Origin: Porphyrobacter sp. HT-58-2
Lineage (GTDB): Bacteria > Pseudomonadota > Alphaproteobacteria > Sphingomonadales > Sphingomonadaceae
Assembly (NCBI RefSeq): GCF_002952215.1
Contig: NZ_CP022600.1
Coordinates: 186,001 to 250,000 of the forward strand
Reading direction: 5' to 3'
DNA: 64,000 nt
Below, one piece after another: positions 1 to 64,000 of this stretch; position 1 is the first letter of the stretch; the number at the start of each line of letters is the position of its first letter. The notes under the pieces are model-generated. The model was not told the DNA's origin, made no database searches, and worked only from the letters and a program-made list of their open reading frames with translations. A program made the position numbers and the translations under genes.

Positions 1-18
1 CTCAACGTGACCGAATAG
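1..18 (+). CDS. 3' end of an upstream gene (partial)
   Basis: The first 18 bases read as the frame L-N-V-T-E followed by TAG at 16-18. This could be the last codons of a gene whose body lies before the window. It is only five codons long, so neither the frame nor a product can be confirmed. A gene in the same direction ending 31 bases before the kinase start would fit an operon. CHASE2 kinases often follow a FecR-domain gene, but nothing here shows that. Confidence 0.3.
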   Translation, partial: LNVTE

Positions 19-49
19 CAGGCTGGCGGCGCCGGGTCGGAGCGGATTG

Positions 50-2290
50 ATGTGGAACCAGCGGCGTCTGGCACTGGAATGGCTGCTGCTCCTCGCCGCA
101 GGTCTGGCGCTGGCCTGGCTCGCTGCGCAGGGCGATCTGACACGCCGCTTCAACTTTGCGATCCTTGATTTCTCCGCGTCACTCGCCAGCAATCAACCTG
201 CGCAAGACATCGCCATTGTCGCGATCGACCAGCGCAGTCTCGCCAAGGTCGGGGAATGGCCATGGCGGCGTTCGACCCATGCCAGACTGATCGACAATCT
301 CCGCATGGCCGGCGCCAAGGTCGTGCTGTTCGATGTCCTGTTCTTGGAGGCGGGTGATCCCCAGGATGATGCACAGCTGGCGGAGGCCATTGCGCGTCAC
401 GGCAAGGTGGTGCTGCCCTTCGGCTTCGCGCAGAAGCTAAACCAGTCCGACGGCGTCGAACCAGCCTATCCCCTTCCGGAAATGCGCAAAGCCGCTGCCG
501 CTATGGGTCATGTCGAAGCGGCGCCTGATGAAGATGGAGTGTTGCGGCGGTTCGCGCTGGAATTGCAGGTCGAAGGGCATTCCTTTCCGCACTTCGTGCA
601 GGCGGCGCTTCCCCTGCTTGGTGCAGAGCCAAAAGCGATGGCGTTGGCACCGCAGGAGTCATGGCCGGTGGTCCCGTTCAACGCAGCCAGTTCGTATCCG
701 ACCATTCCTGCCTACGCCGTCCTCGACGGGACAGTCCCGAAAGAACTTCTGGAAGGCCGCACCATCCTGGTCGGCGCGACCGCTCAGGGAATGAGCGACA
801 CACATTCCGTGCCGGCACGGAGTATTGCGGTGATGGCCGGCGTGGAGACACAGGCAAATCTGATCGATGCTCTGCGCTCGGACAAGCTGATCAGGGATTT
901 GCCGCTGCCGTGGTCCATTGCGCTCGCATGGATCGTCCTTTACATCCAGTTTCTTGGCTTCTGGAAACTCTCGGCAAGGGCAGGCTTCGTGCTTTCGGTC
1001 GGGCTCGTTGCAGGCACGGCTTTGATCAGCATCGGGCTCGTACCCTTGGCGCGGATATGGGTGGCGCCGGGGGCCGCTCTGCTGCTGGTGGCGGTGGCCT
1101 ATCCGATGTGGAGCTGGCGCCGTCTAACCGTGGTATCGGACTATCTCTCTTTGGAGGCCAGGCGTCTCATGAGCGCCACCGGCGGAACCGCAAACGCCAG
1201 CGGGTTCGACATCGTCGCACAGCAAGTGAACCAGCTGCGCCACTTGATCGGAGAGGTCAGTGGCGCACTGCTGTTCGTTCGCAGCGCCATCGAGGCCTCC
1301 CCTGATGCAATCCTGGTTACCGACAAGGACAACCGTGTTGTGCTGTCCAACAAGGCCGCGCGCCGCCTGTTCAGCAACACGACCGACCTCGACGGACAAA
1401 GCCTGGCCGATCTGTATCTCAACCAGACCCTTGCGGTAGATGGCGACAATGCCGAAATCGCCCTGCGCGATGGCCGTGCATTCCTGTTTGCCACCGCACC
1501 GCTGGCGGGCATGAACCAGGCGGGCGAAGCCAATCAGATCATCGCCTTTCGCGACATTACCCAGATGCGCCGCAGACAGCGCGAAAACGACGAACTGATC
1601 GAATTCCTGTCGCACGACATGCGATCGCCGCAAGTAGCGATCATGGCGCTCACGCTGGGAATTGAGGCCGACAATGCGGACATCGCGAAGCGTATCCGCG
1701 ATCAGGCCGAACTGACGCTGGGATTGGCTGACGGCTTTGTGCAACTTGCGCGTCTGCGCGAAACTCGCGCTGATTTCGAAAGCCATGATCTGGCATTCCT
1801 GCTTCACGAGGCCGTCGATCAGGCCTACGCATTGGCCGCAAGCAAGGGCATCAGTCTACAGCGTGACATTCCCGACGAGCCAGTCTTCGTCGAGATTGAC
1901 CGCAGCCAGATCGCGCGCATGGCGTCGAACTTGATCGGCAATGCGGTGAAATTCACCCAGAACGGTGGCACGGTTGGTGTGCAACTGGCTCTGCGGGATG
2001 GCTCGGAAGCACTCATCACTGTGATCGACAATGGGCCGGGGCTTTCCAGAGAACGGATGCGCGATCCATTTACCCGCTTCGGGCCACGTTCGGATACAGA
2101 AGAACTGAGTGCCGGTCTTGGCCTCGCATTTGTGAAGCGCGTCATCGATGGCCACAAAGGGCAGGTCGAAGCAAAGTCCAACCCTGGCGGTGGGACAATT
2201 TTCGAAGTCCATCTGCCATGCGTTCAACAGAAGTCGAAGGGGCGCAAACCTCGCCAACAGGGCATGATGATCAGCGCGCCGCAGCCATGA
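50..2290 (+). CDS. CHASE2-domain sensor histidine kinase
   Basis: Membrane histidine kinase of 746 residues that senses an extracytoplasmic signal and phosphorylates a response regulator. An N-terminal membrane segment (about residues 10-27) is followed by a periplasmic CHASE2 domain (about 30-285), where 'VLFDVLFLE' and 'LVGATAQGMSD' are typical. Further hydrophobic segments lie at about 290-365, then a PAS domain (about 415-520). The HisKA helix 'LIEFLSHDMRSP' has the phospho-accepting His522. The HATPase domain shows an N box 'NLIGNAVKF', a G1 box 'DNGPG' and a G2 box 'GLGLAF'. ATG at 50 is chosen; an in-frame TTG directly precedes it. The gene converges on a lipoprotein gene with a 20-base overlap. 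The OmpR-type regulator just beyond is its likely partner, although it is on the other strand. Ligand unknown. Confidence 0.9.
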   Translation: MWNQRRLALEWLLLLAAGLALAWLAAQGDLTRRFNFAILDFSASLASNQPAQDIAIVAIDQRSLAKVGEWPWRRSTHARLIDNLRMAGAKVVLFDVLFLEAGDPQDDAQLAEAIARHGKVVLPFGFAQKLNQSDGVEPAYPLPEMRKAAAAMGHVEAAPDEDGVLRRFALELQVEGHSFPHFVQAALPLLGAEPKAMALAPQESWPVVPFNAASSYPTIPAYAVLDGTVPKELLEGRTILVGATAQGMSDTHSVPARSIAVMAGVETQANLIDALRSDKLIRDLPLPWSIALAWIVLYIQFLGFWKLSARAGFVLSVGLVAGTALISIGLVPLARIWVAPGAALLLVAVAYPMWSWRRLTVVSDYLSLEARRLMSATGGTANASGFDIVAQQVNQLRHLIGEVSGALLFVRSAIEASPDAILVTDKDNRVVLSNKAARRLFSNTTDLDGQSLADLYLNQTLAVDGDNAEIALRDGRAFLFATAPLAGMNQAGEANQIIAFRDITQMRRRQRENDELIEFLSHDMRSPQVAIMALTLGIEADNADIAKRIRDQAELTLGLADGFVQLARLRETRADFESHDLAFLLHEAVDQAYALAASKGISLQRDIPDEPVFVEIDRSQIARMASNLIGNAVKFTQNGGTVGVQLALRDGSEALITVIDNGPGLSRERMRDPFTRFGPRSDTEELSAGLGLAFVKRVIDGHKGQVEAKSNPGGGTIFEVHLPCVQQKSKGRKPRQQGMMISAPQP

Positions 2291-2810
2291 CAAGAGCGCG
2301 GGCCAGACCATCAATATCCGCGTTCGTGAAATTGCACCCGTCGACTTCAGCAACCCCGCGATAGATCATCGTCTTTTCATCACGCGAATAAAGCGCCAGC
2401 GTGGCCCTGAGCCGTTCCCCCTTGCAGGACTGAAAGCTGCGCTTGCGTGCCGGTGCCGATATCCAATCGGTTTCAGATTTTCCCGCGTCCCCGACCGGAC
2501 TGCCATCGGCAGTGCCGATCGATCTCTCTCGCCGGGCGAAGCCGAACAGCGCAGTGACCCGGGCTTGGTCGCTGACGACATGCCCACGCTCTGCAAAAGC
2601 GTCTGCCAGCGAGGCGGCAAAGCGCACAGCCTGTTCGTTGTCAGCTGGAACAGTCCCGATCGAAACCGACGCCATGGCAGGAAGGCCTGGCCCCTGCCTG
2701 TCCAGCCGGAGATCCTTGCTGATCGCACAGCCCGCCAGCAGAGGAACCGCAAGGAGGGTGAACTTTGCCAGCGCTGATCCCGGCACACGACCCTCACTAA
2801 TCGTTGACAT
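2271..2810 (-). CDS. Small lipoprotein of unknown function
   Basis: Predicted exported lipoprotein of about 179 residues. The N-terminus has a short basic stretch, a hydrophobic segment and the lipobox 'LLAGC', so it should be lipidated at that Cys after signal peptidase II cleavage. The mature part contains two more Cys ('SFQSCKGE' and 'EVDGCNF') that could form a disulfide. No family was recognised. ATG at 2810 overlaps the end of the upstream response-regulator gene by 14 bases, so the two are probably co-transcribed; GTG at 2786 is an alternative start. Its 3' end overlaps the kinase gene by 20 bases. It may be an output or accessory of the two-component system, which is inference from position only. 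Confidence 0.7.
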   Translation of the reverse strand: MSTISEGRVPGSALAKFTLLAVPLLAGCAISKDLRLDRQGPGLPAMASVSIGTVPADNEQAVRFAASLADAFAERGHVVSDQARVTALFGFARRERSIGTADGSPVGDAGKSETDWISAPARKRSFQSCKGERLRATLALYSRDEKTMIYRGVAEVDGCNFTNADIDGLARALVMAAAR

Positions 2811-3486
2811 GGCGCGACAAGCGATAACCGAAGCCGAAAACCGTTTGAATGACATAGCGATTTTCCGGACAGAGTTTGAGCTTAGATCTGATACGCGAGA
2901 CGTGCACATCGAGAGTTCGGGTCTCGACCCCGGCCGCTGCGCTCCAGACCTGTGACAAGAGGTAGCTGCGCGACAACGGGCGATCGAGGTTGTCGAACAG
3001 CAGGGCAGCGAGCTGGAATTCCTTCTGCGTCAAAGTGATGGCCTGCCCGTGCAGCGCAATCATCTGGGTCGCAGGCTCGATCCGGTAGCCATCGAACTGC
3101 ACGATTTCGGCCTTGCCCAGCCGGGAACGCTCACGGATGGCAGCCATGATCCGGGCATGCAGAACCGCCATGTTGGCGGGCTTCACGATGTAATCGCGCG
3201 CGCCCGCTTCCAGCCCGGTGACGATATCGGCCTCGCCTGATCGGCTGGTCATCATCAGGAAGGGCGGCGGGTTCAGCAATGTTCCGGTTGCCCATTGGAT
3301 CGTTTCAATCCCGGTTTCGCCGGGCATGTTCCAATCAATCAAGACCGCATCGAAGGTATCACGTGCAAGCGCCGATCGTAATGCCGCGCCGCTGCTGAAG
3401 GCGTCGACTGACAGGCCTCTCGCTGAGAGTTCGGTCGCGAGATGCCGCGCAATTTCCTGATCATCATCGACAATGGCTATTCTCAT
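2797..3486 (-). CDS. OmpR/PhoB-family response regulator
   Basis: Two-component regulator of 229 residues. The receiver domain (about 1-120) has the acidic pair in 'IVDDDQE' and phospho-acceptor Asp51 in 'LIDWNMPGETG', plus the conserved Lys of 'IVKPANM'. The C-terminal winged helix (about 130-225) has the usual 'LTQKEFQLAALL' and 'RTLDVHVSRIRSKL' signatures of DNA-binding OmpR-type proteins. The start at 3486 is chosen because the receiver fold begins there; the upstream codons are non-homologous. It lies upstream of and overlapping the lipoprotein gene, and end-to-end with the CHASE2 kinase, its likely partner. A 10-base tandem direct repeat 165 bases upstream could be an autoregulatory site. 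Confidence 0.92.
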   Translation of the reverse strand: MRIAIVDDDQEIARHLATELSARGLSVDAFSSGAALRSALARDTFDAVLIDWNMPGETGIETIQWATGTLLNPPPFLMMTSRSGEADIVTGLEAGARDYIVKPANMAVLHARIMAAIRERSRLGKAEIVQFDGYRIEPATQMIALHGQAITLTQKEFQLAALLFDNLDRPLSRSYLLSQVWSAAAGVETRTLDVHVSRIRSKLKLCPENRYVIQTVFGFGYRLSRHVND

Positions 3487-3650
3487 GAGGGGGCGAACAG
3501 CAGTTTGCCGCAAAGGCGTCAAGCGCCCTACCCTGAGGTCTCATGCGGCTGGCGAGCCAAGTTCGATGCCCGCAAGCGGTCTCGTCGCGCAATACCACTG
3601 ATAGAGAAAAGACTTTTGGCAATCGCCGCGTAGTGAGCGATGATTTCTCA

Positions 3651-3670
3651 AATTTACAATAATTTACAAT
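3651..3670. promoter_or_regulatory. Tandem 10-base direct repeat, possible regulator site
   Basis: AATTTACAAT occurs twice head-to-tail in an AT-rich patch within otherwise GC-rich DNA, 165-184 bases upstream of the response-regulator start. OmpR-family dimers bind direct half-sites about one helical turn apart, so this could be an operator for the adjacent regulator. The role is inferred. Confidence 0.4.
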
Positions 3671-3979
3671 CTCGACCCCGTGCTCGGCGTATCAGCTCTT
3701 GCAGAGATTGATCCGTTTGGCCGCGCTAACTCGACGGAGGTGTATCAGCAAACAAAATGACGCTGCCTTTCCGCTCTCCTTGCGCTGAGCGCAGAGGCGG
3801 TAATGCCAGAGGGATATACTGAACGAAAGTTTCGGTCACACCGCGCGTAGCGCGGGTGGCTGTCCGCAAGAGAGCTGACCACCTGACCGCAAGAGCCGTG
3901 CACACACTCAAAGCGGTCACAGCGCATCGATGGCATATTCGAACGCTGGCCCTTCAGGGTCGCAAGGTGGGTCGCTTTC

Positions 3980-4025
3980 CCCGCATGGCACGCTGCATCG
4001 AACATCACACAGCGTGCCATGCGGG
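3980..4025. repeat. 16-base perfect inverted repeat (hairpin)
   Basis: The arm at 3980-3995 (cccgcatggcacgctg) is the exact reverse complement of 4010-4025, with a 14-base loop. It lies 54 bases past the stop of the M14 peptidase gene, so it could end that operon's transcript, although no T-run follows. It could also be a member of a dispersed palindromic element. Confidence 0.5.
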
Positions 4026-4078
4026 CCTTGCGCCTTAAGCCAAGGCGAGAAGGCGGATCAGAATGTCTGGATCAAACT

Positions 4079-5278
4079 CTATTCAGACAGATTGGGCAAC
4101 GCCGGGAGAAGCCGCTCCGCAAGGGCTCTGGCTGCGGCGCGTGTGGCAGTGCGGTCCGCTGCATCGGCAACCTCATACGTATAGGCCGGGATGGCATAGG
4201 CGGCGTGAAACCAGTTCTTCGCCGTGCCGCTGCCCGGATTGGCGTCGCGCGGTTCAAGCGTAAAGGAATAGCCGGGAACGGCATTTTCCTGCCCGCCCAG
4301 CCAGGCCGCCAGAAACCGCGTCTGTGCCGGGCTTGCCTCAGTCTCACCCTGAACATAGAACAGGTTGCGACCGGTCGAGTGGAAATCCACCATCAACACC
4401 GGACGCACACCCTTGGGCAAGGCATCGAGCCAGGCCTTGACCGCCTGCGTTTCCGGCTGGGTGAAGCCGCCCCAGTCGCGGTTGAGATCCACCGCCCCGC
4501 GGTTGGCGCGCCAATGGCCGCGCACCACCCCATCGGGATTGAGCATCGGTGCCACCATGACCTGTACATCGCCCAGATCGTCAACCCGCTTGGCGAGAGT
4601 ATCGACAAAGGTCTCCATCGCGATTGCACCGGTGACCTCGGGCGGATGCTGACGGCCCAGCAGGATTACGAGCCTTGGCGCATCCTCGCGGCCAAAGCGG
4701 ATCGCCCTGATCGCGCGGCCATCATGTGAGCGGCCGAGCGTGAACACTGCCCCCCCTGTCATCGCGCTCCACCGCGCCAAGCTGGCTTCAGCATCGGCAG
4801 GCGTAACGATTTCCTGCGCCGCTACGAGCCCCCTGCCACCAGGCAGTCGCAACAATGCGCCTGAACCATTGTCGGCAGGTTCCGTCGGCACTTCGCGCCA
4901 TTCACCTTCCTCGCTGCGCAACTTTGGCGCATAACGGTGCCGCCCCCCCTGATAGCGCAGCGTCACATTGACAGGCGCGCTGCCATCGGCCTCGTAACGG
5001 AACGCATACCAAGGGCTGGGATTGATCGGCGGGCCGTGTTCCGGCGTCACCAGCAGAGTAAAGGCGCGTTCGCCGGTAATGGCACAAGCCGAAGCCGGAG
5101 CGCTGTCAAAATCAAAGGCAAGGACAACCGAAGTGGTGCGGCACGTCGCACCTTTCACCAAGTCGCCGGAAGCCTGCGGGGGAAGGGCTGACGGAGGCGG
5201 CGGGGTCGCAGCGCACGCCCCCGTCAGCACCAGCAAGGCGGCCCACAGGTTTCGCGAGGCAATTCCCATGGGCCGCAT
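4079..5278 (-). CDS. M14-family zinc carboxypeptidase, exported
   Basis: Secreted metallocarboxypeptidase-like protein of 399 residues. A hydrophobic signal (about 10-22) ends near 'LTGAC', which may be a weak lipobox. The M14 zinc site is visible: His211 and Glu214 in 'RQHPPEVTG', and His300 in 'MVDFHSTGRN'. The substrate-binding Asn-Arg is in 'VDLNRDWGG' (about 264-269) and the catalytic Glu369 is in 'TYEVAD'. The N-terminal 150 residues look like the beta-sandwich that precedes this subfamily's catalytic domain. The gene starts 4 bases after the TonB receptor stop and is the last gene of the dctA operon. It may trim peptides at the cell surface that the neighbouring receptor and transporter take up. 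ATG at 5269 is an alternative start. Confidence 0.88.
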   Translation of the reverse strand: MRPMGIASRNLWAALLVLTGACAATPPPPSALPPQASGDLVKGATCRTTSVVLAFDFDSAPASACAITGERAFTLLVTPEHGPPINPSPWYAFRYEADGSAPVNVTLRYQGGRHRYAPKLRSEEGEWREVPTEPADNGSGALLRLPGGRGLVAAQEIVTPADAEASLARWSAMTGGAVFTLGRSHDGRAIRAIRFGREDAPRLVILLGRQHPPEVTGAIAMETFVDTLAKRVDDLGDVQVMVAPMLNPDGVVRGHWRANRGAVDLNRDWGGFTQPETQAVKAWLDALPKGVRPVLMVDFHSTGRNLFYVQGETEASPAQTRFLAAWLGGQENAVPGYSFTLEPRDANPGSGTAKNWFHAAYAIPAYTYEVADAADRTATRAAARALAERLLPALPNLSE

Positions 5279-5282
5279 CTTG

Positions 5283-8200
5283 TCAGAAGGTCTTGCGCAC
5301 TTCGACCCGGAACACCCGCCCACGCGGCGAATGCAGAGCACTGAAGAAACCATAGGTCTCATCCGCCAAGGGCGGCTGCCGGTCGAGCAGGTTGTTCACC
5401 CCAAGCCGAATACGGGTACCATCCAGAGGGCTGTCCTTGCCGAAGGTGTAGGTAACCGCCGTGTTCAAGGTCAGGAAATCGCCCACGCGATAGAAGTTCG
5501 CATTGGGATCATCCGACACGATCGGCACGTCGCGGCTCACGCTCGTGTTCCACACCTCGCCGACATACTGGGCAAACAGGCCAAGGTCGAGCGGGCCGCT
5601 GCCCCAGTTGACCGCGCCGCTGAAACGCCATTTCGGCCGTCCGTCGAGTTCGAGCAGTTGGCCAAGGCCTTCAACCCGCACTTCAGGTGGCAGCGCCCCG
5701 CTGGCCACAGCGTCGAGCAGCAACTGTCCGTCGGTCCCGGCTGACTGGACAAAACCCGAAAGCCGGGCAGCGTTGAAGCGCAGGCGGAACTTGCCGATGC
5801 CGAAATCAGGGACATTGTAGGCGAGGCCGAAGTCCCAGCCCTTCGAAACGCGGCTGTCGAGGTTGAGATAGGGGTCAAGCACCTGAATGATCTCGCCCGC
5901 CGCTGCCAGACTGGTGCCGTTGAACAGCTCGATCAGCTCCGGCGTAGGCGCCGCACGGATCACAGCAGGGTTGAAGCTGCCGTTCTGACGCAGCAGCAGG
6001 TCAACCGCGATTGCGTTGTCATCACCGAAGGTTCCGACCAGACCGGTCTGCTTCACGCGCCAGTAGTCCGCCGTCAAGGTCAGGCCGGGAACGAACTTCG
6101 GCTCGAGCACGATGCCAAGGTTGATGCTTTCGCTTTCCTCAGGCTCGAGCTGGTCGGTGCCCGAACGGAAGCTTATAACGCCCTCACCCGCACACACGCC
6201 GAGGTTGGTGATCAGGCCCTTTTCCAGCTCTGCCTGACAGCGGACGAAATCGTCTCGGGTGTTCGACCGGGTGGTGCCTGCATCATTGACCTGCACAAGG
6301 TTCGGCGCACGGAAGCCGCGCGACCATGCACCGCGCACCATCAGGCCCGGCACCACGCTCCACGACGCAGCCGCGCGCGGAACGATGGCGGTTTCGTTGA
6401 TGTCCTTGAAGTGTTCCATCCGGCCCGCCAGCTGGAGGTTCAGCGAGTTGATCAGCGGGATCTGCATGTCCTCGCTCACCAGCGGGACAAAGGTTTCGAC
6501 AAAGGCCGAATAGACCTGACGAGCGCCGTTGGTGTCGGGTGAGGGGCTGGTGCCCATCACGTCGCTGCCGTCGAACACGCCCCGGACGCTGTCGGTCCAG
6601 GTGATCGTGCCGTCAAGCCGGGGGTCGCGATCATCGAAGAAGGTCTCCCGCCGCCACTCGATCCCGGCCGCAACCCCGACATCGCCGCCGGGCAGCTTGA
6701 AGAGGTCGCTGCGGCTGACCTTGAAGTCTGCCAGGGCCAGACTGGTGCCGCCCTTGCGGAACACACTGATGATGAACGGATCAATTGCGCTTTGCGGATT
6801 GGGGGTGCAATCGCCGTTGCCCGGATCATCGAGGCAGCCGCCATTGAAGGGGTTGTAGGCATTGGGGGTCGACTGGTTGACTGCTTCCTGGAACAGGGTG
6901 AGCGAGACGCGGTTGCCTTCAAGATCGGTGGTCCGGGCCTCGGAATAGACAAAGCCGGTGTCAAAATCCCACGACCCGAAATTGCCGCGAAGGCCCGCGA
7001 CAAAGCGGTAGGAATCCTTGTCGACATCGACCGTGCGGTTGCCCGCATCGACAAAGCGATAACGCTCCATGACCAGATCCGCGCCGCCGGCAGCGATGGT
7101 CGTGCCGGGCAGGCGGTTGGGGTTGGGGGTACCATCCGGGAAGGTCACCGGACCAAACGGGTTCCAGTAGGCATTGCGTGAAATCCCGACCGGCACCGCG
7201 CTCAGGACAGCAGCAGGGGTGATGTTGCGGCTGCTCTCGGAACGGTAATAGGTGGCCTCAAAATAACCTTCGAGGCTGTTGCTGAATTCGTAGTTGAGCA
7301 AAGCCGCCGCATTGATGCGGGTCTTTTCGCTGATCAGCGTGGTGCCGAAGGCGCGGTTGTAACGCACATCGACCGCCGGGGTCGCGCCGTTGCGGGCGCA
7401 TACGCCATCACCGAAATCCAGACGACAGCCGGTGAAGGTGTTGGGCTGGAGATAGAACTGCGTGGCCCGGATCGGCGTTGCATTGGCCGGCGCGAGAATA
7501 CGGAATTGGCCGAAGGGGCCGAAAGTATTGCGATTGTTGAACTGCGTGTCGCCTTCAAAATCGGTACCCACGAGCAGCGCACGCTTGTCATCATCGGCGG
7601 AATAGGGGCGCTCGGATGATTGCATCCCGTTTTCGTAGAAATAGCCGCCATAAACGGTCAGGTTGGCCCGGCCGCCCGCGAAATCGAAGCCATAACCGCC
7701 ATTGATCTGCGTGCTGTAAAGGCCGGTGCCGTCCGAATTGCGGTATTCGCCTTCCACAAAGCCGCCCCTGCGGTTGCCCCGCAGCACCGTGTTGACCACG
7801 CCTGCGACCGCATCCGCGCCATAGATGGCCGAGGCACCGTCACGCAGCACCTCAAGTCGCCGGACGCTGCCCGGTGCGATTTCATTGGTGTCGGGGCTGA
7901 CCACCGGCACCAGCAGTTCGGTCTGGAAACCCGGATTCAGAACCATGCGACGCCCGTTGATAAGCAGCAGGGTGTTGCCCGTGCCAAGATCGCGCAGGTT
8001 GATCGAGGCCGCATCGCCGCGGGCGTTGTTCGAGGTGACGTCGTTCTGTTCGTTGAAGGCAACGCCGCCCGCCTGCGGAATGGCACGGAACAGTTCATCG
8101 CCCGAGGTTGCCGCGATATTCTGGATATCGACCTCGTCGACCACCGTAACCGGCAGCACATCGTTGATCTTGGCGCCCTGAATCTGGGTGCCGGTCACGA

Positions 8201-8336
8201 CAATCTCGCGCTCGGGCTCGGCGACCGGTGCGGGCGTGGTCACATCCGCATCCTGTGCAAAGGCGTTGGTTGCGGAAGCGGCAATGATGCTGCCGCCGCA
8301 CATCAGGACGAGCCTGCTGAGCCTGTTGATGGACAT
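5283..8336 (-). CDS. TonB-dependent outer-membrane receptor
   Basis: Large TonB-dependent receptor of 1017 residues that imports a substrate across the outer membrane using TonB-ExbBD energy. It starts with a signal peptide ending at 'NAFAQDAD'. A TonB-box-like stretch ('REIVVTGTQI') and a plug domain follow, with 'LLLINGRRMV' and 'VRRLEVLRDGASAIYGADA'. The remaining residues form the barrel, ending in an aromatic-terminated strand ('RVFRVEVRKTF'). The length and 'GDELFRAIPQ' plug style match the oligosaccharide/peptide-type receptors common in sphingomonads. Start at 8336 is chosen for the signal peptide. It lies 2 bases after the esterase stop, third gene of the dctA operon. The substrate is unknown; the neighbours suggest an ester- or peptide-linked organic acid. 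Confidence 0.93.
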   Translation of the reverse strand: MSINRLSRLVLMCGGSIIAASATNAFAQDADVTTPAPVAEPEREIVVTGTQIQGAKINDVLPVTVVDEVDIQNIAATSGDELFRAIPQAGGVAFNEQNDVTSNNARGDAASINLRDLGTGNTLLLINGRRMVLNPGFQTELLVPVVSPDTNEIAPGSVRRLEVLRDGASAIYGADAVAGVVNTVLRGNRRGGFVEGEYRNSDGTGLYSTQINGGYGFDFAGGRANLTVYGGYFYENGMQSSERPYSADDDKRALLVGTDFEGDTQFNNRNTFGPFGQFRILAPANATPIRATQFYLQPNTFTGCRLDFGDGVCARNGATPAVDVRYNRAFGTTLISEKTRINAAALLNYEFSNSLEGYFEATYYRSESSRNITPAAVLSAVPVGISRNAYWNPFGPVTFPDGTPNPNRLPGTTIAAGGADLVMERYRFVDAGNRTVDVDKDSYRFVAGLRGNFGSWDFDTGFVYSEARTTDLEGNRVSLTLFQEAVNQSTPNAYNPFNGGCLDDPGNGDCTPNPQSAIDPFIISVFRKGGTSLALADFKVSRSDLFKLPGGDVGVAAGIEWRRETFFDDRDPRLDGTITWTDSVRGVFDGSDVMGTSPSPDTNGARQVYSAFVETFVPLVSEDMQIPLINSLNLQLAGRMEHFKDINETAIVPRAAASWSVVPGLMVRGAWSRGFRAPNLVQVNDAGTTRSNTRDDFVRCQAELEKGLITNLGVCAGEGVISFRSGTDQLEPEESESINLGIVLEPKFVPGLTLTADYWRVKQTGLVGTFGDDNAIAVDLLLRQNGSFNPAVIRAAPTPELIELFNGTSLAAAGEIIQVLDPYLNLDSRVSKGWDFGLAYNVPDFGIGKFRLRFNAARLSGFVQSAGTDGQLLLDAVASGALPPEVRVEGLGQLLELDGRPKWRFSGAVNWGSGPLDLGLFAQYVGEVWNTSVSRDVPIVSDDPNANFYRVGDFLTLNTAVTYTFGKDSPLDGTRIRLGVNNLLDRQPPLADETYGFFSALHSPRGRVFRVEVRKTF

Positions 8337-8338
8337 TC

Positions 8339-9304
8339 TTATTCTCCCCGTTTTTCGATGATTTTGATTGACTGCGCCCAGTGCTCGAACAGCGTCGGCC
8401 ATTGGCTGATGACCTGATCGGGCTTGCCCAGACCCCAGCCGTGTCCGCCGTCGCGGAACAGATGCAGTTCCGCGTTCGCCCCGGCGGCGATCAGAGTCTG
8501 AAACAGAAGGATGCCGTGTCCCGGCGGCGTGATGGTGTCGTCGGCGGCGGCAAAAATGATGGTCGGCGGTGCCGCACGGCTCACGTGGGTATCGAGCGAC
8601 CATGCCGTCTCGGCCTTTACGGTCGCCTTGTCACCCACGATTTCGCGCCGCGTCCGGGTGGTGTCATAGGGCTTGCGCAGGGTCACCACCGGGAACAGCA
8701 AAACCGCGAAATCGGGTCGTGCAGAAACGCTCTCGTAACGATCAGCCCCGGCGTAAAGAGCGCGCTCCGGCTGATAGGCCGTGAACCCGGCAAGATGGCC
8801 TCCGGCCGAAAAGCCCATGATCCCGATCTTGCCGGGATCGACCCTGAATTCTGCCGCACGGGTGCGGATAATCTTCATCGCCCGCTGTGCATCCATGAAG
8901 GGCACAGTAGAATCCCAGCCATCATTCGGCAGGCGGTAGATCAGCTCGAACACCGTGAAGCCCTGCGCAGCGAGCCATTCGGCGGCAGGCGTGCTTTCCT
9001 TCCAGAGCTGGATACGGAAATAGCCACCGCCACCCGCCACCAGCACAGCCGCTCCATTGGGCGTGGTCGGACGGAAAACACGCATCCTCGGGGTTGAGAC
9101 ATTCCAGACAGCGCCGAAAGCGCCGCCCTTGTCGCCCACCACCTCTGGCCCGGTGATCTTGCCATTGCCCGGCGGGTTGCCCGGCCACAGCAGGATTTCC
9201 TCTCGTGTGGGAGGCTCGGCCGCCGCAAGCGGCGAGACCGGGGCAGCACCAATGAGAACTGCCAGCAGCGCGACCAGCGACAGCAGATGGCGGTGGGCGA
9301 TCAT
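8339..9304 (-). CDS. Exported alpha/beta-hydrolase (esterase)
   Basis: Secreted serine hydrolase of 321 residues with an N-terminal signal peptide (cleavage near 'LAAAEPP'). The catalytic triad can be read: nucleophile Ser166 in 'GFSAGGH', acid Asp255/256 in '[10 protein letters not shown]', and His288 in 'DGGHGWG'. The 'LVAGGGGY' stretch is the oxyanion-hole region of the acetyl-esterase/xylan-esterase-like group. Its start overlaps the dctA stop by 4 bases (ATGA), and its stop is 2 bases from the TonB receptor start, so translation is probably coupled. It likely releases an organic acid, perhaps acetyl or a C4 acid, from an outside substrate for DctA. The substrate is inference. Confidence 0.88.
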
Positions 9305-10689
9305 GGGGTCTTCTCCAGCACCTTGGCGAGCTTTTCGCTCACCGGTCCGCTGCGTTCGTGCCGTTCGATATCTTCCTCGGGGAGCGGCAGCGGGTTGCCG
9401 GACAGCGCAGCGTTAAGCCGCTCGCGGTCAAGCGCGCCCTCCCAGGCCGCGACGATGATGGTCGCAACCGCATTGCCGATGAAGTTGGTCAGCGCACGAC
9501 ATTCGCTCATGAAGCGGTCTATCCCGAGGATCAGCGCCATGCCCGCCACCGGCACGCTCGGAACCACCGAAAGCGTAGCGGCGAGGATGACGAAGCCCGA
9601 TCCGGTCACTCCGGCCGCACCCTTGGAACTGATCATGGCGACCAACACCAGTGTCAACTGCTCGGCAAGCGACAGCTCCACACCGACCGCCTGCGCGATG
9701 AACAGCGCGGCGAGCGTCATGTAGATGTTGGTGCCATCGAGATTGAAGGAATAGCCCGTAGGCACCACCAGACCGACCACCGCCTTGCGGCAGCCGGCGG
9801 CTTCCATTTTTTCCATCAGGCTCGGCAGGGCAGCTTCGGAGGACGATGTGCCAAGCACCAGCAGCAATTCCTCACGCAGATAGCGGATCAGGGCGAAGAT
9901 CGAGAACCCGCCCGCCCAGCCGACCAGGCCCAGGACCACCAGCACGAACAGCAGCGAGGTGAGGTAGAAAGTGCCGATCAATGCAGCGAGATTGGCAAGG
10001 CTGCCGATGCCGAATTCGCCGATGGTGAAAGCCATCGCCCCGAACGCCCCGATCGGAGCGAGCTTCATCAACATGTGGACGAGTTTGAATACCACTTCGC
10101 TGAAAGAGGCGAGCACATCGGTCACCAGATCGCTGACCGGGCGGGTCGCTGAAATCGCCACCCCGGCAAGGATCGCCACCAGCAGCACCTGCAGGATCTG
10201 ACCATCGGTAGCCGCGCTGAACAGCGTTTCGGGAATGATATTCAACAGAAAGCCGGTGATCGTCTGTGCTTCTGCCTTGTTGGCAAAATCGGCGACCGCG
10301 GCAGTGTCGAGCGTGGCGGGGTCAATATTCAGTCCGTCACCGGGGCGGACCACATTGCCCACGACCAGGCCGATGATTAACGCCAGGGTCGAAAAGGTCA
10401 GGAAATAGGCGAAGGCTTTGCCCGCCACGTTGCCGACGGCCTTCAGGTCGCTCATTCCGGCGATCCCTGTGGCGACCGTCAGAAAAATCACCGGAGCGAT
10501 GATCATCTTGACCAGTTTGATGAAGCCGTCGCCCAGCGGCTTGAGCGCAGTGCCGAATTCAGGCGCAAGGTGGCCGATGGTCGCACCCAAGGCGATCGCC
10601 ACCAGCACCTGCACATAGAGCTGCCGGTACAATGGCTTTTTCGCCGGCGGCGGGGTGTTTCCCGTCGTAATGGCAATATGCGAACCCAT
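9301..10689 (-). CDS. dctA: C4-dicarboxylate:cation symporter DctA
   Basis: Inner-membrane symporter of 462 residues that imports succinate, fumarate or malate with cations, of the DAACS (SLC1-like) family. Family signatures include '[20 protein letters not shown]', the serine-rich '[14 protein letters not shown]' hairpin, '[17 protein letters not shown]' and '[15 protein letters not shown]'. There are eight or more hydrophobic segments and a re-entrant loop. The start at 10689 (MGSHIA...) fits; the frame extends further upstream without homology. It is the first gene of a four-gene minus-strand operon and is divergent from dctB-dctD, the usual regulators of dctA. The intervening 215 bases carry palindromes that may bind DctD. 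Confidence 0.96.
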
Positions 10690-10763
10690 TGGTCGCTGGC
10701 TCCCCCGGCGTTTTGTCACTCTCCGCGCGCAAGGATCGGGGAGACTGTCGCGGACTACAAGAA

Positions 10764-10785
10764 AATCGCCGCACTTGCGGCGATT
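10764..10785. promoter_or_regulatory. 22-base palindrome in the dctA-dctB divergent region
   Basis: Arm aatcgccgca (10764-10773) and its exact reverse complement (10776-10785) are separated by only two bases. It lies 75-96 bases upstream of the dctA start and 119 bases from the dctB start. It may be an operator or an RNA hairpin in the dctA leader. The role is inferred. Confidence 0.4.
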
Positions 10786-10824
10786 CATAGAAATCAGTCT
10801 GTTACTCCGAGAGAATCGATCTTT

Positions 10825-10842
10825 TGTGCGAAAATCCGCACG
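10825..10842. promoter_or_regulatory. Candidate DctD binding site 1
   Basis: Dyad GTGCG-N6-CGCAC with an AAAATC centre. It matches the general shape of DctD upstream activating sites (GTGCG...CGCAC type) as I remember them. A second copy is centred 32 bases away, about three helical turns, so two dimers would bind on the same face of the DNA. Confidence 0.55.
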
Positions 10843-10856
10843 ATTTTCTTGCGCCC

Positions 10857-10874
10857 TGTGCGAAAAGACGCACA
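10857..10874. promoter_or_regulatory. Candidate DctD binding site 2
   Basis: Perfect dyad TGTGCG-N6-CGCACA with an AAAAGA centre. It ends 30 bases before the chosen dctB start, so a protein bound here could activate dctA at a distance and also repress dctB. Confidence 0.55.
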
Positions 10875-10904
10875 TGGCAGCGCATGGAAAGCAAGGCGAG
10901 CACA

Positions 10905-12581
10905 ATGCAAGGCAGGCTCGGACGGTGGTATCTGGCGGCAATAGGGCTGACGGCAGTCGCTTTGCTGGCGGGCCTGGCCATGCTCGGGCTTGATCGGGCC
11001 ATGCGGGTGAATGCGCTGGCTGAAACACGCGCTGCCGCCACCAGCCGGGCCGAAATTCTGGCTGCGGGCCTTGAAAGCGAGCTCAACAAGTTCACGCTCG
11101 TACCGCGCGTGCTGGCGGGCGATCCCGAGGTGGCGAAGCTGCTCGCCGGGGAAAACGCAGTGCGCGCTGTGCTCAACCGTCGTCTCGCCGTCCTCGCGCA
11201 GCAGACCAATGCAGCAGCGATCTATCTGATGGACGCCAAAGGCATGACGCTGGCGTCGAGCAATTGGGACCGGCCAGACAGCTTCATCGGATCGGATTAC
11301 GGCTTTCGCGACTACTTCCGCGGGGCGCTGCGCAATGGCACGGCCACCGAATTCGCCCTCGGCACGGTCAGCCGCAGGCCCGGGCTGTATCTTGCAGAAC
11401 GGGTAGGGCCGCAGCAACGACCTCTCGGGGTTGTGGCAGTCAAGGTCGAATTCGACAGTCTCGAGCGCAAGTGGAGCGACGCCGAGGATGGGGTCTTCGT
11501 GACCGATGTTGAGGGGATCGTGCTGCTGGCGAGCAATCCCGATTGGCGTTTCCGCGCCTCGGCAGGTGACGCGAAACAGGCACAAGCGCGCGATCCTGCG
11601 CGCGATGCGATGCGCTTCGGGGTCCGGGACATCGCACCTTTCGAGGTGCCGGCCCGTGGTGAGGCCGCTTCGCCAGTGCGGATGATAGAAAAGATCCAGC
11701 CGATTGCACCAACTGGATGGGAGCTGCACCTGCTTGCCGACCCCTCTCAGCGGTTGTCGGTTGCGCTTGCCAATGGCCGACTGGCTGGCGTGACCGTTCT
11801 GGCATTGCTCATACTTGCGGGAGCGGGCGCGTGGGTACTGCGCCGCCAGCGACAGGCACGCGCTGCCGCCGAAGTCGCCGCGCAGACAGCCACCTTGCGC
11901 GAACAGCTGCAACAGGCCAACCGGCTCGCCACCCTGGGCCAGATCACTGCAGGGCTTGGCCATGAAATCCGCCAGCCGCTTGCCGCCATGCAGGTGTATG
12001 CCGAAAGCGGTGAACGCCTGCTGGCTGCCGCGCGCCACGCCGAAGCGGCGGAAAACTTCGGCAAGATCGCAGGTCTCGCCAGTCGCATTGGCGAGATTAC
12101 CGCCGAACAGCTCCAGTTCAGCCGCCGCTCCTCCGAAGAACCGCGCGACGTGACCCTTGCCGAGGTGATCGACGGCTCGTTGCTGCTGCTGCGCGACCAG
12201 TTGCGGCACAAGGACCTGACGCTTGAACGCCCTGCCCCCGACGCGGCAGCCACCACCGTGCGCGCGCGGCATGTCCAGCTTGAACAGGTGCTCGTCAATC
12301 TGCTCCAGAATGCGGCACAGGCCTGCAACCATGGTGGCAGCATTGCGCTTGCCATTACAGCGGCGAATGGCACCGTTCGCCTCTGCGTGACCGATAGCGG
12401 GCCGGGGGTCGCGCCTTGGCTGCGCGACACTCTGTTCCAGCCCTTCGTGACATCGAAGTCCGATGGAATTGGCCTTGGTCTGGCGATCGCCCGCGACATC
12501 ATGCGCCAGCTTGGCGGGGATCTTGTCCATGAAGACACGCCAACAGGAGCCCGCTTTGTCATGGTGATGCCTGCGACATGA
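10905..12581 (+). CDS. dctB: C4-dicarboxylate sensor kinase DctB
   Basis: Membrane histidine kinase of 558 residues that senses C4-dicarboxylates. One membrane segment near the N-terminus (about 8-27) is followed by a periplasmic double-PAS region containing '[20 protein letters not shown]' and '[10 protein letters not shown]', both typical of DctB. A second membrane segment lies at about 288-308. A short coiled coil leads to the HisKA motif '[13 protein letters not shown]' with His353. The ATPase domain has 'LLQNAAQA', 'DSGPGVAP' and '[11 protein letters not shown]'. ATG at 10905 is preferred because AAGG lies about 8 bases upstream; ATG at 10884 is also in frame but has no clear ribosome site. 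It overlaps dctD by 4 bases (ATGA) and is divergent from dctA. Confidence 0.94.
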
Positions 12582-13921
12582 AGACAACCCCGCCCATGCC
12601 GCTGCAAATCGCACTGGTCGAGGATGATCCGGCCCTGCGCGATGCGACGATGCAGGCCCTCAGGCTGGAAGGGGCCGAGGTGGTGGCCTTCCCGGATGCG
12701 CGCTCGGCGCTCGGCTGGCTCACCGTCGATTACCCTGGGGTGGTCGTCAGCGATGTGCGGATGCCCGGAATCGACGGCCTCGCCTTTTTCGCCTCACTGC
12801 GCGAGATCGACCCGGAACTGCCCGTGATCCTCACGACCGGCCACGGCGACATTGCGATGGCCGTTGCAGCAATGAAGAACGGCGCGGCCGACTTCCTTAC
12901 CAAGCCCTATGCCTCCGCCGATCTTGTCCGTGCGGTGCGGCTCGCCAGCGAACGACGCGCACTGGCACTTGAGAACCGGCGGCTGCGCGAGGAAGCAGGA
13001 CGGAGTGCCGGGAGCGCCATTCCCGGAGCCTCGGCCGCGGCAGAGCGGCTGCGCTCGGTGATCGAAGGTGTCGCGCCATCGGAAATCGATGTCGTCCTCA
13101 CCGGCCCGGCCGGCACCGGCAAGAGCCATGCCGCACGCGCGATCCACGATCTCAGCCCGCGCCGCGGCCGCCCCTTCGTGACCGTCGATGCCGGTGTGCT
13201 CGCGCACGAGGACGCCGAACTGCTGCTGTTCGGGCGCGACCCGGGGGCAGGTTCTGGTGGTGCAGGCCTATCGCGTACCGGTCTTGCCGAACGTGCCAAT
13301 GGCGGGACGCTATTCCTCGACGAGATCGAAGCTGCTGGCCCGGTGCTGACGGCGAGGCTCCTGTCGTTGGTGGAAAAGCGCCAGGTGTTGCCAATCGGGG
13401 CAGACCGGCCACGGCGGCTCAACATCCGCATCATCATCGCGCGCCACCCCGTCGATCCGGCTGCTGGCGCCCAATCGGCTCGCGATCCATTGTGGCACAG
13501 GCTGGGCGCGGTGCAGATCGCCTTCCCCCCGCTCAGCCAGCGCCGCGAGGACGTGCCTGAGCTGTTCCGCCTATTCGTCTCGCGCCACGCCCGCGCGCTT
13601 AATCTTCCCGCTCCGACCATCGGCGAGCGGCAATGGCACCATGTCCTGTCGCACGAATGGCCGGGCAATCTCCACGAACTGAGCGGCTATGCCCGTGCCT
13701 TCGTGCTGGGATTGGCCGATCTCGATGCACCTGCTACACAGCTCGACGGGCAGCGATCGCTCCAGCAGGTGGTCGCAGATTTCGAACGCACTGTGCTGGA
13801 AGATGCGCTGCGCCGATGCCGCGGCGACATCGCGCGCGTACAGGAAATGCTGCAAACCCCGCGCAAGACGATCTACGACAAGCTTGCGCGGTACGATCTC
13901 AAACCGGCGCACTTCCGCTAG
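12578..13921 (+). CDS. dctD: NtrC-type response regulator DctD, GAFTGA loop missing
   Basis: Response regulator of 447 residues with a receiver domain (about 8-125; phospho-acceptor Asp59, Lys109), an AAA+ domain (about 145-380) and a C-terminal Fis-type helix-turn-helix (about 412-442, 'GDIARVQEML...RKTIYDKL'). Walker A 'GPAGTGKS' (176-183) and Walker B 'GGTLFLDEIE' (242-251) are intact. The L1 loop, which in sigma-54 activators reads G-A-F-T-G-A and touches sigma-54, is replaced here by 'DPGAGSGGAGLSRTG' (221-235). It therefore probably does not activate through sigma-54, as known for GAFTGA-less NtrC of some alphaproteobacteria. Translationally coupled to dctB; expected target is the divergent dctA operon. 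Confidence 0.92.
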   Translation: MKTTPPMPLQIALVEDDPALRDATMQALRLEGAEVVAFPDARSALGWLTVDYPGVVVSDVRMPGIDGLAFFASLREIDPELPVILTTGHGDIAMAVAAMKNGAADFLTKPYASADLVRAVRLASERRALALENRRLREEAGRSAGSAIPGASAAAERLRSVIEGVAPSEIDVVLTGPAGTGKSHAARAIHDLSPRRGRPFVTVDAGVLAHEDAELLLFGRDPGAGSGGAGLSRTGLAERANGGTLFLDEIEAAGPVLTARLLSLVEKRQVLPIGADRPRRLNIRIIIARHPVDPAAGAQSARDPLWHRLGAVQIAFPPLSQRREDVPELFRLFVSRHARALNLPAPTIGERQWHHVLSHEWPGNLHELSGYARAFVLGLADLDAPATQLDGQRSLQQVVADFERTVLEDALRRCRGDIARVQEMLQTPRKTIYDKLARYDLKPAHFR

Positions 13922-13970
13922 CCATCGCCAGTCGCTAGGGACAAAGGGAATAGGGCTGAGAGGAACAAGC

Positions 13971-15260
13971 ATGATGGCGCAACACTGGCTCGCTGTGGCG
14001 GCAGCCGCACTGGCATGGAGCGCACCTGCGATTGCCGACAACCCGGACAGCCAGAGCCGCGAAACTGCCATCGCGCAGCAACTGCCCGATGCGATGCGCG
14101 CACAGCTGGACCTGGAATATGACCGGGTGATCGCGGAGCTGGTCCGGATCACCGAAACCCCGGCCCCGCCGTTCAAGGAGGCCGAACGCGCCGCCCTGTT
14201 CGCCGCGATGCTGCGCGACGCGGGTCTTGACGATGTCACCATCGATGCAGAAGGCAATGTGCTGGGCTTGCGTCCCGGGCGCGAAGAAGGGCCGGTCTTC
14301 GTCGTCTCTGCCCACCTTGACACGGTGTTCCCCGAGGGCACGCCGATCACTGTGCGCCGTGAGGGTGAGCGTCTGTATGCTCCGGGGATCGGGGATGACA
14401 GCCTGGGACTTGCCTCGATCCTTGCGTGGGTGAGGGTGCTGGACGCCGCGCAGGTCAGGACCCGGCATCCGGTGCTGTTTGTCGGCACGGTCGGTGAAGA
14501 AGGGCCGGGCGATCTGCGCGGCGTACGGCACCTGTTCACGCAAGGCGCATACAAGGGACGGATTGGCGCGTTCCTTTCGATCGACAACACCAGCGCTGGC
14601 CGGATTGTCCATGCAGCGGTCGGATCACGTCGCTATCGGCTCGCCTTCCGCGGGCCGGGTGGCCACAGCTATGGCGCCTTCGGCATCGTCAATCCGATGG
14701 CCGCAATGGCGGAGGCAGTGCGCGGGCTTTACGCCGTGCAAGTCCCCAGCGAACCGCGCACCACCTATGCGGCCAGCGTCGTCAGCGGCGGCACATCGGT
14801 GAATTCGATTCCGGCGGAAATCCTGCTCGAAATCGACCTGCGCTCGCGGGATCCCGAAGCGCTGGCGCAGCTTGAAACACAGATGCTGGCCGCAGCCCGC
14901 ACCGCTGTCGATCAGGAGAATGCGGCACGTTCGACCAGGACAGGCGCGATAACGCTCGATGCACAGATGACAGGAGACCGGCCTGCCGGGATGACCCCGG
15001 AAGATCACCCGCTTGTGACCCGCGCAGTGGCTGCGGCGCAGGCCTTTGGTTTCAAGACGCGGCTTGATGCATCCTCGACCGACGCCAATATTCCGATGAG
15101 CCTCGGCATCCCGGCCCTGACCATCGGTTCGGGCGCGGGAGGCGGGCGCACCCACAGCGTCGACGAATATCTCAACATCGACCGGGAGCGCTTCGTAGCG
15201 GGACTTTCGGTCGGACTGGCCGTAATCATGGCGCAAGCCGAAGGGCAAGCAGCGCAGTGA
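13971..15260 (+). CDS. Exported M20-family zinc peptidase
   Basis: Peptidase of the M20/ArgE/CPG2 family, 429 residues, with a signal peptide (cleavage near 'PAIADNP'). Metal ligands and catalytic residues can be placed: His in 'SAHLDTVFP', bridging Asp in 'GIGDDSLGLAS', catalytic Glu pair in 'GTVGEEGPGD', and a late ligand region near 'HSVDEYLN'. The dimerisation domain includes 'GPGGHSYGAFG'. Start at 13971 follows a good ribosome site (GAGAGGAA). It begins 49 bases after dctD on the same strand and may be co-transcribed. With the M14 peptidase it gives this locus two exported peptidases. Its 3' end stops 12 bases short of the converging antiporter operon. Confidence 0.9.
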   Translation: MMAQHWLAVAAAALAWSAPAIADNPDSQSRETAIAQQLPDAMRAQLDLEYDRVIAELVRITETPAPPFKEAERAALFAAMLRDAGLDDVTIDAEGNVLGLRPGREEGPVFVVSAHLDTVFPEGTPITVRREGERLYAPGIGDDSLGLASILAWVRVLDAAQVRTRHPVLFVGTVGEEGPGDLRGVRHLFTQGAYKGRIGAFLSIDNTSAGRIVHAAVGSRRYRLAFRGPGGHSYGAFGIVNPMAAMAEAVRGLYAVQVPSEPRTTYAASVVSGGTSVNSIPAEILLEIDLRSRDPEALAQLETQMLAAARTAVDQENAARSTRTGAITLDAQMTGDRPAGMTPEDHPLVTRAVAAAQAFGFKTRLDASSTDANIPMSLGIPALTIGSGAGGGRTHSVDEYLNIDRERFVAGLSVGLAVIMAQAEGQAAQ

Positions 15261-15272
15261 ACATTCGCGCGC

Positions 15273-15698
15273 TCAGTCGCCGATAAAATCCCCTGGCGTG
15301 CCTTCATGCGGGGCTTCGTACGTCGCCCATTCGCCATCCGGCGCAGGTGGTGGCAAGGGCGCACCTGCCGGGCTGATCGTCTCGCCCGCCTCGCCCAACC
15401 GCATGCGATGCAGGTGAACCTTGGCGATCATGTTGGCTGAGATAGGGGCGGTGACGAACAGAAACACCGAAATAAGCAGCTCATGGGTGGTCCACACCCC
15501 CAGTTCAAGCTGGAACCAGGCAACCGAACCGACCAGCAGCGCGCCTAGGCCCAGCGTGGTCGCCTTGGTCGGGCCGTGAAGGCGCTCCATCAGCGAAGGC
15601 AGGCGCACCAGTCCCCAGCTGCCGACCAGCGCAAACACGCCGCCCACCACGATCAACAGACTGACAAGCAGTTCGGCAAAGGACACATCTCCAATCAT
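15273..15698 (-). CDS. mnhG: Mrp/Mnh antiporter subunit G
   Basis: Small membrane subunit (141 residues) of the multi-subunit Na+(K+)/H+ antiporter. Three hydrophobic segments and the family stretch 'GSWGLVRLPSLMERLHGPTKATTLG' (read in parts) identify MnhG/PhaG. The C-terminal 30 residues are polar and Pro-rich ('GAPLPPPAPDGEW'), a variable tail. It is the last gene of the operon; its start overlaps mnhF by 4 bases. It is needed for assembly and function of the whole complex in characterised systems. Confidence 0.93.
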   Translation of the reverse strand: MIGDVSFAELLVSLLIVVGGVFALVGSWGLVRLPSLMERLHGPTKATTLGLGALLVGSVAWFQLELGVWTTHELLISVFLFVTAPISANMIAKVHLHRMRLGEAGETISPAGAPLPPPAPDGEWATYEAPHEGTPGDFIGD

Positions 15699-15964
15699 TC
15701 GATGATGTCTCCCCGCAACAGGAACTTGGCATAGGCTACGGTTCCGACAAATCCGACCATCGCCAGCAGCAATGCCGCCTCGAACGAAGTACCGCTGGCA
15801 TCGTCAATGCCCGTCAGAACGATCAACCCAATGACATTGATCACCATCGTGTCGAGGGCGAGGATGCGGTCGCCCACACCCGGCCCCTTGAACAACCGCC
15901 ACAAGTTCATCGCCAGCGCCACGCCAAGCGCCACAAAACCGAAGGTCACCGCATATTCTATCAT
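15695..15964 (-). CDS. mnhF: Mrp/Mnh antiporter subunit F
   Basis: Protein of 89 residues with three membrane helices. 'WRLFKGPGVGDRILALDTM' and 'AKFLLRGDIIE' are typical of MnhF/PhaF. It overlaps both neighbours by 4 bases (ATGA), which implies coupled translation at the equal stoichiometry expected for the Mrp complex. Confidence 0.93.
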   Translation of the reverse strand: MIEYAVTFGFVALGVALAMNLWRLFKGPGVGDRILALDTMVINVIGLIVLTGIDDASGTSFEAALLLAMVGFVGTVAYAKFLLRGDIIE

Positions 15965-16446
15965 GCGAAAATCTCCTTCAGCCGGGCTTCGTAGCGTGCC
16001 TTGACCTTGCCGATCTCGGCCGCCGGATCGGGTGCGTGGAGCGCATGAACGAGAAGATACTTACCGCAGGCGGAGACATCTGCGGAAACCGTGCCGGGCG
16101 TAAGACTGATCGTGCCGGCGAACACGGTAATCGCCTCGGGCGTGGTCAGATCTAGCGGGATTGCCAGCCAGGCGGGGCGCAAGGCGTGATTAGGCTTGAA
16201 CAGGATGATCGCCGCAACCTGGAAATTCGCGACGATGATGTCCCACAGCACGATACCCAGATAGCCGAAGGCAGGAAAATAACGCACCTGCGGTCGCCCC
16301 GGCCACCACGGCGCAGTGAACAGCGGCACGAGAAAACCGAACACCAACCCAAGGAACAGCGCGCCAAAGCTGACGTCGTTGACCATCACCACCCACATGG
16401 CCACCAGCAGGATGGAAAGACCGGGATGCGGCAACAGACGACTCAT
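15961..16446 (-). CDS. mnhE: Mrp/Mnh antiporter subunit E
   Basis: Subunit of 161 residues: two N-terminal membrane helices followed by a cytoplasmic domain with 'ITVFAGTISLTPGTVSADV', the MnhE/PhaE signature, and 'LLVHALHAPD'. It overlaps mnhD and mnhF by 4 bases each. A structural component of the Na+(K+)/H+ antiporter. Confidence 0.93.
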   Translation of the reverse strand: MSRLLPHPGLSILLVAMWVVMVNDVSFGALFLGLVFGFLVPLFTAPWWPGRPQVRYFPAFGYLGIVLWDIIVANFQVAAIILFKPNHALRPAWLAIPLDLTTPEAITVFAGTISLTPGTVSADVSACGKYLLVHALHAPDPAAEIGKVKARYEARLKEIFA

Positions 16447-17963
16447 GGCGCGGCCTCCGTCAACACGGCGGCGGCAGCTTGTGCGGGATCAAGAACCTGC
16501 GCAGCAGCGGCCTCGGCATAGGCGCTCACCCGGCCAGCGGCGATAGAAAGCGCCGCCAGCAATGCCAGAGCAAGGGCAGGGGCAGCCAGATCGCGGCGAA
16601 GGGCCGGGATGAGCGGCGCGTCGCAGGCTTCGCCAGTCTTCCAGAACACGGCGCTGCCGACCCGGGCAAAGCCGATCACGCCGATCAGCGTGGTGACGAG
16701 GATCACGCCCCAGGCCCAGCCCCAATGGGGCAAAGGTGCCACCGATTTAAGGATCATCAGCTTGCCAATGAAGCCCGACAGTGGCGGCAAACCACTTGCG
16801 GCGATTGCGGCAGCCATGAACATCAGCGCGATGCCGCCGCGTCCGACAAAGGCGGGGCCGGGGCTCGCGCTGTCGGCAAAGGCACCGCGGCGCCGCGCCG
16901 TCACATCTGCAACCAGGAACAGCGCTGCGGCCGCGATGGTCGAGTGGACAAGGTAGAAGAGCGCCGCACCAAGGCTGTCCTCACGCCAACCAGCCACCGC
17001 AATCAGAAGCGTTCCCGTCGAACCGATCACGGCATAAGACGCCTGTTCCGACATGCTGCGGGCCACGAACACGCCCGCAAAGCCGATCACGGCGCTCACC
17101 ATTGCCGCCGGAAACAGCCATGGCGCAGGAACCCACGCCGCCGCACCGGCACCCTCGCCGAACACCTGCGGCACAACCCGGATCAAGGAATAAACTCCGA
17201 CTTTGGTCATGATTGCGAACAGCGCCGCAACCGCCGGTGTGGACACCGCATAGGTACGCGGCAGCCACAGGTGGAGCGGCGCGACGGCTGCTTTCAAGGC
17301 AAACACGCTCACCAGCAGCAGCCCAGCAATCCGCAGCATCCCCTGATCCGCAGGCGCAACTGCTGCCACCCTCAGCCCCATGTCGGCCATGTTGAGCGTA
17401 CCTGTGAGCGCGTAGAGCATCCCCAGTGCGATCAGAAACACCGACGAGCCGACCAGATTGACCACGACATATTGCAACCCGGCCTTCAGCCGCGCCGGCC
17501 CCTGACCGTGCAGCATCAGGCCATAGGAAGCTATCAGCAGCACTTCGAAAAACACAAAAAGATTGAACAGGTCTCCGGTCAGGAAGGCGCCGTTCAGTCC
17601 CATCAACTGGAACTGGAACAACGGGTGGAAGTGCCAGCCCTTGCGATCAGCGCGGGTGACAACAGCATGTATCAGCGCAATCAGTGCCAGCAGCGATGTC
17701 AGCACCAGCATCATCGCTGCGAGGCGATCGGCAACCAACGCGATACCAAACGGCGCAGGCCATGCCCCGACGGCATAGGCAAGAACCGTCCCGTCCGCGA
17801 CTTGTGCCAAGATTGTCAGAGCCGTCGCCAGCAATGCGAGGCAGGACACTATCGCAATCGCGATGCCCAATCGCCGCCGCCGCCGCATCACCAAGAGCGC
17901 GAAAGGTGCCGCCAGCGCGGGGATCACGACCGGCAAGATCGGCAGATGCGTGGCGAGGCTCAT
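16443..17963 (-). CDS. mnhD: Mrp/Mnh antiporter subunit D
   Basis: Large subunit of 506 residues, homologous to complex I subunits NuoN/NuoM, with about 14 membrane helices. The proton-channel family signature is seen in 'LFVFFEVLLIASYGLM' and in the broken-helix region 'LKAAVAPLHLWLPRTYA' with its conserved Lys. It forms one of the two proton/cation pathways with subunit A. Overlaps mnhC and mnhE by 4 bases. Confidence 0.95.
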   Translation of the reverse strand: MSLATHLPILPVVIPALAAPFALLVMRRRRRLGIAIAIVSCLALLATALTILAQVADGTVLAYAVGAWPAPFGIALVADRLAAMMLVLTSLLALIALIHAVVTRADRKGWHFHPLFQFQLMGLNGAFLTGDLFNLFVFFEVLLIASYGLMLHGQGPARLKAGLQYVVVNLVGSSVFLIALGMLYALTGTLNMADMGLRVAAVAPADQGMLRIAGLLLVSVFALKAAVAPLHLWLPRTYAVSTPAVAALFAIMTKVGVYSLIRVVPQVFGEGAGAAAWVPAPWLFPAAMVSAVIGFAGVFVARSMSEQASYAVIGSTGTLLIAVAGWREDSLGAALFYLVHSTIAAAALFLVADVTARRRGAFADSASPGPAFVGRGGIALMFMAAAIAASGLPPLSGFIGKLMILKSVAPLPHWGWAWGVILVTTLIGVIGFARVGSAVFWKTGEACDAPLIPALRRDLAAPALALALLAALSIAAGRVSAYAEAAAAQVLDPAQAAAAVLTEAAP

Positions 17964-18361
17964 GCCGCGTCCTCCCCCGTCTCGACCGCATGGGAGGTGA
18001 CATCAGACGCCCCGTCCTGTGTGTCGCAAGGCACCGTATCGCCATCGACATGATCGCTGCCGCTTTCAAGGAAGCTGCGCAGGGCAAGGATCACGACAAA
18101 GGCGGTCATGCCGAAGGTGATGACGATCGCGGTCAGCACCAGCGCCTGGGGCAGGGGATCGGCATAGTCGCTCACGGCCTTTTCCCAGATCGGCGGCTTG
18201 CCGATCGTGAGCCTGCCCGACGCGAACAGGAACAGGTTCACCGCATAGGAGACCAGGGTCAGGCCCAGCACCACCTGAAATGTGCGCGCGCGCAGGGCGA
18301 GGAATATCCCGCCTGCCACCAGCACGCCAATGGCGCTTGCCACCAGGAATTCGTAGGTCAT
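17960..18361 (-). CDS. mnhC: Mrp/Mnh antiporter subunit C
   Basis: Subunit of 133 residues, homologous to NuoK, with three membrane helices and the 'LPQALVLTAIVITFGMTAF' stretch. The last 30 or so residues ('GDTVPCDTQDGASDV...') form an acidic cytoplasmic tail that is longer than usual. Overlaps mnhAB and mnhD by 4 bases. Confidence 0.94.
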   Translation of the reverse strand: MTYEFLVASAIGVLVAGGIFLALRARTFQVVLGLTLVSYAVNLFLFASGRLTIGKPPIWEKAVSDYADPLPQALVLTAIVITFGMTAFVVILALRSFLESGSDHVDGDTVPCDTQDGASDVTSHAVETGEDAA

Positions 18362-21213
18362 GGCGCGCCGCCCTCCCCACGCTCAGCGGCGACCTTGGCA
18401 GCATGAGCGCGGGCCGCACGCTGGGCGACGTGGCTCAATTGCGCCAGCGCCAGCATGACCGCGCCGAACACGGTCAGGAACACCCCGACATCGAACAGCA
18501 TGGCGCTGGCAAGCTCGAACTTGCCGATCAGCGGCAGGCTGAAATAGTCGAACCATGACTTGAGGAAAGGCTGACCCAGCACCATCGCACCAAGCCCGGT
18601 CGCCATCGCCGCCAGCACGCCCCATGCGATGAGCTTGTGCTCGCCAAATCGCTTGCGTGCGTTTGACCAGTCATAGCCCGCGGCGAGATATTGCACGAGG
18701 AAAGCAATCGCCACCACCAATGCCGCGATGAACCCGCCGCCGGGCTGGTTATGGCCGCGCAGGAACAGGAAGATGCCGACAGTCAGCGTCAGCGGCAGGA
18801 TGATCCGGCTTGCGGCGACCAGCATCATGGGATGCCGCTCCGGCGAGTGGGCGGTATCTTCACGCCATGCCCTCAGCCGCGCGCCCGCCGCACCCACCGC
18901 AGCCGTATCGAGCAGCGCAAAGATGCCGAGCCCGGCAATACCCAGCACGATGATCTCACCCAGCGTGTCGAAGGCGCGGAAATCGACGAGGATAACATTG
19001 ACGACGTTGGTGCCGCCGCCGCCGGGCTTAGCATTGGCAAGGTGATAGGCGGCGATAGTCGCGCCCGGATCACGGGTCAGCATCGCCCAGGCGATTCCGC
19101 CGACCAGCACACCGCCGGTGACTGCAAGCGCACCATCACGCCACTTGCGCGGGGCCGAGGACAACAACGGCGGGGCCTTGGGCAAGAGATTGAGCGCCAG
19201 CAACAGCAGCAGGATCGTCACCACCTCGACCGAAATCTGGGTCAGCGCCAGATCGGGAGCAGAGAAGCGCGCAAAGGCGAGACTTATGATGAGCCCGATA
19301 ACACTGATGTAGATCAGCACCCGGAAGCGATTGCGCGCATCATTGACCACCGCCGCCGTCGCCGCGATCAGCAGCGCCCAGGCAATGACCGCCGGTGGGG
19401 GCGCCGGCAGGCCTGCGCGGCTTCCGGTGAACATGCCTCCGCCTGCAACAGCACCATCGATCACCAGCAGCACGATCACCGCAAAAGCCGCGAACAGCAT
19501 GTTCTGGAGCGAGGGCGTGTGGGTAGCGACCACCGCCTTGCGCACCCAGGTGTCGGCAAAGGCCAGCGCGGCTTCGAACATGCGCTTGGCATCGGGGAGC
19601 CCCGCGCGCTCCCAGGCGGCGAGCAGCGGCTTGTGTTGCCACAGCAGCAAGACCCCGCCCGCGACAGCGGCAAGGCTGAGGATCAGCGCGAGATTGATCC
19701 CGTGCCACAAGGCAAGCTCGAACGCGGGCACGCCCGCGCCCGTCACCACGCCTGTCACCGCTCCCACCAGCGGCGCGGCAAGGGCCATCGGGATAAGGCC
19801 CAGCAGCACCGCCAGCACGGTCAGCAGCGCCGGCGCGCCCCACATTCCGGCCGAAGGATCATGCGCGCGGGCGAACGGCTCCGGCTCGCGCGGCTTGCCG
19901 AAGAACAGGTGGATCGCCAGCCGCAGCGAATAGCCGACCGAAAAGGTTGCGCCGATCGTCGCCAGAACCGGTAGCAGCCAGGGCAGGCCAAACAACGCCA
20001 GCTTGGGTGTTTCGTAGAGCATCAGCTCCTTCGAGATGAACCCGCCCAGCGGCGGCAGGCCCGCCATCGATGCGGCGGCAAGCGTGGCGATCAATGCGGT
20101 GATCGGCATGGCCTTCGCCAGCCCGCCAAGGCGGCGTATGTCGCGCGTGCCACTCTCATGCTCGACGATGCCTGCACTCATGAACAAGGCAGCCTTGAAC
20201 GCAGCGTGGTTCAAGATATGCAGCACCGCCGCCAACGCCGCAGCTTCAAGGCTGAAGCCGAGCAGCATCACGAGCATCCCCAGCTGCGAGATGGTGGAAT
20301 AGGCAAGGATGCTTTTCAGGTCATGTCGGAACAGCGCCACCACGGCGCCGATGATCATGGTGGTCAGCCCGACGCTCGTCACGATCAGCGTGTAGGCCTC
20401 CGTCCCCGCCAGCACAGGCCACAACCGTGCGAGCAGAAACACGCCCGCCTTCACCATCGTCGCTGAATGGAGATAGGCGCTCACCGGGGTCGGCGCGGCC
20501 ATCGCGTGAGGCAACCAGAAGTGAAACGGGAACTGCGCCGACTTGGTGAAGCAGCCAAGCAGGACAAGACCGAGGATCGCCGGATAGAGCGGCGATGCCT
20601 GCACATCCTCGCCGCGTGACAGGATCGTGGCCAGATCGAAAGAGCCCGCAGCAAGACCCAGCAGGATCATGCCCCCGATCAGCGCCAGCCCGCCACCGCC
20701 TGTCACCGCCAGCGCCATGCGCGCGCCCTGCCGTGCCTCAGGCTTGTGCTGCCAGAACCCGATTAGCAGGAAGGATGCGAGGCTGGTCATCTCCCAGAAC
20801 ACCAGCAGCAGCAACACGTTGCCGGCGATCACGATCCCGAGCATCGCGCCCTGAAACAGCATCAGGCTGGCGAAGAAGCGCCCGGTATCCTCACCCTTGT
20901 AGAGATAGAAATGGGCAAAGATCACCACCAAGAAACCGATCCCGAGGATCAGCCCGGCAAACATCCAACCCAACGGGTCGACCATCAGCGCAAGATCAAG
21001 ACCCAGCGCAGGCACCCAAGCCCACGTCGCCGAGGGCACCGCGCCGCCGATTACAGGCGCGGCAAGTCCCGCAAGCAAAATGAGCCCACCCGCGCTCGCT
21101 CCGCCTGCTATGGCGGAATGCACACCGCGTCCGGCGCCGTGCAAGAGGCCGATCATCAGCGCGGCAAGAAAGGGCAGCGCGATCAGCAACAAGAGCGTCA
21201 AGGCATCAGCCAT
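18358..21213 (-). CDS. mnhA: Mrp/Mnh antiporter fused subunit A/B
   Basis: Protein of 951 residues joining the NuoL-like A subunit (about 1-770) to the B subunit (about 790-930), as in the PhaAB form of alphaproteobacteria. The A part has 'LAVFWEMTSLASFLLIGFW'-like helices (here 'LVFWEMTSLASFLLIGFW') and 'FPFHFWLPHAMAAPTPVSAY'. The MbhE-like domain is represented by 'VSVEVVTILLLLLALNLLP'-type helices and the DUF4040 part 'PDLALTQISVE'. The B part carries 'HNQPGGGFIAALVVAIAFL'. First gene of the mnhA-C-D-E-F-G operon; exports Na+ or K+ in exchange for protons and supports growth at alkaline pH or high salt in studied bacteria. Confidence 0.94.
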   Translation of the reverse strand: MADALTLLLLIALPFLAALMIGLLHGAGRGVHSAIAGGASAGGLILLAGLAAPVIGGAVPSATWAWVPALGLDLALMVDPLGWMFAGLILGIGFLVVIFAHFYLYKGEDTGRFFASLMLFQGAMLGIVIAGNVLLLLVFWEMTSLASFLLIGFWQHKPEARQGARMALAVTGGGGLALIGGMILLGLAAGSFDLATILSRGEDVQASPLYPAILGLVLLGCFTKSAQFPFHFWLPHAMAAPTPVSAYLHSATMVKAGVFLLARLWPVLAGTEAYTLIVTSVGLTTMIIGAVVALFRHDLKSILAYSTISQLGMLVMLLGFSLEAAALAAVLHILNHAAFKAALFMSAGIVEHESGTRDIRRLGGLAKAMPITALIATLAAASMAGLPPLGGFISKELMLYETPKLALFGLPWLLPVLATIGATFSVGYSLRLAIHLFFGKPREPEPFARAHDPSAGMWGAPALLTVLAVLLGLIPMALAAPLVGAVTGVVTGAGVPAFELALWHGINLALILSLAAVAGGVLLLWQHKPLLAAWERAGLPDAKRMFEAALAFADTWVRKAVVATHTPSLQNMLFAAFAVIVLLVIDGAVAGGGMFTGSRAGLPAPPPAVIAWALLIAATAAVVNDARNRFRVLIYISVIGLIISLAFARFSAPDLALTQISVEVVTILLLLLALNLLPKAPPLLSSAPRKWRDGALAVTGGVLVGGIAWAMLTRDPGATIAAYHLANAKPGGGGTNVVNVILVDFRAFDTLGEIIVLGIAGLGIFALLDTAAVGAAGARLRAWREDTAHSPERHPMMLVAASRIILPLTLTVGIFLFLRGHNQPGGGFIAALVVAIAFLVQYLAAGYDWSNARKRFGEHKLIAWGVLAAMATGLGAMVLGQPFLKSWFDYFSLPLIGKFELASAMLFDVGVFLTVFGAVMLALAQLSHVAQRAARAHAAKVAAERGEGGAP

Positions 21214-21430
21214 TGGCGGCCCCGGTTATCCTTTCTTGCGAAAATGCCATGCCCAAAGCGCCACTTGCGCCCGTTGCACGGGCCATAGACGAGAGGCTTA
21301 TGGAAGCACAACCCGCTGCGCCGCAGATCGGTTCCTGACCCAGGCTTTGCCGCGCCCCGGCAACCAAAACTAGGCCACCGGATACAAAACCGAGTTTGTG
21401 TTGCACGCCGCTTGGCCTAGCAGCGCAGGG
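21214..21430. promoter_or_regulatory. Divergent promoter region between mnhA and cysD
   Basis: Two divergent operons start here, so both promoters lie in these 217 bases. A 6-base stem with a 3-base loop (gcccgt-tgc-acgggc, 21269-21283) lies 56-70 bases upstream of mnhA. An 8-base inverted repeat (ctaggcca at 21370-21377, tggcctag at 21413-21420) lies just ahead of cysD. I could not place -35/-10 boxes with confidence. Confidence 0.45.
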
Positions 21431-22333
21431 ATGCGTTGCCTGACTCATCTCGAACGGCTCGAAGCCGAAAGCATCCATATCTTCCGCGAAGTCGTCGCCG
21501 AGGCGGAAAACCCGGTCATGCTCTATTCGGTGGGCAAGGATTCCTCGGTGATGCTGCATCTGGCGCGGAAGGCCTTCTACCCCGCGCCGCCGCCCTTCCC
21601 GATGCTGCACGTGGCGAGCGGGTGGGACTTTGCCGACTTGCTGGCCCACCGCGACCGGACGGTGCGGGAATATGGGCTGAAGCTGATAATCGCTCAGAAC
21701 GAGGAGGCCGAGGCGCAGGGCATCAACCCCTTCGACACCGGCAGCGCGCTCTATTCGCAGGCGCAGCTGACCGACCCGCTGAAGCGCGCGCTGACCGCCC
21801 ACGGCTTTGACGCGGCCTTCGGCGGCGGGCGACGCGATGAGGAAAAGGCGCGCGCGAAAGAGCGCATCTTCAGCTTCCGCAACGCCGCCCATCGCTGGGA
21901 CCCCAAGAACCAGCGCCCAGAGCTGTGGAACCTCTACAACGCGAAGAAGGCCAAGGGTGAGAGTATCCGCGTCTTCCCGATCTCGAACTGGACCGAGCTC
22001 GACATCTGGCAATACATCGCGCTCGAAAAGATCGACATCGTCCCGCTCTATTTCAGCAAGCCCCGCCCCACGGTGGAGCGCGACGGGATGATCCTTGTGG
22101 TCGATGACGACCGCTTCCGGCTCGAACCGGGCGAAGAGCCGGTCACCCGTTCGGTCCGCTTTCGCACTCTCGGCTGCTACCCGCTGACTGGCGCGACCCT
22201 CAGCGATGCGACCGAAATGAACGACATCATTCAGGAAATGCTGCTCGCCAGCGGCTCGGAACGTCAAGGCCGCGCGATTGACAAGGGGCAATCTGCGAGC
22301 ATGGAAGACAAGAAGCAGGAGGGTTACTTCTGA
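21431..22333 (+). CDS. cysD: Sulfate adenylyltransferase subunit 2 (CysD)
   Basis: ATP sulfurylase small subunit, 300 residues, which makes adenylylsulfate from ATP and sulfate together with CysN. Start at 21431 aligns with the CysD N-terminus ('[18 protein letters not shown]'). The PP-loop ATP site is '[20 protein letters not shown]', and '[20 protein letters not shown]' and '[13 protein letters not shown]' are diagnostic. The C-terminus ends 'DKKQEGYF', standard for CysD. The stop overlaps the cysNC start (TGATG). GTG at 21398 is in frame but adds non-homologous residues. Confidence 0.97.
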
Positions 22334-24243
22334 TGAACACCCCCTCCTCCTTTCAGACCGACGCCCTCATCGCAGAGGATATCGACGCCTATCTCTTGTC
22401 GCACCAACACAAGAGCCTGCTGCGCTTCATCACTTGCGGCAGCGTGGATGACGGCAAGTCGACCCTGATCGGGCGGCTGCTGTACGACTCCAAGATGATC
22501 TTCGAAGATCAGCTCGCCGCGCTGGAAAGCGACAGCATCAAGCACGGCACGCAGGGGCAGGACATCGACTTCGCCCTGCTGGTCGATGGTCTCGCCGCCG
22601 AGCGCGAACAGGGCATCACCATCGACGTCGCCTACCGGTTCTTCACCACCGAAAAGCGCAAGTTCATCGTCGCCGACACGCCGGGGCATGAGCAATACAC
22701 CCGCAACATGGTGACCGGCGCTTCGACGGCTGACCTCGCCGTGATCCTGATCGATGCAAGGAAAGGCGTGCTGCAACAGACGCGGCGGCATTCCTATCTG
22801 GTTCACCTGCTCGGCATCCGCCATGTGGTGCTGGCGGTGAACAAGATGGATCTGGTCGGCTATGACCAAGCCGTGTTTGACCGCATCGTGGCCGATTACC
22901 GCGCCTTTGCCAGCAGCATCGGGATCGCGGATTTCACCGCCATCCCGATCTCGGGCTTCAAGGGTGACAATATCACCGCCGCTTCGGCCAATACCCCCTG
23001 GTATGCCGGGCCGTCGCTGATCCACCACCTCGAAACCGTCGAAGTCGACGCCGCCGACGCGCAAGCCCAGCCGTTCCGTATGCCGGTGCAATGGGTTAAC
23101 CGGCCCAATCTCGACTTCCGGGGCTTCGCCGGACAGATCGCCAGCGGCACAGTGCGCCCCGGGGATGCGGTGCGGATCGTGCCTTCGGGCAAGACCAGCA
23201 CAATTAAGACGATCACGACCTTCGATGGCGACCTTGAAGAAGCCGTCGCGGGCCAGTCGGTCACCCTGACCCTCGCCGACGAAGTCGATTGCTCGCGTGG
23301 CGATCTGATCGCGGCAGCGGACGACCCGCCGCAGGCCTCAGACCAGTTCCGCGCGACCTTCGTGTGGATGGACGAGGAAGCATTGAAGCCCGGGCGCGGA
23401 TATTGGCTGAAAATCGGCACACAGGTCGTCACCGCTACTGTACAGCCGCCCGAATATGAGATCGACGTCAACAGCCGCGAGCATCTTGCCGCCAAAACGC
23501 TCCATCTCAACAGCATCGGGGTTGCCGAGCTCGCAACAGATCGCCCGATTGCCTTCGAGCCGTACGATAGGAGCCGTCAGCTCGGCGGGTTCATCCTAAT
23601 CGACAAGTTCACCAACGCCACAGTGGCAGCAGGGATGATCACATTCAGCCTGCGCCGGGCGGACAACATCCACTGGCAGCCGACCGCGATCACTCGCGCG
23701 GATCATGCCGCGATGAAGAACCAGACTCCGCGTGTGCTGTGGTTCACCGGGCTTTCGGGCAGTGGCAAGTCGACTATCGCAAACGCGGTCGAACAGCAGC
23801 TATTCCTGATGAACCGCCACACCTTCCTGCTCGATGGCGACAATGTCCGCCACGGCCTCAACCGCGATCTCGGCTTTACCGAGGCCGACCGGATCGAAAA
23901 TATTCGTCGCGTGGGCGAAGTCGCGAGGCTGATGGCGGATGCGGGGCTGATCGTGCTGACCGCCTTTATCTCGCCCTTCCGGGCCGAACGCGAGATGGTG
24001 CGCGCCATGCTTCCTGAAGGCGAGTTCATCGAGATTTTCGTCGACACCCCGCTCGCGGTGGCCGAAGCACGCGACGTGAAGGGTCTTTACAAGAAGGCCC
24101 GATCGGGTCAGCTCAAGAACTTCACTGGCATCGACAGCCCCTATGAGCCGCCCGAGAATCCTGAAATCCGCGTCAACACGGTCGACATGACCCCGGAGGA
24201 AGCGGCGCGCCACATCATCGACCGGATTCTTCCGCTCAAATGA
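22333..24243 (+). CDS. cysNC: Fused sulfate adenylyltransferase subunit 1 / APS kinase (CysNC)
   Basis: Bifunctional protein of 636 residues. The N-terminal GTPase (CysN, about 25-450) drives adenylylsulfate formation: P-loop 'GSVDDGKST' (36-44), '[11 protein letters not shown]' and 'NKMD'. The C-terminal APS kinase (about 463-636) phosphorylates APS to PAPS: 'GLSGSGKST' (473-481), '[10 protein letters not shown]' and '[10 protein letters not shown]'. Fusion of the two activities is frequent in alphaproteobacteria. It overlaps cysD by 1 base and cysQ by 4 bases, so the three steps are made as one unit. Confidence 0.96.
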
Positions 24244-24995
24244 CGGATACAGCTCTTTCCGATGCGGCGCTGGCTGCGCAGGTGGCGTTGGACGCAGGGC
24301 GCCTGCTTCGGGTGGTGCTCGAGCAATCGGGGCTCAAGGGCAAGGCGCTGGGCGAAGCAGGGGACGCCGCGGCCAATCGCCTGATCTGTGATGCGATCCG
24401 CGCTGCGCGACCGGATGATGGGCTTTTGTCGGAAGAGGAACGCGACAATCCCGCCCGACTGGACAAGTCGCGCGTCTGGATTATCGATCCGGTTGATGGC
24501 ACCCGCGAATATGGCGAAGGTCGCGTTGACTGGGCGGTGCATGTTGCACTGGCGATTGACGGCGTACCGGTGACCGGCGCCGTCGGCTTGCCGGGCCTGC
24601 CGGGCGAAGTGGTGCTGCGTTCCGACCAACCCGCACCACTGCCCGCGCTGGCGAGCACGCCGCGCTTCCTCGTCAGCCGCTCTCGCCCGGCCGCCGAGGC
24701 AGAGGCTGTCGCTGCTGCGCTTGGCGGGAAACTGGTGCCGATGGGCAGCGCCGGGGCCAAGGCAATGGCGGTGGTGCGAGGCGAGGCAGAGGTTTATCTC
24801 CATTCAGGCGGCCAGCACGAGTGGGATAGCTGTGCGCCGGTGGCCGTAGCCCGCGCCCATGGCCTCCACTGTTCGCGCATCGACGGAAGCCCGCTGGTCT
24901 ATAACCGGCCGAACACTTTCATGCCGGACCTTCTGATTTGCCGTCCCGAATTGGCTGAGGTCGTGTTGACGCAGGTAGCGCGGCTGAAAGACTAA
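24240..24995 (+). CDS. cysQ: 3'(2'),5'-bisphosphate nucleotidase (CysQ)
   Basis: Inositol-monophosphatase-fold phosphatase of 251 residues. It likely hydrolyses 3'-phosphoadenosine 5'-phosphate, the by-product of PAPS use. Metal-binding motifs: 'LLSEEERDN', '[11 protein letters not shown]' (the D-P-x-D-G-T/S motif) and '[12 protein letters not shown]'. Coupled to cysNC by ATGA, which supports the PAP(S)-phosphatase role over a general inositol phosphatase. Its stop overlaps the stop of the converging apt gene by 4 bases. Confidence 0.93.
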
Positions 24996-25543
24996 TCCCC
25001 GTCAAACGCCATTAGCGCATCGACGGTCACGCCCGCTGCGCGCAGGCGGCTTGCACCGCCCAAATCGGGCAGGTCGATCACGAACAGCGCGTGGCTGACC
25101 AACGCGCCTGCCTTGCGGAGCAGTTCGGCGGATGCCAGCGCAGTGCCGCCGGTCGCGATCAGATCGTCGACCATCACCACGTTCTGCCCCGGCTCGATCG
25201 CGCCCGGATCCATTTCCAGCCGGTCGGTGCCGTATTCAAGGGCGTAGTCGATGCCGATGGTCTCGATCGGGAGCTTGCCCGGCTTGCGCACCGGCACAAA
25301 GCCGACGCCGAGCTGCACCGCGACCGCCGCGCCGAAGATGAAGCCGCGTGCTTCCATCCCGGCGATCTTGTCAGCACCCACTGCATCGGCCAGCTCGGCA
25401 AGGTGACGGACACTCGCCGCCATGCCTTGATGATGGCCGATCAACGTCGTGATGTCGCGAAACTGGATCCCGGCGTGGGGGAAGTCCGGCACGGTGCGCA
25501 CAAGCGCCTTGAGCTCGTCACGTGAGAGATGCGGTGCGGTCAT
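24992..25543 (-). CDS. apt: Adenine phosphoribosyltransferase
   Basis: Purine salvage enzyme of 183 residues converting adenine and PRPP to AMP. Type I phosphoribosyltransferase signature 'VVMVDDLIATGGTA' and the N-terminal 'VPDFPHAGIQFRDITTL' are characteristic of Apt, as is 'GMEARGFIFGAAVA'. ATG at 25543 is used; the frame extends upstream without homology. It lies downstream of the cytochrome c1 gene on the same strand, about 100 bases away with a GC-rich hairpin between, so it is probably a separate unit. Confidence 0.96.
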   Translation of the reverse strand: MTAPHLSRDELKALVRTVPDFPHAGIQFRDITTLIGHHQGMAASVRHLAELADAVGADKIAGMEARGFIFGAAVAVQLGVGFVPVRKPGKLPIETIGIDYALEYGTDRLEMDPGAIEPGQNVVMVDDLIATGGTALASAELLRKAGALVSHALFVIDLPDLGGASRLRAAGVTVDALMAFDGD

Positions 25544-25580
25544 TTCGGGTGATGCCCCTTTCCCGCCGCTCAATGCACAA

Positions 25581-25613
25581 GCGCCCCGCCATCCGCAAGG
25601 GACAACGGGGCGC
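25581..25613 (-). terminator. Possible terminator after cytochrome c1
   Basis: An 8-base GC stem (gcgccccg at 25581-25588, cggggcgc at 25606-25613) with a 17-base loop lies 34 bases past the cytochrome c1 stop. On the minus strand only a weak T-rich stretch follows, so it may be a partial terminator or attenuator before apt. Confidence 0.4.
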
Positions 25614-25646
25614 CTGAACATTGTCAGCGCTGGAGCAAGAGGAGGA

Positions 25647-26504
25647 TTAGCCCTTCTTCGGCTTCATGCCGGCCCAGATCTGCTTGTAGCTGAGGAAAGC
25701 CAGCATGGTAGCGAACAGCAGGAAGCCGATCACAAACCAACCGGTCTGCTTGCGCTGCACCAGCGAAGGCTCAGCCGTCCAGGTGAGGAACGCAGCCACG
25801 TCAGCCGACATCTGCGAGATGGTTGCTTCAGTGCCGTCGGCATAGGTAACCTGTCCGTCAATAGCGAGCGGCGGTGCCATGGCGATGTTGACGTTCGGGA
25901 AGTGCTTGTTGAAGTAGAGGCCGGTCGGAGTTTCGAAACCGACCTTCGCCGCCTTCTCAGCATCCGGCTCGCCATAACCGGTCAGCAGGTCATAGACGTA
26001 ATTCGAGCCGTCATGACGCGCCTTGGTCATCAGCGAGAGATCCGGCGGAATGGCGTTGTTGTTGGCCGCCGCAGCCGCGATGGCGTTGGGGAACGGCATC
26101 GGGAAGTAGTCCGTCGGAAGACCCGGCCGGGTCGTCGTTTCGCCGGTGTTCGGATCAATGCCCGGAACGGTCCACGCGGCCGCCTCGGCATCGACTTCGG
26201 CTTCGGTGTAACCGAGTTCGCGCAGGTTGCGGAAGGCGACAAACTTAAGGCTGTGGCAAGCCGAGCAGACCTCCTTGTACACCTGATAGCCGCGCTGCAG
26301 CTGGGCGTAGTCCCACTTGCCAAGCGGGCCATCGAAGCTGAACCCGCCAACGGGGCCGCTGCCGTGCTCGTAGAAGGCATAGGAGGGCTGCTTTTCCGGC
26401 GCCGGGCCGAAGGCGTAGTTATAGGCACCGGGCAGGAGCGACCACAGCACCAGCACCGCGGTGATGGCGAGGCCTGCAATAATGCCTCCGAGACGAATAG
26501 ACAT
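25647..26504 (-). CDS. petC: Ubiquinol-cytochrome c reductase, cytochrome c1
   Basis: Cytochrome c1 of the bc1 complex, 285 residues, periplasmic with N- and C-terminal membrane helices (about 7-24 and 255-275). Heme c is attached at 'CSACH' (80-84); the axial Met is Met209 in 'NIAMAPPL'. 'PPDLSLMTKAR' is the conserved region after the heme. It passes electrons from the Rieske protein to cytochrome c. Third gene of the bc1 operon, 54 bases after cytochrome b. Confidence 0.97.
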   Translation of the reverse strand: MSIRLGGIIAGLAITAVLVLWSLLPGAYNYAFGPAPEKQPSYAFYEHGSGPVGGFSFDGPLGKWDYAQLQRGYQVYKEVCSACHSLKFVAFRNLRELGYTEAEVDAEAAAWTVPGIDPNTGETTTRPGLPTDYFPMPFPNAIAAAAANNNAIPPDLSLMTKARHDGSNYVYDLLTGYGEPDAEKAAKVGFETPTGLYFNKHFPNVNIAMAPPLAIDGQVTYADGTEATISQMSADVAAFLTWTAEPSLVQRKQTGWFVIGFLLFATMLAFLSYKQIWAGMKPKKG

Positions 26505-26558
26505 GTCCGAACTCTTTCTCGTTATCGGTTCAGATGATGCGGGACTGCACCCGGCCGA

Positions 26559-27920
26559 TCACTCGGCCGGTTGCAGCGAACCATCGGTGGCGGTGCCGGT
26601 GTTGCCGGCGTCCACGACGCCAGCGCGCGGGGCGTCAGCGGCCTCGTCCTTGCCGACCACCGCTTCGGTGATCGAGAAGGGCAGCGGCTTGGGCACTTCG
26701 ATCTGACTGACGATCGGCAGGATCACCAGGAAGTGAAGGAAGTAGTACGCCGTGGCGACCTGGCTCAGCACCACATAGGGTTCTTCAGCAGGCGCACCGC
26801 CCGCAATGAACAGCACCACCATGCAGGGGATGAAGCCGAACCAGAAGAACTTGCGGAACAGCGGACGGTAGTGACCCGAGCGAACCGGGCTCTTGTCCAG
26901 CCAGGGCAGAATGAACCACAGCAGAATGGCGCCGAACATCGCGATCACGCCCAGAAGCTTGGCCGGGATCAGCACGATGCCTGTGAACGGAATGCTGAGG
27001 TCGCCCGTGAAGGCGCGCAGGATCGCGTAGAACGGCCAGAAGTACCATTCGGGAACGATGTGTGCCGGGGTCGAGAGCGGGTTCGCCTCGATGTAGTTGT
27101 CGGGGTGACCCAGGGCGTTGGGCAGGAAGAACACCATGGTGGTGAACAGGATCAGGAACACGCCAAGGCCAAAGCCATCCTTTGCCGTGTAGTAAGGATG
27201 GAACGGCACAGTGTCCGATTCCTGCTTAACTTCCACGCCAGTCGGGTTCGACGAGCCGGGGATGTGCAGCGCCCAGATATGCAGGATCACGACGCCCGCA
27301 ATCACGAAGGGTAGCAAGAAGTGCAACGAGAAGAAGCGGTTCAGCGCGGCGTTGTCAGGCGCAAAACCGCCCAGCAGCCACACCTGCAGAGGCTCGCCCA
27401 CCAGCGGGATCGCCGAGAACAGACCGGTGATAACCTGCGCACCCCAGAAGCTCATCTGGCCCCACGGCAGCACGTAGCCCATGAAGGCGGTTGCCATCAT
27501 CAGCAGGAAGATCACCACGCCCAACAGCCAGATCATCTCGCGCGGGGCCTTGTAGGACGAATAGAAGAACCCGCGGAAAATGTGCAGGTAGATCACGATG
27601 AAAAAGAAGCTCGCCCCGTTGGCGTGAGCATAGCGCAGCATCCAGCCGTAGTTGACGTTGCGCATGATGTGCTCGACCGTGCCGAAAGCGACTTGTGCAT
27701 TCGCCGCGTAGTGCATCGCAAGCACGACGCCAGTTACGATCTGGATCATCAGGCAGAAGCCGGCAAGCACGCCGAAGTTCCACATGTAGTTGAGGTTGCG
27801 CGGCACCGGATAACCGGCACCCACCGCGTTGTAGACGAGCCGCGGCAGCGGCAGTTTCTCGTCCAGCCACTTGGTCAGAGCGGTCTGCGGTTCATATTGC
27901 TTGGCCCAGGCGAAACTCAT
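26559..27920 (-). CDS. petB: Ubiquinol-cytochrome c reductase, cytochrome b
   Basis: Cytochrome b, 453 residues, eight membrane helices, with the quinol-oxidation (Qo) signature '[15 protein letters not shown]' and '[17 protein letters not shown]'. Heme-ligand histidines lie in 'VLAMHYAA', '[12 protein letters not shown]' and the paired region '[12 protein letters not shown]'. The C-terminal 45 residues after the last helix ('[20 protein letters not shown]') form a soluble acidic tail not needed for the core fold. Middle gene of the operon, 67 bases after the Rieske gene. Confidence 0.97.
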
Positions 27921-27987
27921 GGCGTTCTCTCGGCTTGATCGGTGTTAAGGAAACGGTCGATTATCGTTATCGTTCAGATACGAAAGC

Positions 27988-28551
27988 TCAGCCGACGCGG
28001 ATGACGGTGTCGGACTTAAAGCTATATTCCGGCACCATCAGATTGAGCGGCGCAGGGCCCTTGCGGATGCGGCCGGCGACATCATAGTGCGAACCGTGGC
28101 AGGGGCAGAAGTAGCCGCCGAATTCACCCTTGTTCTCGCCTTCGGCAGCACCCAGCGGCACGCAACCGAGATGGGTGCAGACGCCCATCGTGACGAGGAT
28201 GTCTTCGTGGCCTTCCTTGGTACGCTCGGCCAAGGTCTGGGGATCGCGCATCGAGGCGCCGTCATCGGCCTTGGCCTTGGCGATTTCCTCCGCGGTAAGC
28301 CGCTTCACGAACAGCGGCTGCTTGCGAAAGCTGGCCTTGATGCTCTGGCCCGGCTGGATCGCGCCGACATCAACTTCAGTGGTGCTCGCGGCGAGGACGT
28401 CCTGCGACGGTGCCATCTGGCTGACCAGCGGCAGCAAAACCGAAGCGCCGCCAACGCCCGCAGTGCTCAGCGCGGCAATGTGAATCCAGTCGCGGCGGCG
28501 AACGCCCTCCTGAGTGTCCGATGCGATGGTAGCGGCCGTGTCAGAAGCCAT
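27988..28551 (-). CDS. petA: Ubiquinol-cytochrome c reductase, Rieske iron-sulfur subunit
   Basis: Rieske protein of 187 residues with an N-terminal Tat-type signal/anchor ('VRRRDWIHIAALSTAGVGG'). The [2Fe-2S] ligands are Cys125, His127, Cys149 and His152 in 'CTHLGC' and 'CPCHGSHYD'; Cys130 and Cys151 form the usual disulfide. Takes the first electron from quinol and moves to cytochrome c1. First gene of the operon, so its promoter is in 28552-28778. Confidence 0.97.
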   Translation of the reverse strand: MASDTAATIASDTQEGVRRRDWIHIAALSTAGVGGASVLLPLVSQMAPSQDVLAASTTEVDVGAIQPGQSIKASFRKQPLFVKRLTAEEIAKAKADDGASMRDPQTLAERTKEGHEDILVTMGVCTHLGCVPLGAAEGENKGEFGGYFCPCHGSHYDVAGRIRKGPAPLNLMVPEYSFKSDTVIRVG

Positions 28552-28778
28552 TTGATCTTACCCTGCTCGTTTTGCCGCGCCGGAAAATGGCCTGCGCGGC
28601 GTGGTGTCAAGTGACGGGGCAGATACCCCGAAAGCGTCCGTCGATTGGTCCCTGTTCCAGCCGGGGCAGCGCCATCAGACGCACCTCACCCGGAACTTGC
28701 GCGGGGCAATTAACGGCAATTCCGCAAGAATCCAACCGTGTTTTGATCAAAGCCCGTTTACCCGCGTGCAAGCCGACA

Positions 28779-29528
28779 TCAGGGCAGCGCGATCATGCTG
28801 ATCTGCCGACCATAATTCGGCTCGCGCGCCTGCGTCGAGCGTCGATGCGAATGATAACGCTCGACCTGTGAGAATGTATCCCGGCCAATATCCGCAATTT
28901 TGCTAAGCCCGGCGCCCGATAGCTGCGCCATAATGAAACCGGGCAGGTCAAAGTGCCAGCGAACCACCCCTTCGCGCTCCGGCGCGGGAGCGAAGAACGC
29001 CTCGTCCCCGGTGGCAAAGCGGGCGCGGAACGGGGCGTCGACTTCGTAGCTGGACTGGGCGATGGTCGGACCGAGCACCGCAGTAATCGCCGCGCGCCGT
29101 GCACCCAGTGCCTCCATGGCGACAATCGTGTTTTCGAGAACGCCGTCCACCGCGCCGCGCCAGCCAGCATGGGCCGCGCCGATCACACCGGCCTCACGGT
29201 CTGCAAAGAGGATGGGGCCGCAATCAGCAGTCACGATCCCGAGCACGACCCCTGGCGTTGAGGTGACGACGGCGTCAGCCACCGGACGGCCGACGGCACA
29301 ATCCTCCCACGGGGCGGTGACGGTGACGACGTCAGGCGAATGCACCTGATGCGGCGCGGCAAGGCGGCCACCGTGAAGAATCGCTTCCGCTGCCGCCGCG
29401 CGCAGGCTCCGCATCTCCTCTCCCTCGCCCGGCCCGCCGAAGCCAAACTGGTGCATGCCGCCCTTGCTGCCGAAGAAGCCGTGCGGCACGCCTTCAAGCA
29501 GAATGTGGCGTTCGATCTGGAAGTCCAC
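28779..29528 (-). CDS. pgeF: Purine nucleoside phosphorylase / laccase-domain protein (PgeF/YfiH)
   Basis: Protein of 249 residues of the DUF152/YfiH family, which includes peptidoglycan editing factor PgeF and LACC1-like purine nucleoside enzymes. Metal/catalytic residues: His63 in 'PHQVHSPDV', Cys103 in 'VTADCGPILFAD' and His120 in 'GAAHAGWRGAV'. It starts with GTG at 29528, 5 bases after the pepN stop, with GGAAGG upstream, so it is likely translated with pepN. Whether it corrects muropeptides or acts on nucleosides cannot be told from sequence. Confidence 0.9.
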   Translation of the reverse strand: MDFQIERHILLEGVPHGFFGSKGGMHQFGFGGPGEGEEMRSLRAAAAEAILHGGRLAAPHQVHSPDVVTVTAPWEDCAVGRPVADAVVTSTPGVVLGIVTADCGPILFADREAGVIGAAHAGWRGAVDGVLENTIVAMEALGARRAAITAVLGPTIAQSSYEVDAPFRARFATGDEAFFAPAPEREGVVRWHFDLPGFIMAQLSGAGLSKIADIGRDTFSQVERYHSHRRSTQAREPNYGRQISMIALP

Positions 29529-29533
29529 CCGTC

Positions 29534-32194
29534 TCAGCCTTCCAGCGAGCGGCTGACCTGCTCGAAGGTGTCGCGTGAGAGGTTGCCCGTCGCCATGATC
29601 CGCTCCAGCTCGGCCTTCATTAGCGCCGCCCGCCCCGGTTCGATCCGCCGCCAGCGTCCGAGCGCCGGAACGAAGCGCGCCGCCGTCTGCGGGTTGATTG
29701 GGTCGAGCGCCAGAATGACGTCAGCTACCATCCGGTACCCCTCGCCATCTGTTTTGTGAAAGCCCTTGGGATTGCCCGCAAAGGCCATGTGGAGCGACCG
29801 CACGCGATTGGGGTTTTTCATGGTGAAATCGGGATGATCGGCCAATTCGCGGACATGCTGGATGACATCGGGGTGGAGCGACAAGGCCTGCAAGGTGAAC
29901 CACTTGTCGATCACCAGATCATTGCCCTTGTAACGCTGATAGAACGACGCGAGCCGATCCGCGCGCTGCGGGCAATCGAGCCCGCACAGCACCATCAGTG
30001 CGCCCTGCCGGTCGGTCATATTGTCCGCCGCGTCATATTGCGCCGCCGCCAGCGTCGCCGCGCTGGCCGGGTCAGCCGCCGCAATCAGCCCGAGCGCGAT
30101 GGTCTTGACCTTGCGCGCCCCACGCCCTGCCGGATCATCCAGCGCCACCGCCGAAGCCCGCGCATGGAGCGCCTGCAACTCTGCGGATAGCGCGGTGCCG
30201 ATGGCTGCCTTCAGCCCCTCGCGCGCGGCGTGGATCGCACCGGGATCGGCCTTGCGCTCTCCGCTCGCCATGACTTCGAACAGATAAGTCTCGGACGGGA
30301 GCACCAACAATTCGCCGCGCATAGCATCGTCGAGCGCAGTGTCAGCAAGGCTGGAACGGAACGCGCCGATGATCGCCCCTTCGCCCGCCGCTTGCTCGTC
30401 TGCCGACAACGTGCCGCTGGCTGCGCCGACGAGGTGCCCAACCGCGAGCTCCTGCAAGGCTTCCGAGCGGGCGAAGGGATCATCGTCATGCGCGGCGAGG
30501 AACACCAGATCCTCGCGCGCCAGCGCGCGCTCGATCACGACCGGCGCGGTGAAGCCGCGATTGATCGACACGACCGGATCGCCGCCCGCCAGCGGCAGGT
30601 CGAAGCTCTGCTCCTCTTGCGTCAGCACGATCAGCTGCTCCGCCCCCAGCGCGCCGCTGCGCGAATGCACCGCAACGCGCAGCGGGATCGGCATGGGCAG
30701 CTTGTCGGGCTGGCCGGGCGTGGCGGGGATGGTCTGCTTGAGCGTCAGCCTCAGCGTGTCACCCTCAACCGCCTGCGAAACGGCGACGCGCGGCGTCCCG
30801 GCCTGCGAATACCAGCGTCGGAACTGGGTGAGGTCGATTGCCGCCCCATCCTCGATCGCCTTGACGAAATCCTCGCAGGTCGCCGCCTCGCCGTCGTGGC
30901 GGTCGAAATAGAGGTCGGTCCCTGCCCGGAACCGCTTGACGCCCACCATGCTGCGCATCATGCGGATCACCTCGGCGCCCTTGTTATAGACGGTCGCAGT
31001 GTAGAAGTTGCTGATTTCACGATAGGAGTCCGGCCGGATCGGGTGGGCCAGCGGCCCTGCATCCTCCGGGAACTGGGCGGCGCGCAGGATGCGCACATCC
31101 TCGATCCGCTTGACCGCCTCCCCGCGCATATCCTGCGAAAACAGCTGGTCGCGCAGCACGGTGAAGCCTTCCTTGAGGCTGAGCTGGAACCAGTCGCGGC
31201 AGGTGATGCGGTTGCCCGACCAGTTATGGAAATACTCGTGAGCAATCACGCCTTCGACCGCATCGAAATCGGCATCGGTCGCGGTGTCGGGGTCGGCCAG
31301 AACATACTTCGTGTTGAAGACGTTCAGCCCCTTGTTCTCCATCGCCCCCATGTTGAAATCGCTGACCGCGACGATGTTATAGAGATCGAGATCATATTCG
31401 CGCCCGAACACCTCTTCGTCCCACTGCATCGAACGGTGGAGCGATTCGACTGCGTGATCGGTGCGTTCGATGTCCTCGGCCCGCACCCAGACATTGCATT
31501 CGACCACCCGGCCCGAGCGGGTGGTGAAGGGCTTGGAGTTCGCCACCAGATCGCCTGCCACCAGCGCAAACAGGTAGGACGGCTTGGGCCAGGGATCGTG
31601 CCACTCGGCCCAGTGCGTGCCGTCGGCGTTCTCGCCAGTCGCGGTGCGGTTGCCGTTGCACAGCAGGATCGGAAAGGCGGCCTTGTCGCCCGTCATACGC
31701 ACCGAATAAACCGACAGCACATCGGGCCGGTCGGGGAAGAAGGTGATACGGCGAAAGCCTTCCGCCTCGCATTGGGTGCATAGCATCCCGTTCGAAGCAT
31801 AAAGGCCCATCAACTGGGTGTTGGCGGTGGGGTCGATTTCGGTCTCGATCGCGATCAGGTGCGCATCCTCACGCAGCGGCACAATCAGATCGTCCCCGTC
31901 CAAGCGCCAGTCGGCAGGCGCGCCATCGACGCTCACCGACAGCGGCGTGAGGCTGTCGCCGTTGAGGCGGATCGTGTCGGCATGATCGGCGCGGGCATTG
32001 CGCTGCACGGTCAGTTCGGCGCGGATGCGGGTGCGGTTGAGGCCGAGATCGAATTCCAGCCGCACTTCGGGCACCAGCCAGCCGAACGGGCGATAATCCT
32101 CGCGCAGGATGACCGGCGGCTCGTGCGGAGTGCGCGCAGCGTCGGCCATTTCGGGGTTGCCTTCGGGGTTCGTTGGGGTGCTCGCAATATCCAT
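29534..32194 (-). CDS. pepN: Aminopeptidase N
   Basis: M1-family zinc aminopeptidase of about 886 residues, cytoplasmic, which cleaves N-terminal residues from peptides. Exopeptidase motif 'GAMENKGLNVFNTKY' and zinc motif 'HEYFHNWSGNRIT' (His319, Glu320, His323) with the distal Glu in 'LKEGFTVLRD'. The E. coli-type PepN C-terminal helical domain is complete. Two starts are plausible: ATG at 32194, or ATG at 32149 (16 codons in), which has a better ribosome site (GAAGG 9 bases upstream). A palindromic repeat lies directly upstream. Forms a unit with pgeF. Confidence 0.95.
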   Translation of the reverse strand: MDIASTPTNPEGNPEMADAARTPHEPPVILREDYRPFGWLVPEVRLEFDLGLNRTRIRAELTVQRNARADHADTIRLNGDSLTPLSVSVDGAPADWRLDGDDLIVPLREDAHLIAIETEIDPTANTQLMGLYASNGMLCTQCEAEGFRRITFFPDRPDVLSVYSVRMTGDKAAFPILLCNGNRTATGENADGTHWAEWHDPWPKPSYLFALVAGDLVANSKPFTTRSGRVVECNVWVRAEDIERTDHAVESLHRSMQWDEEVFGREYDLDLYNIVAVSDFNMGAMENKGLNVFNTKYVLADPDTATDADFDAVEGVIAHEYFHNWSGNRITCRDWFQLSLKEGFTVLRDQLFSQDMRGEAVKRIEDVRILRAAQFPEDAGPLAHPIRPDSYREISNFYTATVYNKGAEVIRMMRSMVGVKRFRAGTDLYFDRHDGEAATCEDFVKAIEDGAAIDLTQFRRWYSQAGTPRVAVSQAVEGDTLRLTLKQTIPATPGQPDKLPMPIPLRVAVHSRSGALGAEQLIVLTQEEQSFDLPLAGGDPVVSINRGFTAPVVIERALAREDLVFLAAHDDDPFARSEALQELAVGHLVGAASGTLSADEQAAGEGAIIGAFRSSLADTALDDAMRGELLVLPSETYLFEVMASGERKADPGAIHAAREGLKAAIGTALSAELQALHARASAVALDDPAGRGARKVKTIALGLIAAADPASAATLAAAQYDAADNMTDRQGALMVLCGLDCPQRADRLASFYQRYKGNDLVIDKWFTLQALSLHPDVIQHVRELADHPDFTMKNPNRVRSLHMAFAGNPKGFHKTDGEGYRMVADVILALDPINPQTAARFVPALGRWRRIEPGRAALMKAELERIMATGNLSRDTFEQVSRSLEG

Positions 32195-32208
32195 GGCAGG
32201 CTCTCTAC

Positions 32209-32276
32209 CCGTTCGTGTCGAGCCTAGTCGAGACACAATGCGCATCTGCCTCTCGACTTCGCTCGAGGCGAACGGC
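32209..32276. repeat. Palindromic intergenic repeat, copy 1
   Basis: 68 bases bounded by ccgttcg and cgaacgg, with inner inverted segments gtcgaga/tctcgac and gtgtc/gacac. A near-identical 67-base copy lies at 39096-39162. Copy 1 sits in the divergent gap between pepN and the epimerase gene. Confidence 0.75.
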
Positions 32277-32287
32277 AAGGGAGGGGC

Positions 32288-33130
32288 ATGGGGCATTTGC
32301 TGATCTTCGGACTGGGTTACACGGCAAAACGTATCGCCGCCGCCATGCGCGAGCACGGGTGGCGCGTTGATGCCACGGGCCGCGATGGGAACCTCGATTG
32401 GATGGATGCCATCTCGGTGCTCGAATGCATGGAGCAGGCGACGCACATCCTCTCTTCCGTCCCGCCCGACCGGAAGGACGGGGTCGACCCGGTGCTCGAT
32501 TTTTACGAGGACGCCTTCGATGGACAGTGGCTTGGCTACCTCTCCTCGACCGGCGTTTATGGCGACCGCGAAGGCGCATGGGTGGACGAGGCGACGCCGA
32601 CCATCGCGCAATCCGGAGAAGGCCGCTGGAACGCCCGCGCCGAGGCCGATCTGGCATGGCTCAAGCTCGGCGCAAGGGTGTTCCGCCTGCCGGGGATCTA
32701 CGGACCGGGGCGCAGTGCGCTCGACCGGGTAAGAGAAGGCAAGGCGCGGCGGATCGACCTGCCCGGGCAGGTGTTCAGCCGCGTCCATGTCGAGGACATC
32801 GCCAGCGGGGTTGTCGCGGCGCTGGTGCAGGATGCGCCTGCGGGGGCTTATAATCTCGGTGATGATTACCCTTGCAGCGGCAACGAAGTCACCGAACACG
32901 CCTGCCGGTTGCTCGGCCTGCCCCTGCCGCCGCTGGAGTCGCTGGAAGAGGCGAACCTCTCCGAAATGGCGCGCGGGTTTTACATGGAGAATCGGCGGGT
33001 CGCGAATGGCAAGGCCAAGCGGGTGCTGGGCTGGTCGCCGCGCTATCCGACCTATGTCGAGGGATTGGAGTCCTTGTTTGCGCCGCAAGCGCCGGCGGGC
33101 GCGTCCGCGCCCTTGGCTTCCGCGCCATAA
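32288..33130 (+). CDS. NAD(P)-binding epimerase/SDR-like protein
   Basis: Extended-SDR Rossmann protein of 280 residues related to YeeZ-type epimerases. The N-terminal dinucleotide motif is 'IFGLGYTAKRIA' (G-x-G-x-x-[GA]). 'YLSSTGVYGDREGAWVDE' holds the Tyr of the active site, with the usual epimerase layout afterwards ('RLPGIYGPGRS', 'RVHVEDIA'). Preceded by GGGAGG. Substrate unknown. It lies between the repeat and the converging exporter gene. Confidence 0.85.
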   Translation: MGHLLIFGLGYTAKRIAAAMREHGWRVDATGRDGNLDWMDAISVLECMEQATHILSSVPPDRKDGVDPVLDFYEDAFDGQWLGYLSSTGVYGDREGAWVDEATPTIAQSGEGRWNARAEADLAWLKLGARVFRLPGIYGPGRSALDRVREGKARRIDLPGQVFSRVHVEDIASGVVAALVQDAPAGAYNLGDDYPCSGNEVTEHACRLLGLPLPPLESLEEANLSEMARGFYMENRRVANGKAKRVLGWSPRYPTYVEGLESLFAPQAPAGASAPLASAP

Positions 33131-33137
33131 GGCGCGA

Positions 33138-33168
33138 CGGGCAGTCGCCCTTGCGGCCCTGCGGGCCG
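33138..33168. terminator. GC-rich hairpins between convergent genes
   Basis: Two short stems follow the epimerase stop: gggc-agtc-gccc and cggccc-tgc-gggccg (33154-33168). They lie just before the stop of the converging exporter gene. There is no T-run, so termination is only suggested. Confidence 0.3.
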
Positions 33169-33178
33169 GATCAGCGCG

Positions 33179-34090
33179 CTACTTCGCCTGTTTGGAGCGC
33201 AAAGCCAGCCCCATGCCCACAAGAGCCAGCGCCGCGCCGCTCGCGGTCAAAGGCGTCCAGCGATAGCCTTCGAACAAGGTCGACAGCAGCATCGCCACGC
33301 ACACCGTTACGATGCCGTTATAGGCCGTCTTCCCCGCCCCGATCTGACGCACCAGATTATAGTGCAGCGGGAAGGTCACCACCGAGCCGATGATGGCGAG
33401 ATAAGCTGTCCCCGCCCAGAACGCCGCCGTTGTCGGCACCTGCGGCGGGCCTGCGATAACGAAGGCGTAAGCAAGGTCGAAGATTGTCCCGAAGAGCGCC
33501 GCCCAGGCGAGGAAGCTCACCATTGGCACCCCGCGCCCGGTTGGGTTGGCCTGCACAACATTGGCGATCGAGGCCGCCAGCATCCCGCCAATCGCGAGCG
33601 CGATGCCAAGACCCACATTTCCCCCCAGCGGCGCCGCGTTCCATTCGTGTACCAGCAGCATCGTCACGCCGACGATCGCGACAAGACTGCCCGCGAGAAA
33701 TCCGCTTGCAACCTTTTCGCCGATAAACAGCCGCGCGAACACCGCGTTGGGCACCATCAACAGCGCGAACATAACCGCGACAATGCCGGAGGTGATGTGC
33801 TGTTCGGAGTGGTAGACGAACAGGAAATTGCCGCTGAACTGGGCAATGCCGACCCCCAAGGCAAGAAGGTATTCAGGCCGGGTAAGCTTCAGCCGCTGGC
33901 CCATCACCGCCGCCAGGACGAACAGCGCCGGGGTCGCCAGCATAAAGCGGTAGAACACGCCCCACGCGGCAGGCACGTCCGCAATCTGCCCGGTGATGAC
34001 GAACCAGGTCGAGCCCCAGATCGTGCCGGTCAGCATGAAGGGGATCAGCACTTTCGGGCTGAGCATCGACGGCGCGGACACCTCGCTCAT
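33179..34090 (-). CDS. EamA-family drug/metabolite transporter
   Basis: Inner-membrane carrier of 303 residues with ten hydrophobic segments in two EamA repeats. The first repeat starts 'GTIWGSTWFVITGQ'; the second ends 'ALALVGMGLALRSKQAK'. 'WGVFYRFMLATPALF' and 'FALLMVPNAVFARLFIGEK' are typical of DMT exporters. Its start overlaps the stop of the threonine aldolase gene by 4 bases (ATGA), so the two are made together; amino-acid or metabolite export is possible. Start at 34090 chosen by homology of the membrane region and the overlap. Confidence 0.9.
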   Translation of the reverse strand: MSEVSAPSMLSPKVLIPFMLTGTIWGSTWFVITGQIADVPAAWGVFYRFMLATPALFVLAAVMGQRLKLTRPEYLLALGVGIAQFSGNFLFVYHSEQHITSGIVAVMFALLMVPNAVFARLFIGEKVASGFLAGSLVAIVGVTMLLVHEWNAAPLGGNVGLGIALAIGGMLAASIANVVQANPTGRGVPMVSFLAWAALFGTIFDLAYAFVIAGPPQVPTTAAFWAGTAYLAIIGSVVTFPLHYNLVRQIGAGKTAYNGIVTVCVAMLLSTLFEGYRWTPLTASGAALALVGMGLALRSKQAK

Positions 34091-35106
34091 AGGGCAGCGA
34101 TGGCCTTGCCGAGCGCGACCGCATCCTCGCTCCGGGTGTTCCACGCGGTGACGAACCGCGCGCTTTCCGCGCCCCAGTCATAGAAAGCGAAATCCTGCGC
34201 CCGCAGCGCCTCACGCTCGGCCGGGGTCAGGTGGACGAACAGTTCATTGGCCTCGACCGGGTGCAGCAGCCGGTCGGCACACCCCGCCGCCACGGCCTGT
34301 GCGGCCGCATTGGCGTGGGCAGCATTCGCCAGCCACAGCCCGTCATCCAGCATCGCCAGAATCTGCGCCGCCAGATAGCGCCCCTTGCATTGCAGATGCC
34401 CGGCGCGCTTGCGGCGATAGCGCACCTGATGGGCCGCTTCGGGATCAAACAGGATGACAGCCTCCGCGCCCATCCCGCCATTCTTGATGAAGCCGAAAGC
34501 AAGACTGTCGACCAGTCCGGCTGCCGCCCGCGCCGCGTCTTCGGGCGAACCGCCGAGGAAGGCCGCCGCATTGGCAAACCGCGCCCCGTCCATGTGCAGG
34601 CCGAGCCGCCGTTCTCTGGCAAAAGCGCCCAGCGTCGCCAGTTCGGCGGGTGTATATGTCCGGCCATATTCGCTCGCCTGTGTGATCGCGATGGCATGGG
34701 GCTGCACCTGGTGCACGTCATCACGGATCGGGTCGATCAGCGCCGCGATATCGGCCGGAGTCAGCTTTGCGCCCTCGCCTTCAGCCAGCATCAGCTTGGC
34801 ACCATGGAGGAAGAAGCCCGGCGCGCCGCCTTCGTCCACTTCGATATGCGCCTCGCGATGGCATACGACCCCGCCGTGGGGCGCGCACATCGTTGCCAGC
34901 GCAAGACAATTCGCCGCCGTCCCCGTCGCCACCCACAGCGCAGCGCACTCCCGCCCGAACAGCGCGGAAAAGCGCGCGTCGAGTTCCTGCGACAGCGCAT
35001 CACCGTCATAGGGGTTGTCCGGTTCGTCAGCCTTGCGCATCGCCTCCCACAAGCGGGGGTGGACGGCGGCGGCGTTGTCGGACAGGAAGGGCTTGGCAAG
35101 AGTCAT
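34087..35106 (-). CDS. ltaE: Threonine aldolase-like PLP enzyme
   Basis: Fold-type I PLP enzyme of 339 residues. It probably splits L-threonine or allo-threonine to glycine and acetaldehyde, or acts on another beta-hydroxy amino acid. 'ATGTAANCLALATM' binds the phosphate, 'HMDGARFANAAAFLG' holds the PLP Asp, and the Schiff-base Lys is Lys208 in 'FGFIKNGGMGAE'. N-terminal 'FLSDNAAAVHPRLWEAM' matches the family. Coupled to the DMT exporter. Substrate range cannot be set by sequence. Confidence 0.9.
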   Translation of the reverse strand: MTLAKPFLSDNAAAVHPRLWEAMRKADEPDNPYDGDALSQELDARFSALFGRECAALWVATGTAANCLALATMCAPHGGVVCHREAHIEVDEGGAPGFFLHGAKLMLAEGEGAKLTPADIAALIDPIRDDVHQVQPHAIAITQASEYGRTYTPAELATLGAFARERRLGLHMDGARFANAAAFLGGSPEDAARAAAGLVDSLAFGFIKNGGMGAEAVILFDPEAAHQVRYRRKRAGHLQCKGRYLAAQILAMLDDGLWLANAAHANAAAQAVAAGCADRLLHPVEANELFVHLTPAEREALRAQDFAFYDWGAESARFVTAWNTRSEDAVALGKAIAAL

Positions 35107-35159
35107 CGGCCAACGCCTCTAGCCGCCCCTGCGGGCGTGGCAAGTGGGAGGACATCGAC

Positions 35160-35477
35160 GTGAGCGAAGAAGGCACAGGACTGACCATTACCCACCACGT
35201 TCAAGGTAGCGGCGGATGTTATGTTGCCGTGGTCGACGGATCGAGCGAGCAGGGCTATCTCGAATGGGAGGCGGGCGGAATGCGTGAGGGCAAGGAAGTG
35301 CGCATCGCTGCCCACACCATCGTCCCGCGCGCCATCGGCGGACGGGGCGTGGCAGGGGCGCTGGTCAGGCGGATGGTGGACGAGGCAGCCCGGCAGGACT
35401 TCCTGATCCGCCCCGATTGCTCCTATGTCGCGGCCAAGTTCGGCGAAAATCCCGGCTGGGGCGCCTTCAAAGCCTGA
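35160..35477 (+). CDS. Small GNAT-type acetyltransferase (YjdJ-like)
   Basis: Protein of 105 residues of the small GCN5-related group (Acetyltransf_CG). The acetyl-CoA loop is 'GGRGVAGALVRRMVDEA', followed by 'IRPDCSYVAAKF', the end signature of this group. GTG at 35160 is used, with GGGAGG 7 bases upstream; the frame continues far upstream without similarity. The last 55 bases overlap the 3' end of the converging ydbT-like gene. Physiological substrate unknown. Confidence 0.85.
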   Translation: MSEEGTGLTITHHVQGSGGCYVAVVDGSSEQGYLEWEAGGMREGKEVRIAAHTIVPRAIGGRGVAGALVRRMVDEAARQDFLIRPDCSYVAAKFGENPGWGAFKA

Positions 35478-37009
35478 CCGGGCGTGTCCTCATGCGGCGC
35501 GTCGAGCTGCGAATAATCGGTCGCCGCGATGGTTTCGAGGATGCCAGCGCGCAATGCCTGCGCCTCGGCCAGCGGCACACCCGGGATCGCGAAACTCCCG
35601 CCAGCAAGCCCCAGATGCACCGTCGCATAACCGCGCAGCCGCGCCAGTGGTCCCTGCGCGATCTCGACAGAATGGAGCTTCAGCCGAGTCGCGATGCGGG
35701 TGGTCGGGGACAGCAGCCCGGTGGTCGAGAAAATCTGCATCTCGCTGAGGGCAAAGCGCCGAAACTCCCAAGCGTAAAGGTTCGCCGCCACCGCCAGCAC
35801 CGCCACACCCAGCGGGATCAGGAACAGACCCGGGGGTGCCAGCGCTGCCGCGGCAACAGTCGCGACAACGAACAAGGCCGATTGCAGCGCCGCCTTGTCA
35901 TTGCGATGGCGCTTGCTGGAACGATGCCACGCGGTCGCCTGACCCGGCAGTTGGAACCCGGCTTCCGCGACAATCGCCGCGATTTCGTCCATCTGCGCAA
36001 AGGGCGCAACCACATGGCTTTCCTCTTGCGCGTCCTGCGCCAGGCTGACGAAGCTGAGGCCGTGCCAGCCGAAGCGGTAGCGCACCACACCCGTGTCGAT
36101 CACGATGCCCTGCACCCGGTGCGCGGGCATGACGACATCGGTGCGGGTGAAAAGGCCCCGCTGCCGCCGGAACCCGCGGGCTGATCGGGTCAGGGTGAAG
36201 CCCCAGTCGCGCAGGACCGTGCGCACCACCCCGGTTCCTAAGCCGATCACCACCAGCCCGAACAGCCCGGCAATCGCGCCTGCAACCTGCGCATAGGGGC
36301 CAAGGCTGGCGAGGAAACTGCCCTGCTCTTCCAGCCAGCTACGCCAGAAGGTGACGTTCCACAGATCGAGATCGATCACGTTTTCGAGATATTGCAGCGC
36401 GCCGCCCAGCACCGCGAACACCGCAAGCGAAAATTCGAACAGGCCGAAAGTCACCAGCCGCCCCGGCGAAAGGGCATAAAGCACCTCGCCCTCCGCCGAC
36501 GCGGCGCGGACCTCGGCGGCGCTGTCAGGGGAGGTGGCAGTGGCCGCCTCGTCCTCGCGCCGTTCGCGCACCAGCTGGCGCAGGCGCTCGCCCTCAGCCT
36601 CGGTGAGATATTCAAGGCTGAGGTCTTCGCCACCCCCCGCCCCGGTCTCGAACTTCACCGCGACCAGCCCGAACATCCGGGCCAGCGGCTTCGCCTCAAG
36701 GCTCACGTCCTGAATCCGCTCGTAAGGCACCGACCGGGCCGAGCGGCTGAACACTCCGCTTTCAACCCGGATATCCGCCTCACCGATGGTGTAGGTCAGC
36801 CGCCGCCAGCCGACATAGCTGAAGGTCGTGCCGATCACCGCCGCGACCACGCCCACCGAAATGGCGATCAGCAGTCGCCCGTCGCCGCCGATCCCTGAAA
36901 AGGCGATGGCGATGGCTGGCAGGATCGCGCTGCGAATGCTCCCGAGCGCGCCGAGGACAACGCTGATCGGGGCCGTGCGCAGAACAGGGCCGATGTGGGA
37001 AGCCGTCAT
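35423..37009 (-). CDS. Membrane protein with bacterial PH domains (YdbT-like)
   Basis: Protein of 528 residues with bacterial PH (bPH2) repeats between hydrophobic segments. Repeat signatures: 'YTIGEADIRVESGVFSRSARSVPYERIQDV', read in parts, and the later 'RQRGLFTRTDVVMPAHRVQGIVI' and 'FALSEMQIFSTTGLLSPTTRIATRLKLHSVEI'-type strands (shortened here). Same layout as B. subtilis YdbT, whose partner YdbS is also next to it. Start overlaps the ydbS-like stop by 4 bases. The function in the envelope is unclear; YdbS/YdbT affect sensitivity to some antimicrobial peptides in Bacillus. Its 3' end overlaps the GNAT gene by 55 bases. Confidence 0.85.
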   Translation of the reverse strand: MTASHIGPVLRTAPISVVLGALGSIRSAILPAIAIAFSGIGGDGRLLIAISVGVVAAVIGTTFSYVGWRRLTYTIGEADIRVESGVFSRSARSVPYERIQDVSLEAKPLARMFGLVAVKFETGAGGGEDLSLEYLTEAEGERLRQLVRERREDEAATATSPDSAAEVRAASAEGEVLYALSPGRLVTFGLFEFSLAVFAVLGGALQYLENVIDLDLWNVTFWRSWLEEQGSFLASLGPYAQVAGAIAGLFGLVVIGLGTGVVRTVLRDWGFTLTRSARGFRRQRGLFTRTDVVMPAHRVQGIVIDTGVVRYRFGWHGLSFVSLAQDAQEESHVVAPFAQMDEIAAIVAEAGFQLPGQATAWHRSSKRHRNDKAALQSALFVVATVAAAALAPPGLFLIPLGVAVLAVAANLYAWEFRRFALSEMQIFSTTGLLSPTTRIATRLKLHSVEIAQGPLARLRGYATVHLGLAGGSFAIPGVPLAEAQALRAGILETIAATDYSQLDAPHEDTPGQALKAPQPGFSPNLAAT

Positions 37010-37524
37010 AGCGTCTCGCGCCGGATATGGGCGCGGATCGACTCACGCATCTCGCGCGCCAGATCCTCGCCAAGACCGGGGAGGGTAACGCTGGCATTAT
37101 GATTGCCTGCCGTGTGCAGCGTCAGCGTTGCGATGCCGAAGAACCGCTCGATCGGGCCTTGATCGACATCGATATGCTGCACCCGGCTGAAAGGTACCAC
37201 AGTATCCGACCGGAACAGGATGCCGCGCACCACCCGCAGCCGGTCCGCACTGATCTGATAGCCGCGCGCGTTGTAACGGCGGGCGGGCACGCGGATAATC
37301 AACGCCAGCGCAATCAGCAGCACCGGCCCGGCGATGACCCCGCTGGGGAACAGCCCCTCGCCGCGGAACGCGCTCTCCAGCACCAGCGCCCCGATCAGGA
37401 ACGGGATCGCGGTCAGCGTCGTGCGCACCCGCAGGGCATGGGCATAATTGGGATGCAGCCGGGTCAGCGCAGCATCATCGTCGAGCGGCAGGCTGGCGGG
37501 AGCGAAGGCGGGCGATTGATCCAT
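37006..37524 (-). CDS. Membrane protein with one bacterial PH domain (YdbS-like)
   Basis: Protein of 172 residues: two membrane helices (about 32-75) then one bPH2 domain with 'YQISADRLRVVRGILFRS' and 'VVPFSRVQHIDVDQGPIER'. Pairs with the YdbT-like protein, with which it shares an ATGA overlap. First gene of a two-gene unit. Confidence 0.87.
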   Translation of the reverse strand: MDQSPAFAPASLPLDDDAALTRLHPNYAHALRVRTTLTAIPFLIGALVLESAFRGEGLFPSGVIAGPVLLIALALIIRVPARRYNARGYQISADRLRVVRGILFRSDTVVPFSRVQHIDVDQGPIERFFGIATLTLHTAGNHNASVTLPGLGEDLAREMRESIRAHIRRETL

Positions 37525-37657
37525 GGTGCCTTATGTGCGCAATACAGCTTGCCCGCGCAAGCGCTTTTCCCGTGTGGCCTAGCGGATTTATGAGGGCGAC
37601 GGGCGGCGCGAGGCACCCTAGAACCTGATCAACAACCTGATCGGGAGAGCGAAGACC

Positions 37658-38305
37658 ATGACCATCCTCCACTCCAGCCTTGGCCCCAACCCGCGCCTCG
37701 TGCGGATGTTCATGATCGAAAAGGGGCTGGAAGAAGGGCGCGATTTCACCCGCATCCATTATGACATCATCACCGGGCAGAACCGGCAGGATGCCGGCTA
37801 CATGGCCAAGAACCCGCAGGGCACCACCCCGACGCTGGAGCTGGATAATGGCACCTGCCTGACCGAAAGCTGGCCGATCTGCGAATTCATCGAGGAACTG
37901 CACCCCTCCCCCAACCTGTTCGGCGAGACTGCGGTGGAGCGCGCCACCGTGCGCAAATGGGCGCGGCTGTTCGATCAGGAAGTGGTGGTGCCGATGACCA
38001 TGGGCTTCCGCGCCGGTGCCGGCCGCCCGATGTTCGAGCCCCGCATGAGCGTCGTCTCGCCTGAAGCCGGAGCGGAGCTTTCGGCCATGGCGGACGAAAA
38101 GTGGCGGCTGTTCGACGCCTATATGGGGGCAAGCGACCACATCGCTCTGGGCCGCTTCACCTTTGCCGACCTGCTGATCTTCGCCTTCGCCAATTTCGGC
38201 TTCACCGTGGGCTGGAAACTGCCCGAAGGGACAGACAACCTCGCGCGCTTCGTGGCGACGCACAACCAGCGGGCCTGCGCCGCAGTCTGGCAACAGGCCG
38301 AATAA
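37658..38305 (+). CDS. Glutathione S-transferase family protein
   Basis: GST of 215 residues. Thioredoxin-fold N-terminal domain (about 1-80) with 'LGPNPRLVRMFMIEKGL' and the glutathione-binding 'NPQGTTPTLELDNGTCLTES', where cis-Pro and Glu-Ser are expected. An alpha-helical C-terminal domain follows. Ribosome site GGGAGAG upstream. Its stop overlaps the start of the following SDR (TAATG), so the pair is co-translated. May conjugate or isomerise an intermediate of the nearby catabolic genes. Confidence 0.88.
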   Translation: MTILHSSLGPNPRLVRMFMIEKGLEEGRDFTRIHYDIITGQNRQDAGYMAKNPQGTTPTLELDNGTCLTESWPICEFIEELHPSPNLFGETAVERATVRKWARLFDQEVVVPMTMGFRAGAGRPMFEPRMSVVSPEAGAELSAMADEKWRLFDAYMGASDHIALGRFTFADLLIFAFANFGFTVGWKLPEGTDNLARFVATHNQRACAAVWQQAE

Positions 38306-39084
38306 TGCCCGACCTGTCGGGAAAGGTCGCGATTGTCACCGGCTGCGCTTCCGGGATTGGCGCGGCCACGGTGCGGCGGCTGCGGGCCGACGGAGCCGCG
38401 GTGCTCGGCACGGACGTCAACGCGGCGCAGGGTCAGGCGCTATGCGATGAAGCGGGCGCTCGCTTCGCGGTGCAGGACGTGTCCGACCGTGCGCTATGGC
38501 CGCAGATCGTCGCCGAGGCCGTCGCGGCATTCGGGCGGCTCGACATTCTCGTCAACAATGCCGGAATGGTCTCGGGCGCGGGGATCGGCGATCTTGAGGA
38601 TGAGGCGATGTTCGCCGCGTGGGACAAGGTGCTGGCCGTGAACCTGACCGGTACGATGGCCGGATGCCGCGCCGCGATTGCCGCCATGACGGCCAATCCG
38701 GGCGGGGCGAAAGGCGCCATCGTCAACATCGCCTCGACCACCGCGATTGCCCCGCTACCCACCGACGTCGGCTATTCGGCCAGCAAGGGCGCGGTCAGGG
38801 TGCTGTCGAAGTCGGTCGCGACATGGTGCGCCCAGCGCGGGTTCAACATCCGTTGCAACACCGTGATCCCGGGGGCGACGCATACCGGCATCCTCGCGGC
38901 GGCCGAGGAGCATACCCCTGGCCTGATCGCGGCGGTCGCCAAGACCTCGCCCTTGAACCGCCTTGCCGATCCGTCAGAGACAGCGGCCGCGATTGCCTTT
39001 CTTGCCAGCGACGAATGTCCCTTCATGACCGGCGCGGAAATGTTGGTCGATGGCGCGGCACTGTCGATCCACCCGGGGTTCTGA
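38305..39084 (+). CDS. Short-chain dehydrogenase/reductase
   Basis: Classical SDR of 259 residues. Cofactor motif 'VTGCASGIGAAT' and 'LVNNAG'; catalytic Ser in 'NIASTTAIAP' and Tyr/Lys in 'YSASKGA'. An Asp after the second strand ('LGTDVN') favours NAD(H). Co-translated with the GST. Substrate unknown. Confidence 0.92.
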   Translation: MPDLSGKVAIVTGCASGIGAATVRRLRADGAAVLGTDVNAAQGQALCDEAGARFAVQDVSDRALWPQIVAEAVAAFGRLDILVNNAGMVSGAGIGDLEDEAMFAAWDKVLAVNLTGTMAGCRAAIAAMTANPGGAKGAIVNIASTTAIAPLPTDVGYSASKGAVRVLSKSVATWCAQRGFNIRCNTVIPGATHTGILAAAEEHTPGLIAAVAKTSPLNRLADPSETAAAIAFLASDECPFMTGAEMLVDGAALSIHPGF

Positions 39085-39095
39085 TCTCCCCATCC

Positions 39096-39162
39096 CCGTT
39101 CGTGTCGAGCACAGTCGAGACACCGCGCACAAGGCCTCTCGACTTCGCTCGAGGCGAACGGC
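39096..39162. repeat. Palindromic intergenic repeat, copy 2
   Basis: 67-base copy of the element at 32209-32276: same flanks (ccgttcg...cgaacgg) and the same last 28 bases, differing mainly in a 10-12 base spacer. It lies between two convergent genes, where it could act as a bidirectional terminator. Confidence 0.75.
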
Positions 39163-39171
39163 GGTTGGAAA

Positions 39172-40476
39172 TCAACCCACGCGCATTTTTTCCAGATAAC
39201 CGCTCGGCCCCATCTGCGCTGCGGTCCAGGCGAAGATCGCGAGGCTGGCGATCCCTGAAACGAGGCACACCCCGAACACCGCCACCGCGAGCGCGCTGGT
39301 GCCATATGCTGTCGCCAGCCCGTCGCTCAGCGCGCCGATGACACCGAGCCCTAGAGTCTGACCGATGAGGTTGTTGAAGAACAGCGCGATGGCGACGGCA
39401 AAACCGCGGCTGGCGGGCTCGACGCTCGCCTGTATCCCCGACATGATCCCCGCCTGACTGGCGACATAGATACCGTAAGCCACCCCGAACCAGCCGAGAA
39501 AGGCCGCAAAACTGCCTGATGTGAGGCTCAGCGCCAGCGGAATCACGCAACCGAGGCTCACCACACCCGGCAGCCATGCGCGCCAGCGCTCGTCCCGCAA
39601 GCACAGCCAGTGGGTGACATAGCCGCCAAGAATCGGCCCCGGAATCCCTCCCAGAAAGAAGGTGAAGCCGAGGTATAGGCCGACATCGCCGGTCGAGATC
39701 GGGAAAGCGCGCAGCATTACCGCCGCCATCCAGAAGGCGAGACCGTATCCGATCATGATCTGCACCGCCCAGCCCAGCGCCAATCCCATGAAAACGCGGT
39801 TGGTCAGCAGGCTGATGATCGTGCGGCCCAGCGGCAATTGCGCCATGTCGGTGCCGGGGGGAGCATAGCGCCCACGCGGCGCCTCGCGCACTGTGAGGTA
39901 GATCACGCCGCCCAGCAGCAACCCCGGCAGGCCCATCAGGATGAAGGCCCAGCGCCAGTCGAAGATCTCGGCCAGCTGCCCGCCGATGATCAGGCCGCCT
40001 GCTGTGCCCATGCTTGCGCCGATGGTGAGATAACCCATCGCCTTGGCCAGTTCGGCGCGCGAAAAATAGTCTGCGACGAGGCTCTGCGAGGAGGGGCCGG
40101 AACAGCCCTCGCCCACGCCCACGCCGGTGCGGGCGAGGAACAGCGTCCAGAAGCCGGTAGCGAGCCCGCAAGCCGCCGTCATCAAGCTCCAGAACCCGAT
40201 CGCAGCGGCGACGATATTCTTGCGGGTCGAACGGTCGGCAAGGCGTGCGGCGGGAAATCCCGCCAGCACATAGACAAGGCTGAAGGCGAGGCCGCCGAGC
40301 AGGCCGAGCTCGAAATCGCTCAGCGCGAAATCGGCCTTGATGTCCTCGACCAGAATGCCGAACACCAGTCGGTCGGCAACGCTGAACGCGCTGGTCGCTG
40401 TCAACAGGGCGAGGACATACCAGCGGTATGCCCCAGGCTTGTCCACCTCAGTGGTGGGGACGCGCGTAGAGGCCAT
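39172..40476 (-). CDS. MFS transporter, Spinster-like
   Basis: Major-facilitator carrier of 434 residues with 12 hydrophobic segments. Typical motifs: 'LADRSTRKNIVAAAIGFWS' (motif A) and 'ARTGVGVGEGCSGPSSQSLVADYF', which mark the Spinster-type group found next to degradation genes in sphingomonads. Its start lies 29 bases inside the end of the upstream SDR gene, so both are one unit. Likely moves an aromatic or terpenoid acid; this is inferred from the two oxygenases nearby. Confidence 0.9.
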   Translation of the reverse strand: MASTRVPTTEVDKPGAYRWYVLALLTATSAFSVADRLVFGILVEDIKADFALSDFELGLLGGLAFSLVYVLAGFPAARLADRSTRKNIVAAAIGFWSLMTAACGLATGFWTLFLARTGVGVGEGCSGPSSQSLVADYFSRAELAKAMGYLTIGASMGTAGGLIIGGQLAEIFDWRWAFILMGLPGLLLGGVIYLTVREAPRGRYAPPGTDMAQLPLGRTIISLLTNRVFMGLALGWAVQIMIGYGLAFWMAAVMLRAFPISTGDVGLYLGFTFFLGGIPGPILGGYVTHWLCLRDERWRAWLPGVVSLGCVIPLALSLTSGSFAAFLGWFGVAYGIYVASQAGIMSGIQASVEPASRGFAVAIALFFNNLIGQTLGLGVIGALSDGLATAYGTSALAVAVFGVCLVSGIASLAIFAWTAAQMGPSGYLEKMRVG

Positions 40477-41227
40477 TGTCCACCGGGATCGTCAGGCCGT
40501 TGAGAAACCGCGCTTCGTCCGAGGCGAGGAACAGCACGCAGGCGGCTACATCCTTGGGCGCTCCCAGCGCATCCATCGCCAGCGGCCCGTCAGGCACCAC
40601 CATCAGTTCCTGCCCCGCACGGCCCGATATATCGCGCACCATCGGCGTCTCGATCCCGCCCGGCGCGAGCGCATTGACGCGAATGCCGTAGCCCCTGTCC
40701 TGGAAATCCACCGCAAGGCTGCGGGTCATCCCCGCAATCCCCGCCTTGCACGCGGCGTAAGCGGGGATGTTGCCATAGCCCATCAGCGCCGCGGTGGAGG
40801 CCATGTTGATGATCGACGAGCCGCCGCCGCCAACTGTCTGATGACGATGCTTCATGAGCGGGACGGCATATTTACACCCCAGAAACGTGCCGACCACGTG
40901 AATGTCGAGATGCAGGCGGAAGTGTGCCAGCGAGCATTCCTCGATGCTTTCGAAGATCACGTTGCCGGCATTGTTGACGAGGATATCGAGCCCGCCGTGG
41001 CGTTCCTCGATCGCGCGCATCACCTCGATCCATTGTTCTTCGCTCGTCACGTCGAGCGCCAGCGCATCGCCGCCGATCTCGGCTGCGACCTTGTGCGCCA
41101 GTTCCACCTCGCGGTCGGTGACGATCACCGTCGCGCCCTCGCGCGCCAGCGCCTCGCAATCAGCCTTGCCCAGACCCATCGCACCGCCTGTCACCAGCGC
41201 GACCTTGCCCGCTACCCTGCCTGCCAT
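40448..41227 (-). CDS. Short-chain dehydrogenase/reductase
   Basis: Classical SDR of 259 residues: 'VTGGAMGLGKADCEAL' nucleotide motif, 'VTDREV' with an acidic residue favouring NAD(H), 'LVNNAGNVIF', catalytic Ser in 'NMASTAALMG' and Tyr/Lys in 'YAACKAG'. ATG at 41227 follows GGGAGAGAG; a TTG 15 bases upstream is less likely. Divergent from the Rieske oxygenase at 41357. It may oxidise the diol or alcohol product made by one of the oxygenases. Confidence 0.92.
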   Translation of the reverse strand: MAGRVAGKVALVTGGAMGLGKADCEALAREGATVIVTDREVELAHKVAAEIGGDALALDVTSEEQWIEVMRAIEERHGGLDILVNNAGNVIFESIEECSLAHFRLHLDIHVVGTFLGCKYAVPLMKHRHQTVGGGGSSIINMASTAALMGYGNIPAYAACKAGIAGMTRSLAVDFQDRGYGIRVNALAPGGIETPMVRDISGRAGQELMVVPDGPLAMDALGAPKDVAACVLFLASDEARFLNGLTIPVDNGLYARPHH

Positions 41228-41356
41228 CAGCTCTCTCCCCAAGGCATTATTATGAGCCGCAGCCTATCGGGTGAGCGAGCCACCGCCACTGTCGAAAGCG
41301 CGCATTCGCAGGTCGGGCCACCGGAGCCTATCTTTGCCGCCAGGGGAGAGGCGAGG

Positions 41357-42652
41357 ATGATGGACGCGAGCGAAGTCGCGCAGCTGAAGGCGATGATGGA
41401 GTGGGAGGGCCGCCGCACCGCGCCGCCCGAAGGCTTCCCCGCCCTGCCCGATATGCCCGCAGGACGCTATACCAGCGCGGAGTATTACGCGCTCGAAGTG
41501 GAACACGTGTTCCGCAAAAGCTGGCTGTTCGCCGGGCATCTTGACGAGATTCCCGATCCGGGCTGCTGGATGCGCTGGCACAATGCCGGTGATCCGATCG
41601 TGATCGTGCACGGCATGGACGGAGTGGTACGGGCCTTCCACAATACCTGCCGCCACCGCGGAGCACCGGTGGTGACCGAGGATCGCGGTAAGTCCAGCCG
41701 CTTGATGTGCGGCTATCACAACTGGACTTACAAGACCGACGGCAGCCTCGTCGGCGTGCCCGAAAGGCGCGACTTTCCCGCCGATTTCGACCTGTCGTGC
41801 CGTGGATTACTGCCGGTCAGGTGCGAATTGTTCGGCAAGGTGATCTTCGTCAATTTCGACATGGAGGCGATGCCGCTCATCGAGTGGATGGGGCCGATTG
41901 CCCGCGAGTGGGAGGAATTCGCCTTCGACCGTATCCGGCTGGCGGCGCGGCATTCCTTCGATCTCCAATGCAACTGGAAGGTGGCGATGGAGGCCAACAT
42001 GGAGGTCTACCATGTGCCCTTCATCCATCCGAACACCGTCGCGCCGCTGGTGGATTCGACGCGCAATCTCAACACGCTCTACCCGAATGGCCATGCCCGG
42101 ATGCTGGCGCCTCCGCCGCGCCAGACCGACCGCGAGCACGTGCGCGCCATCGATTCGCCGCCGGGATGGCAACAGATCGACACCGTGGGCGAGTTGGGCC
42201 GCACCTGCACCCAGAGCTACACCCTGTTTCCCAACTGGGTCAGCCCCTTGAGCAACTATTTCGTGCCGCCGCTGCTGTTCTGGCCCACCTCGCTCACCAC
42301 CACCCGGCTCGAACTGGTGACAATGGCGCTCGATTGGGGGGACGCTCCTGCGCCCGATCTGTGGACCGTCCCCGACGCCTCGCAGCCCAATGGCCGTCAG
42401 ATGAGCCCGATCATTCTGGAAGACACCCAGTTCGGCGAAGCGATTCAGCATTCGATGCAGGGTTCGGCGTTCCGATCCGTGCCGCTGTCCTATCAGGAAG
42501 CACGGATCTATTCGTTCCACCAGAATCTCGATGCGATGATCGGGGTGGACAAGGTGCCCGAGCCCCTTCGGGTTGCGCCGGTGATTGGCCCGGACTGGGT
42601 CTGGCCCAACGATCCGCGACGCGCACAGATGGAGCGCGAGCCTGCCACCTGA
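41357..42652 (+). CDS. Rieske non-heme iron oxygenase, alpha subunit (1)
   Basis: Ring-hydroxylating-type oxygenase of 431 residues. Rieske [2Fe-2S] ligands Cys98, His100, Cys118, His121 ('CRHRG' and 'CGYHNW'). The mononuclear iron site is His219 and His224 in 'MEVYHVPFIH', with an Asp expected near 'NLDAMIGVDK'. Start at 41357 after GAGAGGCGAGG; a second Met follows at once. No beta subunit, ferredoxin or reductase is near. Single-component alpha subunits of this size often demethylate or hydroxylate plant, steroid or aromatic compounds; the substrate is not known. Confidence 0.92.
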   Translation: MMDASEVAQLKAMMEWEGRRTAPPEGFPALPDMPAGRYTSAEYYALEVEHVFRKSWLFAGHLDEIPDPGCWMRWHNAGDPIVIVHGMDGVVRAFHNTCRHRGAPVVTEDRGKSSRLMCGYHNWTYKTDGSLVGVPERRDFPADFDLSCRGLLPVRCELFGKVIFVNFDMEAMPLIEWMGPIAREWEEFAFDRIRLAARHSFDLQCNWKVAMEANMEVYHVPFIHPNTVAPLVDSTRNLNTLYPNGHARMLAPPPRQTDREHVRAIDSPPGWQQIDTVGELGRTCTQSYTLFPNWVSPLSNYFVPPLLFWPTSLTTTRLELVTMALDWGDAPAPDLWTVPDASQPNGRQMSPIILEDTQFGEAIQHSMQGSAFRSVPLSYQEARIYSFHQNLDAMIGVDKVPEPLRVAPVIGPDWVWPNDPRRAQMEREPAT

Positions 42653-42670
42653 CGCTACGGCATCCTGATT

Positions 42671-42705
42671 TGCAAACCTATGTTGCGGATTTGTCGCAGT
42701 TTGCA
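42671..42705. promoter_or_regulatory. TGCAAAC-N21-GTTTGCA inverted repeat
   Basis: A 7-base dyad in the 199-base gap before the TonB receptor gene, about 150 bases upstream of its start. It may be an operator for a substrate-responsive regulator. Evidence is the symmetry alone. Confidence 0.3.
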
Positions 42706-42851
42706 GCAGTCACTATCGCTTTTGCTGATGGCGCGCTGGCGGGCGCTCCATACACCTGTGACGCATACCGAAAGGCGGAAAGGAGAACCGCCATCGCGTT
42801 GGGGAAAACCGGGCACGCGGGACAGCCGCGGCCTTCAGGGGAGAGAGGACC

Positions 42852-45302
42852 ATGAACACACTTCGTGCCCGAGATGTATCCGGTCGCCACGCCAGCGGGC
42901 TGCGGCGCGCCCTGTTGTGCGGAGCGGCGTTGAGCGGGATTGCGGCGATGCCGACCGCAGCCTTTGCGCAGGACCAGGCTGATGATGCCGAAGCCGCATC
43001 GCAGGATCGGGTCATCATCGTGCAGGCCCGCCGCCAGAACGAAAGCCTGCAGGAAGTGCCGGTCACAGTCACCGCGATCGGCGGCGACACGTTGCAGAAG
43101 TACAATATCGATCAGATCGCGGATGTGGTGAGCCGCGTCCCGACCCTCAACGTGCAGGTCGGCGGATCGGGTTCGGGCGGCCAGTTGAGCCTGCGCGGTG
43201 TCGGCTCGTCAAACATCTCGGCGGCCTTCGATTCCGCGGTCGCTTTCGAATATGACGGCGTGGTCGTCTCCTCGATGCGCCTGGTGCAGGCCGGATTCTT
43301 CGACGTCGAGCAGATCGACGTCCTGCGCGGCCCGCAATCGCTGTTCTTCGGCAAGTCGGCGACAGCGGGCGTGCTGTCACTGCGTTCGGCCAACCCCACA
43401 CCCGACTGGGAAGTGGGGATGCGCGCCAACTACGAATTCGAGGAAAAGGGCTACCTGCTTTCGGGCTACATTTCCGGCCCGATCACCGACACGCTGGGCG
43501 TGCGCCTTGCCGCACAGTTCAACGATATCGACGAATTCCAGCTGATGCAGCCCAACACCCCAGCGGTGAATCAGGAGCGCGGGCTGACCGACTTCATCGG
43601 CCGCTTGACGCTCGACTGGAACCCGTCCGACCGGTTCCGCGCCAACCTGAAGGTGCAATATACCAAGAACGAAAACGACGGCGCGATCGGCACGGCGGAA
43701 GTGTTCTGCGGCGCCAATGGCGTGGCTGATCCGATCGTGCTGCTGGGCGGGGGCATCACGATCCCGGCCGGCTATGACTGTAACGCCTTCGACCAACGTT
43801 ATTACCTGACCGACGCCGCACCGCCGTTGTCAGGGCCAGTGCCGGGCAATTCACCTGCCAACGGGCGCAATGGCGTACCGTTCGGCGAAACGGAAATCTG
43901 GTTCGGCCGCCTCCAGTTCGATCTCGACCTGTCCGACACGCTGACCCTGACTTCGGTCACGGGCCTGCTCAACATGGATGCGATCGATTACGACATCTAT
44001 TCCTACGGCGGGTTCCTGCCCGGCCCCAATGGCACCCGTCTGCCGGGCGGTGCGGGCGCATCGGATCCGATCAACCAGCTCGAACAATACAGCCAGGAAC
44101 TGCGCCTGACTTCGGACTTCGATGGGCCAGTCAACTTCATGCTCGGCGCGTTCTACGAAGACCGCACCTTCATCTTCGACACCTCGCAGCAGGGGGTGAA
44201 CATCTCGTTCCTCGGGCCCGACCCGGTGACCGGCTTCACCTATGACTGGGACAAGATTCACACAACCAAGACCGAAGCCCTTTCGTTCTTCGGCAGCCTG
44301 ATGTGGGATATTACCGATCAGCTCGAACTGTCAGGCGGTGTTCGTTGGACCGATGAACGCAAGGTCCAGACCATTTCGGTGCCCTACGTCCATTCCTTCT
44401 TCGCAGGGTTCGGCGGTGCCTTCCTGTCTTCGGGCTTCTTTTCGGGGCCGATCGAGTTTGCCGACGACAACTTCTCGCCGGAAGTCACGTTGCGATACAA
44501 GGCCAATGATGATCTCAACATCTTCGCCTCGTTCAAGACCGGCTTCAAGTCGGGCGGGATCGACAACTCGGCGCTGCCTTCGAACAGCCTCAGCCAGGCG
44601 GCGGCATCGGGCGATTTCAGCTCGCTGATCTTCGCTTCGGAAGAGGCGATCGGCGGTGAAATCGGCTTCAAGTCGCAGTGGGCAAACCGCGACTTCACCC
44701 TCAACGCCACCGCGTTCTACTATGTCTTCACCGATCTTCAGGTGCAGAACTTCAACGCGGTGACCGTGCAGTTCGCCACCAGCAATGCGGGCGAATTGAC
44801 CACCAAGGGTGTCGACATCGAAAGCCGGTGGCGGACACCGGTTGACGGGCTGAGCCTGTCGGCCAACCTCAGCTATCTCGATGCCCAGTACACCGACACC
44901 TTCATCCAGCCGCTCGGCATTTCCACGGTCGACCTCAATGGTCGCCGCGGCAGCCAGGCACCGGAATGGGCGGGTAACATCGCGGCGGACTGGACGATCC
45001 CGATCAATGACAGTCTCGAAATCTTCCTGTCGGGCAACGCCGCCTATAATGATGGCTACATCACCGACGAAGCGACGCTGAACGATTATGTCCAGCCCAG
45101 CTTCTGGCTGTTCGACGCCAACGTGTCGATCGGTCACCCGGACGGCAAGTGGAAGCTTTCGCTGATCGCGCAGAACCTTACCGATGAAATCTTCGCCATC
45201 ACCAGCGGCGGACGTCCGTTCCTGCCGGTGGGCGGCGATGATATCATCCTGACCCAGAACCGTGGCCGCCAGGTCTTTGCGGAAATCAGCTTCAGGTTCT
45301 GA
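42852..45302 (+). CDS. TonB-dependent outer-membrane receptor
   Basis: TonB receptor of 816 residues. Signal peptide ending at 'TAAFAQDQ', then a TonB-box-like stretch ('DRVIIVQARRQNESLQEVPV'), a plug with 'LSLRGVGSSN' and 'DVLRGPQSLFFGKSATAGVLSL', and a barrel closing with 'VFAEISFRF'. The 'ESLQEVPVTVTAI' start is common in the sphingomonad receptors linked to aromatic or terpenoid catabolism. Placed between two Rieske oxygenases on the same strand, so it probably imports their substrate. A strong terminator follows. Confidence 0.94.
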   Translation: MNTLRARDVSGRHASGLRRALLCGAALSGIAAMPTAAFAQDQADDAEAASQDRVIIVQARRQNESLQEVPVTVTAIGGDTLQKYNIDQIADVVSRVPTLNVQVGGSGSGGQLSLRGVGSSNISAAFDSAVAFEYDGVVVSSMRLVQAGFFDVEQIDVLRGPQSLFFGKSATAGVLSLRSANPTPDWEVGMRANYEFEEKGYLLSGYISGPITDTLGVRLAAQFNDIDEFQLMQPNTPAVNQERGLTDFIGRLTLDWNPSDRFRANLKVQYTKNENDGAIGTAEVFCGANGVADPIVLLGGGITIPAGYDCNAFDQRYYLTDAAPPLSGPVPGNSPANGRNGVPFGETEIWFGRLQFDLDLSDTLTLTSVTGLLNMDAIDYDIYSYGGFLPGPNGTRLPGGAGASDPINQLEQYSQELRLTSDFDGPVNFMLGAFYEDRTFIFDTSQQGVNISFLGPDPVTGFTYDWDKIHTTKTEALSFFGSLMWDITDQLELSGGVRWTDERKVQTISVPYVHSFFAGFGGAFLSSGFFSGPIEFADDNFSPEVTLRYKANDDLNIFASFKTGFKSGGIDNSALPSNSLSQAAASGDFSSLIFASEEAIGGEIGFKSQWANRDFTLNATAFYYVFTDLQVQNFNAVTVQFATSNAGELTTKGVDIESRWRTPVDGLSLSANLSYLDAQYTDTFIQPLGISTVDLNGRRGSQAPEWAGNIAADWTIPINDSLEIFLSGNAAYNDGYITDEATLNDYVQPSFWLFDANVSIGHPDGKWKLSLIAQNLTDEIFAITSGGRPFLPVGGDDIILTQNRGRQVFAEISFRF

Positions 45303-45328
45303 TTAGCGCCCAGCTAGGGACAAGCGAA

Positions 45329-45358
45329 GGGGCGGGCCAGCACTGGCCTGCCCCTTTT
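45329..45358 (+). terminator. Rho-independent terminator after the TonB receptor
   Basis: A 12-base GC stem (ggggcgggccag / ctggcctgcccc, one G-U pair) with a 2-base loop is followed by TTTT. It lies 27 bases after the receptor stop and separates it from the second oxygenase gene, which then needs its own promoter. Confidence 0.8.
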
Positions 45359-45449
45359 GCGTGGGGCAAGCTCTGCCAAAAGTGATCATTGCAGGCGTGC
45401 GGCGAAAGGCTGATCCTGCCTGTCAAAAGGCGCATCGGGAGAAACTGTG

Positions 45450-46679
45450 ATGTCACGCGAAACGCTGGTCGAAATGACCCGCAATCTGGTCGCCCACGGC
45501 GCGGCCGACACGATGGAATATGCAGAGGACATCGTGCGCGTCCCGGCCAGCGCCTATACCGATCCTGACGTGTTCGAGACCGAGAAGCGCCAGATCTTCC
45601 GCCGCCTGCCGCTGATGGTCGCGCCCTCTTGCGAATTGGCGAACGTGGGCGACTTCAAGGCGATGGACATCTGCGGCGTGCCGCTGCTGCTCAGCCGGCA
45701 GAAGGACGGCAGCATGGGCGCCTTCCTCAACATGTGCACCCACCGCGGCAACCCGCTGGCCGCCGGCTGCGGCAATGCCAGCCGATTTACCTGCGGCTAT
45801 CACGGCTGGACTTTCAAGGCGGATGGCGACCTCATCGGAGTGGCGGATTCCAAGGACTTCGGCCCGATCGACAAGAGCCAGCACTGCCTGACCAAATTCC
45901 CGGTCTATGAAAGCGCCGGGCTGATCTGGGTGACGCTCGACCCGCATTCCAAGCTTAGCATTGCGGATTATCTGTGCGGCTATGATGACCTGCTCAAGGC
46001 CTTCGAATTCGAGGGCTGGACGCTGTTTGCGCAGCGCACACTGCCGGGGCCGAACTGGAAGACGGCCTATGACGGCTATCTTGATTTCTACCACCTGCCG
46101 GTGCTGCACAAGGACACCTTCGGCGCGGATTTCTACAACCGCGCCAATTACTTCGCCTTCGGCCCGCACCAGCGGCTCAGCACCCCGTCGAAATTTGCGA
46201 TCAAGGTGTCGGGCGATGACGACCAGCAGCTGGATCTGGAGGCGCTGGCTGACGATGATCTGCCGCAGGAAGTGCTGGTGCAGGGCGTGTGGACAATCTT
46301 CCCGCACATCTCGATCGCCAGCTTCTACGGCGGCGGCCAGCGCGGGGCGATGATCAGCCAGCTGTTCCCCGGCGAGAAGGTGGGCGAGAGCTTCACCACC
46401 CAGTTCTATGTCATGGAAAACCAGCCCGAGACACCCGAACAAGTGCAGGCCGCCCACGACCAGTTCAACTTCCTCGAAATCGTGGTCCGTGACGAAGACT
46501 ACGCCACCGGAAAGCGCCAGCAGCAGGCGCTCGCGTCAGGGCTGATGAAAGAGGTGCTGTTCGGCCGCAACGAGAAAGGCGGTCAGGTCTTCCACCAATG
46601 GGTCGAACGGCTGGTCAATGCCAGCGACGATGATCTGATGGCGATCTTCGCAGGCGAGCAACGGCAGGCGGCGGAGTAA
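45450..46679 (+). CDS. Rieske non-heme iron oxygenase, alpha subunit (2)
   Basis: Oxygenase of 409 residues, only distantly similar to the one at 41357. Rieske ligands Cys96, His98, Cys115, His118 ('CTHRG' and 'CGYHGW'); mononuclear iron ligands His215 and His220 in 'LDFYHLPVLH', with the acidic ligand near 'VVRDEDYATG'. ATG at 45450 is used (GTG at 45447 is in frame) with GGGAG 9 bases upstream. No redox partners nearby. Follows the receptor across a terminator. Together with the other oxygenase it may carry out successive oxidations. Confidence 0.92.
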   Translation: MSRETLVEMTRNLVAHGAADTMEYAEDIVRVPASAYTDPDVFETEKRQIFRRLPLMVAPSCELANVGDFKAMDICGVPLLLSRQKDGSMGAFLNMCTHRGNPLAAGCGNASRFTCGYHGWTFKADGDLIGVADSKDFGPIDKSQHCLTKFPVYESAGLIWVTLDPHSKLSIADYLCGYDDLLKAFEFEGWTLFAQRTLPGPNWKTAYDGYLDFYHLPVLHKDTFGADFYNRANYFAFGPHQRLSTPSKFAIKVSGDDDQQLDLEALADDDLPQEVLVQGVWTIFPHISIASFYGGGQRGAMISQLFPGEKVGESFTTQFYVMENQPETPEQVQAAHDQFNFLEIVVRDEDYATGKRQQQALASGLMKEVLFGRNEKGGQVFHQWVERLVNASDDDLMAIFAGEQRQAAE

Positions 46680-46791
46680 GGGTTCACTGGCGCTTGGGGA
46701 ACGACTGCTTTCGGGATTTGGGGCGCTGGCCGCGCAGGCGACAGTCCGCATGTAGCCCAGCGGCCTCAGGGTGGGCTGCGGATCGGCATAC

Positions 46792-49485
46792 TCATCGCTC
46801 CTCCGGTTCGGACGAAGGGGATGCGCCGATCTGTGCGCGGACTACCTCGCCGCCGGTTACAGCGATCCGGGTGCGCAGGTCACCGGCGCGCAGGTCGTAA
46901 CAGCCGGGCAGCACCGCCGGGAAGAACGCCTGCCCGTCAAACGCCGCGCGTTCGCGCTGCACCACCTCGCCGGTCGTGCAGGAGACCAGCTCCACCACGG
47001 TTCCGGCCCCGGTATCGACCATCGCCACCACCTCGCCGCTTTCCACCAGCGGAATGTCCAGCCGCAGCGCATGCCCGGTACGCGGAGAGAGGAGGTAGCC
47101 GGGCACGGCGGGGACGATGAAGGGATCGTCGATCCCCTCGATCACCGGAACCAGCGCCACGGTCCGGTCAAGCGGCAGTTCCTCGACCAGAATCGCCCCG
47201 CCCTCGCGTTGTGACCGGCCGCGCGGATCGAGCCTGATGTCGATCCCGCCGAGCAGATCTTCGTCCGCATCCCGCCGCCCGTTGGCATTGGCATCGCGAA
47301 AACCGCGCGCCACCAGGCTGCCGCGCTGCCCGCTGGCCGCCCGCCCGAAGCGCGCGCCCCGGCCGAGCGGATCGCGATCGAATGCCAGCGACAAGGTGAC
47401 AAGCCCGCGCCAATCGCCCCGCGAATCCTCGTAGCGCAGGTCTGTTCCCAGCCGCACCCCGTTCCAGTCGCGCGTGGTGACGAAGCCCCATTGTCCCGCC
47501 CCGTTCTGCAAGTCGCGATCGGCGGTTGCGGCCAGAAACCAGTCCCCCAGCCGATAGCTCAGCTCCCCCCGCACCCGGCGCAGCTCGGTCTGTGGCATCA
47601 CGGAATAATCGACGCCCGCGCGCAGCCGTACCGGACCAAGGCTGCCCGAGACCGCGAATTGCCCGTCCAGCCGCTCGTTCCCGGCCAGACCCGGCCCGGA
47701 TCGGAAATCGCGCCAGAACAGGCTGTTCGAAACCGAAAAGCCGCCCAGCATGGCATTGGCCCTGAGATTGACCGTGCGGTCGCTGCCGCCATTGCGCAGC
47801 TCGCTGGCAATCAACCCGAGCCCGAGACCAACACCGGCCAGCCGGGCATCAAGCACCGCCTGGCTGCGCTGCGCAATGCCGCCGCGTTCGGCACCGCCGT
47901 CCTCGCTGAGAAAATCGGCGTCGAAGCGTTCGTGCGTGGCGGTCAGGCTCAGCGGCCCGATCCCGGCGGTGACACTGGCGCGCGCGGCGGTCGCGCCATC
48001 CTGCTGGGCGACCGCATCGACGCCCGCGATGACCGGGCCGACACGGGTGACCGCGCCGATCCCGAGATAGCCGAGCGCGGGGCCGCCGCCATCAACCCTG
48101 CGCCATGCGCCAAAGCCCGACAGGCCCAGGTTCGGGGTGAGGCCATAGGCCGCGCGCGCTTCCAGATAGGTGGCCGCCTGCTGGAAACCGAGTGGCGGCC
48201 CATCCCGTTCCGCCGCCGGTTCGGCCCCCGCCGCGAGGGCCGGATTGGGCTCCAGCCGCCCGTCGAAAATGCTGTAGCCCTGTTTCAGCGCGATCAGGTT
48301 GTAACGCAGTTCGCCCGGACGGATAAGATTGCTGCCGATATCGATAGCGCGGAAAATCTCCTGCCGTTCGCCCGCGGGACCATAGAGCACGATGCGGAAC
48401 CGGTTGAGCCCGAACAGCACCGGCACCTGCGGGAAGAAATAGCGGCCGTCCGCGGCAATGGTCTGGAAGCCGAGCAGCTCGCTGTCGCGGTAGAGTTCGG
48501 CCTGCCAGCCGGGGGGAGCATCGCCGATCAGGTCGCTGCGGTCGAATTCGCCCACCGCGCCGAGCGGCTCGCGCCCGATCCGCACACCGACCCCGAACAG
48601 ATTGCGCTGCAGCAGCGGGTTGGCGGGAATGGCGATATCGCCTGCCTCGACAATGGTCGCGCCCACGCCCAGCAGGTCGCCCTGTGGATCCTGCCGGGCG
48701 AGGGTCAGGCGCGCATCGATCTGGCCCTGACTGGTTCCGGCCAGCGCCAGCCGCCCGGTCGCCCACAGCAGATCGCCTTCGGCCAGCCCATTGCCCTGGA
48801 GGATCGCCCCGCCCGCCCGGTCGTCATAGGTGGCCGCGAGATTGAGCGTGACATGGGGCCAGCCGACGATTCCCCAAGATGCAGCGACCGGCACGAAACC
48901 GGTGGTATCTATGCCGCCGCCCGCGCCATTTCCGCCCCCGGCGGCGCGCTCGCGGGCGGCCAGTTCCTCGGCCGGCAACAGAAAGGGCGGGGTCAGGACC
49001 AGGGTCTGCGTGCTCTCGTCCCACCGCGCGCCCAGCGCCAGCCAGCGATCAAGCGCGGATGTGGCAATGTGAAGCGCGCCGTCGATTATCACCAGATCGC
49101 CCGGCTCAAGTGCCAGATCGCGTCCCGCGACCTGCACCCGCCCGCTGGCCGGATCGGCGAGGAGGCGCTGATTCTCCCGCAGGAACCAGCCGCTGATGCC
49201 CCCGTTCGGCGTCGGCTCCAGCCTGAGGTCAAGCGCTGCCATCAGCGGCGCAAAGGGAACCAGCAGCCCGCCGTCCGGGGTCTGGTAGAGGATCACGTCG
49301 GCCAGCAGCACCCGGCGTTCGCGCAGGCGGATTTCGGCGATCCGGAGTTCGGGTTCGGCAGCGGCCTCCACCTGCTGCACTGCCTGCGCGCGCGCTTCGA
49401 CGGCCAGCGCGGCAGCGGCAAGCACCGGGCCGACCGCAAGCACGGGCCAGCGCCCCGCGACGCGTCGCAGAAACAGGGGGAACAT
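46792..49485 (-). CDS. Usher-like outer-membrane assembly protein
   Basis: Protein of 897 residues with a signal peptide (about 1-30). An N-terminal alpha/beta region (about 45-165) resembles the copper-amine-oxidase-N type fold ('LLVPFAPLMAALDLRLEP', 'LVIIDGALHIATSALDRWLAL'). A long beta-strand-rich region follows, with usher-like 'FFPQVPVLFGLNRFRIVLYG' and 'RPGELRYNLIALKQGYSIFDG'. The C-terminal part has a Ca-binding-like 'RDANANGRRDADED' repeat and a carboxypeptidase-regulatory-like domain. Length and position (after the chaperone gene) fit the outer-membrane usher of a chaperone-usher system, though it is not a standard PapC. ATG at 49485; GTG at 49488 possible. It would dock subunit-chaperone complexes and secrete the fibre. 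Confidence 0.75.
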   Translation of the reverse strand: MFPLFLRRVAGRWPVLAVGPVLAAAALAVEARAQAVQQVEAAAEPELRIAEIRLRERRVLLADVILYQTPDGGLLVPFAPLMAALDLRLEPTPNGGISGWFLRENQRLLADPASGRVQVAGRDLALEPGDLVIIDGALHIATSALDRWLALGARWDESTQTLVLTPPFLLPAEELAARERAAGGGNGAGGGIDTTGFVPVAASWGIVGWPHVTLNLAATYDDRAGGAILQGNGLAEGDLLWATGRLALAGTSQGQIDARLTLARQDPQGDLLGVGATIVEAGDIAIPANPLLQRNLFGVGVRIGREPLGAVGEFDRSDLIGDAPPGWQAELYRDSELLGFQTIAADGRYFFPQVPVLFGLNRFRIVLYGPAGERQEIFRAIDIGSNLIRPGELRYNLIALKQGYSIFDGRLEPNPALAAGAEPAAERDGPPLGFQQAATYLEARAAYGLTPNLGLSGFGAWRRVDGGGPALGYLGIGAVTRVGPVIAGVDAVAQQDGATAARASVTAGIGPLSLTATHERFDADFLSEDGGAERGGIAQRSQAVLDARLAGVGLGLGLIASELRNGGSDRTVNLRANAMLGGFSVSNSLFWRDFRSGPGLAGNERLDGQFAVSGSLGPVRLRAGVDYSVMPQTELRRVRGELSYRLGDWFLAATADRDLQNGAGQWGFVTTRDWNGVRLGTDLRYEDSRGDWRGLVTLSLAFDRDPLGRGARFGRAASGQRGSLVARGFRDANANGRRDADEDLLGGIDIRLDPRGRSQREGGAILVEELPLDRTVALVPVIEGIDDPFIVPAVPGYLLSPRTGHALRLDIPLVESGEVVAMVDTGAGTVVELVSCTTGEVVQRERAAFDGQAFFPAVLPGCYDLRAGDLRTRIAVTGGEVVRAQIGASPSSEPEER

Positions 49486-49504
49486 CACTGCCTGAGCCTT
49501 GCAA

Positions 49505-50383
49505 TCAGGGCATGGTGAATTCGGCGAGCACGGCGCCCTTCAGCGCTCCGGCATCTTCCTCGGCATAGGTCAGCCGCACCGGAGGGTGATCGCCCTGCAA
49601 CGGCAGGCGCACGACCCGCGTGCGGCTCGGCGGCAGCACGGCCACGCCGCGCAGCAGACCGATCTCCGCGCCCGTCGCATCATAGGCGCGCAGCACGCCG
49701 TAATCGCTGCGCTGGCCGGTGCGTGCCAGCGTGACCAGCAGGGCCGGGCTTTGCGCTTCGGGATCGGGCAGGGCCGCCTCGATCGCGGTACCACCCGCAG
49801 GCTGGCCGGTGCGCAGCAGCACCGGGATGGTGATGCGATAGTCGAGGCCGACGGTGACCGCCACGGTGCGCTCCTTGCCCGGCTCTTCAGCCGCAGCGGG
49901 CTTGTCCTCGACCGGCGCGACCAGCGGGATCGAGGAAATGCTCAGGTGGCTGCGCAGCTCGCCCGGCGGCAGATCGCGCGGGGCGCGGGCGATGATCCGC
50001 ACCGACTGGCGCTGGCCGGGCTGCAACGTCACCTGCCGGGGCGAGAAGCGCAAGTACGGCGTGGCGGCCCACGGCGCGGGTTCCCCCTCGGCCAGCTGGC
50101 GGTAATTGCCCTGTTGATCCAGGCCCAACTCGACCTCGTCGATCCGATAGGTGACCGGCGCCCCGCCCGAATTGTAGAGCGTCACGCTCGCCCCGCGCCC
50201 GCCCGCATCAAGCACCACGCGGGTGGGCGAGATCGCCATGCCGCCGAACGGCGAGGCCGCATCGGCCGGCAGGGCATCGAAGGGCAGCGGGCCATCGGCA
50301 TCGGCGCCGTCCTGCGCTGCCCGCAGCGGCAAGGCCAGCATGGCGGCGGCCGCCAGCAATCCGAAGGCGAGGCGGGTCTTCAC
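49505..50383 (-). CDS. PapD-like periplasmic pilus chaperone
   Basis: Exported protein of 292 residues with a signal peptide (cleavage near 'LPLRAAQD'). The first immunoglobulin-like domain starts 'GGMAISPTRVVLDAGGRGASVTLYNSG', read in parts, with 'PRQVTLQPGQRQSVRIIARAP', the conserved strand of fimbrial chaperones. The second domain is 'ALLVTLARTGQRSDYGVLRAYD' onwards (shortened). It would cap pilin subunits by donating a strand. Overlaps the fifth subunit gene by 4 bases (ATGA) and is 19 bases ahead of the usher start. Somewhat longer than typical chaperones (about 230 residues), with an insertion 'VEDKPAAAEEPGKE' in the first domain. Confidence 0.85.
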   Translation of the reverse strand: MKTRLAFGLLAAAAMLALPLRAAQDGADADGPLPFDALPADAASPFGGMAISPTRVVLDAGGRGASVTLYNSGGAPVTYRIDEVELGLDQQGNYRQLAEGEPAPWAATPYLRFSPRQVTLQPGQRQSVRIIARAPRDLPPGELRSHLSISSIPLVAPVEDKPAAAEEPGKERTVAVTVGLDYRITIPVLLRTGQPAGGTAIEAALPDPEAQSPALLVTLARTGQRSDYGVLRAYDATGAEIGLLRGVAVLPPSRTRVVRLPLQGDHPPVRLTYAEEDAGALKGAVLAEFTMP

Positions 50384-50967
50384 GGGTAGAACGCCTCAAG
50401 GATGATCGCGCCGACCACGATCTCGCCGTCGGTCGGGCGGGCTTCGCCCTGCACCACCAGCTGGCCGCCGACACGCACCACCATCTCCTCGCCGGTACAG
50501 CGCCTGTCCCAGGCAAAGCGTTCCTGCCCGTCGACCTCGATGTAGTTCTCGAAGGTCTCGAACAGCACGGCGGTGCCCTGCACCCCCGCCGATTGCGAGC
50601 GGACAGCGATTTCCACCTGCCGGTCGGTCTCGCAGCGCAAGGTCAGCCGCGCGCGATCGGTGCGATCATCGCGATAGGCGCATCCAGCCGGGCTCGGCCC
50701 CGCCCCCTGATCGATGCTGCCTTCCACCAGCGTGCGGTTTCCGTCCGAACGCAGGTCATAGGTGCAGGTGACATTGCCCACCCGCGGGATCGCCACCTGC
50801 CCGAAATTGAGCGGCGCAATCCCCGTGAGGGTGAGCGGCTGATCGGCCTGCACGAGATTGGCGAGCGCATCCACCGTGGCACTCTCCTGCGCGGCGAGCG
50901 GGGTAGTGACACAGGCCAGGCAAGTCATCGCCGCTGCCAGCGAAAGGATTTTGCGAAAGGCGTTCAT
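50380..50967 (-). CDS. Secreted fibre subunit 5, DUF4402-like
   Basis: Exported protein of 195 residues, signal peptide ending 'PLAAQES'. Mature part follows the locus pattern: Ala-rich N-terminal strand ('ATVDALANLV'), 'LNFGQVAIP', four Cys ('VTCTYDL', 'AGCAYRD', 'LRCETD', 'RRCTGEE') and a C-terminal strand ending 'IILEAFYP'. Resembles pilin-like DUF4402 proteins. Likely a polymerising or tip subunit. Translationally coupled to the chaperone, so it may be the chaperone's main client or the fibre tip. Confidence 0.75.
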   Translation of the reverse strand: MNAFRKILSLAAAMTCLACVTTPLAAQESATVDALANLVQADQPLTLTGIAPLNFGQVAIPRVGNVTCTYDLRSDGNRTLVEGSIDQGAGPSPAGCAYRDDRTDRARLTLRCETDRQVEIAVRSQSAGVQGTAVLFETFENYIEVDGQERFAWDRRCTGEEMVVRVGGQLVVQGEARPTDGEIVVGAIILEAFYP

Positions 50968-50990
50968 TCGAAAATGCTCCGTTCAGGGTT

Positions 50991-51617
50991 TCAGTAATTC
51001 AGATCGATGCGCACCCGTCCGATGTTGAGGTTGGGCTGCGGTTGGTCGAAACCACGAACCGACGCTTCGCCCCCGAGCCGGACCCTGAAATCGCCCGGGG
51101 TGGCGGGGCAGTTGAGCGGTGCTCCGCCACCGATATTGCCGGGATCGAACGTCTGGATCGTTCCGTTGGGGGCCACAATCGACATGCCGGTCAGGCGCTC
51201 CATCCGTACACCCTGATTGGCAGGGACCTGCAGTGTGGGTTGAACCAGAACCGGGCCGGCCTGTTGGCAGCTGATGAAGAACTCGGCGGTCGTCTGCGTC
51301 CCCGAGATGCTGCATCCGTCGGGTGTCGGATTGGAAACACTGCCACCTGATGGCCCGCCGGTCTGTTCGACCCTGAGAGAGACACCAGACCCGCCGGACG
51401 GATTGACCTGATAAAGGCAGGTTGCTGCGCTTTCCCGGGGAATAGCGATCGTGCCGAAATCCAGATTCAAGGCGCCGGTAACCGACGCCGTGTCACTGGC
51501 CCTCACCACATCGGCGACGGCATCGACCTCGGCGCTGTCTTGCGCGGCGAGCGGGGCGGTGGTCAGCGCGAGGGCGAGCGCAGGGAGCATCAGCCGCGCC
51601 GTGAGACGCGCGCGCAT
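50991..51617 (-). CDS. Secreted fibre subunit 4, DUF4402-like
   Basis: Exported protein of 208 residues, signal peptide ending 'APLAAQDS'. N-terminal strand 'AEVDAVADVV', then 'LNLDFGTIAIP', four Cys ('ATCLYQV', 'DGCSIS', 'FISCQQ', 'LNCPA') and C-terminal 'GRVRIDLNY'. Its start overlaps the stop of subunit 3 by 1 base (TGATG). Confidence 0.75.
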   Translation of the reverse strand: MRARLTARLMLPALALALTTAPLAAQDSAEVDAVADVVRASDTASVTGALNLDFGTIAIPRESAATCLYQVNPSGGSGVSLRVEQTGGPSGGSVSNPTPDGCSISGTQTTAEFFISCQQAGPVLVQPTLQVPANQGVRMERLTGMSIVAPNGTIQTFDPGNIGGGAPLNCPATPGDFRVRLGGEASVRGFDQPQPNLNIGRVRIDLNY

Positions 51618-52258
51618 CAGTAGTTCACTCCGAAGCGAATGGTGCCGACGTTCAGGTTCTCCCCGGCAGCCGCATTGCGCCGCACCTCGAACTGGCCACC
51701 AAGCAAGACGTCGATGAACCCGGTATCAGGACATGTGACACTGCCATTGCGAAAGTCTCGCCGGTTCAGAAGCGATGTTTCACCATCCGCATAGAGGCCC
51801 ACCTTGCCAATCGGCGGCTCATCGAAAAAGGTCCCGGAAATGCGACCCCCGCCAGACCATTCGGCAAAATAGCTCATTTCGAAAGTAAACAAGCATCCGA
51901 TACGAAGCAGTGCCGGTGATTGATCATTGTCGACGAATTGGCAGCCAGAAGGCGAGGCGCCGGGGAAGGGGCTTCCGGTAAACTGCGGCGCTTCCAGCAC
52001 GGACCGCGAAAACCTCTGCGGTGTCTCGTTCACTTCGATAAGGTAAATACAGAATGGATTCGGACTGTCTTCGTCTAAGCGCGCGCTGTTGGGGATGGTG
52101 ACCCGGCCTAGGCGCATATCATTAAGACTGACGAGTGTGAGCGAATTGGCTGCTGGCTCGAGCGAAGCGAAGGCATCAACCTCCGCGACTTCCTGTGCCG
52201 CCAGCGATGAACTTGCCGCCATCAGGCATACAACCGCAAAAGAACGTGCAAACCTCAT
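51617..52258 (-). CDS. Secreted fibre subunit 3, DUF4402-like
   Basis: Exported protein of 213 residues, signal peptide ending 'SSLAAQEV'. Pattern: 'AEVDAFASLE', a divergent 'MRLGRVTIP' in place of L-x-F-G, four Cys ('PFCIYLI', 'SGCQFV', 'RIGCLF', 'VTCPDT') and C-terminal 'GTIRFGVNY'. The most diverged copy; base composition is slightly less GC-rich around 51.8-52.1 kb. Start at 52258 chosen for the signal peptide. Confidence 0.72.
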   Translation of the reverse strand: MRFARSFAVVCLMAASSSLAAQEVAEVDAFASLEPAANSLTLVSLNDMRLGRVTIPNSARLDEDSPNPFCIYLIEVNETPQRFSRSVLEAPQFTGSPFPGASPSGCQFVDNDQSPALLRIGCLFTFEMSYFAEWSGGGRISGTFFDEPPIGKVGLYADGETSLLNRRDFRNGSVTCPDTGFIDVLLGGQFEVRRNAAAGENLNVGTIRFGVNY

Positions 52259-52286
52259 CCCCAGTCTCCTCAACTCGCTTTCTGTT

Positions 52287-52943
52287 TCAATACATTGCGT
52301 TCATCGTGACGGTGCCGATCTGGCCGTTGAACGGGGTGTTGCTGTCGGTCAGCTCCAGCCGCCCGCCGGTGCGCAGCACGAAGGCGCCCGCCGGGCTAGT
52401 CAGCGACGAGGCACCGTCCGGGCAGGTGAACTGGTTCTGCGTGAAGGCGTTGGTGAAGACCTGACGCACCGAGTTGCTGTTGGCATTGGTCACCACCGCG
52501 CCCATGCCGGGGGCGAGGAACACCGAGCCGTCGCTCTGCCAGGTCACCTGAAACGTCACCGAGGCGGCGGGCGTACAGGCGACCACGAAGGCCGCCGGGG
52601 TGAATTCGCCCTCGGTCCGGCACCCGGACGGGGTGGGGACAGTGTTGTCGACGGCATTGCCGCCCTTGACCTCGGTCACGTCAATCCGGCCGGCCACGGT
52701 CTGCACCACCATGTCGTAACGGCACGACGCGCCCGGATTGGTGCCATTGGGCAAGGTGACCGTGCCGAATTCGAGATTAGCCAGGGGCGCGATCGCCAGT
52801 TGCAGGTCGGAACCCACGATATTGGCGCGCGCCTCAACGCTCTCGTCCGCCGACACTGCCGATTGGGCGAGCACCGGCTGAGCGGTCAGGCCCACAAGAG
52901 CGAGGGTAAGCGTAAAGGCATGGGCATGGGCGGCAATCTTCAT
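52287..52943 (-). CDS. Secreted fibre subunit 2, DUF4402-like
   Basis: Exported protein of 218 residues, signal peptide ending 'QPVLAQSA'. Pattern: 'ESVEARANIV', 'LEFGTVTLP', four Cys ('ASCRYDM', 'SGCRTEG', 'VACTPAA', 'FTCPDG') and C-terminal 'IGTVTMNAMY'. ATG at 52943 follows GGAGAC. Gap of 31 bases from subunit 1. Confidence 0.75.
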   Translation of the reverse strand: MKIAAHAHAFTLTLALVGLTAQPVLAQSAVSADESVEARANIVGSDLQLAIAPLANLEFGTVTLPNGTNPGASCRYDMVVQTVAGRIDVTEVKGGNAVDNTVPTPSGCRTEGEFTPAAFVVACTPAASVTFQVTWQSDGSVFLAPGMGAVVTNANSNSVRQVFTNAFTQNQFTCPDGASSLTSPAGAFVLRTGGRLELTDSNTPFNGQIGTVTMNAMY

Positions 52944-52974
52944 GGCAAGTCTCCGTTTTGATGGGGAAAATCCG

Positions 52975-53520
52975 TCAGTCATAGGCAACCTCCAGCCGGA
53001 TCGTACCGACCGTGCCGGTGAAGCCGTGCAGCGCTCCGGCGCGCACGGTCAGGCGCCCGGCGGCGGCGATTTCGCTGATCCCGTCGGCATCGCAGGGACG
53101 GGTCTGGAAGGCGGCCCCTGCCCCAGCGCCGTCGATGTCCATCGCAGCGGCGGGGGCGGCAAACACGGCTCCGGCCGGGGCGGCGTCGGTATGGATCACC
53201 TGAAACTGCACCAGCGCGCGTGCGGCGCAGGACAAGGTGAAGCGTGCCGGGAAGCGGTCCTGCCCCAGAAACTGGCAGATCCCGCCCGGCGCGTTGGCAC
53301 GGCCCGCAACGTCGATTTCGTAGACGCACTCACCCTGCGGCGGGATCGCCAGCGTGCCGAATTCAAGCGGCTGGGTCCCCGTGATCGCCAGCGGTTGCAG
53401 AAGGCTGGCAGAAGCATCGGTCGCAGCATCGACCGTCCCGGCCTGGCCCCATGCGGTGCTGGCGCACAGCACAGCAAGCGCCGCCGCGCCTCCCGATCCG
53501 GCCCCTGCCCGCCTGTTCAT
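52975..53520 (-). CDS. Secreted fibre subunit 1, DUF4402-like
   Basis: Exported protein of 181 residues and first gene of the operon. Signal peptide ends near 'STAWGQAG'. Pattern: 'GTVDAATDASAS', 'LEFGTLAIP', four Cys ('GECVYEI', 'GGICQFL', 'TLSCAAR', 'RPCDAD') and C-terminal 'GTIRLEVAYD'. As the first gene it may be the major subunit, but all five are of similar size. Confidence 0.75.
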   Translation of the reverse strand: MNRRAGAGSGGAAALAVLCASTAWGQAGTVDAATDASASLLQPLAITGTQPLEFGTLAIPPQGECVYEIDVAGRANAPGGICQFLGQDRFPARFTLSCAARALVQFQVIHTDAAPAGAVFAAPAAAMDIDGAGAGAAFQTRPCDADGISEIAAAGRLTVRAGALHGFTGTVGTIRLEVAYD

Positions 53521-53711
53521 CGCCGCTTACCCCCTATCTGTCACGGGGATCGGCGAAGCCATGTTTCGGCCATGCTATCGGGTCCCCTAAGGGCTTTCAC
53601 GTAGGAGCGCGGAAAATCCGGCCAGAAAACTTTGCGCGGCGGTGCATTTTCCTGACCCGCCGGCCTGCAACCGACTGGCACGCAGCGGCACGAGAGGATA
53701 AAGTCGCGCCG
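53521..53711. promoter_or_regulatory. Divergent promoter between fibre operon and ECF sigma gene
   Basis: 190 bases hold the start regions of the seven-gene operon (minus) and of the sigma gene (plus). The ribosome site for subunit 1 is AGGGGG. A short direct repeat gccatg...gccatg lies at about 53558-53574. No consensus promoter could be fixed by eye; a kinase-linked ECF sigma would be expected to recognise one here. Confidence 0.4.
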
Positions 53712-54242
53712 ATGCACTCAGACAAGGACGCCATTCTCGATAGTTACAGCGAGCAGGACCAGTTCCTTGCCGCCGAGTTGGTGAACGCCTTTCACGGCGA
53801 GCTGATCGACATTGCCCGCGCGCGGCGGCGACGGGCCAAGGCTTCCGACACGCTGATGACGCTCGACGTGTTGCACGAGGCATTTCTCAAGCTCGACGGC
53901 AAGCAGGGCTTTCGCTCGCCCGGCCATTTCCTCGCGGTCGCCTCACTTGCGATGCGGCAGGTGATCGTCGATCACGCCCGGCGCAAGCTCGCCGAGAAGC
54001 GACAGGAGGCCGAAGACCAGCGGCTGGCCGGGTTTGGCGAAACGCCCGAACAGATGGTCGCGATCGGCCAGCTGCTTGGCAGTCTCGGCGCGCATAATCC
54101 GCGCTGGTTGCGGATCGTCGATGCGCGCTATTTCGCCGGGCTGACGGAGGCCGAGACCGCAGCGGTGCTCGGCATTTCGGAGCGGACGGTGCGGCGTGAC
54201 TGGCAGGATGCGCGGCGCTGGCTGGCCAAGCGGCTGGGGTAG
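53712..54242 (+). CDS. ECF sigma factor, kinase-associated type
   Basis: Sigma factor of 176 residues of the group that lacks an anti-sigma and is found next to Ser/Thr kinases (TIGR02999/ECF43-like). Region 2: 'DTLMTLDVLHEAFLKLDG' (46-63), where ordinary ECF factors have an acidic D-A-E-D patch; here Thr47 and Thr50 sit before the 'HEAF'. Region 4 helix-turn-helix 'ETAAVLGISERTVRRDW' (about 150-168). In known cases (EcfP/PknT of Vibrio, EcfK/PknS of Xanthomonas) Thr phosphorylation switches such a sigma on. It faces away from the fibre operon and converges on the kinase gene with 1 base between stops. Confidence 0.88.
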   Translation: MHSDKDAILDSYSEQDQFLAAELVNAFHGELIDIARARRRRAKASDTLMTLDVLHEAFLKLDGKQGFRSPGHFLAVASLAMRQVIVDHARRKLAEKRQEAEDQRLAGFGETPEQMVAIGQLLGSLGAHNPRWLRIVDARYFAGLTEAETAAVLGISERTVRRDWQDARRWLAKRLG

Positions 54243-54243
54243 G

Positions 54244-56583
54244 CTACATCGCGTCCAGCAGGCCCTGCGCTTCGGCGCGTATTCTTTCTCCTGCCGGGCC
54301 TGACGACTGCGCCAACAGGACCGCTTCGCGCAGTGCAGACCGAGCCTCGTCAGGCCGCGTCTCGGCGAGCGCAACCTTGCCCGAGGCAAGCTGCCAGCTC
54401 GCCAACAAGGGAGGCGGATCGCCCATAGCCGTCAGGTGCTGCCGAGCCCTGCCAAGCTTTTCCACCGCACCGGCCCGTCCTGCCTTGGCCAGCGCCTCCG
54501 CATGGCCGTTCAGCACCGCGACATGCAGCGCGCTGGCAGGGCCTGCAAATTCGAGGCTCATCGCTTCAGCACGCGCCAGAGGCTCCAGAGCGGCGCCCGC
54601 CTTGTCCACGCCGAGCAGCGCCTTGCCGTAATTCGACAGCAAGGCCGCCGTCGCCGCCGAAGGGCCGAACAGCTGATCGCGCAGCGCCACGGCGCGGGCA
54701 AAGCTGGCCACGGCCGCCTCGTGCTTGTTCTGGAGATATTGCACGCTGGCGACGTTGTTGAGGGTGTTGAGCGCGTCGAAACTGCCGGTCAGCCCGGTCG
54801 CCTGCCACACCCGGTCGGCTTCCAGAAACGCCGCTTCGGCCTCGTCGAGGCGGCCCAGCGACACCAGCGCCGTACCAATATTGTTGGCAAACACCCCGGC
54901 GCGCTGATTGTCCCGGCCATATTCGCGGACATGGTCTGCCAGCGTCCGGCGCAAGAGCGCCACGGCGCCCTCCGGATCCTCCGCGCGCATCACCTGCGCT
55001 TCAAGCAGGCGGCTGTCGCGCAGGCGAATGGCCCAGCGCCCCGGATCGGCTTTCCAGAACGCCTGCGCCTGCCCCAGCAAGGCCTCGGCCTTGTCGGCTG
55101 CGCCCTGCCGCATATGGGCCTGCGCCGCATTGTAGCGGGCCTGAGCGAGAATTTCGGGATCGATCACCGCCGCCTGTCCTAGCAGCAGGTCAAAGGTCGC
55201 CAGCGCGCCGACATCGTCGGACAGGTAGAACTGCAATTCGCCGAGCGCCTGAAGCACGGCGGCGAATTGCGCGGGTGCCTTGCGGAACCGCGCCCCGATC
55301 ACCTCCGCTGCCTGCGACACGCCCGAAGCAGTTGCTGCACCGTCTTCGCCCTCGCCCGTTTCGGCGAGCAGGAAATAGAGCGATTCGCGGATCGTGTCGC
55401 TGCGCTCCTCCTCGGCCAGCGCGCGGTTGCGGGCATTGATCGCCTGCTGCGTCTGCAACAGGCTTACCCCCAGTCCGCCCACCAGCGCCGCCAGCGCGAC
55501 CGCGCTCGCGGCCGAGGCCAGCCAGTGCTTCTTGAGGAACACGCGGGCGCGATAGAGGCTCCCACCGCCGCGGGCCATGACCGGGCGGGTTTCCAGCCAA
55601 TTGAGCAAATCCTCCCCCAGTGCATCGACCGAGGCATAGCGGTTGGCTGGGTCAAAGGCTGTGGCCCGGGCGATGATTGCCGCAAGATCGGGATTGCCCA
55701 GCGCCTGTGCAGCAATCACTACCGATCCATCGGCCTGACGTTCAGGCAGTCGCCCGATCAGCAGCAGGTGCGCCAGCATACCAACCTGAAAAATGTCCGT
55801 CGCAACGCTCACAGCTTCGCCTTCGAGCTGTTCGGGCGCGGCCGTCACCAGGGTCAGCGCCCGCCCTTGCCGGTGCGTGTCTGCCATGGCCGCTTCCGGG
55901 ATCAGTGCCGCTATCCCGAAGTCGATCAGCCGCAACTGGCCATCGCTGTTGACCAGCACATTGGCGCTCTTGATATCGAGGTGCAGCACCAGCCGGGCAT
56001 GGGCATGGGCGAGCGCATCGCAAAGGTCGACGAGCAGCCTTACCCGCGTCCTGGGATCACACCCACGACCAGCGCACCAGTCTGCGATCGGAGCGCCTTC
56101 GACGAATTCGACGACCATGAAAGGCCGGCCCGCCGTGTCTTCGCCGCCATCGATGATGCGGGCAATGTTGGGGTGATCGAGCCGGGCCAGCCGCTGCCGC
56201 TCGTCCCTGAAGCGGTCCATCACCATCGCAGCCGGGCTGGCGACCAGCTTCATGGCCGCAATCTGGTCATAGACCCCGTCATCACGCCGGACGAGCCAGA
56301 CCTGCCCCATCCCGCCAGACCCGATGCGCTCAGCCAGCTTCCACGCCCCGACCCGCTCAGGCGGTGGCCCGCCCGGGCCTTCGCCGGGATCGGGATCGGC
56401 CTCGGGCGCACGGGTCGACATGAAGCCGGTCAGATCGCCGGTCACCGCAAGGTGCGCCGACAGCGCCATCGCTCCGGCAGGATCGGTATCGGCGAGAGAG
56501 GCCAGATCAGGCGAGGGATCACCCCGGCCGCTCGCGTCTCCGGCGACAATGGCCCTGACGACCGCCCCCCAATCGACCTTCAT
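54244..56583 (-). CDS. Membrane Ser/Thr protein kinase with TPR-rich C-terminus
   Basis: Hanks-type kinase of 779 residues. Kinase domain about 80-340: glycine loop 'IGSGGMGQVWLV', Lys112 in 'AAMKLV', catalytic loop 'HLDIKSANVL' (201-210), 'DFG' (221-223) and 'APE' (249-251). The usual Arg of H-R-D is Leu (non-RD). One membrane helix about 353-376, then about 400 residues of TPR-like helices ('GTALVSLGRLDEAEAAFLEA', 'ARYNAAQAHMRQGAADKAEA'), probably periplasmic and sensory. Convergent with the ECF sigma gene, its likely substrate. Same domain order as PknS-type kinases. Confidence 0.9.
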   Translation of the reverse strand: MKVDWGAVVRAIVAGDASGRGDPSPDLASLADTDPAGAMALSAHLAVTGDLTGFMSTRAPEADPDPGEGPGGPPPERVGAWKLAERIGSGGMGQVWLVRRDDGVYDQIAAMKLVASPAAMVMDRFRDERQRLARLDHPNIARIIDGGEDTAGRPFMVVEFVEGAPIADWCAGRGCDPRTRVRLLVDLCDALAHAHARLVLHLDIKSANVLVNSDGQLRLIDFGIAALIPEAAMADTHRQGRALTLVTAAPEQLEGEAVSVATDIFQVGMLAHLLLIGRLPERQADGSVVIAAQALGNPDLAAIIARATAFDPANRYASVDALGEDLLNWLETRPVMARGGGSLYRARVFLKKHWLASAASAVALAALVGGLGVSLLQTQQAINARNRALAEEERSDTIRESLYFLLAETGEGEDGAATASGVSQAAEVIGARFRKAPAQFAAVLQALGELQFYLSDDVGALATFDLLLGQAAVIDPEILAQARYNAAQAHMRQGAADKAEALLGQAQAFWKADPGRWAIRLRDSRLLEAQVMRAEDPEGAVALLRRTLADHVREYGRDNQRAGVFANNIGTALVSLGRLDEAEAAFLEADRVWQATGLTGSFDALNTLNNVASVQYLQNKHEAAVASFARAVALRDQLFGPSAATAALLSNYGKALLGVDKAGAALEPLARAEAMSLEFAGPASALHVAVLNGHAEALAKAGRAGAVEKLGRARQHLTAMGDPPPLLASWQLASGKVALAETRPDEARSALREAVLLAQSSGPAGERIRAEAQGLLDAM

Positions 56584-57012
56584 GGCTCATACCCCCTATG
56601 GCGAGGCATACCTGCACCGAGCGCATCCGCAACGCAACGCTCAGAATCAGCAACCACTTGCTTTAAGGAAATTGAGCGCCGAAGTTTGGAGAACACCTCT
56701 GCTGGCGTCACCTAGCGGACCGGCCGCTTCTGAGAGCCTTTGAACATTCGGTTAGGGGGCGAAAGCCGACACTCCGCTTCTGTTGCGAACAGGCGCATAG
56801 CCGACCTGATTTCCTACGCGCTCGCGAACCGTCGGCATTGACCTTGTGACCGGCCCAATTGTCCCTCGCGCCGTTCGATCTCCTCGCCTGAAGAACGCCG
56901 GGAAAGGGGGGAGTTTTTTGCTTTCTGGGCAGTGCCTCATGTGTCTCCAACAGGAGCCTGCGGGCGAGGCGCGGCCCATCTTCGGGTGCTGGACGCCGCG
57001 CCTGTCATAGGG
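56584..57012. other. Gene-free region, 429 bases
   Basis: No supported gene. Two overlapping minus-strand frames (56708-56950, 56752-56979) give Arg/Ser-rich, low-credibility proteins. The left end must carry the kinase promoter. A run of T (gttttttg) follows a purine-rich stretch near 56910, but no stem precedes it. It lies past the 3' end of the NmrA-like gene. Possibly decayed sequence. Confidence 0.5.
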
Positions 57013-57960
57013 CTATCCGAAGGCCGGGCGGTAGTTCGACTCGCCCCAGTCCTGCCGCTTGGTCCATTCGCCCATCGTCTCCAGCTTGCCGTCGAGCTCG
57101 GGGAAGCGTTCGTAGACGTGCTCCATATCGACCGCGAAGGGCTTGGTCGGCGCGGTGTTGTTGTATTCGTAGAAGTCCTCGATCCCCTTGGCGAAGCCCT
57201 CGCGCATTTCGGCGGGCATCGAATCCCCGGCGGCCTCGACGAGGTAGCGGCCGAATTCGGCGGGGGTGCAGGGATCGTATTCGATCTGCTTGCCCAGCGC
57301 CTCGCTGAGGCATTGCGTCACCTGCTTGCCGACCAGCCGCTCCGGCCCGCCGATATTGAGCCAGGCGCCCTCCATGTCGGGCCGTTCGAGGCTCGCCAGC
57401 ATGAAGCGCGCAACATCGTCGAGGCTGATCCAGTTCGCCTCAAGATTGGGGTTGTGCGGATAGACGTAGCGCCCTTCATTGACGATGAAGGGCCGCGCCC
57501 AGTTGGTCAGCAGGTTGTCCATGAACAGCACAGAGCCGAACACCGTGCCGGGCGCGCCAGAGCGCCACAGGGCGTTGATGCCCTTGGTATTCTCGCCATA
57601 GGTGAAGGGATCGCCGGGCTTGTCCGGAATCCAGCTGGAGGTGTTCCACACCACGCGCTTGACGTCGAGCGCGGCGGCGACCTTGCCGACCTCGCCGATC
57701 AGGTAGGCGCGGTCCGCGCGGGCCTGCAACGGATGGGTGTAGAAGATGTAGTCGCTGCCTTCGAGCGCATCGTGGAAGGTGGACGTGTCGTAGAGGTCCA
57801 TCGGCCGCACCTCGACCCGCTCGACCCCCTCGACCGGCGCGCCTTCCAGCGCATCGGGTCGGCGCGAGATCGCCCGCACGTCATACCCTGCGGCCAGTGC
57901 CTGACGCACCTGCGCAAGGCCCTGCCTGCCACTGGCGCCGATAACCGTGATGAGTGCCAT
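57013..57960 (-). CDS. NmrA-like NAD(P)-binding protein
   Basis: Rossmann protein of 315 residues of the NmrA/atypical SDR group: N-terminal 'ITVIGASGRQGLAQVRQAL' (G-x-x-G-x-x-G) and 'ISRRPDAL' suggest NADP(H) binding. No canonical Tyr-x-x-x-Lys in the usual place, so it may be a redox sensor or an atypical reductase. Start at 57960 is where the homology begins. Divergent from the reductase at 58107. Confidence 0.85.
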   Translation of the reverse strand: MALITVIGASGRQGLAQVRQALAAGYDVRAISRRPDALEGAPVEGVERVEVRPMDLYDTSTFHDALEGSDYIFYTHPLQARADRAYLIGEVGKVAAALDVKRVVWNTSSWIPDKPGDPFTYGENTKGINALWRSGAPGTVFGSVLFMDNLLTNWARPFIVNEGRYVYPHNPNLEANWISLDDVARFMLASLERPDMEGAWLNIGGPERLVGKQVTQCLSEALGKQIEYDPCTPAEFGRYLVEAAGDSMPAEMREGFAKGIEDFYEYNNTAPTKPFAVDMEHVYERFPELDGKLETMGEWTKRQDWGESNYRPAFG

Positions 57961-58106
57961 GAATGTCTCTCCCCATTTGTTCTTTGTGCAACAGACTAGG
58001 AAGCGCCCCGCGCGCACGCACCGCGCCAAAGTGATAGCGGCCCCAATCCCGGCCCTAGCGAAAAGGCGGGGTTGCCGTGGCGGTGCAGGGGCCGGACAAG
58101 GCCGCA

Positions 58107-59108
58107 ATGGACAACCGTTTTTGGCGCATCGACCGCCGCCCCGAAGGCACGGATTTCGCCAGCGCGCTGACGCTGGTCGAGGCCCCGCTTGCCCCCCTTG
58201 GCGAAGGCGAGATCCGCATCCGCAATTCGCACCTGTCGATGGACGCCGGCACGCGGTTGTGGCTCACCGCGCGCGAGGATGGCTATCAGCCGCCGCTCCC
58301 GCTCGGCATCCCGATGAGCGGGCTGGTGCTGGGCGAGGTGGTGGAGAGCCGGGCCGAGGGCTTCGCGCCCGGCGATCTGGTCCGCGCCTTCGGGCAGTGG
58401 GGTGACTGGTCGACGGTCGATGCGCTGATGTCGGGCGCGATTGTGCTCGACCCCTCGGTCGCGGACCGGCGCGCGTGGTTCGGCGCGCTCGGCATGAACG
58501 GGTGGACGGCGCTGTGGGGCGTGGAGCGCACCGGCGCGGCCAAGCCGGGCGAAAAGGTGCTGGTCTCGGCAGCGGCCGGGGCGACCGGCATCCTCGCGGT
58601 GCAGATCGCAAAGCTGCTGGGCTGCGAGACGTGGGGCATTGCGGGCGGGGCGGCGAAGTGTGCCTACCTGACCGATGAATTGGGGATCGCGGGCGCGATT
58701 GATTACAAGGCGGGCGATGTGGACGCGCAGCTTGATGCAGCGGGCGGGTTCGACGTCTATTTCGACAATGTCGGGGGCGAGTTGCTGGATCAGGTGCTGA
58801 CCCGCATGAACCACTATGGGCGGGTGGCGGTGTGCGGATTGCTGGCCGACTACACCTCAGGCACTCGCACCGCGCCCAAGGAATTCGATCAGGTGCTGAT
58901 GCGGCGGCTGCGGATCGAGGGGTTCTTTTCGCCCGATTTCATGCACGAAGGCCCGGCGCTGACCGAACGCCTGCGCAGTTGGCATGAGAGCGGCGATCTG
59001 GTGATGCCCTATGACGTGACGCGCGGGCTGGAGAATACGCTCACCGCCTATGCCAAGCTGTTCACCGGCGGCAATATCGGCAAGGTAATCGTGGAGTTGA
59101 AACCATGA
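58107..59108 (+). CDS. Zinc-free medium-chain NADP-dependent oxidoreductase
   Basis: MDR-family reductase of 333 residues of the leukotriene B4 dehydrogenase/CurA type. 'FGALGMNGWTALWGV' and the nucleotide site 'VLVSAAAGATGILAVQIAKLLG' are typical; 'YFDNVGGELLDQVL' is the group signature. It reduces C=C bonds of enones in studied members. ATG at 58107 aligns with family N-termini ('NRFWRIDRRPEG'); GTG at 58077 is possible. Its stop overlaps the next gene by 4 bases (ATGA). Confidence 0.9.
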   Translation: MDNRFWRIDRRPEGTDFASALTLVEAPLAPLGEGEIRIRNSHLSMDAGTRLWLTAREDGYQPPLPLGIPMSGLVLGEVVESRAEGFAPGDLVRAFGQWGDWSTVDALMSGAIVLDPSVADRRAWFGALGMNGWTALWGVERTGAAKPGEKVLVSAAAGATGILAVQIAKLLGCETWGIAGGAAKCAYLTDELGIAGAIDYKAGDVDAQLDAAGGFDVYFDNVGGELLDQVLTRMNHYGRVAVCGLLADYTSGTRTAPKEFDQVLMRRLRIEGFFSPDFMHEGPALTERLRSWHESGDLVMPYDVTRGLENTLTAYAKLFTGGNIGKVIVELKP

Positions 59109-59644
59109 CAGGCACAATCGAAGACCGCGAGGCGATCCGCGACATTCTTGCCGCCTATGCCCATGCGATCGACCGGCGGCGCTGGGGGATGATGGAGCGC
59201 CTGTTCCATGCCGACGCGACCTTCCGCTTCGGGCTGATCGAGGGCGACTGGCGCGGCTTTGTCGATCAGGCGCGCAGCGTTATCGACCCCTGCCTCGCCA
59301 CCCAGCACCAGCTCGGCCAGACAATCTTCGGATTTGACGGCGCGAACCTGTGCCACACCGAAACCTACATGACCGCGATGCACACCATCCCCCCGGGCTA
59401 TCCGCTGGCGGCGGTGTTCCCGGACAAGGGCGTGATCTACTCCGCCATCGTCGCGGGGCGCTATGTCGACCGCTTCGAAAAGCGCGGTAGCGAATGGCGC
59501 ATCGCCCAGCGCACCGGCCTCTATGACTGGCGCGAGTTCCGGGTGATGGAGGGCGTCGATCTCTCCGACACGCCCGAGGGCGCGGCGGGCTATCACGACA
59601 ACCGCGACCCTTCGACCGTCGCCGTCAGCCAATGGCTAGGCTAG
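59105..59644 (+). CDS. NTF2-like (SnoaL-type) protein
   Basis: Protein of 179 residues with the NTF2-like cone fold: N-terminal helix 'AIRDILAAYAHAIDRRRWGMMERLF' (shortened: 'AYAHAIDRRRWG'), then 'FHADATFRFG', and C-terminal 'GSEWRIAQRTGLYDWRE'. The family includes small isomerases, dehydratases and beta subunits of ring-hydroxylating oxygenases. Co-translated with the reductase, so it probably acts on the same intermediate. Stop overlaps the converging thioesterase stop by 4 bases. Confidence 0.85.
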   Translation: MTGTIEDREAIRDILAAYAHAIDRRRWGMMERLFHADATFRFGLIEGDWRGFVDQARSVIDPCLATQHQLGQTIFGFDGANLCHTETYMTAMHTIPPGYPLAAVFPDKGVIYSAIVAGRYVDRFEKRGSEWRIAQRTGLYDWREFRVMEGVDLSDTPEGAAGYHDNRDPSTVAVSQWLG

Positions 59645-60048
59645 GGTCGCCGAAACGCAAACACTCCGCTCATGGTCGCGATCTGCTCCTCCCCGCGCCA
59701 GATCCCGCCCGAGGTATAGGCGGTGCGCCCGCCCAGCCGGTCGATCCGCACCCGCGCCTCCAGCCAGTCGCCGAGCCGCGCGCCTGCCAGATAGTTGACC
59801 GTCAGCGTCACGGTGGACGGGGTCAGCCGGGGCCGTTCGGCATCGTAGACGGCGTGACTGAGGGCAACGTCCGCAAGGGTCGAAATCACCCCGCCGTGAG
59901 CCGCCTGGCTGTAGTTGATGTGATGCGGCATGATCCTGAGGCCTACCACCCGCACGCCCTCAGCAGCGGGTCCAAGGTAGTAAGGCCCGCCATGGTCGAG
60001 AAAGCCGGGGGTGAAGTCCGCGCGCGCAAAGCTTGAAGGTATCGCCAT
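59641..60048 (-). CDS. PaaI-type hotdog thioesterase
   Basis: Hotdog-fold protein of 135 residues. 'QAAHGGVISTLADVALSHAV' holds the H-G-G active-site motif of PaaI-like acyl-CoA thioesterases, which free CoA from aromatic or acyl thioesters. It faces away from the acyl-CoA ligase gene, 86 bases apart, and could balance its CoA products. Confidence 0.87.
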   Translation of the reverse strand: MAIPSSFARADFTPGFLDHGGPYYLGPAAEGVRVVGLRIMPHHINYSQAAHGGVISTLADVALSHAVYDAERPRLTPSTVTLTVNYLAGARLGDWLEARVRIDRLGGRTAYTSGGIWRGEEQIATMSGVFAFRRP

Positions 60049-60134
60049 CCCGGCAGCCTAGCGCGCTGGCGGCGAAGCGCCGCTATGAATTGTGCCAATG
60101 ACAGGCGCGGGCTCAGCGTTTATCCCCGCGCCTC

Positions 60135-61723
<1,589 letters not shown>

Positions 61724-61727
<4 letters not shown>

Positions 61728-62104
61728 AGGGTCGCCAGCCCCGGCAAGTCCACCAGCGCCGCGCGGCATTCGGCATCGGCCAGCGCGGTGACCACCGAGA
61801 AGGCAACATAGCCCGGCTCGCCCAGATGCGCCACCACGGCGGCGGCTTCGGCATCGGTGATCGCGGTATGCTCGAACGGCATCCGGCGCGCATAGGCAAG
61901 GCACAGGCGGGTGCCTTGGTCGAGCGTGCTTTCATCGGGCGCTGCGCCCATGCCATGCACCGCCGCCACTGCCTGCCGGATCAACGCCACCAGCGCGGGA
62001 TCGAGCGCCGCTTCGGACTTCGCGCGGAACTCGGCATAATGCTCGGCCAGCACCGGATCGCCCGCCAGCGCGGCGTGGACGGCACTGCCCCCTGCCGGGG
62101 TCAT
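61724..62104 (-). CDS. Small protein of the CMD/AhpD-like neighbourhood
   Basis: Protein of 126 residues, mainly helical, with 'TRLCLAYARRMPFEHTAITDAEAAAVVAHLGEP' (read in parts), reminiscent of carboxymuconolactone-decarboxylase-like helices but without a Cys pair. Start at 62104 overlaps the stop of the CMD gene by 4 bases, so they are made together. It may be the second half of a split CMD-like pair; function unknown. Confidence 0.7.
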
Positions 62105-62634
62105 TCTGCGGCCTCCAGCACGGCTGGGGTGGGCAGCACGGTGCGGTCCATCGCCTCGGGCTCCAGCCCCATCGTGATCAGCGCCTTGGCGAGCGCGAGG
62201 AACAGGCTCACCCCCAGCCCCAGCTCGGCGATTTGCGCGGGTGTGAGGTGGCGCTGCAAGGCGGCCTTCGCATCGCCGGTCAGCAATTCGGGATCGTGGA
62301 TCAGCGCATCGGTGAACTTCAGCACCGCCTTTTCGGTATCGGTCAGCCTGTCGGAAGTCTCGTAGCCGTCGGTGATGTCGTCCACCACCTCCTCGCCGAG
62401 GCCCTCGGCCACTGCCTTGTCGAAGCGCACGTTGCGGCAGAACCCGCATTCCGTGACCCGCGCATTGCGCATCCGCGCGACCTCCTTGATCCGCGCGCTG
62501 AGCACGTCAGACCCCCAGAACCGGCCATAGAGCGCAAAGAAGCTCTGCGCGATTTCGGGCTGGTGCGCGAGGACGCTGCCGAAATGCGCAGGCTCTCCCG
62601 GAATGGCCGAGGATACGCGGGGGGTGGTGGACAT
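62101..62634 (-). CDS. Carboxymuconolactone decarboxylase/AhpD-like protein
   Basis: Protein of 177 residues with the CMD/AhpD-like fold: 'RIKEVARMRNARVTECGFCRNVRFDKA' (read in parts) shows the C-x-x-C pair 'CGFC' typical of AhpD-like disulfide proteins and peroxidase partners. It may be a lactone decarboxylase or a redox protein. Start at 62634 (MSTTP...). First gene of a two-gene unit. Confidence 0.85.
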   Translation of the reverse strand: MSTTPRVSSAIPGEPAHFGSVLAHQPEIAQSFFALYGRFWGSDVLSARIKEVARMRNARVTECGFCRNVRFDKAVAEGLGEEVVDDITDGYETSDRLTDTEKAVLKFTDALIHDPELLTGDAKAALQRHLTPAQIAELGLGVSLFLALAKALITMGLEPEAMDRTVLPTPAVLEAAE

Positions 62635-62753
62635 GGGGCTCTCTCCTTGGGGCAAGGATAACAGGCCGCACCCTGCTAGCGGCCCTCGCGATTTTCACAG
62701 GGGGGCGAAGTGCGGCGCCATGGCAGATTGCCGCCAGCAAAGGGAGACACGAG

Positions 62754-63107
62754 ATGGCAGGCGAAGCACAGCGCGTGATCGAGGAATTCTGGCGCATCCA
62801 GGACGCGGGCGACTACACCAAGCTCGCGCCCCTGTTCGCCGAGGATGCCTTTCTCGAAGACCCGATCTGGGGCCAATATCGCGGACGCGAGGCGATCCTC
62901 GGCTTCATGACCAAGATGGTCGAGGAAATGGGCAATCGCAAAGTCCACTTCACCGTCGATGAAATCTGCGGCGATGATCACGCGGTATGGGCGCGCTGGA
63001 CGATGCACATGGACGGCCACGCACCCCGTGGCGGGGTCGGCATCTACAAGGTCGAAGGCGGCCAGCTCACCTATTACCGCGATTACATGGACCCGGCCGC
63101 CGAGTAG
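62754..63107 (+). CDS. NTF2-like (SnoaL-type) protein
   Basis: Protein of 117 residues with SnoaL-like layout: 'AQRVIEEFWRIQDAGDYTKL', 'LFAEDAFLEDPIWGQYRGRE' and C-terminal 'GQLTYYRDYMDP'. Ribosome site GGGAGAC upstream. Short enough for a ketosteroid-isomerase-like enzyme. Convergent with the next gene with 1 base between stops. Confidence 0.87.
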   Translation: MAGEAQRVIEEFWRIQDAGDYTKLAPLFAEDAFLEDPIWGQYRGREAILGFMTKMVEEMGNRKVHFTVDEICGDDHAVWARWTMHMDGHAPRGGVGIYKVEGGQLTYYRDYMDPAAE

Positions 63108-63108
63108 C

Positions 63109-63627
63109 CTACATCACCCGGTAATCAGGGTTGCCGCTGGCGATGATCTGCAACACCGGCAGGGGGAAATCGGGGTTCGGTTCGTTGCCCGGCTGGTCTT
63201 CCAGCGGCAGCTTCCAATCCATGATGTAGCGGCGGCTGGCGATCCGCCATTCGCCGTCCCGCTTTGCGAACTCATCAAGATAGCGCCCGCCATAGAGCCC
63301 GCCTGACCACGTGCCGTCCTCCTGTTCGCGGATGCCCGTGGCAAAGCCGTAGCATTCGACGCTGGCCCTGTCGGAGGAATGGAGCGCGATTGAAGGCGTC
63401 GAGAGGAAATGCCAGCGCCGCTGGCTGGCACGCTCGATCTGCATGACGACCGGCAGGAAATCCGCCGCGCTGCCGGTGAAGAAGCCGTAGTCGATGTGCG
63501 CATCGGGCCAGAAGCACCCCGCCTGCCCCGCGTCGTCCAGCCAGTCCAATGTGCGCGAATAACGTTGCAGCACCTCGGTGATCGCCTGCTTGTCGAGCAG
63601 CGCCTGCACCTTGGCGTCGAGGCTCAT
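63109..63627 (-). CDS. NTF2-like (SnoaL_4-type) protein
   Basis: Protein of 172 residues resembling the oxygenase beta-subunit-like NTF2 group: 'ITEVLQRYSRTLDWLDDAG', 'WPDAHIDYGFFTG' and 'YLDEFAKRDGEWRIASRRYI'. Differs from the two other NTF2-like proteins in this cluster. Start overlaps the stop of the upstream gene by 4 bases (ATGA). Confidence 0.86.
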   Translation of the reverse strand: MSLDAKVQALLDKQAITEVLQRYSRTLDWLDDAGQAGCFWPDAHIDYGFFTGSAADFLPVVMQIERASQRRWHFLSTPSIALHSSDRASVECYGFATGIREQEDGTWSGGLYGGRYLDEFAKRDGEWRIASRRYIMDWKLPLEDQPGNEPNPDFPLPVLQIIASGNPDYRVM

Positions 63628-64000
63628 GCGCGCGCCCCCCACCATGCCGGGATCGACAGGGGGAAACGCTCCTGCGCGATCTTCATCGCCGCGCTGGCAT
63701 CGTCGGGCAGCGCCGGGTCGGTGGTATGCGGCAAGCCCCCGCCAGCGCCTTCCACCGGGTCGATGTACTCCAGTTTGATCCCCGCCAGCACGTCGGCGAA
63801 ATCGTGGCCTTCGTGGTGGTCGGACATCTGGTGGTGATAGAAGGCCCACTTGTCCCTGAAACTCAGCAGGCAGTAGTAGGAAAGCGGCTCCTGCCCCTTC
63901 CAGTATTCGTAGCGGATCACGCCCTCCTCGGTGCCGAAGGTTTCGCGCACCATGTCATGCATGATCGCCTCCCACTTGGCCTCCTTGCCGGGCTTGATCT
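63624..64000 (-). CDS. ABM/NIPSNAP-like protein, 5' end beyond the window
   Basis: The reading frame is open to the last base of the window, so the N-terminus is missing. Visible residues run 'IKPGKEAKWEAIMHDMV' to 'LSIPAWWGARA' (about 125). A dimeric alpha/beta-barrel (antibiotic-biosynthesis-monooxygenase-like) fold is suggested by 'KPGKEAKWEA' and 'YYCLLSFRDKWAFYHHQMSD' (shortened). An internal ATG at 63962 is not likely the true start, because the similarity extends past it. Coupled by ATGA to the NTF2-like gene. Confidence 0.7.
   Translation of the reverse strand, partial: IKPGKEAKWEAIMHDMVRETFGTEEGVIRYEYWKGQEPLSYYCLLSFRDKWAFYHHQMSDHHEGHDFADVLAGIKLEYIDPVEGAGGGLPHTTDPALPDDASAAMKIAQERFPLSIPAWWGARA

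Follow-up and report, generated by a model that had tools for sequence, protein, structure and literature searches.

Fibres assembled by the chaperone-usher route have been divided into classical, alternative and archaic classes, and in known systems the N-terminal domain of the usher docks the chaperone-subunit complex, while the large, plugged barrel of the usher has 24 strands. We know of no function assigned to the Pfam family DUF4402 (PF14352). The SCPU pilins of archaic (sigma) pili, such as the Csu pili of Acinetobacter, are described as possessing an N-terminal donor strand (PMC9452303). The non-classical (archaic and alternative) chaperones have been presented as sharing a hallmark arginine in strand F of their first domain, which is Arg89 in CsuC and EcpB (PMC4654587). 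Here, we describe a seven-gene operon in a stretch of 64,000 nucleotides from Porphyrobacter sp. HT-58-2 (the window). Judged from their sequences, its products very probably use the chaperone-usher route to build a surface fibre, and the usher gate has diverged beyond the reach of standard family models. The operon represents a widespread variant of this pathway, for which we infer fibre formation; our literature searches found no description of such a system in print.

Results

The ORF list of the window contains seven tightly packed ORFs on the minus strand between positions 46792 and 53520, with overlaps of up to 14 bases and gaps of at most 23 bases between neighbours (Table 1), and thus agrees with the compact operon proposed in the initial annotation. 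All seven proteins have signal-peptide-like N termini as judged by eye, which is in line with the earlier view that the five small proteins are secreted. The true start of S2 is possibly the ATG at position 52943, which fits a signal peptide better than the TTG. A foreign origin of the operon was considered on the basis of base composition and rejected (G+C content of 67.6% compared with 64.4% for the window).

Table 1. Positions in the window of the putative fibre operon, its predicted domains and strands, and the neighbouring sigma factor and kinase genes.
Feature	Coordinates	Strand	Basis or remark
S1, exported DUF4402 subunit, 181 aa	52975..53520	-	Pfam DUF4402, 27.1 bits, cut-off 25.2
S1 predicted donor strand (N-terminal extension)	53398..53430	-	column pattern, 40 subunits; coordinates by hand from alignment
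S2, exported subunit, four-cysteine DUF4402-like family, 233 aa from TTG	52287..52988	-	family profile; no Pfam match
S2 predicted donor strand	52815..52847	-	column pattern, 40 subunits; coordinates by hand
S3, exported subunit, four-cysteine DUF4402-like family, 218 aa	51617..52273	-	family profile; no Pfam match
S3 predicted donor strand	52157..52189	-	column pattern, 40 subunits; coordinates by hand
S4, exported subunit, four-cysteine DUF4402-like family, 208 aa	50991..51617	-	family profile; no Pfam match
S4 predicted donor strand	51504..51536	-	column pattern, 40 subunits; coordinates by hand
S5, exported DUF4402 subunit, 195 aa, adjoins chaperone gene	50380..50967	-	Pfam DUF4402, 26.5 bits, cut-off 25.2
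S5 predicted donor strand	50851..50883	-	column pattern, 40 subunits; coordinates by hand
PapD-like periplasmic chaperone, 292 aa	49505..50383	-	Pfam PapD_N; profile comparison
Divergent outer-membrane usher, 898 aa with GTG start (897 with next ATG)	46792..49488	-	profile comparison; unmatched in Pfam and NCBIfam
Usher N-terminal domain, residues 40-205	48874..49371	-	no clear resemblance to the N-terminal domain of Pfam-recognised ushers
Usher plug domain, residues 322-400	48289..48525	-	hhalign with the two Pfam-recognised usher profiles, E 1.1e-6 and 3.5e-5
Usher barrel after plug, residues 401-735	47284..48288	-	hhalign E 7.8e-9 and 1.8e-7 (tested as 400-735)
Usher C-terminal domains, residues 736-890	46819..47283	-	hhalign E 1.7e-8 and 1.8e-6
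ECF sigma factor (PF07638), oriented away from fibre operon	53712..54242	+	ATG at 53712 likely start; frame open from 53451
Ser/Thr kinase (PF00069), one hydrophobic candidate membrane span at residues 358-376, C-terminal TPR repeats	54244..56583	-	

The last gene of the operon, whose product had been called an 897-residue usher-like protein, lacks a match in profile searches of Pfam and NCBIfam. A profile of 42 aligned relatives was compared by hhalign with two alignments of Pfam-recognised ushers and yielded E values of 7.4e-21 over 651 columns and 6.1e-23 over 706 columns, which, like all hhalign E values given here, are for a single comparison. As controls, a TonB-receptor profile built from two sequences gave 0.22, and the best of 15 column shuffles per target gave 0.28 and 0.51. 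The plug, the barrel and the C-terminal domains were each significant when compared alone, which supports the assignment of the product as a divergent usher with these three parts. The N-terminal domain gave partial alignments with E values between 0.004 and 0.014, and in two relatives (P0027 and P0029) this domain passes the cut-off of PF07833. The C-terminal domains of the relatives are of the carboxypeptidase-regulatory or SdrD-like type, and a sequence search of the PDB with the usher profile returned SdrD-like and similar domains at the C terminus only and no relative of the barrel. An apparent usher of 3603 residues at another locus (L049) was rejected as the artefact of a run of N.

The sixth gene codes for a protein passing the Pfam PapD_N model (27.0 bits, cut-off 23), which bears out the earlier reading as a PapD-like chaperone. 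When compared with 34 chaperones encoded at SCPU or Pfam-usher loci, the chaperone profile gave an E value of 7.3e-18 over 206 columns (best of 20 shuffles 0.18), and together with the usher comparison this upholds the proposed chaperone-usher nature of the operon. The hallmark arginine of strand F is present as Arg144, in a column conserved in at least 90% of 23 rows, and it aligns with residue 109 of the EcpB precursor, which we take to be Arg89 of the mature protein. An arginine in strand A1 was dropped as a distinguishing mark of the chaperone, as L136 has one too. A sequence search of the PDB gave no match with the chaperone alone and FimC at 0.07 with its profile.

The five subunits had been likened to DUF4402 proteins, and for S1 and S5 this resemblance was confirmed by Pfam, while S2, S3 and S4 have no Pfam match on their own and could be placed by the family profile only. 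This profile, built from 40 subunits chosen not for similarity alone but also for their position and start (two found later, in L056 and L057, were left out), matched canonical DUF4402 at 4.5e-12 over 141 columns (best of 40 shuffles 0.054), the canonical profile consisting of 30 rows from DUF4402 loci and 18 picked by their place beside a chaperone gene, not each of them checked with Pfam. Four cysteines are invariant among the 40 subunits. The closest counterparts of S1 are found in L054 (69% identity), L055 (49%), L058 (44%) and L059 (38%). None of the five subunits matches SCPU in Pfam, consistent with the earlier statement that they lack a spore-coat-U motif. Compared directly with SCPU pilins (24 rows from 30 loci, one not found and five of more than 260 residues left out), the subunit profile gave 0.013 against a best of 40 shuffles of 0.032, which is not convincing; DUF4402 and SCPU matched each other at 4.9e-5, over the last 35 columns only. 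The subunit profile has no match to FimA or EcpA, and a PDB sequence search with the subunits returned no relative and mostly antibody light chains at E values of 0.029 and above.

Near their N termini, the 40 subunits share a stretch in which hydrophobic residues alternate, with fractions of.03,.72,.15,.93,.03, 1.0,.35,.95,.12 and.97. No other ten-column window of the alignment alternates as well, and 0.003 of 1000 column permutations reach its value. The stretch coincides in position with a window of strong alternation in the SCPU pilins, which ranks fifth of the six best-alternating windows listed for them. Among canonical DUF4402 proteins, the N-terminal window is not one of the six best-alternating windows, which sit near the C terminus. 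Based on this pattern, we predict that the subunits carry an N-terminal donor strand.

In 296 genomes of the order, the usher was found in 89 (approximately 30%) and DUF4402 in 89, with both present in 87 (Fisher test without regard to relatedness, 4e-70). Four genomes are discordant: G039 and G133 have the usher only and G083 and G220 have DUF4402 only, the matches in G039 and G083 being weak. PF00577 was matched at the same E-value in fewer genomes, namely 58; the curated cut-off was passed in 44 of these 58 and in 88 of the 89 DUF4402 genomes. This usher and PF00577 occur together in 20 genomes (p 0.43), and the co-occurrence of DUF4402 with PF00577 in the 296 genomes does not exceed chance either.

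We next to this compared the gene order at 35 loci, 19 of them from 18 of the 89 usher genomes (chosen for spread), 10 of 11 from another locus set and six from a search of the phylum, leaving out L035 with its Pfam-type usher and the fragment L062. The chaperone gene lies directly upstream of the usher gene at all 35 loci, and a DUF4402-like gene lies upstream on the same strand at 32. The models used for these counts were partly built from these loci, with the exception, for the chaperone, of L186 to L191; all six of these also show synteny of chaperone and subunit. Between none and nine same-strand genes for subunits of 157 to 272 aa precede the usher at the individual loci. As this gene order recurs in other genomes, the operon is more than a chance arrangement. 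The L064 chaperone is in two pieces with unread bases. In the phylum search, the usher profile (A2) was matched in 43 of 398 genomes, and 13 matches cover more than 700 of its 895 positions; the other matches, short and mostly in the C-terminal domain, were not counted. The usher has no close relative in the 23 other genomes of its genus (six match at 29-32% identity and 17 have no match), and the operon therefore seems to be accessory.

In a tree with 21 Pfam-recognised ushers, this usher family lies on its own side of a branch with an SH-aLRT of 100, and the same separation was obtained when EcpC and FimD were added and L050 and L063 left out, with the L035 usher, from the genome that contains the window, placed among the others. 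Both trees are quick runs assessed by SH-aLRT only, and both carry warnings of long branches and uneven composition.

Discussion

We are largely confident that the operon codes for a chaperone-usher system of an undescribed kind, which works by donor-strand exchange and secretes a fibre. According to our model, the five subunits would be exported and held in the periplasm by the chaperone, which would deliver them to the divergent usher. The usher would then polymerise the subunits, the N-terminal strand of each filling the groove of the subunit before, and secrete the resulting fibre. As there are several subunit genes, all short and with a donor-strand-like start, we suggest that the fibre is mixed or staged and lacks a classical two-domain tip adhesin. 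We also infer a role in adhesion or biofilm formation. Since related gene sets occur in many other bacteria, DUF4402 gains a likely function, and one that can be tested. The range of sequences able to work as an usher would be widened, and the changed N-terminal domain offers a natural test of how chaperone-subunit complexes dock. In the sampled order this usher is commoner than PF00577, yet its relatives are mostly named hypothetical protein where the source names them, among the best 7999 and best 8000 candidates scored in the protein searches.

We are evenly divided as to whether the system constitutes a fourth class of chaperone-usher pili beside the classical, alternative and archaic ones, defined by DUF4402 subunits, a separate clade of ushers whose docking domain is different, the lack of a gene for a tip adhesin and a dedicated kinase/sigma switch in one branch. 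Such a class would be common in one alphaproteobacterial order and would also occur elsewhere in the phylum, in other classes. Somewhat unlikely in our estimation is a drifted archaic pilus of the same function, in which case DUF4402 would be an SCPU domain that has diverged, and there would be no need for a separate class. The closeness of the chaperone to those of SCPU and Pfam-usher loci (7e-18), its hallmark arginine, the C-terminal strands common to DUF4402 and SCPU and the shared place of the N-terminal pattern would all fit such an origin. However, the ushers lie on their own side of the well-supported branch, with the warnings given above, FimD matches a Pfam-recognised usher profile at 7e-25 but this family only at 0.068, and DUF4402 does not accompany PF00577.

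The kinase gene lies on the opposite strand to the sigma factor gene and ends beside it, and both may belong to the fibre system. The operon would then probably be switched on by the kinase via the ECF sigma factor in part of the many-subunit branch, and, if this link is true, a surface fibre would be run by a kinase-controlled ECF sigma factor. ECF43 sigma factors are described as being activated by Ser/Thr kinases, with a phospho-Thr motif in 88% of the group (PMC13147305, PMC8999054). As in the ECF43 pairs EcfP-PknT and EcfK-PknS, the sigma factor gene adjoins a Ser/Thr kinase gene, and region 2.2 has no DAED motif. Unlike in ECF43, the phospho-Thr position, read by eye, holds a leucine, with a threonine one residue earlier; the motif is MTLD here, VTLE in L055 and NTIS in L058, so that the published position is Leu or Ile and the neighbouring Thr is conserved in all three. 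This substitution would fit a chance proximity of kinase and sigma factor to an operon that is under another regulator, as would the absence of kinase and sigma orthologs from two of six named many-subunit loci (L054, a short contig, and L056) and from 25 other loci among the 31 searched. We regard such a coincidence as unlikely, given that a kinase ortholog is present at four of the six and a sigma factor ortholog at three, the fourth locus breaking off at the kinase, and that these orthologs differ in orientation and occur in Erythrobacter, Ponticaulis and another Hyphomonadaceae genome. That the usher exports DUF4402 proteins singly or as a coat, as the many loci with only one recognised subunit gene might suggest, is improbable in view of the donor-strand-like pattern across the 40 subunits as a group, with four of five hydrophobic columns at 0.93 or above, and of a chaperone and usher kept as in polymerising systems.

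Compared with canonical DUF4402 proteins, the subunits of this chaperone-usher system match over 141 columns but differ in their four cysteines, there being none in 28 of 48 canonical rows. Classical type 1 pili (FimC, FimD, FimA) share the general layout and a first-strand arginine of the chaperone that aligns with that of FimC, whereas FimA, like FimD, does not match the families described here (0.21). With the alternative ECP pili, the system has in common the chaperone arginine aligned with EcpB; EcpC, in contrast, is as close to the Pfam-recognised usher profile as to this usher family (6e-4 each; for EcpC and FimD one of the two such profiles was used), and EcpA matches neither subunit profile. 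From archaic pili such as Csu, the system differs in having DUF4402 instead of SCPU subunits, with four invariant cysteines compared with two in 19 of the 24 SCPU rows, an usher of a separate clade without a PF00577 match and with an N-terminal domain of no clear likeness, and subunits that are all too short to be a clear two-domain tip adhesin like CsuE. It resembles them in its PapD-like chaperone with the strand F arginine, in an usher with plug, barrel and C-terminal domains, here by profile homology, and in small subunits with an alternating N-terminal stretch and an aromatic C terminus, the latter being present in 38 of our 40 subunits and in all 24 SCPU rows.

Operon, usher and chaperone

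The initial annotation had described a tight operon of seven genes that encodes an usher-like outer-membrane protein, and both claims were borne out: seven closely packed genes are present on the minus strand (see table), and the last of them belongs with the ushers. In domain searches, the usher-like protein had no Pfam match, PapD_N was recognised in the chaperone, and an NCBIfam search of the operon proteins gave nothing further above cut-off. A protein search in which the best 7999 candidates were scored returned 35 usher relatives among the matches listed, and the names on 11 of them are hypothetical protein (nine), carboxypeptidase-like and OmpA-like (one each). One relative, P0024, carries an OmpA domain at its C-terminal end.

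A profile built from the aligned window protein and 41 relatives was compared with two alignments of Pfam-recognised ushers from genomes of the same order, Sphingomonadales. Single comparisons gave E values of 7.4e-21 over 651 columns for the first alignment and 6.1e-23 over 706 columns for the second, and the plug, barrel and C-terminal domains each produced a separate match; the N-terminal domain (0.004-0.014) is not a clear match. A TonB-receptor profile of two sequences gave 0.22, and the best of 15 shuffles per target alignment reached 0.28 and 0.51. Because the full profile and its plug, barrel and C-terminal parts match while the controls are null, the window protein is, as judged from its sequence, a very divergent usher. 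In a quick tree of 56 rows, 35 DUF4402-type ushers were separated from 21 Pfam-recognised ones by a branch with an SH-aLRT of 100, and the clade of many-subunit ushers also had a support of 100. The separation (33 versus 23 rows, SH-aLRT 100) recurred in a second 56-row tree, to which EcpC and FimD had been added and from which two long rows had been removed; both runs carry warnings about long branches and uneven composition.

Against 34 chaperones from loci with SCPU or a Pfam-type usher, the chaperone profile gave 7.3e-18 across 206 columns, compared with a best of 0.18 in 20 shuffles. The column of the window chaperone's Arg144 is at least 90% conserved among 23 rows.

Subunits

The proposed DUF4402 character of the five subunits held in part: the Pfam search recognised the domain in S1 and S5 and found nothing in S2, S3 and S4, and the profile of 40 small proteins, drawn from the window and from six related many-subunit operons (L054-L059), matched canonical DUF4402 at 4.5e-12 over 141 columns (40 shuffles, best 0.054). 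Four cysteines are invariant in this alignment, which suggests two disulphides per subunit, and 33 of the 40 proteins have exactly four beyond residue 22. A Tyr two residues past the first invariant cysteine is common to the set, and 38/40 carry Tyr or Phe within the last three residues. Hydrophobic and polar positions alternate in the ten columns directly past the signal peptide; no other part of the alignment alternates as strongly, and a fraction of 0.003 of 1000 column permutations reached this level. DUF4402 matched SCPU pilins at 4.9e-5, confined to the last 35 columns (best shuffle 0.015), and the direct comparison of subunits with SCPU pilins was unconvincing (0.013 against a best shuffle of 0.032).

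Distribution and neighbouring genes

A survey of 296 Sphingomonadales genomes found the usher in 89, DUF4402 in 89 and both in 87. PF00577 was present in 58, of which 20 also have the usher (p 0.43), so the window-type usher does not track PF00577 in the order; SCPU was found in 40. Across the phylum, 13/398 genomes gave a near-full-length usher match, and six of these 13 (one from the same class, five from other classes) carry, on a single strand, a DUF4402-like gene followed by the chaperone gene and then the usher gene. The named relatives are from Porphyrobacter, Erythrobacter, Sphingomonas, Ponticaulis, another Hyphomonadaceae genome, two further Alphaproteobacteria and two Pseudoalteromonas.

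The gene order, which the initial annotation had suggested surveying, recurs elsewhere: the chaperone is directly upstream of the usher in 35/35 loci examined and a recognised subunit lies upstream in 32; over the 35 loci, upstream subunit genes on the same strand range from none to nine. In L037, one of the three exceptions, the DUF4402 genes upstream are on the opposite strand; in the other two, both from Pseudoalteromonas, that position is occupied by a protein of 169 residues whose start resembles a signal peptide (no Pfam match for the L063 copy). Recognised subunits in the 35 loci have 157-272 residues, signal peptides and some doubtful starts included.

The L038 usher has 1285 residues. 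By eye, the version with one recognised subunit adjoins parA/gid-like genes in 7 of the 19 order loci examined (L040, L042, L043, L044, L046, L047 and L048). Opposite the second copy in the own genome (L034) are an 835-residue gene and, by eye, a response regulator candidate; L052 and L053 have similar neighbours.

The gene for the Ser/Thr kinase, a protein with TPR repeats and a candidate membrane span, converges on the ECF sigma factor gene. Kinase orthologs lie beside the operons L055, L057, L058 and L059, and sigma factor orthologs beside L055, L058 and L059 (the L057 sequence begins at the kinase); searches of L054, L056 and 25 other loci yielded neither.

Coordinates of the operon, its neighbours and other loci (L numbers, loci in this or other genomes)
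Feature	Location	Coordinates	Strand
Seven-gene operon	window	46792-53520	minus
Sigma factor gene, divergent from operon	window	53712-54242	plus
Kinase gene	window	54244-56583	minus
Second copy: DUF4402, chaperone, usher	L034, own genome, 3.056 Mb	6696-10753	
Separate chaperone-usher locus: SCPU protein above cut-off, 1083-residue usher above PF00577 cut-off	L035, own genome, 1.847 Mb	5180-11515	
1313-residue usher, ~450-residue Pro/Ala-rich stretch ahead of usher part	L037	4823-8764	
Usher apparently broken by TAG codon	L048	7145-9919	
Apparently broken usher, 98-residue remnant	L062, Blastomonas	8917-9213	
DUF4402-like gene downstream of usher, besides one upstream	L189	11533-12039	
DUF4402-like gene downstream of usher, besides one upstream	L190	3356-3865	
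3603-residue open frame, rejected as artefact (long run of N)	L049	5838-16649	

Discussion

We rate the system as a new form of the chaperone-usher pathway, and there is a fair chance that the DUF4402-type system deserves a class of its own. In a literature collection that lacks most subscription papers and preprints, a search on DUF4402 found nothing, and no description of the system appeared among the titles and abstracts listed on archaic or alphaproteobacterial chaperone-usher systems, unclassified classes, Caulobacter, Sphingomonas, spore coat U, Sphingomonadales or Erythrobacter/Porphyrobacter fimbriae. Most likely, the chaperone would hold the DUF4402 subunits and hand them over to the divergent usher, and their N-terminal strands would link them up as a surface fibre.

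Like members of ECF43, the window sigma factor has, by our reading, no acidic DAED motif. However, it has a Leu, with a Thr adjoining, at the position of the phosphorylated Thr of EcfP and EcfK (PMC13147305, PMC8999054), and because of this Leu we do not claim ECF43 membership.

FimD matched one Pfam-recognised usher profile at 7e-25 and the window usher family at 0.068, whereas EcpC was weak to both (about 6e-4). Likewise, single EcpB (0.0014) and FimC (0.0053) sequences matched the chaperone profile weakly. Arg89 of EcpB, common to archaic and alternative chaperones (PMC4654587), aligns with Arg144 of the window chaperone, provided that EcpB starts with a 20-residue signal peptide. As judged by their short length, none of the recognised subunits is evidently a tip adhesin with two domains like CsuE (PMC9452303). 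Csu pilus subunits insert their N-terminal strand Gd into the groove of the subunit that precedes them (PMC9452303), and the N-terminal alternating pattern of the window-type subunits supports such donor-strand exchange without proving it. Canonical DUF4402 differs in having its best alternating windows near the C terminus. In SCPU pilins, one strongly alternating window, ranked fifth among their own, coincides in position with that of the subunits.
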